Below are positions 1-64,000 of a stretch of DNA of 64,000 nucleotides, piece by piece (positions within the stretch are counted from its first letter, which is position 1; every line of letters starts with the position of its first letter). Location: positions 62,001-126,000 of the forward strand of contig CAMPDV010000108.1 in NCBI GenBank assembly GCA_946699065.1. Direction: 5' to 3'. The translations under genes and the position numbers were made by a program. This stretch comes from Loxodes magnus. Its lineage: Eukaryota > Ciliophora > Karyorelictea > Loxodida > Loxodidae. Under the pieces are notes generated by a model. It worked only from the letters and a program-made list of their open reading frames with translations. It made no database searches and was not told the DNA's origin.

Positions 1-190
1 ATGTTGCACCAGATTCTTAGGCATGTCCAGATTATTGGGCTATCAGCAAGATTGGCAAGTAAGGGGAATTAGCTGGCTGACTTGATGCAGAACTGGCTGA
101 GGATGATTAGCTTCCTGTAAAACTGTGCAAGGGAGTGTACTTTAAGGGAGAAATTGAGTTGATGAATAGGTTTTTAATACTAAGATATTC
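1..190 (+). pseudogene. Ski2-type helicase fragment, archaeal relic copy 1
   Basis: The window opens inside a DExH helicase. A motif III-like GLSA segment lies near base 40, followed by residues matching the end of RecA domain 1 (GELAGWLDAEL, then KGVYFKGEIE). It aligns at roughly 85% identity by eye with 39535-39720 in copy 2. As in copy 2, the helicase stops here and runs into the Mg2+ transporter-like gene, so RecA domain 2 and the C-terminal domains are absent. Archaeal origin is inferred from the neighbours (see 37545-44800). Nothing suggests it is expressed. Confidence 0.6.
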
Positions 191-1500
191 CATTTTTAGA
201 AAAGTTATAATTTACAGATGTCACTAACGTTTATATCAATTTTTGACAAGGACTTAAGGGAAATATTATCTTCCCAGATTGTCTCCATACTAGATGGTTT
301 GATTGCAAACTCGATTCTGGTTGCTTACACTCATAAGATTCTATTAATTCCTGGTATGTTTACTCTTTTCCCTGACTTTCTTTAAATGATAGGAAATATT
401 AGTGGAATACTTGCAGCACAGCTTAGCTCAGGCTTGTATTTTGAATATATTAAGCCTAACTAGATGCGCTCAAAGGTAATAAGAGAGAATTTATAGAATC
501 CTTTGCAATGGCTGTCTAATCTCATTGGTCCAAGGTATATCTACATTGCTGTTTAATCTTTGCTTTTACTCAACTTTTAGCCCAAAATTATTTTAGTGCC
601 TTTTAATACAGGGATAATTACAAGAAATTGATATTCATCTGACCCTTTTTATAACATTCTATCTTTTCCGGAAAAAGTATGACCCGAATAACATCATAGG
701 TCCGTTTGTAAGCTTAGCAGGTTATATAACAGGTTTTGCTGCATTGCTGGCAACCTTTCTACTGCTATGAAAATCTAAAAAGAACTCAAAATCCTGAGCA
801 AGATAAGAAGAAAATTTTACCATTCGCTTATTTAAAAAGGGGCATAAAAATACGGGATTTCTAAAAAACACTTCTATACATAAAGGAATATGACTCTCAT
901 ACGAAAGTGCCAAAAGCAATACCTAAGGAAAGTTTTAAGATTCTGCTTCTAGCGTCATTAATTAGTTCAAGCTGTCTTGTTATTGAGTGCATCGAGACTA
1001 CTTTTATCTCAATCATTCCCCTTATAATTATAATGTCTTCCTTAAATGAAGTAATTAGTGTTTAAGGTATGATAATATCAGCATTAATTTCAACCAAACT
1101 GTATGAGAGAAAAGTAACAAAAAAATGGTGGAAGATAAAGGAGCTTAAATAACTATTTTTGCAAGTTCTAATAACTGTCATGGTTTTGGGTATTGTTATA
1201 TCAATAGTGGCTCTGATTATCCAGTTACTCAGAGAAGTCTGCCAGAGGCATAGCAGTAAAATATAGCTCGTCATTATTTTCGATATAAGAATTTTAGTAA
1301 GCATACTCTACTAATTTCAGTATTTTCGGACCTTTATTTCTACAAAAGGCGGGAAGATTCAAATAACTTTTTAATAGCGCTTACAACTTCGATTGGTGAT
1401 TTTGGGAATGCATTATTCTTATTTTTGCTCTTTATTCTCTTTGCTGAATTTAGTAAGTATGGGATATATCATAGCAATAGAAAAAATTATATATACTCAA
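190..1500 (+). pseudogene. MgtE/SLC41-like Mg2+ transporter, archaeal relic copy 1
   Basis: Hydrophobic stretches correspond to a membrane protein of the MgtE membrane-domain (SLC41) type as found in archaea, with two related halves. Recognisable pieces are LLIPGMLILFPG followed by LEMKGN in half one (near 340-390) and a half-two motif that reads MIISALISTKL (near 1070-1110). The normal role is Mg2+ transport across the plasma membrane. The segment carries many frame changes and parallels 39725-41030, so it is a decayed gene. Confidence 0.6.
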
Positions 1501-1950
1501 ACTTTAATGTATTGCATGGAATTTACAGGAGCACAAAGAATCCAGCTAATTCGATGTAAAGTTCTTTGAGGAATAAAAAAATAATTTGAACCAAAGAAAC
1601 CTAAGTAAACTGTACAGAATGAAATTGAAAAATCAAGAAAACAAAGAAGAAAAACAATCAGGTATCCGTAAGACAGCTTGAGCAAGAGCCCATGACCATT
1701 AAAATCTTTTTCTATGTTCTTCCGGTAAAAACGAGGAATTAGTACAATATTCATATCTATTCACCTGGTGACATTACTATTCTAACTACATTCCAATCAA
1801 TGCTTGTTGTATATATTCTTGGGACAGCTAATTTTATGACGAACATAATTCATATTTTGAAGACTCTCTGCGGGTACGCTTTTGATGAAGAGCTCAAGCA
1901 TGAATTAAATCAAATTAAAATTCGCATTAAAGTAAATATGATATATGATA
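1500..1950 (+). pseudogene. Lysine-rich linker and HExxH-like remnant, archaeal relic copy 1
   Basis: A lysine/glutamine-rich stretch (about 1590-1690) is followed by a segment whose best reading gives LKHELN near 1897-1914. In copy 2 the same place reads HELNH, an HExxH-type zinc metalloprotease signature as in M48 peptidases. In copy 1 the second histidine is replaced. Identity of the gene is tentative; it is retained only as part of the duplicated block. Confidence 0.35.
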
Positions 1951-2640
1951 GATGACACGAAGCAGTAACTCATTTACGAATTTTTCATTAAGACTCATGA
2001 TAAAAGACAAGACATGGATTGTAACAGTTGACATGGGCTATATACATCAGCATGCAACCTATCCCTTTAAGGATATTTCCTATGAGAGCATTATAACAGC
2101 AAATTATGAAAAAATTATAGCACTACTGATAAAAAGGATATGATAAATAGCTTAACATTCATGCGAATGAATTTCACAGATGAAGCACATTTCCATAATA
2201 GAAAAGCCTCTGTTTTCTTTTAGGGAAATCTTCCAGACAATAAACACTATATACCCATTCAAAGATCTATCCAAATAAAATTTTGCATCGCTCTATATAG
2301 CCAAATTAATTAACAAGGAAGGTAATATCCAAATCGCAAAAAGGAGAATATTCCTTTTATAATGACTATCTAATTCCATCCTTTGCTGCCACTTTTTGTG
2401 GGCTGAAAAAGGTTTATTATGTGGTTACTAACTCTTATATTAACAGGGTGTTGGTTGCAAAAGAACCCAAATTAAGTAATGTAATCTATCTTACTCCAAG
2501 CGACCATACAATAAAAAGATTGCAGGAGTATGGTTCCTGAAAAGAATATTTTCCTTACATGATTTTCTTTGCACAGGAAAATGTTGTTATCATTAAAAAG
2601 GAAATTTAAAACAAGAAACTAAGGAAAGGCTACAATTTTT
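1950..2640 (+). pseudogene. GT-B-like glycosyltransferase remnant, archaeal relic copy 1
   Basis: Residues VTVDMGYIHQHATYPFKDIS occur near 2020-2080, followed by a segment reading YITKLI-like and SDRTIKRLQEYG near 2500-2535. The same string of motifs occurs in copy 2 at 41549-42200. The DMGYxHQ start recalls GT-B enzymes that begin with a Gly/His-rich loop. Copy 1 breaks off near 2640 and jumps directly to sequence that in copy 2 lies about 1 kb further on, so the C-terminal half and the mscL relic are missing here. Confidence 0.45.
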
Positions 2641-2669
2641 GGATTTATAAAGCATCTTGGTTTCGAATC

Positions 2670-3200
2670 TAATATAATGAGAGGATTGTGGATAATCCCT
2701 TGTATCTGCTTTTGAAATATCAATTCCAAGATTCTTTGTCTACTTAAGCAATCTGTCTCTTATTTGCTCAACTGTTCTCTGTGTTTGAGGACCTCCATCT
2801 CAATAAAATAGTCGAGCTCATTAACAATAACAAGACTGATTTCAAATTCATCCTGAAAGGTAAAAATCTCAGTTATTTTTCAACAATAACCAATTCTCTT
2901 AGATTTAGTGCAGATAAAATTTTATCTGTCTGTTCTGGTTTTTCTACAGCAGTCTCATATTTGTTGCAATGAGTTGCTTTATTGTTATCTAAGGATAATA
3001 ATGCTTATAATTAAGAAGGTATTTTTCTCCTCTTTTGCTTATACTTAACCACTAACAGGGAAACTGTGACTAAACAAATTTTGATGTTGGAGTAAAATAG
3101 GTATATGTTTGGGATGATTTCTTGACAAATCTTCCTATTTTCTGCCATTTTTCCCAAAGTAAGAAAAAAGTTTTTCTAAGCAGGTAATTTTATCTCTATT
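2670..3200 (-). pseudogene. CYTH-domain (class IV adenylate cyclase-like) remnant, archaeal relic copy 1
   Basis: Read on the minus strand, 3000-2690 gives EQTDKILSALNLRELVIVEK, then FTFQDEFEISLVIVNELDYF and IEMEVLKHRE. The order of a variable strand, a K/R-ending strand, an acidic DEFE strand and an EIE-like strand is that of CYTH/CyaB proteins. The family binds triphosphates inside a beta tunnel. Several frame changes are present. It pairs with 43190-43770 in copy 2. Confidence 0.5.
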
Positions 3201-3439
3201 TCGCATTTCTACGGAGCATTTGCAGAATAAATGAGAAATAGTATAAAAATTTTCTGGGCAATAGAAGAGTAACAAGCAAAAACCTAACAGCATTACAGTT
3301 CAGTAACCTTTTGGCCTTTCTCACCTTGACCAAAGAGATTGCCACTCACCCTTATACCTCCCATTTTCTTTTTATTTTACTCTACTTTTTTTGCATCTGC
3401 TTAAATTCAATCTAAGCTTTCTATTCATTCATGTTTTTA

Positions 3440-4450
3440 TAATATTCCCTCTGTATTTTTTCTTAAGCTAGCTGCATTTAACTTTGCTTTTTATTCCTTT
3501 ACTTAAACTTTTCTAAAGTTAATGACTCCCAACTAACTCGCTTCTAATAGAGTTTTAGTGTCTATTCTTTGTTAGGGTTTGATATGATTAAAGCAGAACT
3601 ATCGTAAACCTATTTATCCAAGATTAGCCAAGGCTTTCAAGTGACCCAGCTTTTTCTTTTAAGACTCACTTTCATTTAAGAAGTCTCAAGTGTCACCAAC
3701 AAGTTGTAACTCTCTAGATCTTTTAGACTTTTCAACTAGTTTTAGGAAATATCAATTTCTTATATCATCAAGATATCAATTTCTCAAGAAAATTAGCAGA
3801 TTTAATTTTTTCTAACTATCAGCTTTCACAGCTACTCGGAGCCGATAAACGAAAAGTTTTGAATGTGATTTTGACTAAGGTTAAGATTTTGTGAAGATGG
3901 AAACTAGAGTTATTCAATTTCTTTCTCTGATATTCTATGCGATAGTATTAGTTTTGACATTAATAAAATCTATATCAGGCATTATCTAGCAAGCATATTA
4001 AATCTCTATCCATGTTTAGACTTACTAGGTTCGAGATTCTCCATATATGGTTTATTAAATCAAGCAATTTTCCTTCATAAATGGTCAATCAGAATTATAA
4101 GCCTCTCCTAGAACTCCAGATGGCTCATCTTGTTCGATCAAAGCTCTAAGAATTAAAGCCTTAGGTATTTTAAACTAAGACAGCTAATTCCAACTTATAT
4201 TCAAAATTTCTAGACTAACTAGTTTTGATTATAATTAGGATATACGTTCGTTACTTCTTAAATGATTGTAACTCTCATTAAATATCTTAAATTGTTTGAA
4301 GTTTTTGAGCAGTTTATTTAGTAATAACTCAAAATTATACTCAGAATACAGCTCTTTAAGCTTTCAATATTTATAAACTTAATTTAAAGAGTTTAGCAGG
4401 TTTTAGTTCATATGTAGCTTAATAAGTGAGTTTGAAATAAATTAATTTTG
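3440..4450 (-). CDS. Leucine-rich repeat protein (SDS22-like), probably broken
   Basis: On the minus strand three or more LRR units can be read: LEILNISWNQLSQF (near 4200), NLNLSQNHIQNFSFIG (near 3880) and EIDISQNQLKSLKDL (near 3760), plus a weaker unit LLDLINHIWRISNL (near 4050). The LxLxxNxL spacing is about 22 residues, as in SDS22/protein-phosphatase-1 regulator type repeats. TAA and TAG are read as Gln. At least one frame change separates the units. LRR proteins bind protein partners; the partner is unknown. Gene limits are uncertain. Confidence 0.5.
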
Positions 4451-5330
4451 AGAACTAAAAATTAACTTGGTTTGAAATTAAAGCATCTCAAAATTTGGAG
4501 GAATCTCAGCAGTATCAGAAGAAATTTAAGTATCTCTCTAAGTACTGTATAGGTACTAGGAAATAGATGGAATATCTCCAAGGACTAATTATATTTATCT
4601 ACAGTTAACAACATTAAATTATTGATATTCTAAAAAGGAATTTCTGACATTTTAAAATCAAAAGTAAATAAAAATAATAAAATTGAAGATTATTTTAGGT
4701 AGATACTTTAAAAGGTAAAGGTATTTTAATATTTATATAGACAATAAAAGAATAGGTAATTAGAGAGCTTTATACTCTTTAGTATAATACGAAAAAGCTA
4801 TGTTTATTTAATTTAAATAAGTATATATGATGAAAGTTTTAATTTAAGCATATTAACGAATAGATTTATTTTGAAATGATAAGTTAAAGTATTTAATATA
4901 TTGTATTAGCTAAGAATTATAGAGAGGTTTGCTTTGTAGATGATTTATAGCAAATATAATTTGATTAAATTTAAACTTTCATTTAATAAGCAATCATTAT
5001 AATTATAAAATTAGTTTATTCTCACTCTTTTAGAATAATTATTAGATATTTAGGTAAACTTACCCAAAATAGATGTGCGAAGATGATATTAAAGTGTTAG
5101 TATTAGTATAATAAAGAATATTTTTAAACTAGCATTTATTTAATTTCTACAATACTCAATATTCATTATCATACCTTTTAGCTATAACTAAAAACTTATC
5201 ATTTACATATCATTTATATTACAATTTTATACTCTATTCTCTATCTCTTTACTACTCACTTTACCTTCCCTCGCTAAACTAATTTAGATAGTAAAAAAAT
5301 AATTGTTACTTAAGCTAATGAATAATCAGA
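4450..5330. other. AT-rich gap with no assigned gene
   Basis: Very AT-rich with many short A/T runs. I see no family motif, tRNA or repeat here. It may hold upstream sequence of the flanking genes. Confidence 0.5.
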
Positions 5331-6790
5331 AATTATTAATTTTTGGGAGATGGGATTGGTTAAAGATTAGGATAATCTTGAGATAATTAATTATATCTAT
5401 ACACTTCATAATAAGCTAAGGAACTATAAAATAACTCAATACCACATTAACTTTTAGTTATATGCTATTTAAAAAATCCTTTACATCTGAGAATTATTAT
5501 ACTTCATTCTAAGAAGTAATATTTCTTATTAAACTAGCAAAATATTCATGAAGGAATTGCTCCTTAAGATTGTTAACAGGTTTTTCTCTTCACAAAAAAA
5601 TAGTTATTAAGCATTAAAAAAATCAACCCTTTGATCTTCAGTTTTAAAGTAAATTTAAAAAGAATGATAGCTAAAGAATCTTAGTCTAGTTAATAATATT
5701 ATTTTAAGTTTATAAATTATTAAATCATTTTATAAGGAACTTAATTTAGGCGGGATTTTACTAAGCTTATTTAATGATATTCCTTTAATTTTTTAAATTA
5801 TTTAAGAAAACGCTATTAAAGTTAAATTTAGTAGTTATTAATGCATAATATAGTTTAATTGTATAGCCTATCTTATTTATTTCATTTCTCTTTTAAAATA
5901 TTAAGATAACATGGTTGAAAATTATCAGTTACTAAGTCCTTTCTAAATTTCGGCTATATCTTAAAGTTCTTATATTCTTAGTATACCTCTTTCTTGTTGA
6001 TTGTTACAACACAGTGTTAAAAATTTAATCATTAATTCTTGCTTTAGATACCCTGTTTATTTATAAGAGCAAACTCTTATAAAATATCTAATTTTCTTGT
6101 AGTTGTAGATTTTGGAGCTCTCTTAAACAAATCTAGCCAATATAATTTACAGATCTTGCAATTTTCAAAGAAAAAAGAGTCTAGTTTTTAAAATGCACTA
6201 GTTACCCCAAATTAAGATTTAAGTCTTTTATATTTCTCTAATTATTAGATTAATAAGATATCATAGAGACATTTTATTTTCAAATCATAAACAGTTCTAA
6301 GTGAACTTCCTCCTTAATTCACTTCATGTCATACCAAGTTACAAATTTGAAATAATTTAAACAAGCTTCTTTATAGGGAACATATGCTAAGAAATAAAAT
6401 ATCTATCTAATCGTTAACTGAAGATTATTTTATATAAGTAATATTATTATTTAATTCTCTTTCCAAAAACTAATTAGCAATGAAGCAAAGTTTATTTGAT
6501 TCTTACTTTTAGTAATAACTTTAAATAAAATTCTTCTTAGATTAGTTTAATTTTTTTATAAATTTAGAGTTTAAGTAAATTAGATAACAATTTATAAAGA
6601 GAAGAATGCATTTTTTATTTATAACTAATAAGAGCTACATTTCACTAAGATAGTTAAAATAAAGACTTTATAAAAATAGAAGTTAATCATTTTTTATCTC
6701 CAAAGGTATTATTATATTAAATTAAAGAAGGAATATAATAAAAATTACTTTAATCCTTCAATTCGCTATTTGATTCATATGTTATAATAT
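5330..6790 (+). CDS. Uncharacterised helix-rich protein
   Basis: A single plus-strand frame runs for about 480 codons with TAR=Gln and TGA=Trp. Composition is protein-like: alternating Leu/Ile-rich amphipathic helices with Lys/Gln turns, for example KIFMKELLLKIVNRFFSS and NLGGILLSLFNDIPLIF. This resembles an alpha-helical solenoid, but I recognise no defined family. An ATG lies near 5348 (MGLVKDQDNLEI); the end is unresolved. Openness of the frame is weak evidence under this code, so confidence rests on residue pattern only. Confidence 0.4.
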
Positions 6791-7569
6791 CTATTTAGAA
6801 AATTAGTATATATTATTATTTTTTCTTCTTCTTAGTATTTCTAAATTGTTAGTGGGTTTAAATTTTGCATCTATCAATATATTTATATCTAATTTTATTT
6901 TATCTATCTTATCACATTTATATTCCGTCTTTATCTTCAGTTTAAGCTAGTTAATATTTATATTTACTTTTAATTTTTTACTTGATAGACCATCTTCGTT
7001 TTTCGTTTTTTTATATTTGGCTTTACTATTAAAATTATTCCTAAAAAAAGTTTATTTTTGTTTTAGTTTGGACTATAACTTCGTTATCCCTAGAAGTATT
7101 TAAATATGAAACTTATAACTGTTTCTTCTTCATTCTCGTATAAATATAATAAAACTTGCAACTTTCATATTCTTGAAGAAAATCTTAAGTTCAATTATTT
7201 CAGTATTTCCTTCATGACTAATGAAAAACGCGACAACTAACGATATAAATATCACTCAAATTGAAATCTTTTAGAAGAGATAATTCTATTTACTTAAGTA
7301 AAGGAATTATAAGATGATTTTCAAAATGTTGATATAACTTTTTACTAATTTAATTTTCTAAAGACAAATAGCTTATTTTATTTCCTTCAGAGTCTTAATT
7401 TATTTTAATGGTATTAATGAGAAGCTATCTTTTCTTTTTTCCATTTTAGTAATGATATCAAGTAGATTGATTTTTCTATAAGACGTAAATAAATATTCTC
7501 TGCATATTTTTGTTTATACTAAGTATCCTATTTCTAATGTTATTTATCTAAAGTTAAATATATAAAATT

Positions 7570-8430
7570 ATCAATTTACTATCGTAGATAATATGATAAG
7601 GGAGTAATCTATAAAAAATTTTCTTTCTTTAAAGTCAAAATAAATTCCAATGAAAAAGAATGTAAGATGGAATTAGTAAATAATTAGCTTCCAGGATATT
7701 TAAATCTTTCTATATATAAGGCTAAAATTTTAACTAGCATGACACATAAATTATCACTGTTAAAATAAGACACTAAAACTAAAAGTTATAGAACTGTTCT
7801 ATAAAATACTAAAATAGAAGAAATAGCTTGCTTCTAGTACATTTAAAAGAACTCTCAAAAATCAAACTTCTCTTTGAACCATTTGCTAAAAACCCAAACT
7901 TAAATTTTCTTTTACAGCTTTAAAAAATAAATATACTATTATAAAGATTCAAAACCACTAAGGAAGAAACAGGAATTTTGTAAAATAAAAATTCTGGTAA
8001 GATAAAACTAAAATGAATTGTATATGAGATACCTATCAGAATATGATACCAGTATAAGAATTTATTACGGAAATATCTTCCAATATTTAGAAGCAATTTA
8101 AGGAGTTAAAAATAGTTTAATCAAGTTAGTATAAATTGAAGAATGAGATGTTCAATATGCTAAAAGCTACCGACTCGTTAAAGTTTTTCTTCTTATTAAA
8201 GAATATAAAAATAATACCAAAAGTGTAAATACTCAAATGAAAAATGGAAGTAGAAAAGTTTTAGATATTTTATAATATTATTTTTCTTCTTCACTTAATA
8301 TACAAACTAAATATAGGTTGGTAGAAGTTGCAATCAGATATCCTTAGTTAAATTTGAAGAACTCTGTAATGATGTTTGGTCAATCGAATTAAAGATTTTA
8401 AATAAAATGGAATATTGCATGTAATTAACT
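7570..8430 (+). CDS. Uncharacterised protein
   Basis: A single purine-rich plus-strand frame can be followed for about 280 codons, including MELVNNQLPGYLNLSIYKAK from an ATG at 7667 and MRYLSEYDTSIRIYYGNIFQ from an ATG at 8024. Both ATGs are in the same frame; the first is the better start candidate, although the frame stays open upstream. No known domain is recognised. It converges on the WD40 gene that ends near 8641. The exact stop is not visible. Confidence 0.45.
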
Positions 8431-8640
8431 TTAATATCTTATAATTCAAAATAAAAAAATAAAAGTTTTTTATTATTCAATAACAATCATAAAAACAAAA
8501 TATAACTTTCAATAAAAAATAAAAAATAAAAAACTTGAAATTTTGGTAAAATAACTTTAATTTTATAAAATATCATATTACTTAGATTTATCTACTTTTA
8601 ACAATAACTTCGTAAATCTTAAAAATTAAAATAGTCTTAA

Positions 8641-9560
8641 TCAATCCATTCCTCACTCTCAACTTGCAATACTCCACTTTCGAACTGCATAGTCACACGC
8701 TCCAGATACTAATTACTTATTCTCATAACTCAATGCTATAGAACACATTTTTTATGCATGTCCTTAAAGAATCTAGATACATTCACATTTATTAAAGTTC
8801 ATATCCTGATTTTACTATAATTAGAACCAGAAAATATAACACTTTAGTCAGTATTTAATTGAATACTTGTTATAACATCTGATTGATTTTCCAGAGTACG
8901 AATAAATAATCCAGTTGAGAAATCCCTTACTTTAATTAATTGGTCATACGAACCTGATAATATATACTTATTATCGAAAGTCAAAATTACTTAATTTACA
9001 GGATCTGAGTGTCCAGAAAAAGTTCGAATAAACTTATTAGTCTGGAAATTCCAGATCTTTATCGTTGTATCAGGATTAGCTGAAAAATTTATAATTCATT
9101 TCTGGTCACTTGTTATTGCTACCAAGTTAGCTGAATTTGAATATTCAGTCAAAGTCCTCATACAACATCCAGTCTGGAAATCTCACAACTTGATCGTTTT
9201 ATCTCAAGATGCTGAAATTATTTTTTTCTGATCACATATTAAAGCTACAGGGTTAACTTAATCCAAATCCCAGTCAAAGTTCTCATAAATTTTTCAGTCT
9301 GGAAATTCCAGATTTTTATTTTATTATTGGCACTTCTCGATAAAATTCATTTCTGGTCATTTGTTATTACTACTGATAAACTGAACCCGTATGTATAATC
9401 AAAACTTAGTCTAAAATCATTAATGAATTACATTAAGATTAGTCGTATCTAATTTTGTTTACAAGTTTTTAGAAACATAAATTGGGCAGGGATTTCATAT
9501 TTTAAAAGAAGAAGGTGTAATCTTCCAGGAAAATCATTTCTTTTTCTTAAGAGTTTTCAT
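8641..9560 (-). pseudogene. WD40-repeat protein, frameshifted
   Basis: Minus-strand translation gives about five WD40 units. Clear examples are SASWDKTIKLWDFQTG, IRTFSGHSDPVNQ and SGSYDQLIKVRDFSTG. Trp is encoded by TGA in several, for example both Trp in SWDKTIKLWD. An ATG near 9553 begins MKTLKKKKWFSW. The reading frame shifts twice: one base appears missing near 9274 (GG run) and one near 8744 (T run), each at a short homopolymer. The tail reads AVRKWSIASWEWGMDWL. The ordinary role would be a beta-propeller scaffold. It may be a broken gene or an intact gene with assembly indels. Confidence 0.65.
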
Positions 9561-10460
9561 AAAAAATACTTTTAGTAAATTTTTTTCTTTTTTCTCCCTT
9601 TTTTATTTTTACAACCATCATTAATAATTGTTTAATAAAACTAACTATCTTAAGAAAATAATTTTTTTGATTTAATTTAAATTAAATAATAAGAAAATTA
9701 TTAAGTATATTATAAGTACTCTATTATTAATAAATTTAATTTAAATTCTATTATTGCCTTAAATCTAGACAAATATAAAATTTATTTTAAACAGTCAAAT
9801 ATAAATAAGCTTTTACAATTTTAATTATTTTATATCTTTCTACATTTAAATTAAATTATTTTTATTAACATATTATATCAAGAATTTATATCCTTACTAT
9901 AATTATTTTGCTATGCATTTATATATTATGGCTTATTTTAGTTTAAATCAGAAGTGTCCTAGTAAAAAAGCCTTTATTTCTTTATAGACTCTTATAAAGA
10001 TAAACAAAAAAGATATTATATTTACTTTTAAAAAATGATGCTATTAACTATTTCTTTTCACTTACATTTAATAAAACAAATGATTTAATTAAACTTTTAT
10101 TATTTTAAAAAAGTAAATTAAATTAGTTTCTTATAAATTAATTTAATCAAAAATGCATATATAAATAAAAAAGTAACAAATTGTTTAAAACTAACTATTT
10201 AGCTTTTCAATTATAAGATAAAATCATTTAATTATCTAATTTCTTATTACTATTTCATTAAATCTTTTATTTAGCAATTTCTTTTATAAAACTTACTAAA
10301 ATCATTTATTACTTATATTTAATGTTTATTATTGTGTAATTATAAAGAAAGTAAATAAACAAGCGAAATAATTATTTTGTATTTGATAAATAATTTCCTA
10401 ACTAGGCTTTTATTTGTTTAAAACTTAGAAAAAAATTACATAATTTCATTTCATATATTG
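9560..10460. other. AT-rich gap
   Basis: Very AT-rich with homopolymers; no gene, RNA or repeat recognised. Confidence 0.5.
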
Positions 10461-11362
10461 TTAATCATTAGCAGCTTTAGTTTTTTCTGTAGAAATTGTT
10501 GACTTAAACTCACTACTTAGTTCCTTTTTAATTTAATTAGAAAGACTTTCTATTAAATATTGTCCTTCTTATTTCAATATATTATAAAGCCATAAATGCT
10601 TATAATAATATTTCTAAAAATTAAGTTTGATTATTAAACTTGGTAAGATTTTAAATCTATATCTCCATAAGCTTAAATTTAATAATTAAATTTAATATAT
10701 TTAGCTAGAAATTTTAGTCATAGAACCTCTAATTTAATCAAAAACTTGGCTAAAAATTTATTTTCACTCTAATTAAATCAAAAGATATGCTTGTTTCCTT
10801 ACTTTCACATAAATATCGTAGATCATTTACGAAATCAGGGTTAGAAAAATAAGTATATATTTAGCTTCTTTCTGTACAAAAAGATACTCCTAAATCTTTG
10901 AAAATCTAGTAATTCTTATAGTTTCAATATTATATTACTTAGCAAGTTTGATAAAAATATAACATAATTGAGAAGCAGCATCGGTTTAAATTACATATTG
11001 AGCTTTAGTTTTAAAAACTACATTTAGCTTACGGAGCATCGAAATGGAATAACAGTCCGCAAATTGCTTAATCTTAACTTAAAAGCAACTTCAATATAAT
11101 TTTTTTAATTTGCAACTTTAAATTTCCTCATAATCCATAATAACTATCTTTTGAAGCTAAAAAGCAAGCATTTATACCTTTTTGAATCTATTGCTTTCAC
11201 TTACAACAACTCCTGATTCCTCAAAACCAAGTATTGTATGTTAAATTTTTTTAAATAAGCTGTATTATAATGACCTTTCAAAAAAAGTAAATCAGATGCA
11301 TTTATAGAAGCATAAAGCATTTAAAGAACAACTCTCCTGATTCAAACTTTGGAATTAAACAT
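10460..11362 (-). CDS. MDR-superfamily quinone/enoyl oxidoreductase, frames broken
   Basis: The minus strand shows successive landmarks of zinc-free medium-chain dehydrogenases. These are VVLQMLYASINASDLLFLKG (start of the GroES-like domain, near 11310), TILGFEESGVVVSESNRF (11230), YYGLWGN (11140), IQTDAASQLCYIFIKLAKQY (Rossmann region, near 10960), NPDFVNDLRYL (10830), and a C-terminal SGSMTKISS followed by WLYNILKQEG (10580). Family members reduce quinones or enoyl thioesters with NADPH. Order and spacing match a full-length protein of about 300 residues starting at the ATG at 11362 or slightly upstream. Several frame changes lie at A/T runs, so it is either decayed or carries assembly indels. 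Confidence 0.6.
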
Positions 11363-11631
11363 CTATCTATAATTAAATTTATCTATTTTTATTTAGAAAT
11401 AAATTTTTCATATTTTATCCTTTTATGCTTATTGGCTTTATTAGTTATTAATTTAAATTTAGTTTCACTTTATTTTAAAATTATAAGTTTTCAAGAAAGA
11501 AAACATTTTTTAATGCATTCTAATATTATTTTCAGAATTAATAGAAAAGAGTAATCTTAACATAATTATTATCTTTGTGATAAGAGATAATAATAATAAA
11601 TTATAGTAATTCAATCTTTCAATCAGGTTTA

Positions 11632-12225
11632 TCACCATAAATTTTATTAATTTTGTTAAATATTCCATTTCCTGTCTTCTTCAGGATCATTTTCTTATAA
11701 CATATATCGTGATCTCTACATTAATCCTTTTTTATTAGAAGTATCTTATTTCAGTCTAATTATATTCCAATCATATTATAATTTCTTCTTTGCTGAACGA
11801 GAGCAATGTCCATCAAGATTTCACTCCCTTTGTGCATTTTTTTCTGTATTATAACCCTTTTGGAGGGCAATATCAATTACTAAAAGATTATCATAATTTT
11901 CAATTTTCTTTTTATTGCTTTCGTTTGAAATATCTGCAGTATCTTAGCATATATCCAAATCTCCTGCAATATCAGTATTGCTTTTTTCTCATATAAGAAA
12001 AATTTTTTTGGTTGATCTTAGGTTCTATATTCATCGGATCATTAATCGGCATAATTTATAGAAATATGTTTTCGGTCAGATCTACGAATTGGTTGAATTT
12101 TGTTCTAATTATTCGATTCTTATCTTCGCTGGGTGCTTATTTTCAGTTTTTTATTCTTATCATATATGTGATTTTTCATTCAAGCTCTTATACATTTCTT
12201 AAAAATTAAAATTCTCCTACAACAT
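11632..12225 (-). CDS. Uncharacterised 197-residue protein
   Basis: A single frame runs from the ATG at 12225 to a TGA at 11632 with no break, reading TAR as Gln and internal TGA as Trp. The protein begins MLQENFNFQEMYKSLNEKSH. It has a polar, acidic middle (SNTDIAGDLDICQDTAD) and ends QENDPEEDRKWNIQQNQQ. Purine richness supports this strand. No domain is recognised. It lies about 270 bp upstream of the MDR gene on the same strand. Confidence 0.6.
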
Positions 12226-12229
12226 AATT

Positions 12230-14150
12230 TTTATTCTTAAAGTATATTTTATTAATCGTAATTTTATTGAGATGAATTCTTTTAGAAGAGACTTTTGGCA
12301 AGAAATTATTAATTTTGTTATTAATATAAATATTAGTTGATTTAATATAAATTTTTTAAAACTAATCTTATAGATTATTATTTAATTTTAATATATTTTA
12401 TTTAGTTTAATTAAAATATTATTGGTCTTATATTTTGTTGTTGTAATGTACATTTCTTCATATTTTGTTTTATATCACATCATCAATTATTTAATATTAT
12501 GCATTAGGTTTAGTATACAAAATAATCAAGTTAAAAGTAAGAGTAAATTCTATTTCTGGTCTTTCTCTTATTCCTTTATTTATCAAGTTTAATCTAGTTA
12601 AATTTTAGATTTAATAATTTATAGTTTTTGCTAATAATCATCTTTACTACCTCATTCTTTAAAGAATGATATCCACTAACTCAGACAAAAATCACAGCAT
12701 TTTCTATTAGCTATATCAAATCTTTGGCTATTTTATACGATAAAAAGCAAAAAACTTGAAGGCAAAGATAAAAGAATAGATATATTGTTTGGATATTCAA
12801 ATACCTTACATTAATTTTATCTTTCTTTTCTCTTTTAAACTTTCTTACTTAGCTTATTCTTTCATAGTAGATCTTTAATTTTGATTCGATAATATTTGCA
12901 AATTAGCTTTAAGTTTAGATTTTAATGTCTATATTTTTCGTTTCCTTATAATTTTACTTTTAGCTAATCTTTAGTTAAATTTAGACCAAGAAGCTTCACG
13001 GTCTCCTTTTTAAAAGTCAGTTAGATTAAATATTTTACTTAGAATTCTTATATTTAATTTGATTTTCTTTTGCATAGATGTAGTAACTTAGAAAATTATG
13101 AATTGACTTAAAAAGCTTTGGATAAGGACTTTAAGTAAACTTAGATATTAAAAAAAAGTTGGACTGCTTAATATTATAGTTAAGGATGAAAATAAATAAT
13201 TTAAAGTCTAATTATATTAAACAGGAAGCTTAATTAATAAAATGAATAACTAATTTATTTGTTTCTTTCTTCTTACTAAATTAATTAACTAGCAAATATT
13301 CAAACTTCATAAAAAGGGATTTATAAAATAATTTATACTTATAATTAAATTTACAAATGGTTTAAAAAGTAAAACATCTTGTAAATAAAATTAAAATTTA
13401 TCTATTTTTTATATTTTTTTGTATTGATGAATTTTTTCATACATTGGCTAATAAAAGTTATTGTAAAGAATAAGATTAAATATTAAAAACCATGCTGCTT
13501 TAAGGAAAATAAGAAAGAAATTTGTTGCCACTTATTTTATAAATAATAAAAATCTTTTTAATTTCCTAAATTTTTTGAAAATTACTAAATCTCTCTAATT
13601 TTTTGAATCAAAAACATAAAATTTGATTAAATTTATCTTATTTAAAATATTTAATGCTCTTTAATTAACCTATTTTGATTTAAGCTTCCACAAGATAAAT
13701 TGAATTATGAATTATGTTGTCAATAAGATTTAAATCTAAAATGCAAATATTTTGAAATAAAAATGTATCATAGATTAATAGCAATGTATTGATAATTGTA
13801 TAATTAAAATATTTAATTATTTACCTTTAAATGTCCTAAAATAGCTAAAGTTGATTGCATCATATATATTTAAAAATTTTAACTATAAGATGTAATTAAT
13901 ACTTTTATTTAACAGTAATAATAACTGATTTCTTTCTCTCATGTGAACTAAATAACACTCAAATGAAAAGTTAATAAATTAGGAGATTCTATAATATAAC
14001 TAGGGAAAATTCAAAAAATATAAAAAAAGTTTTAGGATTTTTAAATGATAAAAATATTATTAAAGCTCATATAAATCTAATCTAAAATTTCTTAAATTCA
14101 GAAAATTAAGAATGTGAATTTTAAATTTATTAAAGCATAATAACATAATA
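12230..14150. other. AT-rich gap, nothing assigned
   Basis: Mostly A/T-run sequence. I find no convincing motif on either strand; short coding-like pieces near 12.65 and 13.1 kb are too weak to call. Confidence 0.45.
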
Positions 14151-14199
14151 TATTAAAATGACATCACCTTTATTATTTAGTCACAAATAAGATTTTTCA

Positions 14200-14590
14200 A
14201 TTTTTTAATCATCAATAGGAAATAGGTCTCTAAGGTTCAAATTCTTATAACTTTTTTGCTATCTCCTCTTGCTTGTGATTGGAAAAAAACCACACTATAA
14301 TTTCTCGTATCATCTTTGAGCATTTATAATCTTTGGAGCTTCTAGGAATGGTTAAAATATTTTTAATAAAATCTTCCGTTTGACGGGCAATAAATCTTAA
14401 ATTGGTTGTAAATTCCTATTTCTGCTGCTAATTTTTTTTGATTAAAATTTGTAGCAATTTCTTATCTTGTGGCCGCATTTTTGACAATATCAGCAATTAG
14501 CTTTTCTTTTTTGTATGCGAAATCTAAGGGCAAAATATTTTTCTCTCTTGACTCTGGATTAATTTTTTTATGATGGCGAAATACAAAAAT
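14200..14590 (-). CDS. ORF inside the short element
   Basis: Minus-strand translation gives a coding-like stretch with RFIARQTEDFIKNILTIP, then REIIVWFFSNHKQEEIAKKL, ending close to the left inverted repeat. A second frame upstream reads KEKLIADIVKNAATRQEIA. It occupies the place of ORF1 in the larger element but I cannot show homology. No family is recognised. Confidence 0.35.
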
Positions 14591-15179
14591 TGATTAAATA
14601 AATAATTAAAATTTTATCTTAAACTACTTTTAATTACATTAAATTGCATTTCTGTCTATTACGAGAGAGGTTATTAATTAATTTCTTATTTAAGTATTCA
14701 TAGGTCAGTTTGTTATAATAAATATAAGAGATTAAGTTATCTATTTTAGATCTTAAGCTTCTTTGTTATTTTAAAATTATCTAATTGTAGAAAATAGAAA
14801 TAATTACTTAAGTCTTGAAAGTGTTAAATTTTTTCACGGACGATACTTATTTCATCAAAAATAAATTTTTTATATATATAATATAATAACACCCAAGAAG
14901 CGAATCACCTAAAATAAATATCCTAACTAACAAAATAGACCTTGATTGAGATTTATTCTTATAGGCATATAAAAATTAAAGAATGCAGTGCAGCAGCTAA
15001 TTCAGAAAATAAATTGTCTTGACTTATAATTAGTTAACTTTCAAATAATAATACAGAATTGAGTCTAAAAGTTTCTAAATATCTATTTAATTAAGAAATT
15101 AGAAGAAGAGAAGATAAAATATAAAATGATATAAATCTTTATTAAATAAACCTCGAACAAGTTATTATTAAAACTATAT

Positions 15180-15645
15180 ATGATGCAATGGAAAATGAAT
15201 AATAAAACTTAAAATTAATCAAACATTAACATTTAGACAATTAATCAATAATAAAAAGAAGACAGATTATTGCTGATTCTGTAGCCTGATAGGGTACACA
15301 AAAAGTACTTTTGAAGATATCAAAAATTGCGGAAAAGGGAAAAAATTCTGAAAAAATTAGCAAATATTTTTTGTACATCAAAAGACGACTTTTAGGAAAA
15401 AATACTTGGTAGAAACTAATTACTCTAGTAAATAGTAGATGCTTAAAAAAGAAAAAAAAGATCATGGAAATGACAGAGATCGGATTAAAAGCCTATAGTA
15501 AAAAAACGTAATTCAACAGCTATATAAATGTTATTCAAGATTACAAACTTGGAGAAGAAATGAACAATTTCAATTATTTTAACGATGATTCTCGAGACTT
15601 TTTAAAAACTAATCAGTGACAAGCCAAATAAAAGTAAAGTCACAT
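15180..15645 (+). pseudogene. ORF4-like protein of the short element
   Basis: Plus-strand translation gives EKILGRNQLLQQIVDAQKRK, then NLEKKWTISIILTM and ETFQKLISDKPNK. This parallels ORF4 of the larger element, which ends NLEKNRTISTSS, ETFYKLIHDKPKEGDIT. In both cases the coding sequence runs into the terminal repeat. Whether it is intact cannot be judged from one copy. Confidence 0.45.
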
Positions 15646-15679
15646 CAATGAACTATGTTATTTTATTTATAAATACTTA

Positions 15680-16800
15680 TTACTGAATCATTAATTATTA
15701 AATTAATTGATTTAAAAAAATAAAAATAACAATAATTTAAATAATAATATAATAATATAATAATATAATATATATAATATATAATATAAGCATTAAATTT
15801 AATTAAATTTAATTTAAGTTATTCAGAGAAGGGATTGTTTTCTTAATAGTTTCCTACTCCCATAATATAAGCATAATAATAATCATATTAATTATTAAAT
15901 TAGATCAATAACATAAATAAAAATAATAAAAATAATAGTAATAGTAAAATAAACAAATGTATTATTTAGATCATAAAAGTAATGGTAATAATATTAATAA
16001 TAATAGCAATTATAATTAGATTTAAAATAATCATATTAATCATACTATTTATTATAAAAATAATTAAAATGACAATATTTATTTAATATTAATATCAATA
16101 AAAATAATTACTATATATTTTAATAGTAATAATTCTATCCATGATAGTAATCAAATCAATATTATTTAAAAAATAAAAAAATAATAAAAAGTAAATTATA
16201 ATAATCTTACAAATATAATAATTGTAATAATATAAATACTAAAAAATAATAATATAAATATTAATACTATAAATAATACCAATACAATATATAAACATAC
16301 AAATAATATAATAATTATAATAGTATAAAACATAATTATAATATAATATAATAAAACAAAAATTAAATAAGATAACATCAATCAAACGATAAAATATCAT
16401 ATAATATAATACTTATAATGATATAAATATACCAATATCAAAAATAATAACATAAAAATAAAAATAATAATCATATAAATAATATATCAATTATAATAAT
16501 ATAAATATATTAATTAATAATAATAATAATACTAATTCTAATTATATTCATACAAATAAAATAATAATTTTAATATTGTAAATATAAATACAAAATAAAT
16601 ATTAATATTAATAATAATAAAAATGAATAAAATAATATAACCAATAAGGATAATAATCATATAAATAATATAATAATTATAATTATATAAATAATAATTA
16701 TTCTATAAATATATTATTATTATAATATCAAAAATAAATAAAATATTATAATCAATCATAAAAAAATCAAAAACTAATATTAAAATTATATATCATATTA
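15680..16800. repeat. ATA/TAA-type low-complexity tract
   Basis: About 1.1 kb of irregular aat/ata/taa repeats with almost no G or C. ORFs here, such as a hydrophobic one on the minus strand at 16196-16381, are products of the repeat. Possible replication slippage tract. Confidence 0.8.
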
Positions 16801-18060
16801 TTTTAATAATAAAAGAAACTACTAAAATTTATTGAAAACATGGTTTGAGTGATTAAGCAAAATAATAAAAGTACAAAAGTGTAAAAGTAGCTCCTATAAT
16901 TATTTTAAGACTATCTAATTTTTTTCTTTTAACTTTAGGTTTAAAATTAATCACAGAAATTGAATTATAGTTGCTTCTTTAAATTAAAATAAATAGTATT
17001 CACAGTATTTTTGATTTATTATTCAATTTGTTATATTTTTGTTTACTTTTTGTCTTTAGATTGAAAAAATTATTTTAAAAAACTTTTTAAAAAAATTATA
17101 AATGCAAATAATAAATTTTTCTTTGATAGAAATATTTGCATGTAGCATACAAAATATTGCGTTTCTGTATTTATAACTAGTAATAGAAGATAGTAGTTGC
17201 ATGATTTCCAATTTACAGAATAAATTTTTCAATTTTTGTTAATTTAACATTGATAGCTCACTTTTCAAGCATATATTAAATTAATAAATCATGGCCTAGA
17301 TAAATAATATCTTGATAGAATCTAGGTGATAAGCTAGGCAAATCTTTAAATTCACAATTTGAAAAAAAGGGAATTTATCATTAGCTGTTTTCTATTAATT
17401 CACAATATTTAAATGTTTGGAGAGAGAAAAATTTATGAAATTAGTTCTATAATTATAAATTATTTTATCTTCATTATAATGATATATAAAATGGTTTATA
17501 AAAACCCCTAAACTCTTTATACACAATATATTTTATTTAATCTATTTCAGATTTTTTTCTTTCATTTTTTTAAATAAATTATTGCTCTGTCTCAGTGTCC
17601 AAAAGTCTCTTTATTTTAAGTTTTTTTCAAAGTAAATATTATATATTTGGTGTAATTTATTAAGCTTTTCTTCTTACGCTATTCAGAAATTCACTTCTCT
17701 TGATTTTGGTTTATTGTTGATTTCAATTTAAATTAGTTATTATCTTGTTAAATCTTCTCCTACTTAAAAAAAATATACAATTTTTTTAATTAATTTACTT
17801 AACTTAAGTTTAGAGGTAAAATTCTCTGAATATAGCATCTGAAATTCCTTTTGCTATTTGATATTTAAGGTTGTCTATACATATTTTTATAAGAGGTAGA
17901 AGTAATTTTGAATCCTTTTTGTTCATAGTATAATATTTAATTTATTTCTAAATCTTATTTATACTTAGTGTATTTTGCAAACTATTTAAAACTATTTTAT
18001 TTATACCTTTTTTTTGAAGTTCACAAATTTTAACTACATTTTTTTATATATCTTGACTAA
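16800..18060. other. AT-rich gap
   Basis: No recognisable gene or RNA; T-rich on the plus strand with scattered coding-like minus fragments too weak to call. Confidence 0.4.
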
Positions 18061-18064
18061 AAAT

Positions 18065-18600
18065 ACGATTTGTACATTGGATCATTCAATACATTTAGGA
18101 AGCAAAGGAAATAAAAAATCAAATTTTAATAGAAGAAGCTGAATTAAAAGACAGAGTTAGTAAAAATATTGAGCAAAAAACGAATAAAATCAGAAAATAA
18201 AACCATGAAATATAAAAGCAATAGGTAATCATTGAAATATTATAGACTCACTGGAAATATCAATGAAGCTAAGCTTTTTAACATTTAAAAATCATACTTA
18301 CTTGAAATGAGAAGTTGAAGAAATTTAAAAAGTTTTAAATAAAAGTGTGGAGTAGCTGTTCCTAATTAATTAAAGATAAATATAAATTAAAAAAAACTCC
18401 AAACAAATAATTAGCGAAAATATGAAAACAGAACAATAAGACAGCAATATTGAAATTTACTCATTAGAAGTAGAATTAAAAATATAAGTATATGCTATAC
18501 TATTTACTCAATCAAGGGCAGCAAAGCAGGAAAAAATAGCTAAAAAAAGCGAAATCAGAATTAATTAATGCGGTTCTATCATTATTTGAATAATCATGAA
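18065..18600 (+). CDS. Coiled-coil protein fragment
   Basis: The purine-rich plus strand reads QEAKEIKNQILIEEAELKD, then RVSKNIEQKTNKIRKQNHEI. After a frame change comes EVEEIQKVLNKSVEQLFLIN, then YSLEVELKIQVYA. Heptad-like charge patterns indicate a coiled coil. No ATG or stop is convincing, so limits are approximate. Function unknown. Confidence 0.4.
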
Positions 18601-21430
18601 ATGCTTTCTTAATGAAGTTTAAAATATCTCTTTTGAATTATTTTTTATCTTTAATTAAAAAAAATTTAATCTTTTAAATTATTTTATCTATCTTTTCACA
18701 TAGTTCACATTCTAGTTTTTTCATATTGAAGTATCTAATTCTTTTTTATATCAAGAGTTTCTTGATTAGCTAAAAAGATTTGTTCTAGATATATTCTTAA
18801 TTTTCAGTACATTAAATTTATTTATTCATTACCATAATTTCTTATTTTATAATTTGGCTTTCTATAAAGTATCAACAATAATTTTTATTCTAGTTTTTTA
18901 AAGAAACAGTATTTTTCATACAATTTAGTAAAATATGTCTGCTTTATTCCAAGTGAAGTATTTTGTTAGCATATTTGTTTTAGTCTAAAAAAGAACCTTA
19001 TATTTCCTTACATCTCCAAAAAAAAATTCTAGAAGTAATAGAGGCAAATGATGATTACGATATTCGTTTTTTCTTGATTTAAGTTTCATTTTAATTTCTT
19101 AATTAAACTTGATTATTGATAATGTGAATCAAGTTTATTTATTAGCTAAGTTTTTTTAGAGTTAGATTAAAGTTTTAGTAAGAAATTTAGTCAATAAGAA
19201 AAAAATGATAGTATATTGTCTCTGTTTATTTTCAAAAAGAAATTTGATAGTTTATTTTAATATTCTTAAATATTTCAATTTATGCAATTTTTAGGAGTAA
19301 CTTTTATAAAGGATTGCATTAAAAAATGAAAAAAGAAGAGATGTTCTTTTAAGAAAAGTTATTTTCAAGAGATTTTTAATAAATAAAAGATATTATTACA
19401 AAAATTTAACTGAGATTAAGAAAATAAAAACATTTTTCGAATCAATTGTAGGAAATACGAAATTTAAAAAAAGAATCTAAACTAAAATAAAAAATAAAAC
19501 TAAAATGCTTTCTCATATTTATATATGTCTTTCATCATTTTGATTTATTTTTTTTATTTTTTCATAAAAAAGGGAAAAATGATATAATTTTAATAGTTCA
19601 AAAAGTAAAAAAAGTGAAAACATAGAATAATAACTTAAATTCATTTTTTAGAAATTAAATTAACTTAGTATATTTTTTTTAATTTCTTGAACACTTCTAA
19701 AAAAACACAGCAAGAATTTTCTAAAAAATAATTATACCCGCCGCATTTTTTATATAGTTGAGCTTTCTTTTTTTTTTTTAGTAAAAAAAAAAATTCGCAA
19801 GTTAATGTTAAAAAAAATTATTTAAACAAAATTTACAAAATTATTTTTATTTTGAAATAAACCAAACATATTACATTTCTTTCATATTGCTTTTATTATT
19901 TTTTCTTTATTTATTAAAAATTAAAAAAATTAAAAATTTTATTTATAAATTACTTTAAAATTATTTTAACTTTATTATTGTATTTTATAATTACTTTTTT
20001 ATAAAATGTTTAATTTAAAATTTGTTCCTTATTCTTAGAATTTTAGACATTTAATTAAACTAAATTTACTTTATTTTTTTAATATATCATTATCACAGAA
20101 CTAATTCCTTAACCTTAAAAATACAAGAGCAAATAATAATAACTTTCTTATTAAACTAATAATCTTCTAAGTTTTGTATTAGATTTAATAACTTTTTTTT
20201 AATATTAAATTTATTAAACATAATAATAATAAAAACTTATGATTTCTTACATTCTCCTTAACGCTCATAAAATGAATAAATTAATATTTGCATTATATTT
20301 ATCTTTCGCAAATAACATCGTTTTTACATATTTACAACTTTTACTTTAGTTTATATACAATTTTAATAATTTTCTTATAATTATTCATAAAATAAACTTT
20401 AAAAAAAATTAAACTTACTAATTAATGAAATATACTATTATTTACTATAATTCATCTCTACAATAATAGTTATTTATATAATTAAATAATAAGCTGATAG
20501 TATTTTAATTTTTCAATATCCTCACAAACATTAATTTTATATTTTGTTAATCTTAAATATTAGATTTTTAAGAACTATATAGCTATATTATCGCAATTTC
20601 TTAAAAAAAATAACTTAGAATCTTTAAAATTACGGTTTAATTTATCACATTTGTCAAAAACAAAATATTTTAAACTTTTTATATTTTTTTAAAGAAATTA
20701 ATTACTTTTCATTAAAATTTATAATTACAATAATCATATGAAATTCTTATTATTTTCATTGCAACTTATAAAAATTAATACAAATAAATTATAATCGTCT
20801 TTGAATAAATAATAACAAATAAATCATATAAATTTAAGTAATTTCTCGCTACATAATATGATCAAATAGAAATTTTATACTATACTTATATCCTATTATT
20901 ATCTCTTATTTTTACATTATCTATATAATAAATTTTTATGATTTAAATTATATTATTCTAATTATTAAACAAAATTTATATCAAAAACATTACTATAATA
21001 TTACTAAGATAAAGTTAAGTAATTTTAGTCACATTAAAGTTCTACATTTCTCAATATATAAATAATTCTGTAAAATACATTAGTTAAAAACTCAAAACAA
21101 TAAAAAGAATTATCAAAAATAAATAAAAATCTAGAAAAGTCGAAACATTTTGTATATTATGCATTTTTAGCTAATCTATAATAAACTTAACCATCATTAA
21201 TTATTACCTTTTTATATAAATAATATTCTATATATCTATTAAAAAATTAAAAATAAAATATAAATAAGTTTTTTAATTTAGTTAATATCATGTTTTTAAA
21301 GGTAAGAATTAATCTAATATCACCCCCACAATCGTCTCATCATTTAAAATATTTTATGTATCCTAACTTGCATCAATATTTATAATATTACATCGGGATA
21401 AAAATAATCCTTATCTTCCCAAAACAAGTT
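18600..21430. other. Extremely AT-rich gene-free stretch
   Basis: Long A and T runs and no motif on either strand. It lies downstream of the large WD40 gene, whose C-terminal end is near 21440. Confidence 0.55.
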
Positions 21431-21439
21431 ATAAGTCTC

Positions 21440-24400
21440 ATTGATATTCTCAGCATCACGCTTTAATTGTTCTATCTTCGCTGCCCGATACTATCGTCTT
21501 CCCATCAGGCGAAAACACTACAGAAGTAACAATATTTGTATGACCTTCTAACGATCGTAACTCCTTTCCTGTCTCAAACTCCCATAATTTTATTGTTCTA
21601 TCTTCGCTGCCCGATACTATCGTCTTCCCATCAGGCGAAAACACTACAGAAGTAACAATATCTGTATGCCCTTCTAACGATCGTAACTCCTTTCCTGTCT
21701 CAAACTCCCATAATTTTATTGTTCTATCTCGGCTGCCCGATACTATCGTCTTCCCATCATGCGAAAACACTACAGAAGTAACAATATTTGTATGACCTTC
21801 TAACGATCGTAACTCCTTTCCTGTCTCAAACTCCCATAATTTTATTGTTCTATCTTCGCTGCCCGATACTATCGTCTTCCCATCATGCGAAAACACTACA
21901 GAAGTAACAATATCTGTATGCCCTTCTAACGATCGTAACTCCTTTCCTGTCTCAAACTCCCATAATTTTATTGTTGTATCATAGCTGCCCGATACTATCG
22001 TCTTCCCATCAGGCGAAAACACTACAGAAGTAACAATATCTGTATGCCCTTCTAACGATCGTAACTCCTTTCCTGTCTCAAACTCCCATAATTTTATTGT
22101 TCTATCTTCGCTGCCCGATACTATCGTCTTCCCATCATGCGAAAACACTACAGAAGTAACAATATTTGTATGACCTTCTAACGATCGTAACTCCTTTCCT
22201 GTCTCAAACTCCCATAATTTTATTGTTCTATCTTCGCTGCCCGATACTATCGTCTTCCCATCAGGCGAAAACACTACAGAAGTAACAATATTTGTATGAC
22301 CTTCTAACGATCGTAACTCCTTTCCTGTCTCAAACTCCCATAATTTTATTGTTGTATCATAGCTGCCCGATACTATCGTCTTCCCATCATGCGAAAACAC
22401 TACAGAAGTAACAATATTTGTATGACCTTCTAACGATCGTAACTCCTTTCCTGTCTCAAACTCCCATAATTTTATTGTTCTATCTTCGCTGCCCGATACT
22501 ATCGTCTTCCCATCAGGCGAAAACACTACAGAAGTAACAATATCTGTATGCCCTTCTAACGATCGTAACTCCTTTCCTGTCTCAAACTCCCATAATTTTA
22601 TTGTTCTATCTTCGCTGCCCGATACTATCGTCTTCCCATCAGGCGAAAACACTACAGAAGTAACAATATTTGTATGACCTTCTAACGATCGTAACTCCTT
22701 TCCTGTCTCAAACTCCCATAATTTTATTGTTCTATCTTCGCTGCCCGATACTATCGTCTTCCCATCAGGCGAAAACACTACAGAATTAACAATATCTGTA
22801 TGCCCTTCTAACGATCGTAACTCCTTTCCTGTCTCAAACTCCCATAATTTTATTGTTCTATCTTCGCTGCCCGATACTATCGTCTTCCCATCAGGCGAAA
22901 ACACTACAGAAGTAACAATATTTGTATGACCTTCTAACGATCGTAACTCCTTTCCTGTCTCAAACTCCCATAATTTTATTGTTCTATCTTCGCTGCCCGA
23001 TACTATCGTCTTCCCATCAGGCGAAAACACTACAGAAGTAACAATATTTGTATGACCTTCTAACGATCGTAACTCCTTTCCTGTCTCAAACTCCCATAAT
23101 TTTATTGTTCTATCTTCGCTGCCCGATACTATCGTCTTCCCATCAGGCGAAAACACTACAGAATTAACAATATCTGTATGCCCTTCTAACGATCGTAACT
23201 CCTTTCCTGTCTCAAACTCCCATAATTTTATTGTTCTATCTTCGCTGCCCGATACTATCGTCTTCCCATCAGGCGAAAACACTACAGAAGTAACAATATT
23301 TGTATGACCTTCTAACGATCGTAACTCCTTTCCTGTCTCAAACTCCCATAATTTTATTGTTCAATCTCAGCTGCCCGATACTATCGTCTTCCCATCAGGC
23401 GAAAACACTACAGAAGTAACAATATCTGTATGCCCTTCTAACGATCGTAACTCCTTTCCTGTCTCAAACTCCCATAATTTTATTGTTCTATCTTCGCTGC
23501 CCGATACTATCGTCTTCCCATCAGGCGAAAACACTACAGAAGTAACAAAATTTGTATGACCTTCTAACGATCGTAACTCCTTTCCTGTCTCAAACTCCCA
23601 TAATTTTATTGTTCAATCTCAGCTGCCCGATACTATCGTCTTCCCATCAGGCGAAAACACTACAGAAGTAACAATATCTGTATGCCCTTCTAACGATCGT
23701 AACTCCTTTCCTGTCTCAAACTCCCATAATTTTATTGTTCTATCTTCGCTGCCCGATACTATCGTCTTCCCATCAGGCGAAAACACTACAGAAGTAACAA
23801 AATTTGTATGACCTTCTAACGATCGTAACTCCTTTCCTGTCTCAAACTCCCATAATTTTATTGTTCAATCTCAGCTGCCCGATACTATCGTCTTCCCATC
23901 AGGCGAAAACACTACAGAAGTAACAATATCTGTATGACCTTTTAGTGTAGGAAATTAATAAAAGTTTACTCCATTCATGTTGGTTTATGATAAGTTTGTC
24001 TTTCATAAAAAGGCTTCACGAAGGTTAATCTTTTCTAAGTTTGCATTCTGTAAATCACAATTTATGATTATTCCATAACTTAAATCAGCTCTTTGTATTT
24101 GAATTCCTATGAAGTTTTTATTTTTGAATTAATAATTCATATAATTTAATATTGTAATCGAGTTTGAAGCAGCAATTGCATTATTTTTATTTTCCTTTGA
24201 ACATCAACTATTTAAAGTAAGATTTCCTAATAATTTTTTTCTTTGGCTAAATCGGCTATAAATGTAATTATTTATTTATTTTCTACCACAAATATTTAGT
24301 TTATTTAACTTTCATTTATTTATATCTTGTTATCCTTTATTTTTTTAAACTCTAATATAAAGGCTAATGCTATGTAATAATCTTGAATTGAAGGATGTAT

Positions 24401-26976
24401 AAATTATATTTATTATTATTCTTACTCTTCTGTTACTTTTATCGGACATCCAACAACATTTTTGTTATTTAGTAAATTTTTTAGTCATTTTTTATATTCT
24501 TCTTTTAGTTATTAAGTCTTATTTAAAAATAATTAATATGCAGCTTCTATAGATACTAATTTAAATTATTTTTTAAAATTTTCTTCTTCGTTTAATTTTT
24601 AACCTTACTTCATTAGTTTGATTATATTGTTATCTTATCAGTTGCTTATAAATTTTTAATATAATTCTACCTTTTTTATTTTTTTATTTCCTATGTCTTA
24701 AAGTTTTATCATTAGATCATCGTTTAAGCATATGTATAATATGAAAGGATTCTGAATTAATTCTTTAAGTCCTTAAATCTTATTTATAAGATTTCAAATT
24801 TCTTCCTTAGATTAAAACTATTTTAACATCTAGTTGGAGAATATTTTATGGATATAATCTTTAATCTATCCTTCATTAAATGGTTTAATATATAATTCTT
24901 ATAGTTACTTTGTCTATGGATTATTACCAACAAGTGGAGAGAAATATTTTTAGTAATTTTTGTCTTATAAAGCATAGTGTGTTCTACATGTAATTATGTA
25001 TTTCGCTCTAGGATATTTAGTTTAAAATTCATTAGTTTCTAGTAAATTAATAAAATTGCAGATTTCATCATAAGCATCAAAAAGAAATAATATCTATCTA
25101 AATCTTAATATTTCGGTATCTTAAATCTTGTACTTATTTAGTGAATGTTCAAGTAGCTCGTTCTTTATATTACTTATGGTAGGAAGATAGACATATATTG
25201 GCAAATAATCATTCTTTTTATCTAAAAGTTTTTTTGCAAACTACTACAAAAATAAAGTTTTTCCGGATCCCGATTCCCCTAGAAGTAGCAAGCCAATTTT
25301 ATTTTCGTTTTTTAAGAATGCATAGATTTCCTACTCAAGATCTTTAGATTTTTTTAGCTCAAACTTTCAGTACACTCTTATATAACATAAGAGTTCATTC
25401 TAGCTTTTTGTTTATACATTAAGTCAGTCTTTCATTTAGTTGTAACTATTTTCAGAAATTTCTGTAATGGCGAGTCAATTTTCTTATAAAGTTTTCAAAT
25501 TTTCTCTTATTTGCTCTGTCTCTATGAGTATTGTTCTTATTAGTATCTTTTCATTCTTATTATTCTTTATGGTTTCTTTTTACTATTCGAATATAGATTT
25601 ACAGCTCTATTTTGCTTGCTCTGATTTATTACTTAATTCTAAAACTGTTCTTAAAGCATAAGATTTTATTTTTCAGTCAAGATCTTAGCATAATTATTCA
25701 AGAAGATTATAATAGTCATCTACTGCTTATTAGTCTTCTGAACAAAGAATTAAACCTTTCAGGAGAAAAGGTGCTCTAAATCTAGTTTCCTACTCCTTTA
25801 TAACTTGTTCTTTGAATTCTAGAAAACTTTTAGAAGAATATTTTTCCATCAAAATAAGTGCTTTAGCGTCAACACATCTAATCAGTATATGTTTCTTATT
25901 GCCTCTTCTTGTTTAAATCAAATCAACTCCTTATTGAAAAGCTTCTTTAATAATCTATAGAGCTTCAGCATCAATGGCTCCTACTCCAAAGGATAAATTG
26001 ATTATATACTATGCAACTCTACAAATCTGTAATACTTTTTTAAAATAATCAGTTTCCGTATTATCTGGAATATTTTTGATAATCCATAAGCTATAATTAA
26101 ACGCAAATTCAAGTTCAGGTCCTCCTATTATTTCGATCATAACTAGTTTTAAACCTTCTTCAAGGCATTTTATTCAATTTTTTCTAGTTTCTTTTTTATG
26201 AAGCCCTTTTCATTTTATTTTTTTACCATTAGAATTTCTAAAAGTTATGGTAGATGCCTAACCATAACTTCTTTCATTAGCTGAGGCCAATCTAATGTAT
26301 TTGAGTTAGATATAATTGAAATTATTTGATTAATGAGAGCTAAAGGATCATTAATTTTTTCATATATTACTTTTTAAATTTTCTGCATTTCCTATAATAC
26401 TTTAATTTTGTCAGGATTTGTTAGATTATTTTAAATTAAATTAAGTCCTTCTTGAATTAATTTTTAGCTTTATGTGTTAAGTATCTCTTCCTTTTTTTAT
26501 TTTTTTTAAATTGGTTCAGTTTTAGTTCTTACTTTAGATTTACCACATCCCTCACCCTTTAAACCTTTTTTCATTGCTATTATCTGATTTCCATGTTTTA
26601 GGCTTAAATATTTATTTTTTGAGAGTTAAGAGCAAAGAATCATGTAAGGCGCTAACTTGTTGAATGAGTTTCAAGTTTCGATAGAAGTAGTTTAGGAATT
26701 TTGCTTTAGAGCATTTTTTCTTCAAGAAGAAATAAGTTCCTTATGAGTTTAATCACTAAAAATGCTAAGCTAGGTCTAAATAAGCTTCTTAAATATTGAA
26801 ATAGTTTTTTATATCATTTCATTAAGAAGCTTTACTACTTTAAAGCTTTTAGGGCTTAAAGTATCACAGATTACATTGAGAAACACCAAGTATGCCTCTC
26901 TTGAATCCTACGTTTAAGTATCAACTTAATCGTTTTCGCTTAAAGATTGATAAGCGGATCTGCTAGGGGCAGACAT
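21440..26976 (-). CDS. NLR-like STAND ATPase: helical N-terminus, NACHT, pentapeptide-like, about 20 WD40
   Basis: Starts at the ATG at 26976 (MSAPSRSAYQSLSENDQ). Domains in order: a helical N-terminus with the motif GLKGEGCGKS near 26565; an armadillo-like region (GGPELEFAFNYSLW near 26120); NACHT with Walker A GESGSGKT near 25270, Walker B LFLFDAYDEI near 25090 and a sensor-like ITCRTHYALQ near 24980; pentapeptide-like repeats ADLSYGIIINCDLQNANLEK near 24070; then WD40 repeats. STAND proteins oligomerise on ATP exchange once the C-terminal propeller binds its ligand; the ligand is unknown. TAR=Gln is needed throughout and TGA=Trp at AFLWKTNL. One frame change near 26180 lies in A-rich sequence. 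The tail after the last blade reads IKAWCWEYQWDLQ. Confidence 0.8.
21463..23945 (-). repeat. Near-identical 126-bp WD40 repeat array (about 20 units)
   Basis: About twenty 126-bp units (42 residues) encode GHTxIVTSVVFSPDGKTIVS followed by GSxDxTIKLWEFETGKELRS. Units differ at only a few codons: Asp/Asn after GHT, Ile/Phe, Thr/Asn, Pro/His before DG, and the two x positions (E..R, Y..T, R..R, W..W). GC is near 40%, well above the flanks. Three units, spaced 252 bp apart near 23360, 23615 and 23865, carry TGA at both x positions. They would stop translation in ordinary codes but read W-D-W here. Homogeneity implies recent expansion or gene conversion. Confidence 0.95.
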
Positions 26977-27229
26977 TTTTATTTTTTAAAGGTTTTTTGC
27001 ATATATTACACTAATTTACAATGTAATTGATCATAAACTTTATGCTTTAAGTTACAAAAAGATAAAATGCTTAGAAGACTTAAAGATTATATTAATTATT
27101 ACAAAGAATAGTTGCATGCTATGAAAAGTTGGTATATATGAGTATTAATCATTTTTATATGGAAAATATTGCCCTTCTATCCCTGCTCTAATGGATCTAA
27201 ACATTTATAAACAAGAATGATGTATCAAA

Positions 27230-28724
27230 AAACAACACATTAACTATATCTTTTTCAGTTATTTGGTAGATTTCTAGCGAATTCGATTATTTTCTGTTTT
27301 CCTACTCTATTCAGATCATTTCTTTCCAAAGCTTTCGGAATTTTTCTTTACTTCCTCTCTTGCTTTAAAGCTCCTAAAAAATTAAAAGCAACGAAAGTGC
27401 ATTTTTAATTCAGAAATTCAGAAACTAGATTTTTCTTAATATTGCTATAGCAAAAGTATTTCAGATAGGCTATTTTAGTATCTATTTTGCTTCAGTTCAA
27501 AGTAATCAAGAAAATTATACTTTTTTTATATTCAAATGCTCAAATTCTATTTTCTAATCTTTGCTTTTTATGCTTACTGAATATAAGCTCATGCTTTCTA
27601 CTTACTGAAGTTGAATAGAGCCTTTATATTATAATCAGTTTACTTCAAGAAGATCCTATCTTTATTGTTTTCTTCAAAGCTTGTTGTATTTAAAAAATTC
27701 TTCCATTTTTTAATTAATTCCGCTATTAAGTTTTTTCTCTTAGATACCAAGTAGTACAAGAAAGTAATCCGTCACTTAAAATTTATTCCTAGAGTAGATG
27801 AAATTTTCCATTTATAAATATAAAGATCAACAAGTCTGTATGCTTTGACTAATTCTAGTCTATGAGTTACTTAATTTTCATATACAACATACGGAAGATT
27901 ATTAATTAGCATACTTCAAAAAAATACCCTTTTTTATGAACCTTAAAGAAGATTTATAAAAAATTAGATAATTGAGGATCATGAAAGTCTGCTTGAAGAC
28001 TACAATTTGGTAATCCTCTCGATGATAGAACAATGAATCTACTAATATATCAAATAAGCAGCTAAGAAATAGTTGATTATTAGTGGTTTCTTTAATTTAG
28101 TTATTATTCTTAATAATTACTTGTAAAGTTAATAGTAAGCTTTAAATATCCTTATCCTTACTTAATTGAGCATTATAAATCTAATAATTTATTATTATTA
28201 CTATTTTTGTTTTTGAAAGTCTTTACTTAAATAGTTATCTAACTCTACTAGTATTATTTAGCTTTATGTATGATATTTACTTCAGTATAATTATTAAATC
28301 TTTAATTAAATCTTTTATTTCTTAATTAAGCTAATTATTAAGTCTTAATTATTCTGCTTAATATAGTTAAAGATATTTCTTAAGATGCTTTTCCTTTTTA
28401 TTTAATGAATACATTTTACTAAAAGAATGCTAAAAGATTATACTATTTATTGCTAATTATTTAAAGGAATAATTAAAGCTGCTCTTGTCTTTTATATTTA
28501 TAATAATGAGTAATTTTATTCTTTCTCGCTTTCCATCTTATTTCTCCTTTCTTATTTCTGAATCTTCTTTGTTATTAAATCTCTTTAATAGTAAATTTAA
28601 AAAGAGTGTAAGATTCATTACATTTAGGATATGTACATAGATAGCTTTTACTAGTCTTAAGATATCTGGAATATATCCTAAAGCATCAATTAGCACTCCT
28701 TAGTAAATGCTTATTAGGTTTCAT
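27230..28724 (-). CDS. Uncharacterised Lys/Gln-rich protein
   Basis: From the ATG at 28724 one frame reads MKPNKHLLRSANWCFRIYSR, then a CTYPKC pair of cysteines, and continues without break to about 28120. After frame changes near 28.1 and 27.87 kb it resumes with GINFKWRITFLYYLVSKRKN and NYNFLDYFELKQNRY-like sequence down to about 27230. The minus strand is purine-rich throughout. The CxxxxC alone is not enough to call a zinc finger. It sits head-to-head with the next gene on the plus strand. Confidence 0.45.
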
Positions 28725-29066
28725 TCCATATTCAAGTACTTGTATTTATTAGGGTTTAGAAAGCTAAGTATCTGATGTTATCTTAAAAGAAACTAGCACT
28801 ACAGTATTCTTTTGCTTTTAGAAAGGTAAAACTTAGTATTTAATAGTGCAATTTAGTTATAATAGAGTTACTAGTTCAAAATAGCTAATTAAGTATAATC
28901 TAAATAATTTATATTTATTAAACCATTAAAAGCAGATACAATTACAACCTTACTAATGCTTCAATCTTCTCACTCTACTTTAACTAGTCAATTCTAATAA
29001 AATTACTGCTACTCTAATATTTACTATACTCGAGACTAGGTTAATTTAACTTAAGAAGAGTATCTA

Positions 29067-30612
29067 ATGGATGAAACAATTAGTAAAGATAATAAAAATT
29101 AATTTTTACCACCAATCTTCCAGAGATAACCAATTTAAGAAAAAGGAATTATCAAGATTGCCAAAACTAAAATTTAAAGGCCTTTCAAAAGTTTATGCTT
29201 TCAAAGGATAAGAGCTTTCAGAAATCATTGCCATTTTCTGTGATTTTAGAGTTTAAGATAGTGAATCAACTTTCTTCCATGCAATTAAACAAATACTATT
29301 AAGAACTGTAAACGATCTAAACAACTTGATTTCCAGTTATGTGAGCAACTTTGATTCATGCAATAAATTATCTAGCAGATGTAACAAATTTTTGACCCTG
29401 TACTGAGCAATTTAAAAGAATAGAGAAAAACTTGAACTAAATTTTAAATGCTTACTTAGATCAGCATTTAGAAATTCTTAATACATCAAAAGATATAACT
29501 CTAAGAAGAATCAAACTTAAATAAGTAAGAATTATACAGGTGCTTAATATAAGGATAGGATAAGTTTAAGAGCTACAAATATTTAAAAAATAAATAAATG
29601 CAAAAGTAAAGAAATTTGAAAAAGCATACTCTTAAATAGGCAAAAAGGTGATCATTAGAAAATAGCTACTTAAGAAGCTCAAGTTAGCTTAGAAAATTTC
29701 TGAATATTGCAGAGGTAAAATAATTATTTTGATAATTTTTAATGAAGAACAGAAGAAGCAATTTTAGCAGCAAGTTTTTATATTCTAGCTATAAAGGTAA
29801 AGCTTTGGGTAGAATAAATTTATTGGACTATCCTTTGATGTGAATAAAAAAATACCATCTTTACTACAAAAAAATAAAATAAAGTTATTTCAGGAAAATT
29901 CTAAGAAGGAGCAAAGGATTTAGCAGCTTGCGACCCCACAACCTAGAAATATTTAAGACTTATTCTGAAAGAAATCTTGAGTAGCATTCTTTAAAACTGA
30001 AGGTAGGTAAGTTTCATCTAAACATATTAAGCATAAGTATATAATAACTTGTGGTAGAGGTGGAAATTTAAAATTCAAAATGAACAGCTAAAAAAGAATA
30101 ATGATAAACTTCTAAAGATTATAATGAAAGTATTATCCGACTATGGATCAGGATAAAAATATGCAAGTCCTTTCGAATGAAAATAAAAATACAAAGCATA
30201 ACAAGAGAATTCTTAGAAAAACATTAGAAATGATAGCATCAATTAAAGCAACAAAATTATTGGTAAAATTACTGCTTATGATTAAATGAAATTAACTAAG
30301 CTTCATGACATTTTGAGCAAGGCTAAAAAGCAGAAAGCATATAAATGTCAATCTGAAGTCTCTAATAAGATAACAACGAAAATGTGGGTGAATTGGTTTA
30401 AATATTTGGATTCGTTTGGAGATGGAAGAGACTAAAACCGAAAATCAAGGCTAAGCCTAAAAAGTTTTGCCTAAGCAATTAATAAAGCTCAGAAGAAATT
30501 TTCAGCCAACTAGCTTAACATAAAGATAAAGGGAAGATCAACCTTGCAAAACGCCCTGAAGCAAGTTATGACTCAGATTGTAAAAGAACAAGAACTTTCA
30601 AACTTTTCTTGA
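29067..30612 (+). CDS. Uncharacterised coiled-coil protein
   Basis: The ATG at 29067 gives MDETISKDNKNQFLPPIFQR. Coding-like sequence continues in other frames: GQELSEIIAIFCDFRVQDSE (29200), LNAYLDQHLEILNTSKDITL (29450), then KKQINAKVKKFEKAYSQIGK. The last block from about 30115 to the TGA at 30610 is in one frame (MKVLSDYGSGQKYASPFEW; MWVNWFKYLDSFGDGRDQN; QVMTQIVKEQELSNFS). The total of about 510 residues is basic and coiled-coil-like. Start and end frames differ by one base, so small introns or indels intervene. Function unknown. Confidence 0.55.
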
Positions 30613-31485
30613 CATTTTATCTTAAACTAAATAAAATTATCTTTCTAAATTTTTAAACTCTAATAATCTAAAAGTATCAAGATTGGTTTTTCAATTTTAA
30701 AAAGAGAAAACTAAATAAATTCTTTATTAATTTTAATTAATCTTAGTTATAAGAAAGATTGAATGCTAATTGCTATTTACTTCTACTTTATGGTGATAAA
30801 TTTAGGTACTATTTACATTTAATAAAATAATGTTAATAGAATAAAAAATAAATAATTTAATTAAAAACCCAAATTAATTAATTTTGGAAAGCATTAGCCT
30901 TTAGATTGATAATTATAAGCATATTTTATATTAGACAAAATATTAATAATTAATAACGAAGGCACTGCAAAATAATTTAAATGAAATATGAATCCAAAAA
31001 ATGTAGTAATTATCTATAAAATATATATTCTAGGCTTGAAAAAGATTTAAGAGCGTTTGCTTAAGAATAAAATATTTGTAAATAAATTAAATAAAAATAC
31101 ACTTATAACTTGGTTAGCTTATGAGAAATAATAATAATTATAGCATTCTTAAATAATATTTATATACCAATTTCCTTTTATATATACGAATAAAAGAAAT
31201 TATTAATAGGTGCTATTATATTGGTCAATGATAATTTTATTGAAATATCCTTTTTCAAAACAAATAGGTATGTTCTTATTACACAGTATAATGGTTTGCT
31301 TAATTTGATTATAATTTTAATTCTTAAAGCTTGTTTTTATTTTAACATGCTATAATTTTCTTACTACTAAGTATGAGTGATTCTAAAATCAGATATTTAG
31401 CATTGAATTTAATTTTACTAGTATTTATCAAAATATAATCTTTAGTGACATCCTTTAAATTAAATAACTATTAGTTTTCATAAGA
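30613..31485. other. AT-rich gap upstream of tRNA-like sequence
   Basis: No gene or repeat recognised. Confidence 0.5.
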
Positions 31486-31552
31486 GCTTGCTTGGTCTAG
31501 TGGTATGATTCTCGCTTAGGGTGCGAGAGGTCCCGAAATTCCGGGAATAGCC
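31486..31552 (+). pseudogene. tRNA-Pro(AGG)-like sequence with a truncated T arm
   Basis: The block TGGTCTAGTGGTATGATTCT followed by CGCTTAGGGTGCGAGAGGTC gives a D arm and an anticodon stem-loop with anticodon AGG, as in eukaryotic tRNA-Pro; the A box is good. The T arm is reduced: after GTCCCG only AAATTCCGGG follows, about five bases shorter than a standard T stem-loop. The 5' acceptor strand GCTTGCT pairs poorly with 3' AATAGCC. A T run follows at 31554. Most likely a pseudogene. Confidence 0.6.
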
Positions 31553-31769
31553 GTTTTGATTTGAATAAGTATAATAAATAATATTTAGTATTTATATATA
31601 ATGCTTTTTATTAAAGCTAAACATATTATTGCTAGGATTATCTCATTTTTTATTTAAAGCTATTTAATATTTTTCAATTTAAAAGTTATCAAATAATAAG
31701 GCTTTTTAAATTAGTTATACCTTTACCATCATTTATACCAAGTATTCAGACACCTGGTATCAATCCATT

Positions 31770-33060
31770 ATCTACTAGCTGTAAACCAGTCATCATAGTC
31801 ACTAGATTACGTCTACTTGAAGCGTATATCTTCAAAATTTCTCAAAAGCATTATAAAGGAACTAATTTTTAATGATTAGACTATTAAAGATTAGATATTT
31901 GGATAGCCAATACTTGCAAATGAAGCTAAAGATCTAATAACTAATCTACATAAGATAGAAACATAATTATTAATTGTCTACTTTAATAGAAATTATAAGT
32001 TATCCTTACAATGTTGAATATGTCAGAATATTTAGACTATAATTTTCGATTTGATAGAGTATTTATTAATAAAAAAAGATTAAATTAAAGCTAAAATTAT
32101 AAAATTCTTATTCACAAATTAATTTTAAGCAAAGCTTTTAGAATATTTCCTTTGTATGTTTAACTTAAATCAGATTTTCGCTAAAAGATAGTTATAAATT
32201 AATATCTTTAACTTTAGAATCCTTTTTACTACAAACATTTACTAGCTAAACTATACTTCTTGAAATATTTAAATCTGTTGAAAATATCTAAATTAACTTT
32301 TAGTAATTATTAGGATTATTTTAAATCTTTATTTGTTTTACTTACTTTAGATATAAATACATTTATCTCAAAATTCTCTTTTAATTTATTAATACTTTAT
32401 TTAAATTTAGACTAAGAAGCCCTTATTTATATACTTTCCATTTATCTTAATATTATCTTTAGATTTATTTTAGATAACTAAGGATTATTATTTAATTATA
32501 TGCTTCTTAATGTAAATTCCTTTATAAGCTATTAAGTAAATTATTATTGCTATTTAGTTTATAAGCTTCTCTAATTTAAATCTTATAAATTAATGAGCTC
32601 AATCTTTAAATCTATTCTACATACAACTTTAGTAAAGATATTATTAAACCTATATAGAAAAAAAGGATTCAATACTGCACAACGAGATTTTCTCCTCAGT
32701 TAATTAATTACCAGTATGAGTCCTGAAATATCATTATCTCCAATAAATCCAAAGTTAATGGCTTAATAATGTGGCAAAAATCAAAGTAATATGCTCATTA
32801 AGATGCTATAGCTTAACTTAATTTACCTGAAAAAGTCTTCTAGGGATCGAGCAGAAAACTTTTGCTCCTGTTAATTGCTTAAATCAGAAGTAAAAAAACT
32901 AGATAAAAGGCAATCCAATTTAAAAAACATAAATAATAAAGGATTGAACAACTTTAGAATTTGCTTCAGGATAATTTTAATGACAAAATCCAAAACCAAA
33001 AAGTCTTTAATTCTTTCAACTGACTTAATTTTTTTGCTTTTTTTGCCCAAATAATAATAG
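31770..33060 (+). CDS. Uncharacterised helix-rich protein
   Basis: First segment (about 31790-32250): ISSKFLKSIIKELIFNDQTI, GQPILANEAKDLITNLHKIE, then Leu/Ile-rich helices. A frame change near 32250 leads to DQEALIYILSIYLNIIFRFI, FNTAQRDFLLSQLITS and MSPEISLSPINPKLMAQQCG. The second segment is in one frame for about 270 codons. Overall an alpha-helical protein of about 420 residues with no recognised domain. Start and stop unresolved. Confidence 0.4.
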
Positions 33061-34490
33061 GATTAATTTTTAAAGTGCTGTTCTACTCCCAATGTTCTTT
33101 TCTTCTTTACTCTAGATCTAAAAAGCATTCATTTATTAGTATATGCATCAGTAAGTTTGAATATATCTTGATAATTTTATAAAGCACTTTTTTGATTCTT
33201 TTCACTTTTCTTCTCTTTTCAATTATTATCTTGGATATGAAATGATTTAGCTAGGTATTGTATAAATGGTTTATCTACTATTAAAATAAATAGTTTAGTT
33301 ATTATAATATTTAGTTAATCAATATTTCTACTTATTTTATATCAAACTAATGCTTTACCTCCTTTCTCATTATTTCACTATTGCTCTTGTATGCTTCTCA
33401 TTCAGTGTCTCTTCAACCTTATTAATATATTACGTTATGTACTCTAGACTACCATCTCCTTCTTTTTATTCTAGTCCTACTTATTCCTTTATAATGAAGG
33501 AACCTATCATCTCTTACTGTGCTCTTCAATTCCTAAAAAATAATAAGATATATAAAGATACTAAAATAGGAAAAGTAAACTAAAATATCTATTTAGAAGA
33601 ATTGTGAGATAATTAAGTATCTCATACCAACTCCTACAGGCAAATACTAATAAGTATCTAAGCTAATCTTTATTAGTTTTAGGTAAAGGAACACTTATTC
33701 TAGTACTCTTTTTGCTCAAATTATAGTAATTTATGTTTATCCTTTTATAATCATATATCTTTATTTATTAGCTTCCAATATCCTAGATGCTACTCATTAA
33801 AATAAGCTCTTTTTCTATTTAATTGCTAAATATTAAAAAATTCTTGGCTCTATTTGAACCCTTAACTCTTAATTTAGAAGACTTAGAAAACTCATTAGCT
33901 AACTGTTGTGTCAGAAGGCCTTATACTATTATTAATTTCCTAAAAAGTAGCTAACAATTAAATTAATTGATTTTAATTAAATATGCTACTAAGCTTTATT
34001 TCTAGTAAGCTTAGATTTATTTATAATTTTTTAGTTTTATATTAAATTAGCTAATTTAAAGGAATTATATATAAGTTATCTATACTATTGGCTAGTTAAT
34101 TATACTTACTGCTTCAATAATTATAAAGAATCCTAATATTATTAATTCCTTTTAGTCCTTTTGCTTCTCCCTTATATAAGAAACTTGGAGGGCTTATATT
34201 TATTAACTTATCATATAATTTCTTAGCTCTCACTACTTTTTAAACTGATTATATAAAAAAGTAAATAAGCCTACTTAATATAGAATGTATAATAAAGACT
34301 AATTGATTATATAGCTGAAATATCTCTAATCTAATTAAATAAAGCATAATAATAATCCTTATTTAGATTAGCTATATTAAACTACTATTATTATATAAGT
34401 CATTTGATTATTAAACTTATTTATATTCAATATTATCAAAGCAAAGCTTGAGAGATTAATCTAAAGCAAAATGTATTATTGTAAATTAAT
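33060..34490. other. AT-rich gap
   Basis: A short hydrophobic ORF at 33350-33583 (+) is visible in the standard code but has no other support. Nothing else recognised. Confidence 0.4.
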
Positions 34491-35692
34491 ATGAAAGTAC
34501 TTTAGAAACTTAATTAAGAACTGAGAAAATTTAAGATTGCTAAAATTGTAAGTGGAAAGCATCTTTTCGTGAGGACTTTGAAAAAAAAGGTATCTTAATT
34601 TATAGGAATCTCTATGGTGAAATGATTACAAAAAAGTTAACTAAACAAAGGAAAAAATCTCTATTGAATATTCTTGAAGTTGAAATAGGATGAATTCTAT
34701 TCTAGAATATCCTAACCATAATTATAAATTTTGACTAACTACTTGAAATGTCTTAATAGAGTTCAGTTAGGAAATGTTGTCTTAGTTTTTAATGTGGATT
34801 ATATCAATAAAACTGTTTCTTTTGAAGATTATGAAGATTATGACTTCATCTATAAGAAAAAGTAAGTCCCAAGCTCAGTTTTTTTAAATAACCTCAACTC
34901 AAGTAACGTAAAACTTAGGGTTAGCCAAAGTTCTGAGCATTTAAAAAGACGAAGAGGTAGCATGCTGAGCATTTTCAGAACTGAAGAACAATTTGAACGA
35001 AACTAAGCGAAGTTGGGAAGATCAAAGGTTAAATATTTGAGCATATGAATCTTTTTAGATATGACAAAGTATTTTTGAGAAAAGTCAAGTTGTCCTTATT
35101 TATAGACCGGGAATTAATTATTTTTGCTCGTGGGCAAATTGAAATAATACTATTAGTTTAATTTTTCCTAGAAAACTCCCTCCACGAGCAACAGAGAGTG
35201 AGAACTGAAGTTTTCAGAGGGAAAAGTTCAAAAACTGTAGGCTGAGAAAATATAACAAAGGAAAAAATTGTATTATTCAAAAGAAAGTTTGACAGCTATG
35301 TATTTGTTGTCAATGCATTTACAGTCCATTCTTTCACAATGAAATCTGTAGGCTTTTTATATTTATAATTTTTATTTATTCAGTCTGTAGAACATGCCAA
35401 CTTACAGCCAAAATCTATTTTACAGGATATATCTCAATAGGAAATATCTGAATTTTTAGAGTATCCGATTAGTTCAAAATTTGAAAGTAATATCAATAAC
35501 AGGATTAATAAAAAGATCTTTCTTTTCATAACATATATTGAATATAGGTTGTATAAATAGCTTTCATTATACTTTCTTTCAAGTAGAATTAAACCTAATC
35601 GATGTTAACTAATCTCCAAGTACTTGAGGAGGCGAAAAGCTTATGATGAGTAGAATCATAGTTCGATTCGCCACGATTCAATATGCTTTTGA
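34491..35692 (+). CDS. Uncharacterised protein with probable short intron
   Basis: Starts MKVLQKLNQELRKFKIAKI at the ATG at 34491. Removing a 26-base GTAAGT...GAG segment joins this to DFEKKGILIYRNLYGEMITK in frame. A further shift near 34690 leads to DEFYSRISQPQLQILTNYLK and VVLVFNVDYINKTVSFEDYE. The C-terminal part (35330-35690) is in one frame: ISEFLEYPISSKFESNINN, then ISKYLRRRKAYDEQ and a TGA at 35690. Purine-rich strand. No known family. It ends tail-to-tail with the VOC gene, about 84 bp from that gene's TAA. Confidence 0.6.
34548..34573 (+). other. Candidate 26-nt spliceosomal intron
   Basis: Begins GTAAGT and ends AG. Its excision restores the frame between two coding-like exons in phase 0. 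Very short introns are known in ciliates (15 nt in Stentor). Inferred, not proven. Confidence 0.4.
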
Positions 35693-35775
35693 AGTTGAGA
35701 ATTTATCAAATATAAAATACAAAATATTATACTAGAAAATATAGTTTATTAGGCTAGTTTAGAGAGAGGATTATC

Positions 35776-36168
35776 TTATTTCAGCTGAAGCAAATCCCAT
35801 AAATTACCATATAAGTCTTCAAAGACTGCAACTGTTCCGTAGGATTCTTCTTTTGGTTCTCTAACAAATTTAACTCCTTTAGAAATCATATCATTGTAGT
35901 CTCTCCAAAAGTCATCGCTATTAAGAAATAGAAATACTCTACCACCAGATTGATTACCAATAAAAGATTCCTGTTCAGGTTTTGATGCTCTTGCAAGTAA
36001 TAAAGATGCTCCATTTGAACCAGGAGGAGAAACAACTACCCATCGTTTGTCTTGTTAAGGTTGATATGTATCTTCAACTAAAGTGAAATTTAGTTTCTTA
36101 GTATAGAAGTCAATAGCTTCATCGTAATCTCTTACAATCAAAGCAATATGGACTATTGATTGCTTCAT
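35776..36168 (-). CDS. VOC-family (glyoxalase/bleomycin-resistance-like) protein, bacterial type
   Basis: The ATG at 36168 gives MKQSIVHIALIVRDYDEAID, then KRWVVVSPPGSNGASLLLAR, GGRVFLFLNSDDFWRDYND and EDLYGNLWDLLQLK. This is a full-length single-domain VOC protein of about 130 residues, closely resembling bacterial members. The fold is two beta-alpha-beta3 modules; likely metal-binding residues are His7, Glu in the FEDLYG segment and an internal acidic residue. The frame is unbroken except for one internal TAA at residue 37 (YQPxQDKR), which reads Gln in this code. A TAA sits exactly where bacterial relatives stop. If TAA is always Gln the protein would extend to a TGA at 35656. Confidence 0.9.
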
Positions 36169-36354
36169 ATTTTAGTAAATATTAGTATCTTATTTAATAT
36201 TTTTGCTATATTAATTAAAGAAATATTCTCAATTGAAATTAATCAGGTTATATTCTTCGAAGCGTACCTGAGAACTAAATCTGAAGGATTTCGAGTAGAG
36301 AAAGTAACAAAAAATTGAAGCACCCATTTATAAGTTAAATTAACTAGTAACAAA

Positions 36355-37540
36355 ATGACAGAAACACAACCTTCGGAAAATCTCTCGGAAAGAATACTGA
36401 CTTTAAGTACTTAGGCATAAATCAGAGTAATCAGTAATTTTTCTTATCTGATTACAGAAATCTAGATCCAAATGTGAAGTACTCTGCAGTATTTAATGAT
36501 TTATTAAAGACATTTCCTGAATTTTCTCCTTCAAAAGTAATTTTAATTAGTCAAATGAGAAAAAGATGAAATAGGAAATTATTTTATTGCTTCTGAACCT
36601 GATTTTGAAAAAAATTTCTTGGATATCTTAAACAAAAAGGCATCCCTGAAACAAACATTATTAAAATAGATGTAGATTTATTTTAAGCTAGCCACTTTCT
36701 CTATTGTATATTCGAGGCTATGTTCTCCAAAAGGAATGGGCGAATATATGAAATATATGAGCGAAGATTATGACGAAGAAATTTTTCTTTAAAACGAATT
36801 CTTTTTCAAATAAATTCTTGCACTGGCATTAATGGAGCTAATCACGTTCCCCAACGAAGTGGAGGATCGTGGTAAGCGGAATAAAACTTTTGATTTTTCC
36901 CTCAAAAATCATTCAGCTGCCAATGAGTGAGAAATTTCCTATTATTAATGCTAGCAATAGAAAAAAATCAGAGTAATATTAAACACAACGATGTTATACG
37001 CTTTTTTCCTTGCGAGTTCTTACCAAAAGCATTAGTTTTTGAGTGCTGAAATGGACCGAGATGGAAAAGTTCGAAAAAAAGAAACGTCCTAAGAAATTTA
37101 CGATGCATGAGACCTTTTATTTAAGCAATCTAAGTTTTGATGTTTCCATGAGTACCTCCCTCACAATTAATAAGCTAATTTCAACAGGTACGGCGATATC
37201 TTAATTTCCTAAGAATACTAAAATTGCAGTACTTAAACAAAATATAATTTGCTTATGAATCCGATTAAGCTAAAAGTTTCCTATTCATAATAAGTACAAT
37301 AGATTAGTGATATTTTAATACTTTCGCGAGAAAAACTCTTAGTAATAATTGAATATCACAGAATATAATGAGAAAAAGAGGATTCTTATACTGTAATGCC
37401 TATAAAATGACAAATCTATGACATGCTCACGTAGATATTTAAACTAGTTTTGTTTTGATAACAGTAAAATTTGATTTTTCTGAATTAATACGAAAAGAGG
37501 CTCTCAGAAGAGGATGAGGATTAAGCATACGGACAATCAC
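36355..37540 (+). CDS. Uncharacterised protein, several frame changes
   Basis: The ATG at 36355 begins MTETQPSENLSERILTLSTQ. Downstream pieces: NLDPNVKYSAVFNDLLKTFP, EKDEIGNYFIASEPDFEKNF, ETNIIKIDVDLFQASHFLYC, SAEMDRDGKVRKKETSQEIY and MNPIKLKVSYSQQVQQISDI. Shifts coincide with A5 runs (near 36554 and 36638), suggesting indels rather than ancient decay. It is divergently placed from the VOC gene, with about 190 bp between starts. The coding-like sequence runs up to the left edge of the archaeal block near 37540. No domain recognised. Confidence 0.5.
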
Positions 37541-37544
37541 AATC

Positions 37545-38270
37545 TATCTTAATGTACAAATCCAAAAGATCCTGTTGAAATTAATATGACAGACATAAAG
37601 GATTTCTTGATAGATTAGTCGAAAGGAACCTCCCGGAGAAATACATTCAATGTGCATATGAGCAGCCTTAAATTTTCTATTAAGATATTACATAAAAGGC
37701 TTATGCTCAGGATATGTTATTCAAAGAGGCTAAAGAAACTTCCGAAATTTTAGCAAAGGATGAAATAAAGGCCTTGTTTAATGCTATTGATAATCCAAAG
37801 CATAAGTTTATTGTGAAACATCTATTCAGTAGGATTTAGAAAAAGGGAGTTTGTCTAAGCTAAAAAAGGATAGTCTTGAGCTCAAGCAAGAATTTAAATG
37901 GAAATCTAAAGGTATATGGAACAAGGAAACATTGTTTGCCATTGCAGACAGCCTGAAGGATGAGGTAAAGGAGCATAAGAGGAATAGTAATACCTCATGG
38001 CTTTTCTCGAGGAAAACTGGGTATCTTACTGACCTGAATATGTAGCAGATTATACGAGCAGCTGTCTTAAGTGCTGTTATTGAAAGAATGTACATCCCCA
38101 CACCTTAAATCATACCTCTGCAACGCATCTTACTAGAATAGCTATGATATAGCTCTGTTCAATTCTTACTAAACCATTCATCCAGACAACCATGATGTAT
38201 GTGCACATGGCTTCGCCCAAAATGATCTTTGCTCAAAAGTCCCTTAGACAGTTTACCATGATAATAAGCA
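37545..38270 (+). pseudogene. xerA: XerA-type tyrosine recombinase relic
   Basis: An N-terminal core-binding part reads CTNPKDPVEINMTDIKDFL and NTFNVHMSSLKF. The catalytic part follows: LAKDEIKALFNAIDNPKHK, KLKKDSLELK, WLFSRKTGYLT, then HPHTLNHTSATHL, where functional enzymes have HxLRH, and TTMMYVHMASPKM, where they have a Tyr nucleophile. In archaea XerA resolves chromosome dimers. The box II Arg is replaced by Asn and frames change several times, so it is inactive. First recognised base is near 37545, immediately after host coding-like sequence. Confidence 0.75.
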
Positions 38271-39010
38271 GCTATATTTTCTAGGAGCGGATAAACTCTG
38301 TGCCTGAAAAATTAAAATGGAAGCAGGGTATATCAAGCTGGGATGATTTTATTAAAAGGGATAAGGTAAAGGGTTTGCCAAAAAACCAGTTAAAGTTAAT
38401 ATGACAGAAAGCTTTTGGAAATATTACCTCTATATTCTAAACTCAGACTATTTTGATGACAAGCTTCATATGGTTAAAACAAGGAGGATGTATGAATTAT
38501 TCAGGAATAAGGTTGTTTTCCTTGACATAGAAGCAACAGGTATCCATAAGTATGATGAGTTTACTGTCATTGACTTATGTGACAGGATTTATGCAAAGAC
38601 AATGATAAAAGAAAATGTTAATCTTGTTGCATTAAAGCACGAATTAAGCAAATATAGCCTTATAATTATTTTAATGGAGCATCTATTGACATACCTTTCA
38701 TAAAAAATAGATGTTCTGACTTACTGCAAAAAATCCCGCTCTTTGTTGTAAAGACAGCATGCAGGAGAATAGGATTGTTTTGCCGTCTAAAAGAAATTGA
38801 AAAGCAGCTTGGTATATAACGAAATAAGGTAATAGAAAATTTCTAAGGTGATGATTCTGTGTGCTTATAGAGAATGTATCGGGCAACAGGCGATGAGTAT
38901 TATGTAAAGCTGTTTGTCGAATACAATGAAGAGGATACTGTTAATCTCAAAAGAATTGCTGAACTTACAGTAGATAGGGTATAAGAAGCAATGACACATA
39001 CCTAGAAAGA
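38270..39010 (+). pseudogene. YprB-like RNase H-fold exonuclease relic
   Basis: 38400-38703 is still open in the standard code: LFRNKVVFLDIEATGIHKYD has the DxE motif of DEDD exonucleases. It is followed in other frames by a CRRIGLF segment, LKEIEKQLGI, and EYNEEDTVNLKRIAEL, which carries the final Asp. This order is that of YprB-type RNase H-like domains. It may have been a separate gene or the N-terminal part of a nuclease-helicase with the next feature. Confidence 0.7.
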
Positions 39011-39720
39011 ATTTTATTAAATTCAAAATATCTTCCTTTTTTTAAGCTTGAGTAGATTAAGGAAAGCATTCCAAAATAACTTTATGAAATGCTTGAAAAA
39101 GAAAAGATTTAGGAGCTAAGGCCAGCACAAATAGAGATAATGAAAGCAAGATTATCGGAAGAATAACATCTCAATGTGTGCATGTCAACTGCATCCAAAA
39201 AAAACTGATATAAGAGATTAAATCTCTTACATCTCTGATTCAAGGAAAAGGAAAGGCCATTCGCATTGTCCCATTAAAGACACTTGCCTCTAAAAATTAC
39301 AAAGAAATCAAGATAAAATTTGAGTATTTTGCCAGAATCGCTCTTTCTATTGGTGATATTGATGAATCTGAGCCTATCTTGCAACTATGACTTAGTCGTA
39401 GCCACAAGTAAAAAGATGGATTCATTTTTAGGCATCATGCGTCCTGGATTCAAAAAATTTAAGTAAGTATCATTGATGAAATCCATCTTTTCAAAGATTC
39501 AGGAAGAGACTCAACAATTGAGATCTTCATAGCAATGCTGCACCAGATTCTAAAGTATATCCAGAATATTGGGCTATCTGCAACTATTGCAAACCAGGGG
39601 AATTAGCTGGCTGACTTGATATAGAATTGGCTGAGGATATCTGCGTCCTGTAAAACTGAAAAAGGGAGTGTACTTTAAGGAAGAAATAAAGTTTTATAAA
39701 TAGATTTTTACTACTAAGAT
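39010..39720 (+). pseudogene. Ski2/Hel308-type helicase relic, truncated
   Basis: Motifs in order: Q-motif-like LRPAQIEIMKA (39118), a P-loop area CMSTASKK where SGKT is expected (39180), RIVPLKTLASKNYKE (motif Ia, 39263), VSIIDEIHLFKDSGRDST with the DEIH box (39465), and GLSATIANQG (motif III, 39570). The gene ends near 39720, before RecA domain 2, and runs into the transporter. The same junction occurs in copy 1, so the truncation is older than the duplication. Confidence 0.75.
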
Positions 39721-39724
39721 ACTC

Positions 39725-41030
39725 TACTTTTAGAAAAGCTTATAATTTGCAGATGTCATTAACGTTTTATGTCGATTTTGATAAGGACTTAAGGAAAATA
39801 TTATCTTCCCAGTTTATCTACTCTAGGAGCTTGTCAATTCGATTCTAGTTGCTTACTCTTAAAAGATTCTATTAATTCCTGGTTTGCTTATTCTTTTCCC
39901 TGGCTTTCTTGAAATGAAGGGAAATAGTAGAAGAACATTTGCAACACTGCTTAGCTCAGGCTTTTATCCTGGATATATTAAGTCTAGCCAGAGACACTTA
40001 AAGATAATAAGAGGGAATTTAACAGCTTCCTTTGCATTGGCTGTCTATATCTCATTGGTCCTAGGTATAATTGCATTTCTGTTTAATCTTTTGATTTTTC
40101 ACTAGCTTTTTGTCAAAAATATTTTAGTACCTTTTTTACAGGGATAATTGATATTCCTCTAATCCTTTTGAAACATTCTATCTTTTTCCGGAAAAAGCAA
40201 GAGCAAAATAACATAATAGGTCCGTTTGTAAGCTCAACAGGCTATAAAGCAAACGTTGTTGCACTGATGGCAACCTTACTACTGCTATGAAAATCTAAAA
40301 TGAACTAAAAATCCTGAAAAAGATAAGAAGAAAGTTTCACTATCCGATTATTCAAAAGGAGCATACAAAGTATGGGATTTCTAAAAAACACTTCTATACA
40401 TAAAGGAATATTACCCTCATACAAACGTGTCAAAATCAATACCTAAGGAAAGTTTTAAGATTCTGCTCCTGGCGTCATTGATTAGCTCATCTAGCGGTAT
40501 TATTATTGAGTACATCAAGACTGTTTTTATCTCAATCATTTCCCTTATAATTATGCTCCCTACCTTAAATGAAGTGATAAGCGATTAAGGTATGATAATA
40601 TCAGCAATAATTTCAACCAAACTGTATGAAGGAAAAGTAACAAAAAAATGGTGGAAGATAAAGGAGCTCAAGCAACTGTTTTTGCAGGTTCTAATAATTG
40701 CCATAGTTTTGGGTATTGTTATATCAACAGAGACTCTGCTTGCCTCAGCCATGCAGGAATATTCTTTCCAGAGTCACAGCAGTAAAAATATTTCTCATCA
40801 CTATTTTTGATATGAATTTTAGAGAGCATACTCTTCTAATTTCACTATTGTCAGGCCTGTATTTCTACAAAAGGCAGGAAGATCCAAATAACTTTTTAAT
40901 AACCCTTACAACTTCGATTGCTGATTTTGGGATACATTCCTCATGTCCTTACTCGTTATTCTCTTTTTCTGAAATCAGTAAACATGGGATATACTATAGC
41001 AATAGAAAAAGCTGTTTATGCTCCAAATTT
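39725..41030 (+). pseudogene. MgtE/SLC41-like Mg2+ transporter relic
   Basis: Half one reads LREILSSQ, LILFPGFLEMKGNSRRTF, SGFYPGYIKSSQRHLKIIRG and FALAVYISLVLGIIAFLFNL. Half two reads ESFKILLLASLISS, MIISAIISTKLYEGKVTKKW and VLIIAIVLGIVIST. The two-half arrangement with GN near the end of the first conserved helix matches the archaeal MgtE-like family. Several frame breaks. It corresponds to 190-1500 in copy 1. Confidence 0.65.
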
Positions 41031-41485
41031 TTAATGTTTCGCACAAAATTTACAGAAGCACAAGAATCCAGCTAATTTGATGCAAAGGTCTTTGAGGAAC
41101 ATAAGGAATTGTTTGAACCGAAGGAACCAAAACAGACTGTACAGGATAAGTTTGAAAAATCCAGAAAAAAAGAGAAGAAAAACAATAAGCAATCCGTAAG
41201 ACAGCCTGAGAAAGTTCCTATGCGAGTTAAAGCCTATTGCTATGTTCTTCCGGTGAAACAAGGAATCAGTACTATTATTATATCTATCACATAGTGGCAT
41301 TAACATGATAAGAGTATCCCAATCAATGCTTGGCGTACTTGTCCTTGGCACAGCTAATTTTAAGACTAATAAGATTCATATTTTGAATACTCTCTATGGA
41401 TGCGCTTTTAATGAAGTGCTCAAGCATGAATTAAATCATACTAAATATTCGCATAAAAGTGAATATGATGTACGATAGATGACAA
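41030..41485 (+). pseudogene. Relic with lysine-rich linker and HELNH motif
   Basis: A basic stretch (EKSRKKEKKNNKQ near 41155) precedes VLVLGTANFKTNKIHILNTL (41335) and EVLKHELNHTKYSHKS (41415). HELNH fits HExxH of zinc metallopeptidases such as M48; the family assignment is tentative because the third ligand and membrane segments are not identified. Confidence 0.4.
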
Positions 41486-41489
41486 TAAG

Positions 41490-42770
41490 ACAGCTAACTC
41501 ATTTACTAATTTTTCATTAACTCATATGATAAAAGACGAAGTTTTGGTTGTAACAATTGACATGGGCTATAATCATCAGCATGCAACTTTCCCTTGAAGG
41601 ATATTTTCTATGTAACAGCAAATTATGACAAACCCATAACACTACAGGAAAAAGGGATATGGTAAATAGGTCAACGTTCATATGAATGGATTTCACAGAT
41701 GAGGCACGTTCCCAAATCAGGAAAACCTATGTTTTCTTTTAGGAAAATGTTCCAGACAATAAACCCTATATACCCATTCCGAGAACTATCCAAATCAAAT
41801 TTTGCATCGGCCTATATAACCAAATTAATTAACAAGGAAAGTGACATTCAATTTGCAAAAAAGGAGAATATTCCATTATAACGATCTATCTCAATCCAGT
41901 ATAGGCTGCCTCTTTTTATGGGCTGAAAAAGGTTTATTGTGTGGTTACTTACTCTTATATTATCAGGGCGTTGGTTGCAAAGGAACCAAAATTAAGCAAT
42001 ATCATCTATCTCACTCCAAGCTACCGTACTATAAAAAGATTGATTGAGTATGATTCCTGAAAAGAATGTTTTCATGACATGATTTTCTTTGCCCAAAGAA
42101 AGCGTTGGTATCACTAAAATGAAGATTTTAAAACAAGACATTAGGAAAAGGCTGCAAAATCTTGATCCAATAAGACTACATTTATCTAAGTATGTGGATT
42201 TATATGCAAGCAAACTGGAGATTTAAAGCACTAATCAAATCATATGTTAGCATTAACCTTTATGGTTAGTTGAGAAGATGCTCAAAAATAGATTGACACT
42301 GGTTTTTTAACAAGCTTTAAGAATAAATTGCTCAGAAATAAGATTAAAATAGATATTGAGACAGGAACAAGGCTAGATAGTTAATTATATCAAGGACAAG
42401 ATCATTGAGCTAGGCAAGAATGTTTTTATAGTGCTTGCACTTGATAAAAGAATTATTTTTTGAAAAATTTAACAGCTATTTGCATACAACTGACATTTTA
42501 TAGATCAAGCAAAGAGAATTAAGCTTTTATGTTGTGCTTGGAATTCTAAAAATAATTACTCCTCCTCTCGGAACACATGAAAATTTAGCAAAGAGTTGCT
42601 TGTGCATAGAGATTGTGGCTTTGCCCATTAAAATTCATTGTATACGGATGAATCGACTAGTTACTGGAGAGATAGCGGAAGGTTTACAGAGGCAATTATG
42701 GATAGATTTAAGAAAATACCATGCTTAGAAACCTATAATATTGAAAGGATTGCGCTGAAGAATAGGACAT
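41490..42770 (+). pseudogene. GT-B-like glycosyltransferase relic
   Basis: Start VVTIDMGYNHQHATFP (41548); middle FRELSKSNFASAYITKLINK (41790), then YLTPS and RTIKRL (42010-42040). The C-terminal half has NYIKDKIIELGKNVFIVLAL (42390), LHTTDIL, then VLGILKIITPPLGTHENLAK (42530) and a segment corresponding to CGFAP and W-rich YTDE. The donor-site-like pattern (Ser/Glu-L-x-F-Y then ALGIPxIxAPPxGxHE) is typical of GT-B enzymes. Substrate unknown. Many frame breaks. Confidence 0.5.
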
Positions 42771-42866
42771 AATCTCTAGTTGATGAATTAGCGGTTCCTA
42801 ATGCAGTAACCCATATATTTATATTCTTCTACTTTTTGTATTTATAATGCGAGGGATGAATTGTAT

Positions 42867-43170
42867 GGGCTATATGACTGAATTTAAGGAATTCTTAAAG
42901 AAATACAAAGTAGTTGGTTTAGCTATTACCTTTATAATGGACGTTACAGCAGCAGCATTGATTGATTCAGTCATTTATTATTAATATCGTCATTCTCTTA
43001 TTACTCCGTTTATTCCAGAAGGAGCATGGCAAACAGTTACTCTGAAAATTGTGTCTATTTTCCTTAGTTGGTGTTCATTTTTAGCAGCAATTATAAATTT
43101 TAGAGATAGCATAGGTTGTGCCTATTGTTGCTAAAATGGTCCTGAAGGAAGACAAGGTAATTAAGATGTA
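42867..43170 (+). pseudogene. mscL: Large-conductance mechanosensitive channel MscL relic
   Basis: One frame still reads MGYMTEFKEFLKKYKVVGLA, ITFIMDVTAAALIDSVI, LITPFIPEGAWQTVTL and SWCSFLAAIINF. TM1 and TM2 and the periplasmic loop are in the right order for MscL. The end (43130) is readable in another frame as IVAKMVLKEDKVIKM. MscL releases solutes on hypo-osmotic shock. At least two breaks; absent from copy 1 because of the 1-kb deletion. Confidence 0.8.
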
Positions 43171-43189
43171 TTTATTTTTGATTGGGTGA

Positions 43190-43770
43190 TAAAATATCGC
43201 CGTAGCAACCCCTTCTTTTCATTAAGAGGAATGGATAACCCCTTTTTATTTGCTTTTGAAATATCAAATTTCAAAATTTTTTGCCAATTTAAACAATCTT
43301 CTTCTTATTTCATCAACTATTCCTCAGTATTTGAAGGCCTCTATCTCAATGAGATAGCCAAGTTCATTAACAGTATAAAGATTGATTTCAAATTCATCCT
43401 AATAGGTAAAAAAATTATCGTTTTTTTTCAATAGCAACCATTCTCTTAGATTTAGTGCAGAGAAAATTTTGTCTATTTGTTCTGATTTTTCTACGACAAC
43501 CTCGTATTCGTCGCAATCAGTTGCTTTATTGTATTCTCAGGATAATAATGCAAGAATGCATTTTTCTCCTTTTCTGCTTATGCTTAACCACTCATAGAGA
43601 AACAACTGATAAACAAAATTCCGATATTTGGTGTAAAATAGATATTTGTTTGGGATGATCTTTTGATAAATCTTCTTATTTTATGCAATTTTTTTCGCAA
43701 AGTAAGAAACAGGTTCTTCTTAGCAAGTATTTTTATTTCGATTTCTATATCTCATAGAGATGAGCCATTT
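43190..43770 (-). pseudogene. CYTH-domain (class IV adenylate cyclase-like) relic
   Basis: The minus strand reads TNIYFTPNIGILFISC near 43660, NLREWLLLKKNDNFFTYQDE near 43440, and EINLYTVNELGYLIEIEAF near 43370. These are the barrel strands of CyaB/CYTH proteins, including the EIE pair. Related proteins make cAMP or hydrolyse triphosphates. Several breaks. It corresponds to 2670-3200. Confidence 0.6.
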
Positions 43771-43879
43771 ACATAATAAATAGTGATAGTATAAAATTTT
43801 CTGGGAAACTAATTAAGTAGCAAACTTAAACCCAGCAGCAGTACAGCTTAGCAACTTTTGGTTTTTCTCACCTTACCAT

Positions 43880-44800
43880 AAAGATTTCCGTGCTCTCTTA
43901 TATTTTTATTTTCTTCTTACTTAACTCTGTTTCAATCTTATTTTTAACTAGATCAACCCTTCTCTTCTTGTATTCAATTTCAACCTGTGCGGGGCGCTCC
44001 TCTTTACAGATACTGCACACCATAAAATTGCGCAATGATTCTTCTACAATTTCTTTTTTGAACAGAATGGCTTATTCTTGGTGGGATTCTGTCTCATTGA
44101 GCATATTACGGTATATTGTGTAGACAGCCTTGCAGAATCCACATAATGAGCCTTACTCAAACTTATTAATAGTTTCTCCCTTTTATGAATAATACTTGGA
44201 TCATAATATGCTTTTAGTATCTTAATCTTTTCTTTAAATTTTTCATCCAGTACTTTTCCTTTCGAAGTCAGTATCGTAATTCTTCATTATTCTGCGCCTT
44301 AAATTTCTTGAGAAGTTTGCACAATTCCTCTCTCTTTTTTTATTCTTATGGCTTGAATAAAGGATGAACAATCCCAATGCTAATATGGCCATAAGCTTGT
44401 ATCTTTTTGTTAATGCTTCTAGGATAGGAAATCAGCCATATCTGAGAATTTTTGGTTCTTAATAATGTTGTAGCGAAGAGAAGTAAGTGATGGATAAATG
44501 TTTTCCAGCAGAAGCTTCAATCTATCAATCTCCTCTTTTGCTATAATTTAATCATAAAATGAATCAAACTTTTCAAAAAGTATATTGATATCTCCCTTGC
44601 TCATAAGGTTTAGAGCTATTATCAGTAATTTCAAACAAACAGATATTCCTTTTTAGCAACATCTCTAATTTTTAGAATAAGCTCCTGCTTAAATATAGAG
44701 AAAAAGTGGTGTAATCATTTTGACCAGCGGATTAGCTTTAGAAATGCTCACACAATTACGACTGAAATCCCCTTTCTTTAAACAAAATTATTACTCAATT
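43880..44800 (-). pseudogene. Cys-rich prokaryotic-looking relic
   Basis: Minus-strand pieces: SKGDINILFEKFDSFYDQII and DRLKLLLENIYPSLTSLRYN near 44600-44500, REELCKLLKKFKAQNNEELR near 44330, CGFCKAVYTIYRNMLNETES near 44130, then MVCSICKEERPAQVEIEYKK near 44025. Two CxxC pairs suggest a zinc ribbon. Possibly two genes. I do not recognise the family. Copy 1 does not extend this far. Confidence 0.4.
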
Positions 44801-45166
44801 TTTTTTTGTTATTAGTACCTCAATAAAGTCAACTATTTCAGTTTTCTATCTCAGTGCAATCTATTACCATATTTTATGGATATTTAGCTAGCTGTATTGT
44901 AACAATCATGCATAAAATCTGGCAGAGATAACGAGAACTTGGATCAAAAGGAAAAAAGAGTCCATTTTTTCAAAATATTATCTCAAGTCATCAATAACAA
45001 TCAAACGCTAAACCTAAAGTTTCGTTTTTCTTTATCAATCGTAAGATCTTTACTTATGCGTAAAAAAGCAAGCACTACTGACTAATATGGGATAAAAGAT
45101 CAGGAATGGATATTATTACCTCCTCTTGTTGATTTAATAAAATAAAGCAATTTAAAAGATTAAAAT
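44800..45166. other. Right margin of archaeal block, unassigned
   Basis: Somewhat higher GC than host gaps; no gene recognised. The boundary with host DNA probably lies here or at the tRNA relic. Confidence 0.35.
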
Positions 45167-45239
45167 GCGCTATTCGAGACCAGAACCCGAGTCAACTGCT
45201 TAGAAGGAGTTATTCTAACCACTAGACTTATACTCCCTC
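45167..45239 (-). pseudogene. tRNA-Arg(TCT)-like relic
   Basis: The minus strand shows AGTCTAGTGGTTAGAAT (D arm), ACTCCTTCTAAGCAGT (anticodon stem-loop, anticodon TCT, one base short on the 5' stem strand), and a T arm TCGGG-TTCTGGT-CTCGA that still pairs. The acceptor strands GAGGGAG and ATAGCGC no longer match. Decayed. It lies at the outer edge of the archaeal block and could be archaeal in origin, or a host copy. Confidence 0.5.
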
Positions 45240-45316
45240 ATTTATAAATATTGTTAACTTAAATATTACAAAAAGCACTACCAAGCAGAATCTTTAAATA
45301 TTCATAGTATTCTAAA

Positions 45317-46375
45317 TCATAAATTCCGGTTATCAAAATAATTGAAAAAATGAGTATAAACTTATAATTCTTCAATTACTCTTAAAGCGTTTTCTTCTAT
45401 TTGCTAAAAAGCTAATGATTATAAAAAGTTATACCATTCACTAATATATAACTTCTTCAAAGAAAAATAGTTAAGTCTCTTATTTAAAATGCTTAGATAT
45501 TATGCTTGATTATTTAAAGGAAAGTATTCTATAATTTTTGTATTACTAATTTTTACTTTTTCTTAGATAAAAATTATAGCACAACTTTATCGAAAAAAAT
45601 AGCTTTTTTATCAAGTTCTAAATTGTAAAAAATACTTCTTTTTTTAACTTGTGATATACAGCGTTTTTTTATAATTGTCTAAGAATTTTAGATAAAAAGT
45701 ATAACTTTTATTAGTTAATGATTGAATAAATGATATTATGAGTTTCATTAAAAGGAGCTTTGTTAGGCAAATTTTTTAATATTTTTGCTATTTAATCAAA
45801 ATTGTATATTTTTATTACAAAGTAGTTCTTTTTGCTAATAGAATTGTACTTTGAGTCTGTAATACTTAGTCGTTACATCGTAAACTTTTTTTTGAATCTT
45901 ATAGTATTTTTTATGTATGTACTTTATCCTTTCTTCCAATCAATTTATTTAAATAATAAATGAGATTATAAAGCGTGTAGCATCTCAATGGACTGTAGCT
46001 CTTTAATAAAGATTTTTAAAGTAAATTTTTTTTTTCTAAAGTCTTCCACAGCGCTATCATTCTTTGTGAGTTTTTTCTTCTAAGGTCGTTATCGGAATGT
46101 TCCCAAAGAAACCTTAGTATCCAGCATCTTTCCTCATTAATGCTACTTGATATCTCTTCAGTCTTGTCTTCTCTTGGCTCCTGCCAGGATTCTTGTTCAG
46201 TTCTTCGCCCATGGATACTTTCTAAACCTGAGAAAAGAAAATAATATGTAACAACCAAGAAACAATAAATCAAGACAATATTGATCATAGAGACCATGCA
46301 AAGATAGATTCATTCTAGACAATTACAAACCATAATTTGTTCATTATTCATGGTTTTTGGATATGGTGATGCCAT
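45317..46375 (-). CDS. Uncharacterised single-pass membrane protein (352 residues)
   Basis: One uninterrupted frame runs from the ATG at 46375 (MASPYPKTMNNEQIMVCNCL) to a TGA at 45317 with TAR=Gln and TGA=Trp. Residues about 28-55 form a hydrophobic segment (MINIVLIYCFLVVTYYFLFS). A Glu/Arg-rich region follows (RRTEQESWQEPREDKTEEIS), then a long Lys/Gln/Leu helical C-terminus ending VYTHFFNYFDNRNL. This suggests a type II or III membrane anchor with a cytosolic or lumenal helical tail. No family recognised. Strand is purine-rich. Confidence 0.6.
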
Positions 46376-46752
46376 TTTTTATTTACATTTTTATTACTAT
46401 AAGATTGTTAAATTTATTATTGTAGTTCACATCAACTATGAGTTAAGAACTTTCAGTCAGATAGTAAAATGGTTTAAAATAAATTTCGTTTTATAGTGAT
46501 TCACTTTTTTATATTAATCGATTCCTTTTTTTCTGTTTTATCAAAAAAGTATTAATTAATCTTGATTATTTTAGACTTTTCTTTTTAGTTACTTTTTATG
46601 ATTTTTTACAAATGAATAAAAATTTTATTTTATGTATGAAATTAATTTAGATTTGAAAAGAAAATTTTAATAATGCAATTGGAACTAAAAATCTTTATAA
46701 CATAATTAGTATAGCATAGGTTATTAAAGTGACCTCACCTTTATTTGGTTAA

Positions 46753-47388
46753 TCACAAAATTAGAGTTTTTATAAGTTTTTGCTTATCAGGAAATTTCTT
46801 CTTTGGAGTAGAATTGTATTATTTCTATCTTTTCCTTGTTTCCACTAAGACTTGCCTTCTTAAGCTTTCCTATATCAAATCCGTTTCGTCTTTTGTTCCA
46901 TTCTCTTGCTTCCAATAATATTCGAGGTATTTCTTGAATGATTTATTGTTCTTTCCTTCTATATAGTTTTACTTTTTGTGCAGTATATTCTAAATATTTT
47001 ATTTCAAGTCCTTCGTTCTTAAGTTTTTCTTTTCTCCTAAAAGTTCCAAGTATTTCTTACCTTGCAACCTTGCTTCTAGCAGTATCAACACTTTATTATC
47101 GGTCTTCTTTATGCATAAATTAAAGCTTAATTTATTTCTTCTCTCTGTCTCTAAATCCTTGGGATCATATTTTATCTTATTTAGCATTTCCTGATTCTTT
47201 TCATAATTAATTCTTTGTAATTTTTCTTCAATCTGCTGGACTAATGAGCATATTTATCGATCAGAAGGTTTACTTATGATATCTTATTTCAATCCACCGT
47301 TTTCCTGTTTCAGTTAACCGATTTGCTAAATTAGAGCACATACTTCGTTTTAAAGTTCTTAGTTTGGAGATTGCTATTTTGAGGTGCC
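46753..47388 (-). CDS. Element ORF1: coiled-coil protein
   Basis: A single frame of at least 211 codons ends at a TGA (46753) directly inside the left inverted repeat. It reads CALIQQIGQLKQENGGLKQD, LVQQIEEKLQRINYEKNQEM, KVLILLEARLQGKKYLELLG and YLEYYWKQENGTKDETDLI. Strongly coiled-coil and basic. The start is unresolved; the frame is open upstream of 47388. Confidence 0.55.
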
Positions 47389-47520
47389 ATTTAATATATA
47401 TATTTTAGTTAGTTAAAACGATGTCTTAGCACTATGGAATAGATAATGAAGACTAGCTCATGATTTAATATTTAGATATATATATATTGATATAAAGAAG
47501 CGATTTTGAGTTATAGAAAC

Positions 47521-48063
47521 ATGTCGAATGCACAGATGTTCTGAGAATGATTTGAAAGACTTTAGAAGATTCCTTAATTTAACTATACTAAGCTTATCAA
47601 GGAATATAGGAAAAAAATCCAGATCTTTAAGTTGCGAACTGGTTTGTATAGTTTTCGATATGAAAAACTTTTGTATTAGTAATATGGGAAAATTATGTTC
47701 TGAATATGTGGAGAGACATGTTTAGGATCATCTTTGAATGGTTCTACTATTTGGACTTGTTCAGACATCTTTCTGATAAGTTTCGAAGTTAAAGTTTGTA
47801 AAGACTTATAACATAAAACTAAGGCTGTTTAAGCTAACAATTTCTGTCTAGTCAATAATCAGAAATGGACCTTCTAATAAAATTTGTTCACAGTAATTTG
47901 GAAAGCAAAAGACAATTTTATTAAGAAAAGCAAATAAAATCTGAAAGAGCCTTAGATAGATTTAAGGAAAGATTTTTGAAGTGATGACGAAAGGCAAGAA
48001 GATGTAAGAAACCAAATGAGAAGAGAAGTTTGGGACTAATAAACTTAAACTTATATAAAATGA
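47521..48063 (+). CDS. Element ORF2: 180-residue protein
   Basis: An unbroken frame runs from ATG to TGA: MSNAQMFWEWFERLQKIPQF, IFKLRTGLYSFRYEKLLYQQ, FWICGETCLGSSLNGSTIW, and an acidic/basic C-terminus DDERQEDVRNQMRREVWDQQ. Three of the first ten Trp codons are TGA. The frame has a second in-frame TGA four codons later. No domain recognised. Confidence 0.6.
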
Positions 48064-48090
48064 AGCCTCTGAATTAGATCAGAAGCTTCA
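48061..48090. terminator. Inverted repeat joining two convergent stop codons
   Basis: TGAAGCCTCTGA, a short loop, then TCAGAAGCTTCA: the arms pair apart from one mismatch. The outer TGA on each strand is the stop of ORF2 and ORF3 respectively, and each arm holds a second in-frame TGA. A hairpin could form in both transcripts. Function as a termination or 3'-end signal is inferred. Confidence 0.55.
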
Positions 48091-48450
48091 TACATTAGCT
48101 CTTTTATTAAAGTCAGTTATTCTCATTTTTATTTTATACTCAATAATTACTAACTTTGAATGATTTTTGATGATAGCTAAGCTTTCACCGTGCAACTTTA
48201 TTTTAATGGCATTTTTATGATATTCTACCGTTCTTTTTCTGTAAAAAGAGACAACCATAAATAACAAAAGCATACTCTTTAATTATAGAATTCAAGCCCT
48301 ACTAAAACTAGACCATTTCCTTCAAGACCTTGATTCCAATCTTAAATCTCTCAAGGTTAGATGTATTTCAGACAATTAAAAGGATTGCTTCTGTCTTTCT
48401 TTTAACTTTCTTTATTTTAATACTTTAAATGCTAGATTTAAATTTTTCAT
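48088..48450 (-). CDS. Element ORF3: 120-residue protein
   Basis: Unbroken frame: MKNLNLAFKVLKQRKLKERQ, LTLRDLRLESRSWRKWSSFS, then a hydrophobic MLLLFMVVSFY, and KIKLHGESLAIIKNHSKLVI, ending NKRANV before the TGA at 48088. Basic overall with one possible membrane-inserting segment. Convergent with ORF2, with a 24-bp gap between stops. Family unknown. Confidence 0.55.
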
Positions 48451-48511
48451 TTCGGTATGTTCTAACTAGATTTTTTAGTTTAAATTATACTATTTTTAGT
48501 TATTAAAAAAA

Positions 48512-49404
48512 ATGGAATGAAGTAGGCAGAAAGCACAGTTAAAGGAATCTTTATAGCTCTCAAGTAAAAGGTGCAAATATATCCTAGAAATTCTTGGAAT
48601 AGAAAAGCAATATTAAGGTGCTCATTAAGCTGCAGTTCTAATTTAAGAGGAAAAGCATAGGAAGTAGGCAAATAATATCTTACATTAAGAGAAATTAGTG
48701 AATTCACATTAACGAAGCATATAGATTTTTGTTAAATTTTTTAAATGAAACTGAACCAGCAGGAAGAGATTAAGAGACTGAAACAGTACAATAATAAACT
48801 AACTTAATGAATTAATAAGTAGGAAGTAATCAACTAGAGACTTTTGTCGTGAGAATAAGACCTCGATGTCTTTTTAAATATGAAGAAAAATAAAAGCATG
48901 CAATCCCAAAAATCGATAAATAATTAAGAGAATCTGATGACATAAAAAAAATCTAGCTGAGAAGCAACAACAGTTTCAGAATTAAGTAGAACTGCATAAC
49001 TTAAGAGAAAGTAGAATACAAATTGAAAGGATTAAGACTCAAGATATTAAACCTAGAGAGAAGAGATGCTATTATTGCAAGACGTCACAAAATCAATTTT
49101 ATATGTTTTTATTACTAATTTTGGTTATTGGAAGTTATATAGAAGGAAAAAATGATTGATAGAGAAAATTACTCGAATAAATAGTAGATACTCAAAGAAG
49201 AAAGGACCAAGTTAATGGTTGGAAAGGACTAAGATTAGAATAAAATACCAATGGTAAAGAAAGGATAGATTTACAGCAGCAGATACGCTATTAAAGAACA
49301 TGAACCTGGAGAAGAATCGGACGATTTCAACGAGCTCATATGATGCTTTTGAGACTTTTTATAAACTAATACATGATAAGCCAAAAGAAGGTGATATCAC
49401 AGTA
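48512..49404 (+). CDS. Element ORF4: basic coiled-coil protein, conserved in the short element
   Basis: Begins MEWSRQKAQLKESLQLSSKR at the ATG at 48512. After a frame change at a T6 run near 48738 it continues MKLNQQEEIKRLKQYNNKLT (ATG 48745), EEMLLLQDVTKSILYVFITN and NLEKNRTISTSSYDAFETFY, and runs through the right inverted repeat (HDKPKEGDIT). A similar C-terminus occurs at 15180-15645. Conservation between two copies supports a real protein; function unknown. Confidence 0.55.
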
Positions 49405-49639
49405 ATATATTATTAATATAATTATTATTATATTAAATTTTATTTAGTATTTATAAGTAAAGTATAATTTTTAAGACCATCAAAACTATCTTTCCAAAAA
49501 CGTAAAAAAAAGGCTTGGAAATATCTAGACTTTAAGATTTTTTTTGAATCTTAAAATTTTATTTCTCTAGTTTAAGAAATTATCTATTTCAATTACTATA
49601 TTACAATTATAATAAATGATTAGATGATTCATCCTTTAG

Positions 49640-51558
49640 TAGGATTATCAAATTTTAGTCAAGTTTTAATTGAATTATCAAATTTTCAGTTCTGCTTATA
49701 AATTATTTTGGATAACTTTCTCCCTATTCTTTCTCTTCAGCTTAATCTTCTTCTGCTTTTTTAGGATTTCGCTTCATGTAGCTCCTTTTATAAATTTGCT
49801 TATTAATATATTATTAGCTTTCGTTAATGATTCAGTAATTTCATTCCTTGAACAAGTTTTTCTTTAAATCTAACCTTATTATATGCAATTTATTCGACTC
49901 AATAGCTCCTAATTTTTTGTTCTTCACTCTTTAAGTTTTGTAAAAATATTAACACTGTCTTTTCAGGTATCCTTTGCTCTTGCATTATCAATATCTTAAT
50001 ATATTTCTCTGCTAAATCAATTAAGTTGGCTTTTACTCTTTTTCAATCTCTATAGGGTCCCCATTGCTTTAGTTTTATTAGATTAGTGTTTATATTTATA
50101 AGATGAATCAGTTAAGTCGCTCTTTCTTTTACTTTAGTTGAAGTTTATCTCATACATTTTTGATTTGCTGCTCTATTAAAAGTATGAGATATTTAGAATG
50201 AAACTGAGAATTTCTTTTCTTTTTTTAGATTTAATGAATATCCGTTAGAATCTTAAATTCAGCCTAGTTGTTTATTTTAACTCCATCAATATACTTCCCT
50301 TTTTCCTATAAAAAGTATTTTTAATAATTAGCTATGAAGTGTAATTAATTAAAGCAGAATTAGAAAATTTGCTTGTAGATACATATTAAACTAAATTAAA
50401 TGCTTGGGGTATTTTTAACTCTTTCCTACCATCTTCTAGATTACGCTAGAAGTTAAATATAAAAGTTTTTTAAATATCTGCATATTTTCTCCTTGCTATG
50501 CATATGGTTTTTTTATTATTCTTTCAACTAGATAATGATTGGTATATTTTATGCTTCAGAGATTGTTGAGTATAATCTTTCCCTTTATAGTTATATCTGA
50601 TTTAGTCTCTTCATTTTTTCTCATTTTTGTGTTTCTAGTTTAGATTAAATGATTTTTTTTCTCCTTCATTATCATTGGATTCTTTCCTTATTCTCTTAGT
50701 TCCATTTAATGCTGAAATTTTTTATTTTCTACTATTTCTTGTTCCTTATTATCCAGTTCTTTCTGCTTCCATTACTAGTTTAATGATTGACTGTTTTGGT
50801 TTTTTTAAATATTTAAGAAAATGTTAAAATTTCTTTCTTGGATTATGAGTCCCGACTCTGTTTCAAGCTTTTCCATAAGTTTCTTATTATATTTTTTTAA
50901 CTTTTTGACCTATTGCTGAAGATCCAGCACCATTTTAACCAATTAATCATACCTTACTATCTGCTTTGTGATGAAATAAGATATTAAAAAATAAATTATA
51001 TTTTAGCCTATTTTTTAAACTTCTCTTTTGATGTGGATGATTCGATTTGAAAAGCGACCCTTTTGATGCTCTTTTCCTGGTCCTAACCTCTATATGATGT
51101 TATTATCCCTTATTTTTTTGAAACCTCCAAAAATTCTGAACTAAATCCTGGATCTTTTGCTTATTTTTTTCATCTTTTATTCCATTTTTTCTAAGCAATA
51201 CTTTGCCATCAGTTCTTTTTTCACTTACCCATTTATACTTTTCATAAATTTATTTCAAACTCTCAAATTATCTTGAATATAAAAAATTCCTTTTATAAAA
51301 TAATTATATTCAGTAAATATTATCCACTATTTCCTATTATATCTTCTCATATTTTTAGTCTCTTTTTAAATTTTTAAGCCAATTATTCATAAAATTTATT
51401 CTGTCAACCTAAATTTCTCTTGTTCTAAAAGGTGAGCAAAAACAATTTTTTATTTTTGCCACTATTACGTACTACCCGTACTCTTCATACTTATTCTTTG
51501 CTACTTGATCTTTATATTTTATCCATTTATTCTTCATTTTTAATTTGTTTTACTTCAT
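49640..51558 (-). CDS. Large coiled-coil protein
   Basis: The ATG at 51558 gives MKQNKLKMKNKWIKYKDQVA. The frame continues to about 51.0 kb (YGQYVIVAKIKNC, TDGKVLLRKNGIKDEKNK), then in another frame MVLDLQQQVKKLKKYNKKLM, ELDNKEQEIVENKKFQHQME and QREKIILNNLWSIKYTNHYL. It ends in sequence such as SREEDQAEREKVIQNNLQAE near 49700. About 620 residues, Lys/Gln-rich, heptad-like. The strand is strongly purine-rich. No motor or known domain seen. The 3' end abuts the element. Confidence 0.5.
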
Positions 51559-51559
51559 A

Positions 51560-52740
51560 TTAACACTTCTCTTGTTCCCACTCCTACCATTCTCTTACCC
51601 AGATACTATTTCTCTCTTACATAACTTTGCCTATCTCAATCCTTTCTCACCTCTTTGATTTCTTGCTTTTTTTATTAAATTTCTCAATATTTCATTTATC
51701 CTTTATTTGTAGTTTATTTGACTTTTCAAAATTCACTCTATTATCTTATTCTCCTTCATACTCTATTTATCATTAATTTTTCCCTTCAAAGAATAGAATC
51801 TCCTCCTGATCCCTTTTCTTTTACCTTTCTCCCTTTTTACTTTATTTTTTATTTAATTATTCAACGGTAGCCAGCTTAATTAATTTTATATTGCATACAA
51901 TATTTTAGCATTATTCCATTTATTGATATTTAATTCTTAAAAAATTTGAGGTATTTAATACTTTATTTATTTTATTTAAATATAACTATTTTTATTATAT
52001 TTTAAGTTCTATTTTAATGTTGAATACTTATCTTGGATTAGTTTCATATTCCATTCTTCCTCCATCTTCACTCTCTCAAATTCTCGTTCATTTCTGCCTA
52101 TCATGCTCTTAATTATAAAACTTGATGGATCATCCTATGAATTTTTAACTCTTTACTTGATAACTCTTTCCTAATATAAATTGTCTCATTTCCCTCTGAA
52201 AAAATATATTATTTTCTTTAAGTTCTTGCCTTCCCACTATTCTCTCATTCTTTTTTTTAAATAATTTCTCTTTCTTCTTTCTCTGCCTCATTTCATCTTC
52301 TTTCTCTGCCTCATTTCATCTTCTTTCATTCCATCCCTCTCGTTACCTATAATAAAAATTGCAAAGGATAAAAACACTCTCCCACTTTTCACCTTTTTTC
52401 ATATTTATTAATTTTTTTTCTTAATCTTCATTCTTTCTTCTTTTATTCCCTAATTAACACATTTTTTTAATTTACTTTTTATCAATTTTCTTATTTTATC
52501 TGATCATTTCTCCTTTTTTTACTTTCTCTAGTCTCTCTCACTAAATTATTTAAAATCCCTACTTCTTATTAAATATTTTTATTTGTTTTTCTTCTTTTAT
52601 TTTTCTATTACTCTTTTCAAATTCTCTCCAATCCTCTCTCTCTTCAAGCTTTTATTTCTAGCTTTTAACCTTCTTTCATTTTATTTTCCTTCTTTTATAT
52701 CTTTCTTCTTTTATTAACTTTGGCTTAGTCTCTACTTTTG
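51560..52740 (-). CDS. Charged coiled-coil region containing the shared C-terminal tail motif
   Basis: Very purine-rich minus strand. 52140-52020 reads DDPSSFIIKSMIGRNEREFE followed by RVKMEEEWNMKLIQDKYS, matching the tail that follows the WD40 repeats in the NLR-like genes at 53.9 and 62.2 kb. Around it are Lys/Glu/Gln-rich stretches (KEVRKDWDRQSYVREKQYLG; KWKKVKSQKQKLEEREDWRE). It may be the C-terminal remnant of another NLR-like gene or the start of the coiled-coil gene downstream. Limits uncertain. Confidence 0.4.
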
Positions 52741-52859
52741 TTACTGATTATTATATATAATATAATTTAAATAGGGTGGAAAGCCCTTTCCTTCGGATGC
52801 TACTTGGAGGCCCAGCAAGGTAACAAAAAAATGAGCGTACATTTAAAAATGTTTCGGCA

Positions 52860-52930
52860 TTAAATAAAATTAATTTAAAGAGCTGAGCACCAACAAGAGT
52901 GCTACGCTCTCTATAATCCAATTTATTTAT
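52860..52930 (+). repeat. 70-bp hairpin repeat, copy 1
   Basis: ttaaataaaattaatttaaa followed by AGAGCTGAGCACC, a short loop and GAGTGCTACGCTCT. AGAGC pairs with GCTCT and AGCAC with GTGCT. AT-rich flanks are nearly identical to copy 2. Confidence 0.75.
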
Positions 52931-53195
52931 ATAATATTTTAAATAGGGAGAAATAATACTCCAACTGAGGCTAACTTAACTCATAGTATCAGGAAGTATT
53001 TCAGGAGTAATAAACTAAGCAAGAATCTTGACAGAAGCCAAGAAGAAAGATCTGGAGGCATTGAGTAACGGTTTTTGAAAGACGCCAGATAATTAGATAT
53101 ACAGGAGCATCACTCTTAACATTTTCTATTAGAAGACAGAATTTCCGAAGGAGTGAAACGCTGGAGGAAATTTCCAATGTGAAAGTCTATTAACT

Positions 53196-53270
53196 TTAAA
53201 TAAAATTAATTTAAAGAGCTGCGCCCATCGAGAGTGTGCTACGCGCTCTATAATCTAGTTTATTTATTTA
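53196..53270 (+). repeat. 70-bp hairpin repeat, copy 2
   Basis: Same layout as copy 1: AGAGCTGCGCCC, loop, GTGTGCTACGCGCTCT. The outer AGAGC/GCTCT stem is kept while inner bases differ on both sides, a hint that pairing matters. Confidence 0.75.
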
Positions 53271-53689
53271 TTTGTAAAAAGAACGTGGATGATGGCCACA
53301 GACTGGAGAGATAGTAGGGAATCCAGTGCAGTGTATATTGTGTTGCGAGTAACTCGCACAAGATGACACCATGAATAAGAGTGCACAAGTTCGGAAGAGA
53401 AACACCTATGTCCGAGGGTCCTCTCTAGCTTTATGAATGTTTAACTGACGGTGTGCTCCTAATCAAAGCTCTAACAGCTGGCATAGAATCTAGCATATTG
53501 TATGGTGGAACTACATAATTTAATCAATTTCTAATTCTTATTTGGAATTCATTTTAGAAAACTGATACATTTGCAACAAGAATTAAGGATATGGCAATAA
53601 GAAGATTCCCCATTTGAAGAAACCTACATATCTCATTTGATATCTATACTGCGATAAATAGATAAATGAGAGCATTTAAATTAATTTTA

Positions 53690-53735
53690 ATAATTAACAA
53701 GTGAAAGCCTATAATGGTGATATCACTTTAATTAT
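53690..53735 (+). repeat. Isolated terminal-repeat-like end
   Basis: CTATAATGGTGATATCACTT, read in reverse, gives AAGTGATATCACCATTATAG, resembling the ends of the elements at 46727-49403 and 14157-15650. No matching left end was found nearby. Confidence 0.4.
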
Positions 53736-53889
53736 TCATTATTTATACCTTTTTACAATATTTATCAAATACTTTTATGATAGATGCTTTTTAATTAAAT
53801 TATTTACCTTAATCTTTACTTTTTATTTAATTTTATTAATTAATAAGTTCCATTTTATTTTAAATCTCATCCTAATGAAATATATTTGT

Positions 53890-56240
53890 CTTGAATTAGT
53901 CTCTTATTTTTCTCCTCCTCCATCTATACTCCATTGAATTCACATTCATGTATTATCAATCCACTCCTTCCGATCATTCTCTAGAGTATAAAATTTGATA
54001 AGTTATTAGTTGCTTTTGCTTTTTTTCTTAAATTTTTATCGTCTTATCCTCAATCCTAATATTATATATTTGTTGTCACTTGTAATCACCACAGTTAAAA
54101 CAAACCAAGTATGACTCTATAGTTTCTTTAATAGATTTCCTGTCTCCATATCTCAGATTTTGATTGTTTAATCATTACTTCCTGATACGATATACTTATT
54201 ATCACTTGTTAATGCCAAAGATGTAACAATATCAGTATGACCTTATAAGGTCTTAAGTAAATTAGTTGATTCTATATCTCAAATTTTTATTATTTTATCT
54301 TAACTTCCTGATACGATATACTCATTATCACTCGTTATTGCCACAGTTAAAACAAACCAAGTATGACCTTATATACTTTCTGATATTACATATTTGTTAT
54401 CGCTTGCTATTGCTACCGATGAAACAGATTAATTATAATCTTCTAATGTCTTTAGTGATTCCCTGTCTACATTTCTTAAACTTTTACTGTTTCATCACGA
54501 CTTCCTGATATTATATATTTGTTATCATCCGTTACCATCACTGAGAGAACTCCTGAAATATGACCTTTTAAGGTTTAAAGTAGATTTCCTGTTTCCATAT
54601 CTCAAATTTTAATTTTTTATCTTCATTTCCTGAAATAATGTGCTTGTTATCACTTGTTATTGCCACTGATAAAATAGATGCAGTATGACCTACTAACGTT
54701 GGCATTTAGCCAAACTTAACTTAACTCATGTTTGCATTATTGAAATTGCAATTCCTTAATCATGATCTACTGAAATTCACTCTATTCAGATTAGCATTCA
54801 TCAAATCACAACTATCAAATACTAAATCACTCAAATCTGCTTCAGAAACTTAAATATCCGAAAGATTCTTCTAACTAAACTAATAATTCATCCAATTCAA
54901 TAATGTTATACAGTTGGTTGCTGCTTTTTATAAGCTTTTATTTAACTTTGTCTGCTTTACTATCTCCAACAGATTTAGCTAGAATTCACTTGAACTATTA
55001 ATCTTCCTCACAAACTATTAGATCTCCTTATTGTCTACTATGGTGAACTTATTTATACAGTGATTCTCTATTGTGTTTCTATTCTTTTCTAGATTAAGCT
55101 CTAAATTTACTATATCCCTCGCCACATAGTAATCACTTATAGACGCTTGAATAAACTCAAACCTCTTTGTTTTATTCTATCCAAGCATCCTATGTGGTTG
55201 GAACTTTAAGTTATTTGCTAAATTCATTCTTAACTAGTTTAATCCATACTCTCTAACTCCAACTGATTCTTTAGCAATTAGTATGCTGCACTTTTTTATA
55301 ATCCTGGAAAAGTTCTCTTTACTATTTGATTTTTATACTGTCGTAATCAATATTCTCTAACTTTTCCTAAGTCTTTTCATTCCACTTATTTATAAAGATT
55401 TCATATATCTTTGCCTTTTATACTTTTAAGTTAGTGCTACTCTATAAATACTTCATTATTTCTTCTTCACTCATGCATATATAAAGCAAAAAAGGGTTAT
55501 TTAAAATCTCCATCAGTCCTAGAATGATTTATATCAAGTTAATTACTTCTCTTACCTTTTCTTTCTCTTGGTTTAGTTATCAATTTCAGTTCTACTGTCT
55601 ACCTTATTTCTCAACAACTAGCCTTATGTATTATTCTATTAACTTTTGATCAAAAGGCTTTATATATAACTCTTCCAGCTCTTATATACAAGCTCTTTCG
55701 CTTCTGTAAGGAGAAAAGAAATTTTTATAATTTCCATCTGTTAAGGCATAGTTGACTCTACATGTGATTATATACTTTGCATAAGGATATTTAAGGTTCA
55801 TTTTGCTACTATTGAAGATAGCTTTATACTATCCCAGCTCATCGTATGCATCAAATAGAAACAATATCTACCTATACTGTAATAGCTCTTTAAGGCAGAT
55901 TTTATTAGGTTACCCTAAAACTGTTTTATAGCTGGAAGAAACACGTAAATGGGTAAAAATTAATGCTTTTACTTCAGATACTTTAATGCTAAAGTCTTTA
56001 TAAATAAAGATTTTACTGAACCTGAATCTCCCAGTAGTAATAGTCTTGTTTTGCTTTAATTATCTAAAAATTTCTAAATTTCATCTTAAAGATCATTATA
56101 GGTCTAGGAACTGGGATTAGGAGCACATAGCAAACTAACGTAATATTCTTACTTCTCCCCAATTTCCTCTTTCAAAAACCTTATCATATCTAAATAGATT
56201 TCACTGCTAATTCCTTTAAGTGCCAGTTAATTCTCTTCTA
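53890..56240 (-). CDS. NLR-like STAND protein C (NACHT, pentapeptide-like, WD40), fused downstream of gene D
   Basis: Domains read from 56240 down: linker FLKEEIGEKQEYYVSLLCAP; Walker A GDSGSVKS (56025), with Val where Gly is usual before Lys; Walker B LFLFDAYDELGQYKA (55860); IITCRVNYALTDGNYK (55780); helical C-terminal NACHT part; pentapeptide-like ADLSDLVFDSCDLMNANLN (54830); about five WD40 units with TGA at the Trp in most; tail RMIGRSGLIIHECEFNGVQ then KRLIQDKYISL (53960). It has no own N-terminal helical region: the sequence continues straight from the WD40 array of gene D. Frame changes occur at A/T runs. Confidence 0.75.
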
Positions 56241-56244
56241 GATC

Positions 56245-59200
56245 TTAATTTTTGATTCAACTTCTGATATTATATTCTTATTATCACTTGATATTACTAC
56301 TGAGTAAACTCAAAAATTATTACCATTTAATTTCTTAAATAGATTCCCTGTCTATATATCTCAGACTTTTATTGTATTATCTTAGCTTCCTGATATTATA
56401 TACTTGCTATCTTTTGTAATCGCAACTGATGTTACAAAATCATTATGCTCTTCTAGAGTTTTATATGTCTTTTCTGTATCCATTGTTCAGATTTTTATTG
56501 TTTTGTCTCCACTTCCTGATATTATATATTAGTTAAAACTATTGATGTAACAATTTAGTGTGTTCTCTTAATGTAATAAGTGTATTTCCTGTCTTACTAT
56601 CTCAAATTTTTATTGAATTGTCCAAACTTCCTGATATTATGTACTTATTATCATTCGTTACTACAACTGAGTAATAGACTTAGTATGACCTTCTAACATC
56701 TTATTAAGATCACCTGTTATTATATCTCAGACCTTTACTATTTTATCATGATTTCCTGATACTATTTACTTATTATCCTTCGTTATCATTACTGAATTTG
56801 CATAACCAGCATGACCATCTTTTGTTTTAATCAGATTACCTGTCTTCATATCTCAGATTTAAATTGTTTTTTCTTCACTTCCAGAAACTATAAATCTGCT
56901 ACACTTGTTACTGCCACTGAAACAATAGCATTAATATGACCTTCTTGAGGTTTAGCTAGAATATCTATCTCCAAATCTCAAATTTTTATTGTTTTATCAA
57001 AACTTCCTGAAACTATAAATTTATTATAATTTGTTATCGCTACTGATGTAACTAAATCAGTTCGACTTTTTAATGTGTTAAGAAGATTTCCTGTCTAAAA
57101 GTCTCAAATTATTATTGTATTATCTTTACTTCCAGATACTTTATTCTTGTCATCATTTGTTATTGCGACCGAAACTACAGCATCAGAATGACTATTTAGA
57201 TTTTTAATTAGATTTCCTGTCTATAAATCTCAGACTTTTATTGTTTTATCATAGCTTCCTGATACTATATATTTGTTATCTTTTGTAATCGTAACTGATG
57301 TTACATAATCATTATGTCCTTCTAACGTTGACATTTATCCAAAATTAACTTAACTCATTTTCGCATCTATGAATTTGCAATTTCTAAATCAGCCTCTACT
57401 GAAATTCACTTTAGTTAGATTTGAGTTATTCAAATCTGCCATATTAACTTGAATATTCGATAGATCCTATTATATAAACTGATAATCCATTTAATTCAAT
57501 ATTGTTATGAAGTAAGTATCAGCCATTTTCAAATTCTTATGCTTTTTTGTCAATTTCACTATCTCCAAAAGATTTTGCTTCATTATCTCAGAATTGTTAT
57601 TCTCTTTGACAAACTATTAGACCTCCTTATTGTCGACTATATAAAACTTATTTATAATTGTGATTATCTAAAATGCTTAAATCCTATTCGAAATGCTTTT
57701 CTGAAATCACTATATCCTTCGCCACATAGTAATCTCTTATGGAATCATGACTAAACTCTAACTTCTTCTTTTAATTATCCTCTTTTATCTGAATCAAACA
57801 TCTGATATGATTTTAACTTTCAAAAATCTGCAAAATTCTATTTCCGTTAATTTACGAAATTTCTTCTCAATTTATCTTGCCAGTTAATATCTACCATGAT
57901 TTTTTTATTTACACCTCTTCAAACAATTTCTAATTTTATTCTTTTTCCTCCTTTTCGCCTCTATATCCTTCTAGATAATATAAAATTCTTTCCTTTCATA
58001 GATTTATATAAACTAAGTTGCTTCTGATTTAGTTATTTACTTATAACTTCTACCATTTAAGTGTTCTACGATTGCTTGCTCCTTTAGACAGATATTTAGT
58101 AAAAATGGATTAGTTAATATTTCTACTAACCCTGGAATCTTTTTTGATAAAAGCCACTATTTCTCCAACTGATTTCCATTTTATTCTCCACTCACTTTAG
58201 TTCTATTTTCGTACTTAGCTTTATTCTTAATTCTACTACTTTAGCACTCGTTAAACGTGTTCTTCTATATGATTGATATTAAAGGGTTTAACGAATAGCA
58301 CTTCTAACTCTTTATTCTATGCTTCTTCATTTTTATAAGGTGAAAAATACTCCTTATAGTTTTGAGCTTGTAAAGCATACTTTATTCTACATGCTATTAT
58401 ATACTTTGAAGAAGAAAACTGCTACTTTTACTTGCTGACTTCATTTATTTTTTATACTGTCCTAGTTCATCGTAAGCATCGAATAAGAAAAACATTTTCT
58501 TATTGCTTATCTATTCCTAAAATCAATGTTCTAGCTAATTAACACCTATTTCACAAAATTATCCTCAATGGCTTTAACTGAAGGAAGAGATATATATACT
58601 GGTAAATATTCATGCTTCGTAGTTAAGTAATCTAAAGTTAGTTCCTTCACGAATAAAGACTTTCCTCCTCCTGAATTTCCAAGTAGTAATAGACCTGGTT
58701 TTGCTAATCATCTAAAAAGTCCTGAATTTCAACCTCTAGGTCTCTCTATTCTGCTGAAATCTCTTTAAATGCACAAAATAAACTGACATAGCATTCTTTT
58801 TTCCTCCTATCTCCTCTTTTAAGCCATCAATCACTTTTTAATAATTCTCAGCTTTAATCCTCTTAATCTCAAGCCAATTTTAGTTTATTTTCTGCTTAAA
58901 AAAAGCTAAATTTTCTGGCTTTGCTATCAATGCTACTATTACTTGTTGTTCTTTCGTTTTTTAAGCTTTGTTGTTTGCCTTATTCCTGAAAATATTTTTT
59001 GTAACTATAGCAGCTTCATTGATACTTTTATTATTTAGCTTCATTAAGCATTTTAAAGCTTAATACTGTATTCTTCAATCTTTATCTTCATATAATTATT
59101 CTAAGAATTTGCATGAATTTTGCTTCAGTTCAATACTAGCTTTAGTGCTTTTAAATATGCTTTAAAGTAAAAGCAAGCTCTAAATCTGATTTTCTATTCT

Positions 59201-60402
59201 TCTTTAACAACAACCTCTTAAAATTTCGAGAACTCTTAAGAAAGATTCGTCTTACATAGATCTAAAGCTAGTGTTTCGTAACAACAGATCTTTAAGTTCA
59301 TTCTTGTATGAATTATTTCGTAGGTTTTATCTTCTCCCTTTTAGAAAAAGTTCTTTATAACGGTTATCATTTCAGTATCTTTAGTTCATATTCCAAATTA
59401 TTAAATGACTACCCATTATGCGATTTTAATAATTTTCATAAGCATATCAAAGTATTCAGGCTCTTCTTAACTTGGTAAGTTCTCTAAAATCATCAAACTA
59501 CGATTAAGAGCAAATTCTAGTTCTGGTCCTCCTAGATCTTCTTCATTTACCAAGCTAAGAATAGCTTTGATTTTCAGACTAAGATCCTTTTTAGTTTAGT
59601 TACTAATATTCTTCTTTTCCTCCTCCTTTTTAACAGTAGAATATCCAGTAGTTCTAGTAGATTTCTAACTAGGTATCCTTTTAAAAGCTAAGATCATTTT
59701 TGGTTATTTTATTCGATAAGATGTCATTAATCGATTACATAGCTACAAAGGATCATTAGTATTAGCGAATCGATTTTATTGTAGTATTTAGATACCTTAC
59801 AGTACTTTTTCGTTTCGATCTTCATTTAAACCCTCTTTCATAAGTCTTAATTCATCATAGTAAATCCTTTACTCCGAAATTGATGGTATTTGCAAGCTTA
59901 CTCTAGATTATTGGTTTAATCAATGCTCATCAGCCCCTTTTTAGTTTTTCTTCTTTTTGATTGTACTTGAGTGTATTTTAACTGGAAGTTCCACAACCTC
60001 CTCCTTTTAAGCCCTAACTAATTTTGAATCGTTATTTCGATTACTTGTATTTTATTTCCCTTTTTTCTATCGAAGGCAGAGAATATTTAAGCAAATTTCG
60101 TATTCTCAATCGATTTATTTAGTGTACCACACCAAACTCCTTTTACTATTGAAGTTAGATTTCATCTTTTTCGTGAACTAAGCAAAAAGAGTACTAATTC
60201 GAATCTGCTGAGATGTGGTTCTCAGTTTTTTCGATTGATTCTTTCCCATTTCGAATTTTTTTAGATGAAGGATTCTTTTTGAAGGTTAATAGTGCTCCTA
60301 GTATTCTAAGAAAGACATCTGTAAGAGATTAAAAAGAAGAGCATCTCTATCACTTAAATTGGTCATAAGCTTTGTATATTTTTTTAAACTCTCAGTCGTC
60401 AT
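56245..60402 (-). CDS. NLR-like STAND ATPase D (helical N-terminus, NACHT, pentapeptide-like, nine WD40)
   Basis: The ATG at 60402 starts MTTESLKKYTKLMTNLSDRD. The motif GLKGGGCGTS (60020) matches gene B. An armadillo-like region GGPELEFALNRSLMILENLP (59530) follows, then linker LKEEIGGKKECYVSLFCAF, Walker A GNSGGGKS (58680), Walker B FFLFDAYDELGQYKK (58480), pentapeptide-like repeats (57430-57330) and nine WD40 units to 56245. The Trp of the WD/WT dipeptide is TGA in nearly all nine (TIKIWD, TIKVWD, SIKIWD). Several frame changes, mostly at homopolymers. Likely a cytosolic ligand-triggered switch protein; ligand unknown. Confidence 0.8.
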
Positions 60403-60729
60403 TTTATTATCCCTCGAATGCTTTCAATCAACCTTCATGAAGAAAATGGCAATTTCAAACTTAAAAGCCAAAAAAAGTGAAAATGGAAAATAGAATTTGT
60501 AACCCCCGAAACCGCCAATTTTTTTTCAACTTCTTGTATCATTTTCAGTTGCTTTAAAGCACAGCTCATTTGCTCTCTTTTCTTGGTTTATTGACAGAAT
60601 CAAGCATTTTAGTATCCTTTATCCATTAGCTAGCTTCACTAACTGAACTAGTCTAATCTTATCACCTAAAACTTAACTATTTTTTCCTTCTCTCCTTAGT
60701 ATTTTTAAGTCTCTAGTATAGCTATTTTA

Positions 60730-61430
60730 ATGATTGTCCAAAACTAAGTTGATAAAAGGAGGAGAATAGAAGTAAATCATAATTCTTATAGGTATAAGAA
60801 ACTAAAGCCTTAGAATCTCTTTCCAAGGGATTTGGATGAAAATGAAATAGAATTGGGTGATTTAAAAGGGATATTTCAAGCTATGAGGATAGATGGTCTA
60901 GCTAAGAAGCATTAGCTATGTAATTTAACATCTTTGGGACTTTTTTAAGTGAGCTAAGAAATTAGAGTATCATAGAAAGAGATTGGGGCTATTATTGCTT
61001 AATAGAGTTAGTATAAGCTAAGATGTTTTGTTAACTGGTAAAAGAAGAAAGAAAAGGGATCTGAAAAGTGTTTAGAAGTGAATTAACAGAAAAAAGTAAG
61101 AATCAATAGACTTTTATGAATATAATGAAATGAGGGTATTAGAGCTTGAGTCAGAATAAAGTAATAAATAAGACTAAAGAAAGCAATATCATTAGGAAAT
61201 ATAAAGCAAAGAAGTTTTTTAATGGGGCATAAAATTAAATATAACTATCAAAGTTTCCTTATCATTTCCTTCTGTGCTTCGTCATATTATTAGCTGAAAA
61301 AAATAGAGAAAACTGACTTTAAAAAGATTTAGTATTGAGTAGAGAAGCAAACCAATAAATTGAAGGATAGAGATAATTATTCTATATTAAGTAGAATAGT
61401 TTGTCTTAATGAGAAGTTAATTCTAGCTTT
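60730..61430 (+). CDS. Uncharacterised protein
   Basis: From the ATG at 60730 a single purine-rich frame reads MIVQNQVDKRRRIEVNHNSY, RDLDENEIELGDLKGIFQAM, RIDGLAKKHQLCNLTSLGLF, QEIRVSQKEIGAIIAQQ and VEKQTNKLKDRDNYSILSRI. It continues without break for about 230 codons; TGA appears as Trp (LLWIQWNEG). The end is not marked by an obvious TGA; beyond 61430 the opposite strand looks coding. No known domain. Confidence 0.45.
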
Positions 61431-64000
61431 TTAAGAGCAGTTAACTGGAGGAATTTTCGATAAAGCTATCTTAGTCATAATAATTTCTACAATGAAATTT
61501 TTATTTGTTATTTTGATAAATTTAACAATTTTTTGCTTGTTAAAATATAAAAATTTTAAGTAAGCTTTGCTTCTTCCAAAGTTTTTCTTATAGTATAAAA
61601 AATTTTGTAAAAATATTTTCACACTTTTTACTCTTGTTCAAGCATATCTTTCTCTTAATTGCATTTTCTTTTTTATTCTTTATTTTACTCATTTTATATT
61701 AACTCCTTTATTGCTTTTATTTCGTAAATATTATATTATTTTTTCATTCTTTCTTACTACCTTTACTCTTTTTCTCTCTTACCTTTTACTAAAATTTTAT
61801 TACCTCTCATTAGTTTTATAATTCACCTTTTATTCTTTTTTTTCACTCTTTAATACTACATCGTTTTTACTCTTATTTTTATTTTTATTTCACTATTGCG
61901 TTCTTTATTTCCTTCATAACAACTCTCCTTTTTTATTTTTCATACATTCTCTACTCACTCCATATCATTTTTTTCTTACTCTAGTTTTCTGTTCAGGCTT
62001 ATGCCTTCCATTTTCTTCCTCTTTTTTATTCCCTTTTACTTAGATTTTATATGCTACATTTCCTATTTTTCTTTCTATTACTTACTTTATTTTACAACTC
62101 TTTATATTTCTTAACTTATATTAATTTTATAATTTAATTTTAATTTAACTTTAATTTATATCTATTGCAAATTATGTCTCATGCTAGCGAAAGACATTTA
62201 TCTTGGATAAGTTTCATATTCCTCTCATCCTCAATCTACACTCCCTCAAATTAACATCCATGTATTATTAATCCATTTCTTCCTATCATCCTCTTAAGTC
62301 TAAAACTCATTGGGTCATTATCTGTCTCCATCTCTCTGATTTTTATCGTTTTATCTTCGCTTCCCGATATTATAAATTTGCTATCTCTTGTTATAGCCAC
62401 TGACAAAACAAGTGAAGTATGACCTTCTAATGTCTTAATTAGTTTGCCTGTTTCCGTGTTTCAGATCCTTATTGTTTTGTCCCAACTTCCTGAGATTATA
62501 TAAATGTTATCAGTTGTTATCACAACTGATGTTACGTAACTAGTATGACCTTATAAGGTTTTTAATGTTTTGCCTGTCTACATATCTCAGACTTTTACTG
62601 TACTATCACTGCTTCCCGATATTATGAACTTGTTATCACTTGTTATTGCTACTGAATAAACAGAATCAGTATGATCTGCTAATGTTGGCATTTAGCCAAA
62701 ATTAATTTAACTCATTTTTGCATTATTGAAATTACAATTCCTCAACCATGCTCTACTGAAATTCACTTTAACCAGATTGGAATTACTAAAATCGCATCCA
62801 TCAATTACTGAATCACTCAAATCTGCCCCAGCTATTTATATATCCGATAGATTTTCCTTAATAAACTGATAATCCATCCAGTTCATTATAGTTATACAAT
62901 TTGCAGCCGCCTTTTGTAAATTCTTATTAGTTTAAGTCAATTTAACTATCTCCAATAGATTGTATTAGAACTCACTTGAACTATTAATCTCTCTTACAAA
63001 CTATTAGATCTCCCTATGCTCTACTATAGAATACTTATTTATACTATGATTCTCTATTAAGTTTCTATTCTTTTCTAAATTTTTTGCTAAGTTCACTATA
63101 TCCTTCGCTACATAGTAATCTCTTATCGAAGCATGCATAAATTCAAACCTCTTTGTTTAATTTTGCTCTTTTATTTATATCAAACATCCTATGTGGTTGG
63201 AACTTTCAGTTATCTGCTATATTCATTCTTGACTGCTTTAATCCATAGTCTCTAACTCCACCTGCTTTTATAGCATTTAGTATGCAGCATTTATTTGTAT
63301 TTCATCAAAAAGCTTTAACAAACTTTTTATTTGACTGTAGTCTTTCGATTATCCTTATAACTTTTATTCAGTTTTATAGTTTCACTTATTTATGAAGATC
63401 TCATATATTTTCGCTTTTTATACTTTTTAGTCGACTCCACTCCTTAAGTACTTCATTATTTCGTCTTCACTCATACATATATTTAGCAAAAAGGGATTAT
63501 TTAATATCTCCATCAATCCTGGGACACTTTTGATGAAACTAATTACTTCTTTTACCTTTTCATTTTCATTTTGACTTGGACTTGGACTTTGAATTTGATT
63601 CTACTCTTTACTCTAGTTCCTCATGAACAACCCTACATACTATTCTATCTAATTTGTATCAAAAGGTTTTATATATAACTCTTCCAACTCTTATGTTTGA
63701 GCCCTTTCACTTTTATAAAGAGCAAAATAGTCTTTGTAATTTTTAGCTGTTAAAGCATAGTTGATCCTACATGTGATTATATACTTAGCATAAGGATATT
63801 TTTGGCTTATTTTATTACTACTGATAATAGCTTTATATTATCCTAGTTCATCGTATGCGTCAAATAGAAACAGTACTTTCCTAAACATCATACTCTCATT
63901 CTTTCCAATTTGGAAGTTACTTAAAGCTGACTCTACTAAATTGTCTTCAAATTGTTTTATAGTAGGAAGATATGCGTAGATAGGTAAATATTCATGCTTT
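61430..64000 (-). CDS. NLR-like STAND protein E, N-terminus outside the window
   Basis: Read from 64000 down: Walker B FLFDAYDELGQYKAI (63870), KYIITCRINYALTAKNYKD (63780), NPFLLNICMSEDEIMKYLRS (63500), FEFMHASIRDYYVAKDIV (63140), pentapeptide-like GADLSDSVIDGCDFSNSNLV (62830), three to four WD40 units (GSSDSTVKVWDM with TGA Trp), tail RMIGRNGLIIHGCQFEGVQ then NMKLIQDKCLS (62280). A Lys/Gln-rich coiled-coil extension (SKRQEREKEQRQQERMKKQ) runs to about 61430. Walker A lies beyond the window end. Converges with the plus-strand gene at 60730. Confidence 0.75.

What the first reader, a model, noticed from the sequence alone, without database searches (positions are those of the whole stretch)
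37545..44800. A decayed block of archaeal chromosome in a ciliate genome
xerA, a YprB-like nuclease, a Ski2-type helicase, an MgtE-like transporter, a GT-B-like gene, mscL and a CYTH gene lie in compact prokaryotic order with prokaryotic codon habits (TGG kept), inside host DNA with recoded genes on both sides. Transfer of a multi-gene archaeal segment to a protist nucleus is rare. A DPANN-like symbiont is a plausible donor but is inference.
Basis: partly seen in the sequence, partly recalled or inferred. Interest (0 to 1): 0.93.

Follow-up and report, generated by a model that had tools for sequence, protein, structure and literature searches.

The report
Decayed archaeal DNA in protist genome
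A piece of chromosome carrying about nine genes from a tiny archaeon related to Woesearchaeota sits dead and mutating, in two copies, inside DNA that looks like the nuclear genome of a ciliate, which points to a past close contact between these two kinds of organism.

Summary
At 37.46-43.79 kb lie the remains of nine genes: xerA, RNase_H_2 (YprB-like) nuclease, a one-domain Hel308/Ski2-like helicase, two adjacent mgtE genes, a small unnamed gene X, a DUF6937/6938 GT-B-like gene, an archaeal-type mscL and (minus strand) CYTH. Each aligns over most of its length with an intact gene of Woesearchaeota-group genomes, at 34-56% identity through stops and frameshifts. The helicase ends where the short Woesearchaeota form ends and groups with it.

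New here: a second, partial copy at 1-3383 (82% and 77% identical in two parts). The copies share six lesions, carry many private ones, and differ equally at all three codon positions (p=0.67). The block was broken before it was duplicated and has since changed without selection. A join with a living archaeon, or read error, does not explain this. Right-flank genes read TGA as Trp; flank genes on both sides carry in-frame TAA/TAG, probably Gln, as in karyorelict ciliates. The host is unidentified. No locus examined has the block's gene order, so one contiguous transfer is inferred. A bacterial-type VOC gene beside the block, without frameshifts, looks like a separate import.

The parts
37464..38255 (+). 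copy 1: xerA (tyrosine recombinase) pseudogene
   Evidence: 51% identity over residues 11-285 of a 291-aa relative (L174), 11 frameshifts, 1 stop; Phage_integrase 4.7e-18
38258..38981 (+). copy 1: RNase_H_2 / YprB-like nuclease pseudogene
   Evidence: 52% identity over residues 6-250 of a 257-aa relative (L131), 3 frameshifts, 4 stops; PF13482 2.4e-16
39047..39697 (+). copy 1: one-domain Hel308/Ski2-like helicase pseudogene
   Evidence: 52% identity over residues 3-221 of a 221-aa relative (L114), 5 frameshifts, 7 stops
39839..40287 (+). copy 1: mgtE first gene, pseudogene
   Evidence: 34% identity, residues 31-186 of 187 (L169)
40439..40931 (+). copy 1: mgtE second gene, pseudogene
   Evidence: 37% identity, residues 21-186 of 199 (L167)
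41079..41475 (+). copy 1: small gene X with a HELNH-like motif, pseudogene
   Evidence: 35% identity, residues 38-172 of a 186-aa L226 ORF, 2 frameshifts; relatives in 3 of 32 genomes, E 3.7e-13 to 1.5e-12; no Pfam family for the window stretch or for a 126-aa piece of the relative
41547..42751 (+). copy 1: GT-B-like (DUF6937/DUF6938) pseudogene
   Evidence: 46% identity over residues 53-467 of 480 (L114), 7 frameshifts, 8 stops; family of the relative (the window protein itself has no Pfam match)
42844..43165 (+). copy 1: archaeal-type mscL pseudogene
   Evidence: 56% identity to an L171 ORF; MscL 5.7e-7; PDB matches only 4y7k and 4y7j, 8e-28 and 1e-27
43208..43788 (-). copy 1: CYTH pseudogene
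   Evidence: 47% identity over residues 4-199 of 202 (L233), 8 frameshifts, 2 stops; the relative is CYTH 9.7e-20
43789..45200 (.). copy 1: G+C-rich tail, unassigned
   Evidence: GC 0.30-0.33, falling to 0.22 at 45.2 kb; no clear Pfam match
1..2644 (+). copy 2, first part: helicase end, mgtE1 (245-764), mgtE2 (919-1415), X (1474-1934), GT-B 5' half (2009-2606); cut by the window edge
   Evidence: 81.7% identical to 39535-42166; gene remains
2680..3383 (.). copy 2, second part: CYTH pseudogene (2689-3252, minus strand); the GT-B 3' half and mscL are missing
   Evidence: 77.4% identical to 43225-43928; CYTH alignment
35656..36168 (-). left flank: VOC/glyoxalase gene without frameshift, with in-frame TAA; bacterial-type
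   Evidence: PF00903 1.1e-23; 80% identical to plasmid VOC genes of Paraclostridium and Photobacterium
21459..26161 (-). left flank: host NACHT and WD40 array (one gene or two, not settled)
   Evidence: NACHT 1.9e-11, read with TAA/TAG as Gln; 126-bp tandem array
53986..57937 (-). right flank: host WD40/pentapeptide genes with in-frame TGA at Trp positions

Best explanation
A stretch of at least 6.3 kb of chromosome from a Woesearchaeota-group (DPANN) archaeon entered the nuclear genome of a protist that reads stop codons as sense, most likely a karyorelict-type ciliate. Entry was probably by uptake of DNA from a prey or symbiont cell followed by end joining, as for numts (inferred). The genes had no host promoters and the wrong stop codons, so they were dead on arrival or soon after (inferred). 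They gathered stops and frameshifts, the block was then duplicated, and both copies went on decaying without selection (shown). Copy 2 lacks a 1-kb piece that copy 1 has (shown).
For: Nine gene remains all have relatives in Woesearchaeota-group genomes. The helicase is the one-domain form: the 30 loci returned are open frames of 221-255 aa, and the window gene ends at the same place. Trees: helicase inside a 36-row clade with all six named Woesearchaeota rows (96); xer inside a 6-row clade (99, group rows only). Outside the group, plasmid matches are weaker or absent (107, 108); mscL matches only 4y7k/4y7j in the PDB. Copies: 478 of 2,623 sites differ (JC 0.21); rates at codon positions 1/2/3 .173/.179/.159, p=0.67; 29 of 31 gaps are not multiples of 3. 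In overlapping gene parts copy 1 has 15 lesions, copy 2 has 22, 6 shared. GC: block .33, host flanks .25 and .27, five relative loci .38-.45. TGA sits at Trp in 13 of 17 aligned cells; NACHT scores 44.5 bits with Gln, 37.5 with Glu.
Against: Gene order: among 174 Woesearchaeota-group loci examined (0.89 Mb, some overlapping, many only 1.5 kb either side of the hit), 1 holds two different block genes (helicase and GT-B, about 5.6 kb apart, opposite strands) and 8 hold the mgtE1-mgtE2 pair. Different genes have different nearest genomes. Only the helicase was searched across prokaryotes, where two loci labelled as bacterial MAGs (L019, L034) match at 35-36%. Part of the group carries the long helicase instead. 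In the PDB Xer is closest to a bacterial integron integrase (6.6e-19), then XerA (1.2e-15). The window rows are long in the helicase, RNase and GT-B trees, and quick trees are weak for long rows. Gln against Glu is unclear outside NACHT: VOC and some WD40 profiles score slightly better with Glu; TAG faces Glu in 6 of 6 and TAA in 6 of 15 WD40 cells (against a reference unit that has no Gln). No reads and no host genome.
Confidence: 0.87

Rival explanations
1. Assembly chimera or contamination: a contig of a living DPANN archaeon was joined to host DNA.
For: No reads were available; the window is from an unidentified record.
Against: The genes are broken many times (56 lesions in seven copy-1 genes); two diverged copies share lesions and differ without codon-position bias. 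A living genome would carry intact genes.
Confidence: 0.03
2. The lesions are read or consensus errors in a genuine archaeal or host-expressed segment.
For: 26 of 31 gaps between the copies are 1-2 bases long.
Against: Equal divergence at the three codon positions and matching lesions in two places 39.5 kb apart cannot come from random read errors; the WD40 frame of 634 codons is open under the standard code and the VOC gene reads without a frameshift.
Confidence: 0.02
3. Several separate transfers of single archaeal genes ended up side by side.
For: No locus examined has this order, and different genes have different best genomes.
Against: Nine genes packed closely, all with relatives in one archaeal group, in the same order in both copies where both are present; the mgtE pair is adjacent as in archaeal relatives.
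Confidence: 0.05
4. A virus or other mobile element carried the archaeal genes in and spreads the block as a repeat.
For: Two copies within 40 kb in the same orientation; a tyrosine recombinase at one end of copy 1.
Against: No clear viral or transposon family in the frames scanned at and beside the block (the left edge 36.2-37.0 kb on the plus strand only); XerA is an ordinary chromosomal gene of archaea (recalled); the recombinase itself is broken.
Confidence: 0.05

Closest known systems
numts and nupts (nuclear copies of organelle DNA)
   Same: Non-functional prokaryote-derived DNA in the nucleus that decays without selection and can be duplicated afterwards (general knowledge; one search gave listings only).
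   Different: The donor is a free or symbiotic DPANN archaeon, not an organelle.
Nuclear insertions of bacterial symbiont DNA (Wolbachia inserts, recalled; [quoted passage not shown]
   Same: Prokaryotic DNA in a nuclear genome; the second case is a gene cluster in a karyorelict ciliate.
   Different: Archaeal rather than bacterial; here it is old, broken and duplicated.
Methanogen endosymbionts of anaerobic ciliates (PMC12662959, passages read)
   Same: Archaea living inside ciliates, Karyorelictea among them.
   Different: Those are methanogens, called there the only known intracellular archaea; this donor is DPANN and known only from its DNA.

Membership tests
Woesearchaeota-group (DPANN) chromosome segment | Genes fall within the group in trees that include other archaea | tested here: met
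   Helicase only: SH-aLRT 96 for a 36-row clade with all six named Woesearchaeota rows (quick tree, long window branch). The Xer, RNase and GT-B trees hold only group rows.
Woesearchaeota-group (DPANN) chromosome segment | One-domain helicase form common in the group | tested here: met
   Residues 3-221 of 221 aligned; 30 of 30 returned loci are 221-255 aa; other genomes of the group carry a 700-aa form.
Woesearchaeota-group (DPANN) chromosome segment | Gene order found in a living genome | tested here: not met
   174 loci compared, none with the order; most have short flanks.
Nuclear pseudogene insert (numt-like) | Lesions in the genes and evolution without codon-position bias | tested here: met
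Nuclear pseudogene insert (numt-like) | Host DNA on both sides on the same molecule | tested here: inconclusive
   Genes with in-frame TAA/TAG on both sides in the assembly; no reads across the junctions.
Karyorelict ciliate host | UGA read as Trp, UAA/UAG as Gln (table 27) | tested here: inconclusive
   TGA=Trp 13 of 17; TAA/TAG=Gln favoured by NACHT but not by VOC or all WD40 profiles.
Karyorelict ciliate host | Ciliate marker genes or rRNA | not tested
   No host genome is held; the window has no Rfam match at the gathering threshold, and only parts of it were scanned with Pfam.

The most novel reading that the evidence does not exclude
The host lineage once housed DPANN archaea inside its cells, and DNA from them entered the nucleus and was multiplied there, so that broken Woesearchaeota-group DNA forms a dispersed repeat family in a ciliate germline: a fossil record of an unknown archaeal symbiosis.
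Probability: 0.25. Interest if true: 0.92.

Novelty: new variant of a known kind. Interest (0 to 1): 0.78.

Why it matters
Woesearchaeota are known almost only from environmental genomes and their partners are unknown (recalled). A dead segment of one in a protist nucleus is physical evidence of contact and gives a testable host candidate. It also gives a neutral clock: two copies with shared and private lesions. It would show that archaeal chromosome pieces, not only single useful genes, can enter a eukaryotic germline.

Tried and rejected
Donor scan with the single helicase protein in viral contigs: 16 pattern matches, no relative. A WD40-array pattern found nothing in viral contigs. A phage search with the RNase fragment gave four weak hits. 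Gene-order checks: 66 loci, 35, 52, 18, summary over 174; none with the order. Further copies in the rest of the window: none. 43.9-48.9 kb, 30.8-35.7 kb, 36.2-37.5 kb (plus strand) and 3.2-4.7 kb gave only matches below Pfam's cut-offs or none; other parts of the window were scanned only in selected stretches or not at all. Literature: nine searches; no listed title or abstract start described DPANN DNA in a protist nucleus. Opened: passages of PMC12662959, PMC4967479, PMC6394959; passages, abstract and sections 8, 9, 11, 25 of PMC11441545, whose main text has no occurrence of 'archaea'. TAA/TAG=Glu was considered and ranked lower because NACHT prefers Gln; it stays open.
Full report
What is there. 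The plus frames of 37.0-45.4 kb carry RNase_H_2, DEAD helicase, MgtE and MscL matches; the minus frames gave one weak match. Under the standard code the window has four ORFs of 100 aa or more, the longest the 608-aa WD40 array frame, the others 100-119 aa. I aligned intact relatives to the window with a frameshift-aware program of my own. In order on the plus strand: xerA 37464-38255 (51% identity), RNase_H_2 nuclease 38258-38981 (52%), one-domain helicase 39047-39697 (52%), mgtE1 39839-40287 (34%), mgtE2 40439-40931 (37%), gene X 41079-41475 (35%), GT-B-like DUF6937/6938 gene 41547-42751 (46%), mscL 42844-43165 (56%); on the minus strand CYTH 43208-43788 (47%). Seven of them hold 56 stops and frameshifts; CYTH holds 10 more and X holds 2.

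Where it comes from. Six of the best seven are named Woesearchaeota, the other Hadesarchaea; L047-L073, all bacterial, match at 23-28%, and two loci labelled as bacterial MAGs (L019, L034) at 35-36%. Of 371 genomes of that phylum, 222 match the helicase at E 1e-25 or better, up to 52% identity. The 30 loci returned all have open frames of 221-255 aa, though some other genomes carry a 700-aa form. The window helicase ends with the short form, so its shortness is best read as the donor's and not as a deletion. In the PDB it matches archaeal Hel308 at 5.6e-34 and the best eukaryotic helicase at 2.5e-14 (organism of 2zj2 recalled).

Other genes. RNase: 137 of 352 genomes of one order at E 1e-30. 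GT-B: 27 of 352 at 1e-15, with the L114 relative as query. MgtE: 19 of 352 at 1e-10. CYTH: 16 of 352 at 1e-8. Xer: 23 of 30 at 1e-8. MscL: 3 of 25 at 0.001. X: 3 of 32 at 0.001. As an outside comparison I searched 72,556 plasmid records: RNase matched 10, all haloarchaeal, best 31%; xer matched at least 5000, the five listed at 34%; mscL matched six Lactobacillus and Limosilactobacillus records, best 35% at E 2e-3; GT-B and mgtE2 matched none. In the PDB mscL matches only 4y7k and 4y7j (recalled as Methanosarcina MscL), while Xer is closest to a bacterial integron integrase and then XerA. mgtE1, CYTH and X were compared with group genomes only.

Trees. The helicase tree places the window row in a 36-row clade (SH-aLRT 96) with all six named Woesearchaeota rows; the xer tree, made of group rows, places it in a 6-row clade (99); RNase and GT-B rows are long and unresolved. 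These are quick trees and the window helicase branch is long, so the exact place is unsure.

Gene order. Over 174 loci of this group (0.89 Mb, some overlapping, many with 1.5-kb flanks) one holds two different block genes besides the mgtE pair, which is found in 8 loci at this threshold. A single contiguous donor segment is therefore inferred from tight packing and common ancestry, not shown.

Two copies. Window 1-2644 matches 39535-42166 at 81.7% and 2680-3383 matches 43225-43928 at 77.4%; the 1.06 kb between (GT-B 3' half and mscL) is absent from copy 2. The left end of copy 2 lies beyond the window. In the main part 478 of 2,623 compared sites differ (JC distance 0.21). Codon positions 1, 2 and 3 differ at .173.179 and .159 (565 sites each, chi-square p 0.67), and 29 of 31 gaps are not multiples of three. 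In the parts of four genes present in both, copy 1 has 15 lesions, copy 2 has 22, and 6 are shared: three stops at the same codon and three frameshifts within two residues. So decay began before the duplication and went on in both copies. By lesion counts the duplication fell about a third of the way from arrival to now; this rests on small numbers and is inference.

Host. In WD40 repeats between 53.7 and 64 kb TGA faces Trp in 13 of 17 aligned cells; TAG faces Glu in 6 of 6 and TAA in 6 of 15, against a reference unit without Gln. NACHT at 24-26 kb scores 44.5 bits with TAA/TAG as Gln and 37.5 with Glu, while VOC and some WD40 profiles are level or slightly favour Glu. Trp at UGA with Gln at UAA/UAG is the code of Condylostoma magnum and a karyorelict (PMC4967479, passages) and is suggested for the syndinean Amoebophrya (PMC6394959, passages). 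Loxodes magnus has large, repeat-rich assemblies (848 and 706 Mb) and coding G+C of 33.5% (PMC11441545, sections read). I put a ciliate of karyorelict or Condylostoma type at about 0.75 (judgement).

A second import. Left of the block, a VOC/glyoxalase gene (35656-36168, minus) is 80% identical to plasmid genes of Paraclostridium and Photobacterium, has no frameshift, and has TAA at a codon where the four bacterial genes compared have Glu. It looks like a kept bacterial gene, in contrast to the dead archaeal block; that it is functional is inference.

How it works. The block does nothing now as protein-coding DNA. The most likely history is DNA uptake from an archaeal prey or symbiont, end joining, death on arrival for lack of promoters and because archaeal stop codons are sense codons in the host, duplication, and neutral decay. 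Decay and duplication are shown; uptake route, symbiosis and number of copies in the genome are not.

Known or new. Nuclear inserts of organelle and bacterial symbiont DNA are a known kind. A multi-gene DPANN insert was not described in any title or abstract start listed by nine searches. PMC12662959 calls methanogens the only known intracellular archaea (passage).

Noticed in passing
window 35656-36168 (minus): A VOC/glyoxalase gene 80% identical to bacterial plasmid genes, without frameshifts but with in-frame TAA codons: probably a bacterial gene kept and recoded by the host.
   Followed up: partly
window 21462-23941: About 20 near-identical 126-bp units (96% matches) encode a WD40 array that uses TGG for Trp; 634 codons of it are free of in-frame stop codons, unlike the diverged WD40 genes at 54-58 kb that use TGA for Trp.
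   Followed up: partly
window 53986-64000 (minus): Related, partly duplicated WD40/pentapeptide genes (Pfam matches at 54-58 kb; 61.6-64 kb is similar DNA but gave no Pfam match), perhaps one family with the NACHT-WD40 region at 21-26 kb.
   Followed up: no
window 43789-45200 and 3384-4400: G+C-rich tails next to the two copies that did not align with each other and gave no clear Pfam family; possibly more archaeal DNA, different in the two copies.
   Followed up: partly
window 36400-37200: A stretch of higher G+C with a 139-codon minus frame open when TGA is sense; not resolved whether it belongs to the block or to the host.
   Followed up: partly
L082-L110, L208-L225 and other Woesearchaeota-group loci: Short one-domain Hel308-like helicases and a two-gene MgtE recur in Woesearchaeota-group genomes; I did not look for papers on them.
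   Followed up: no
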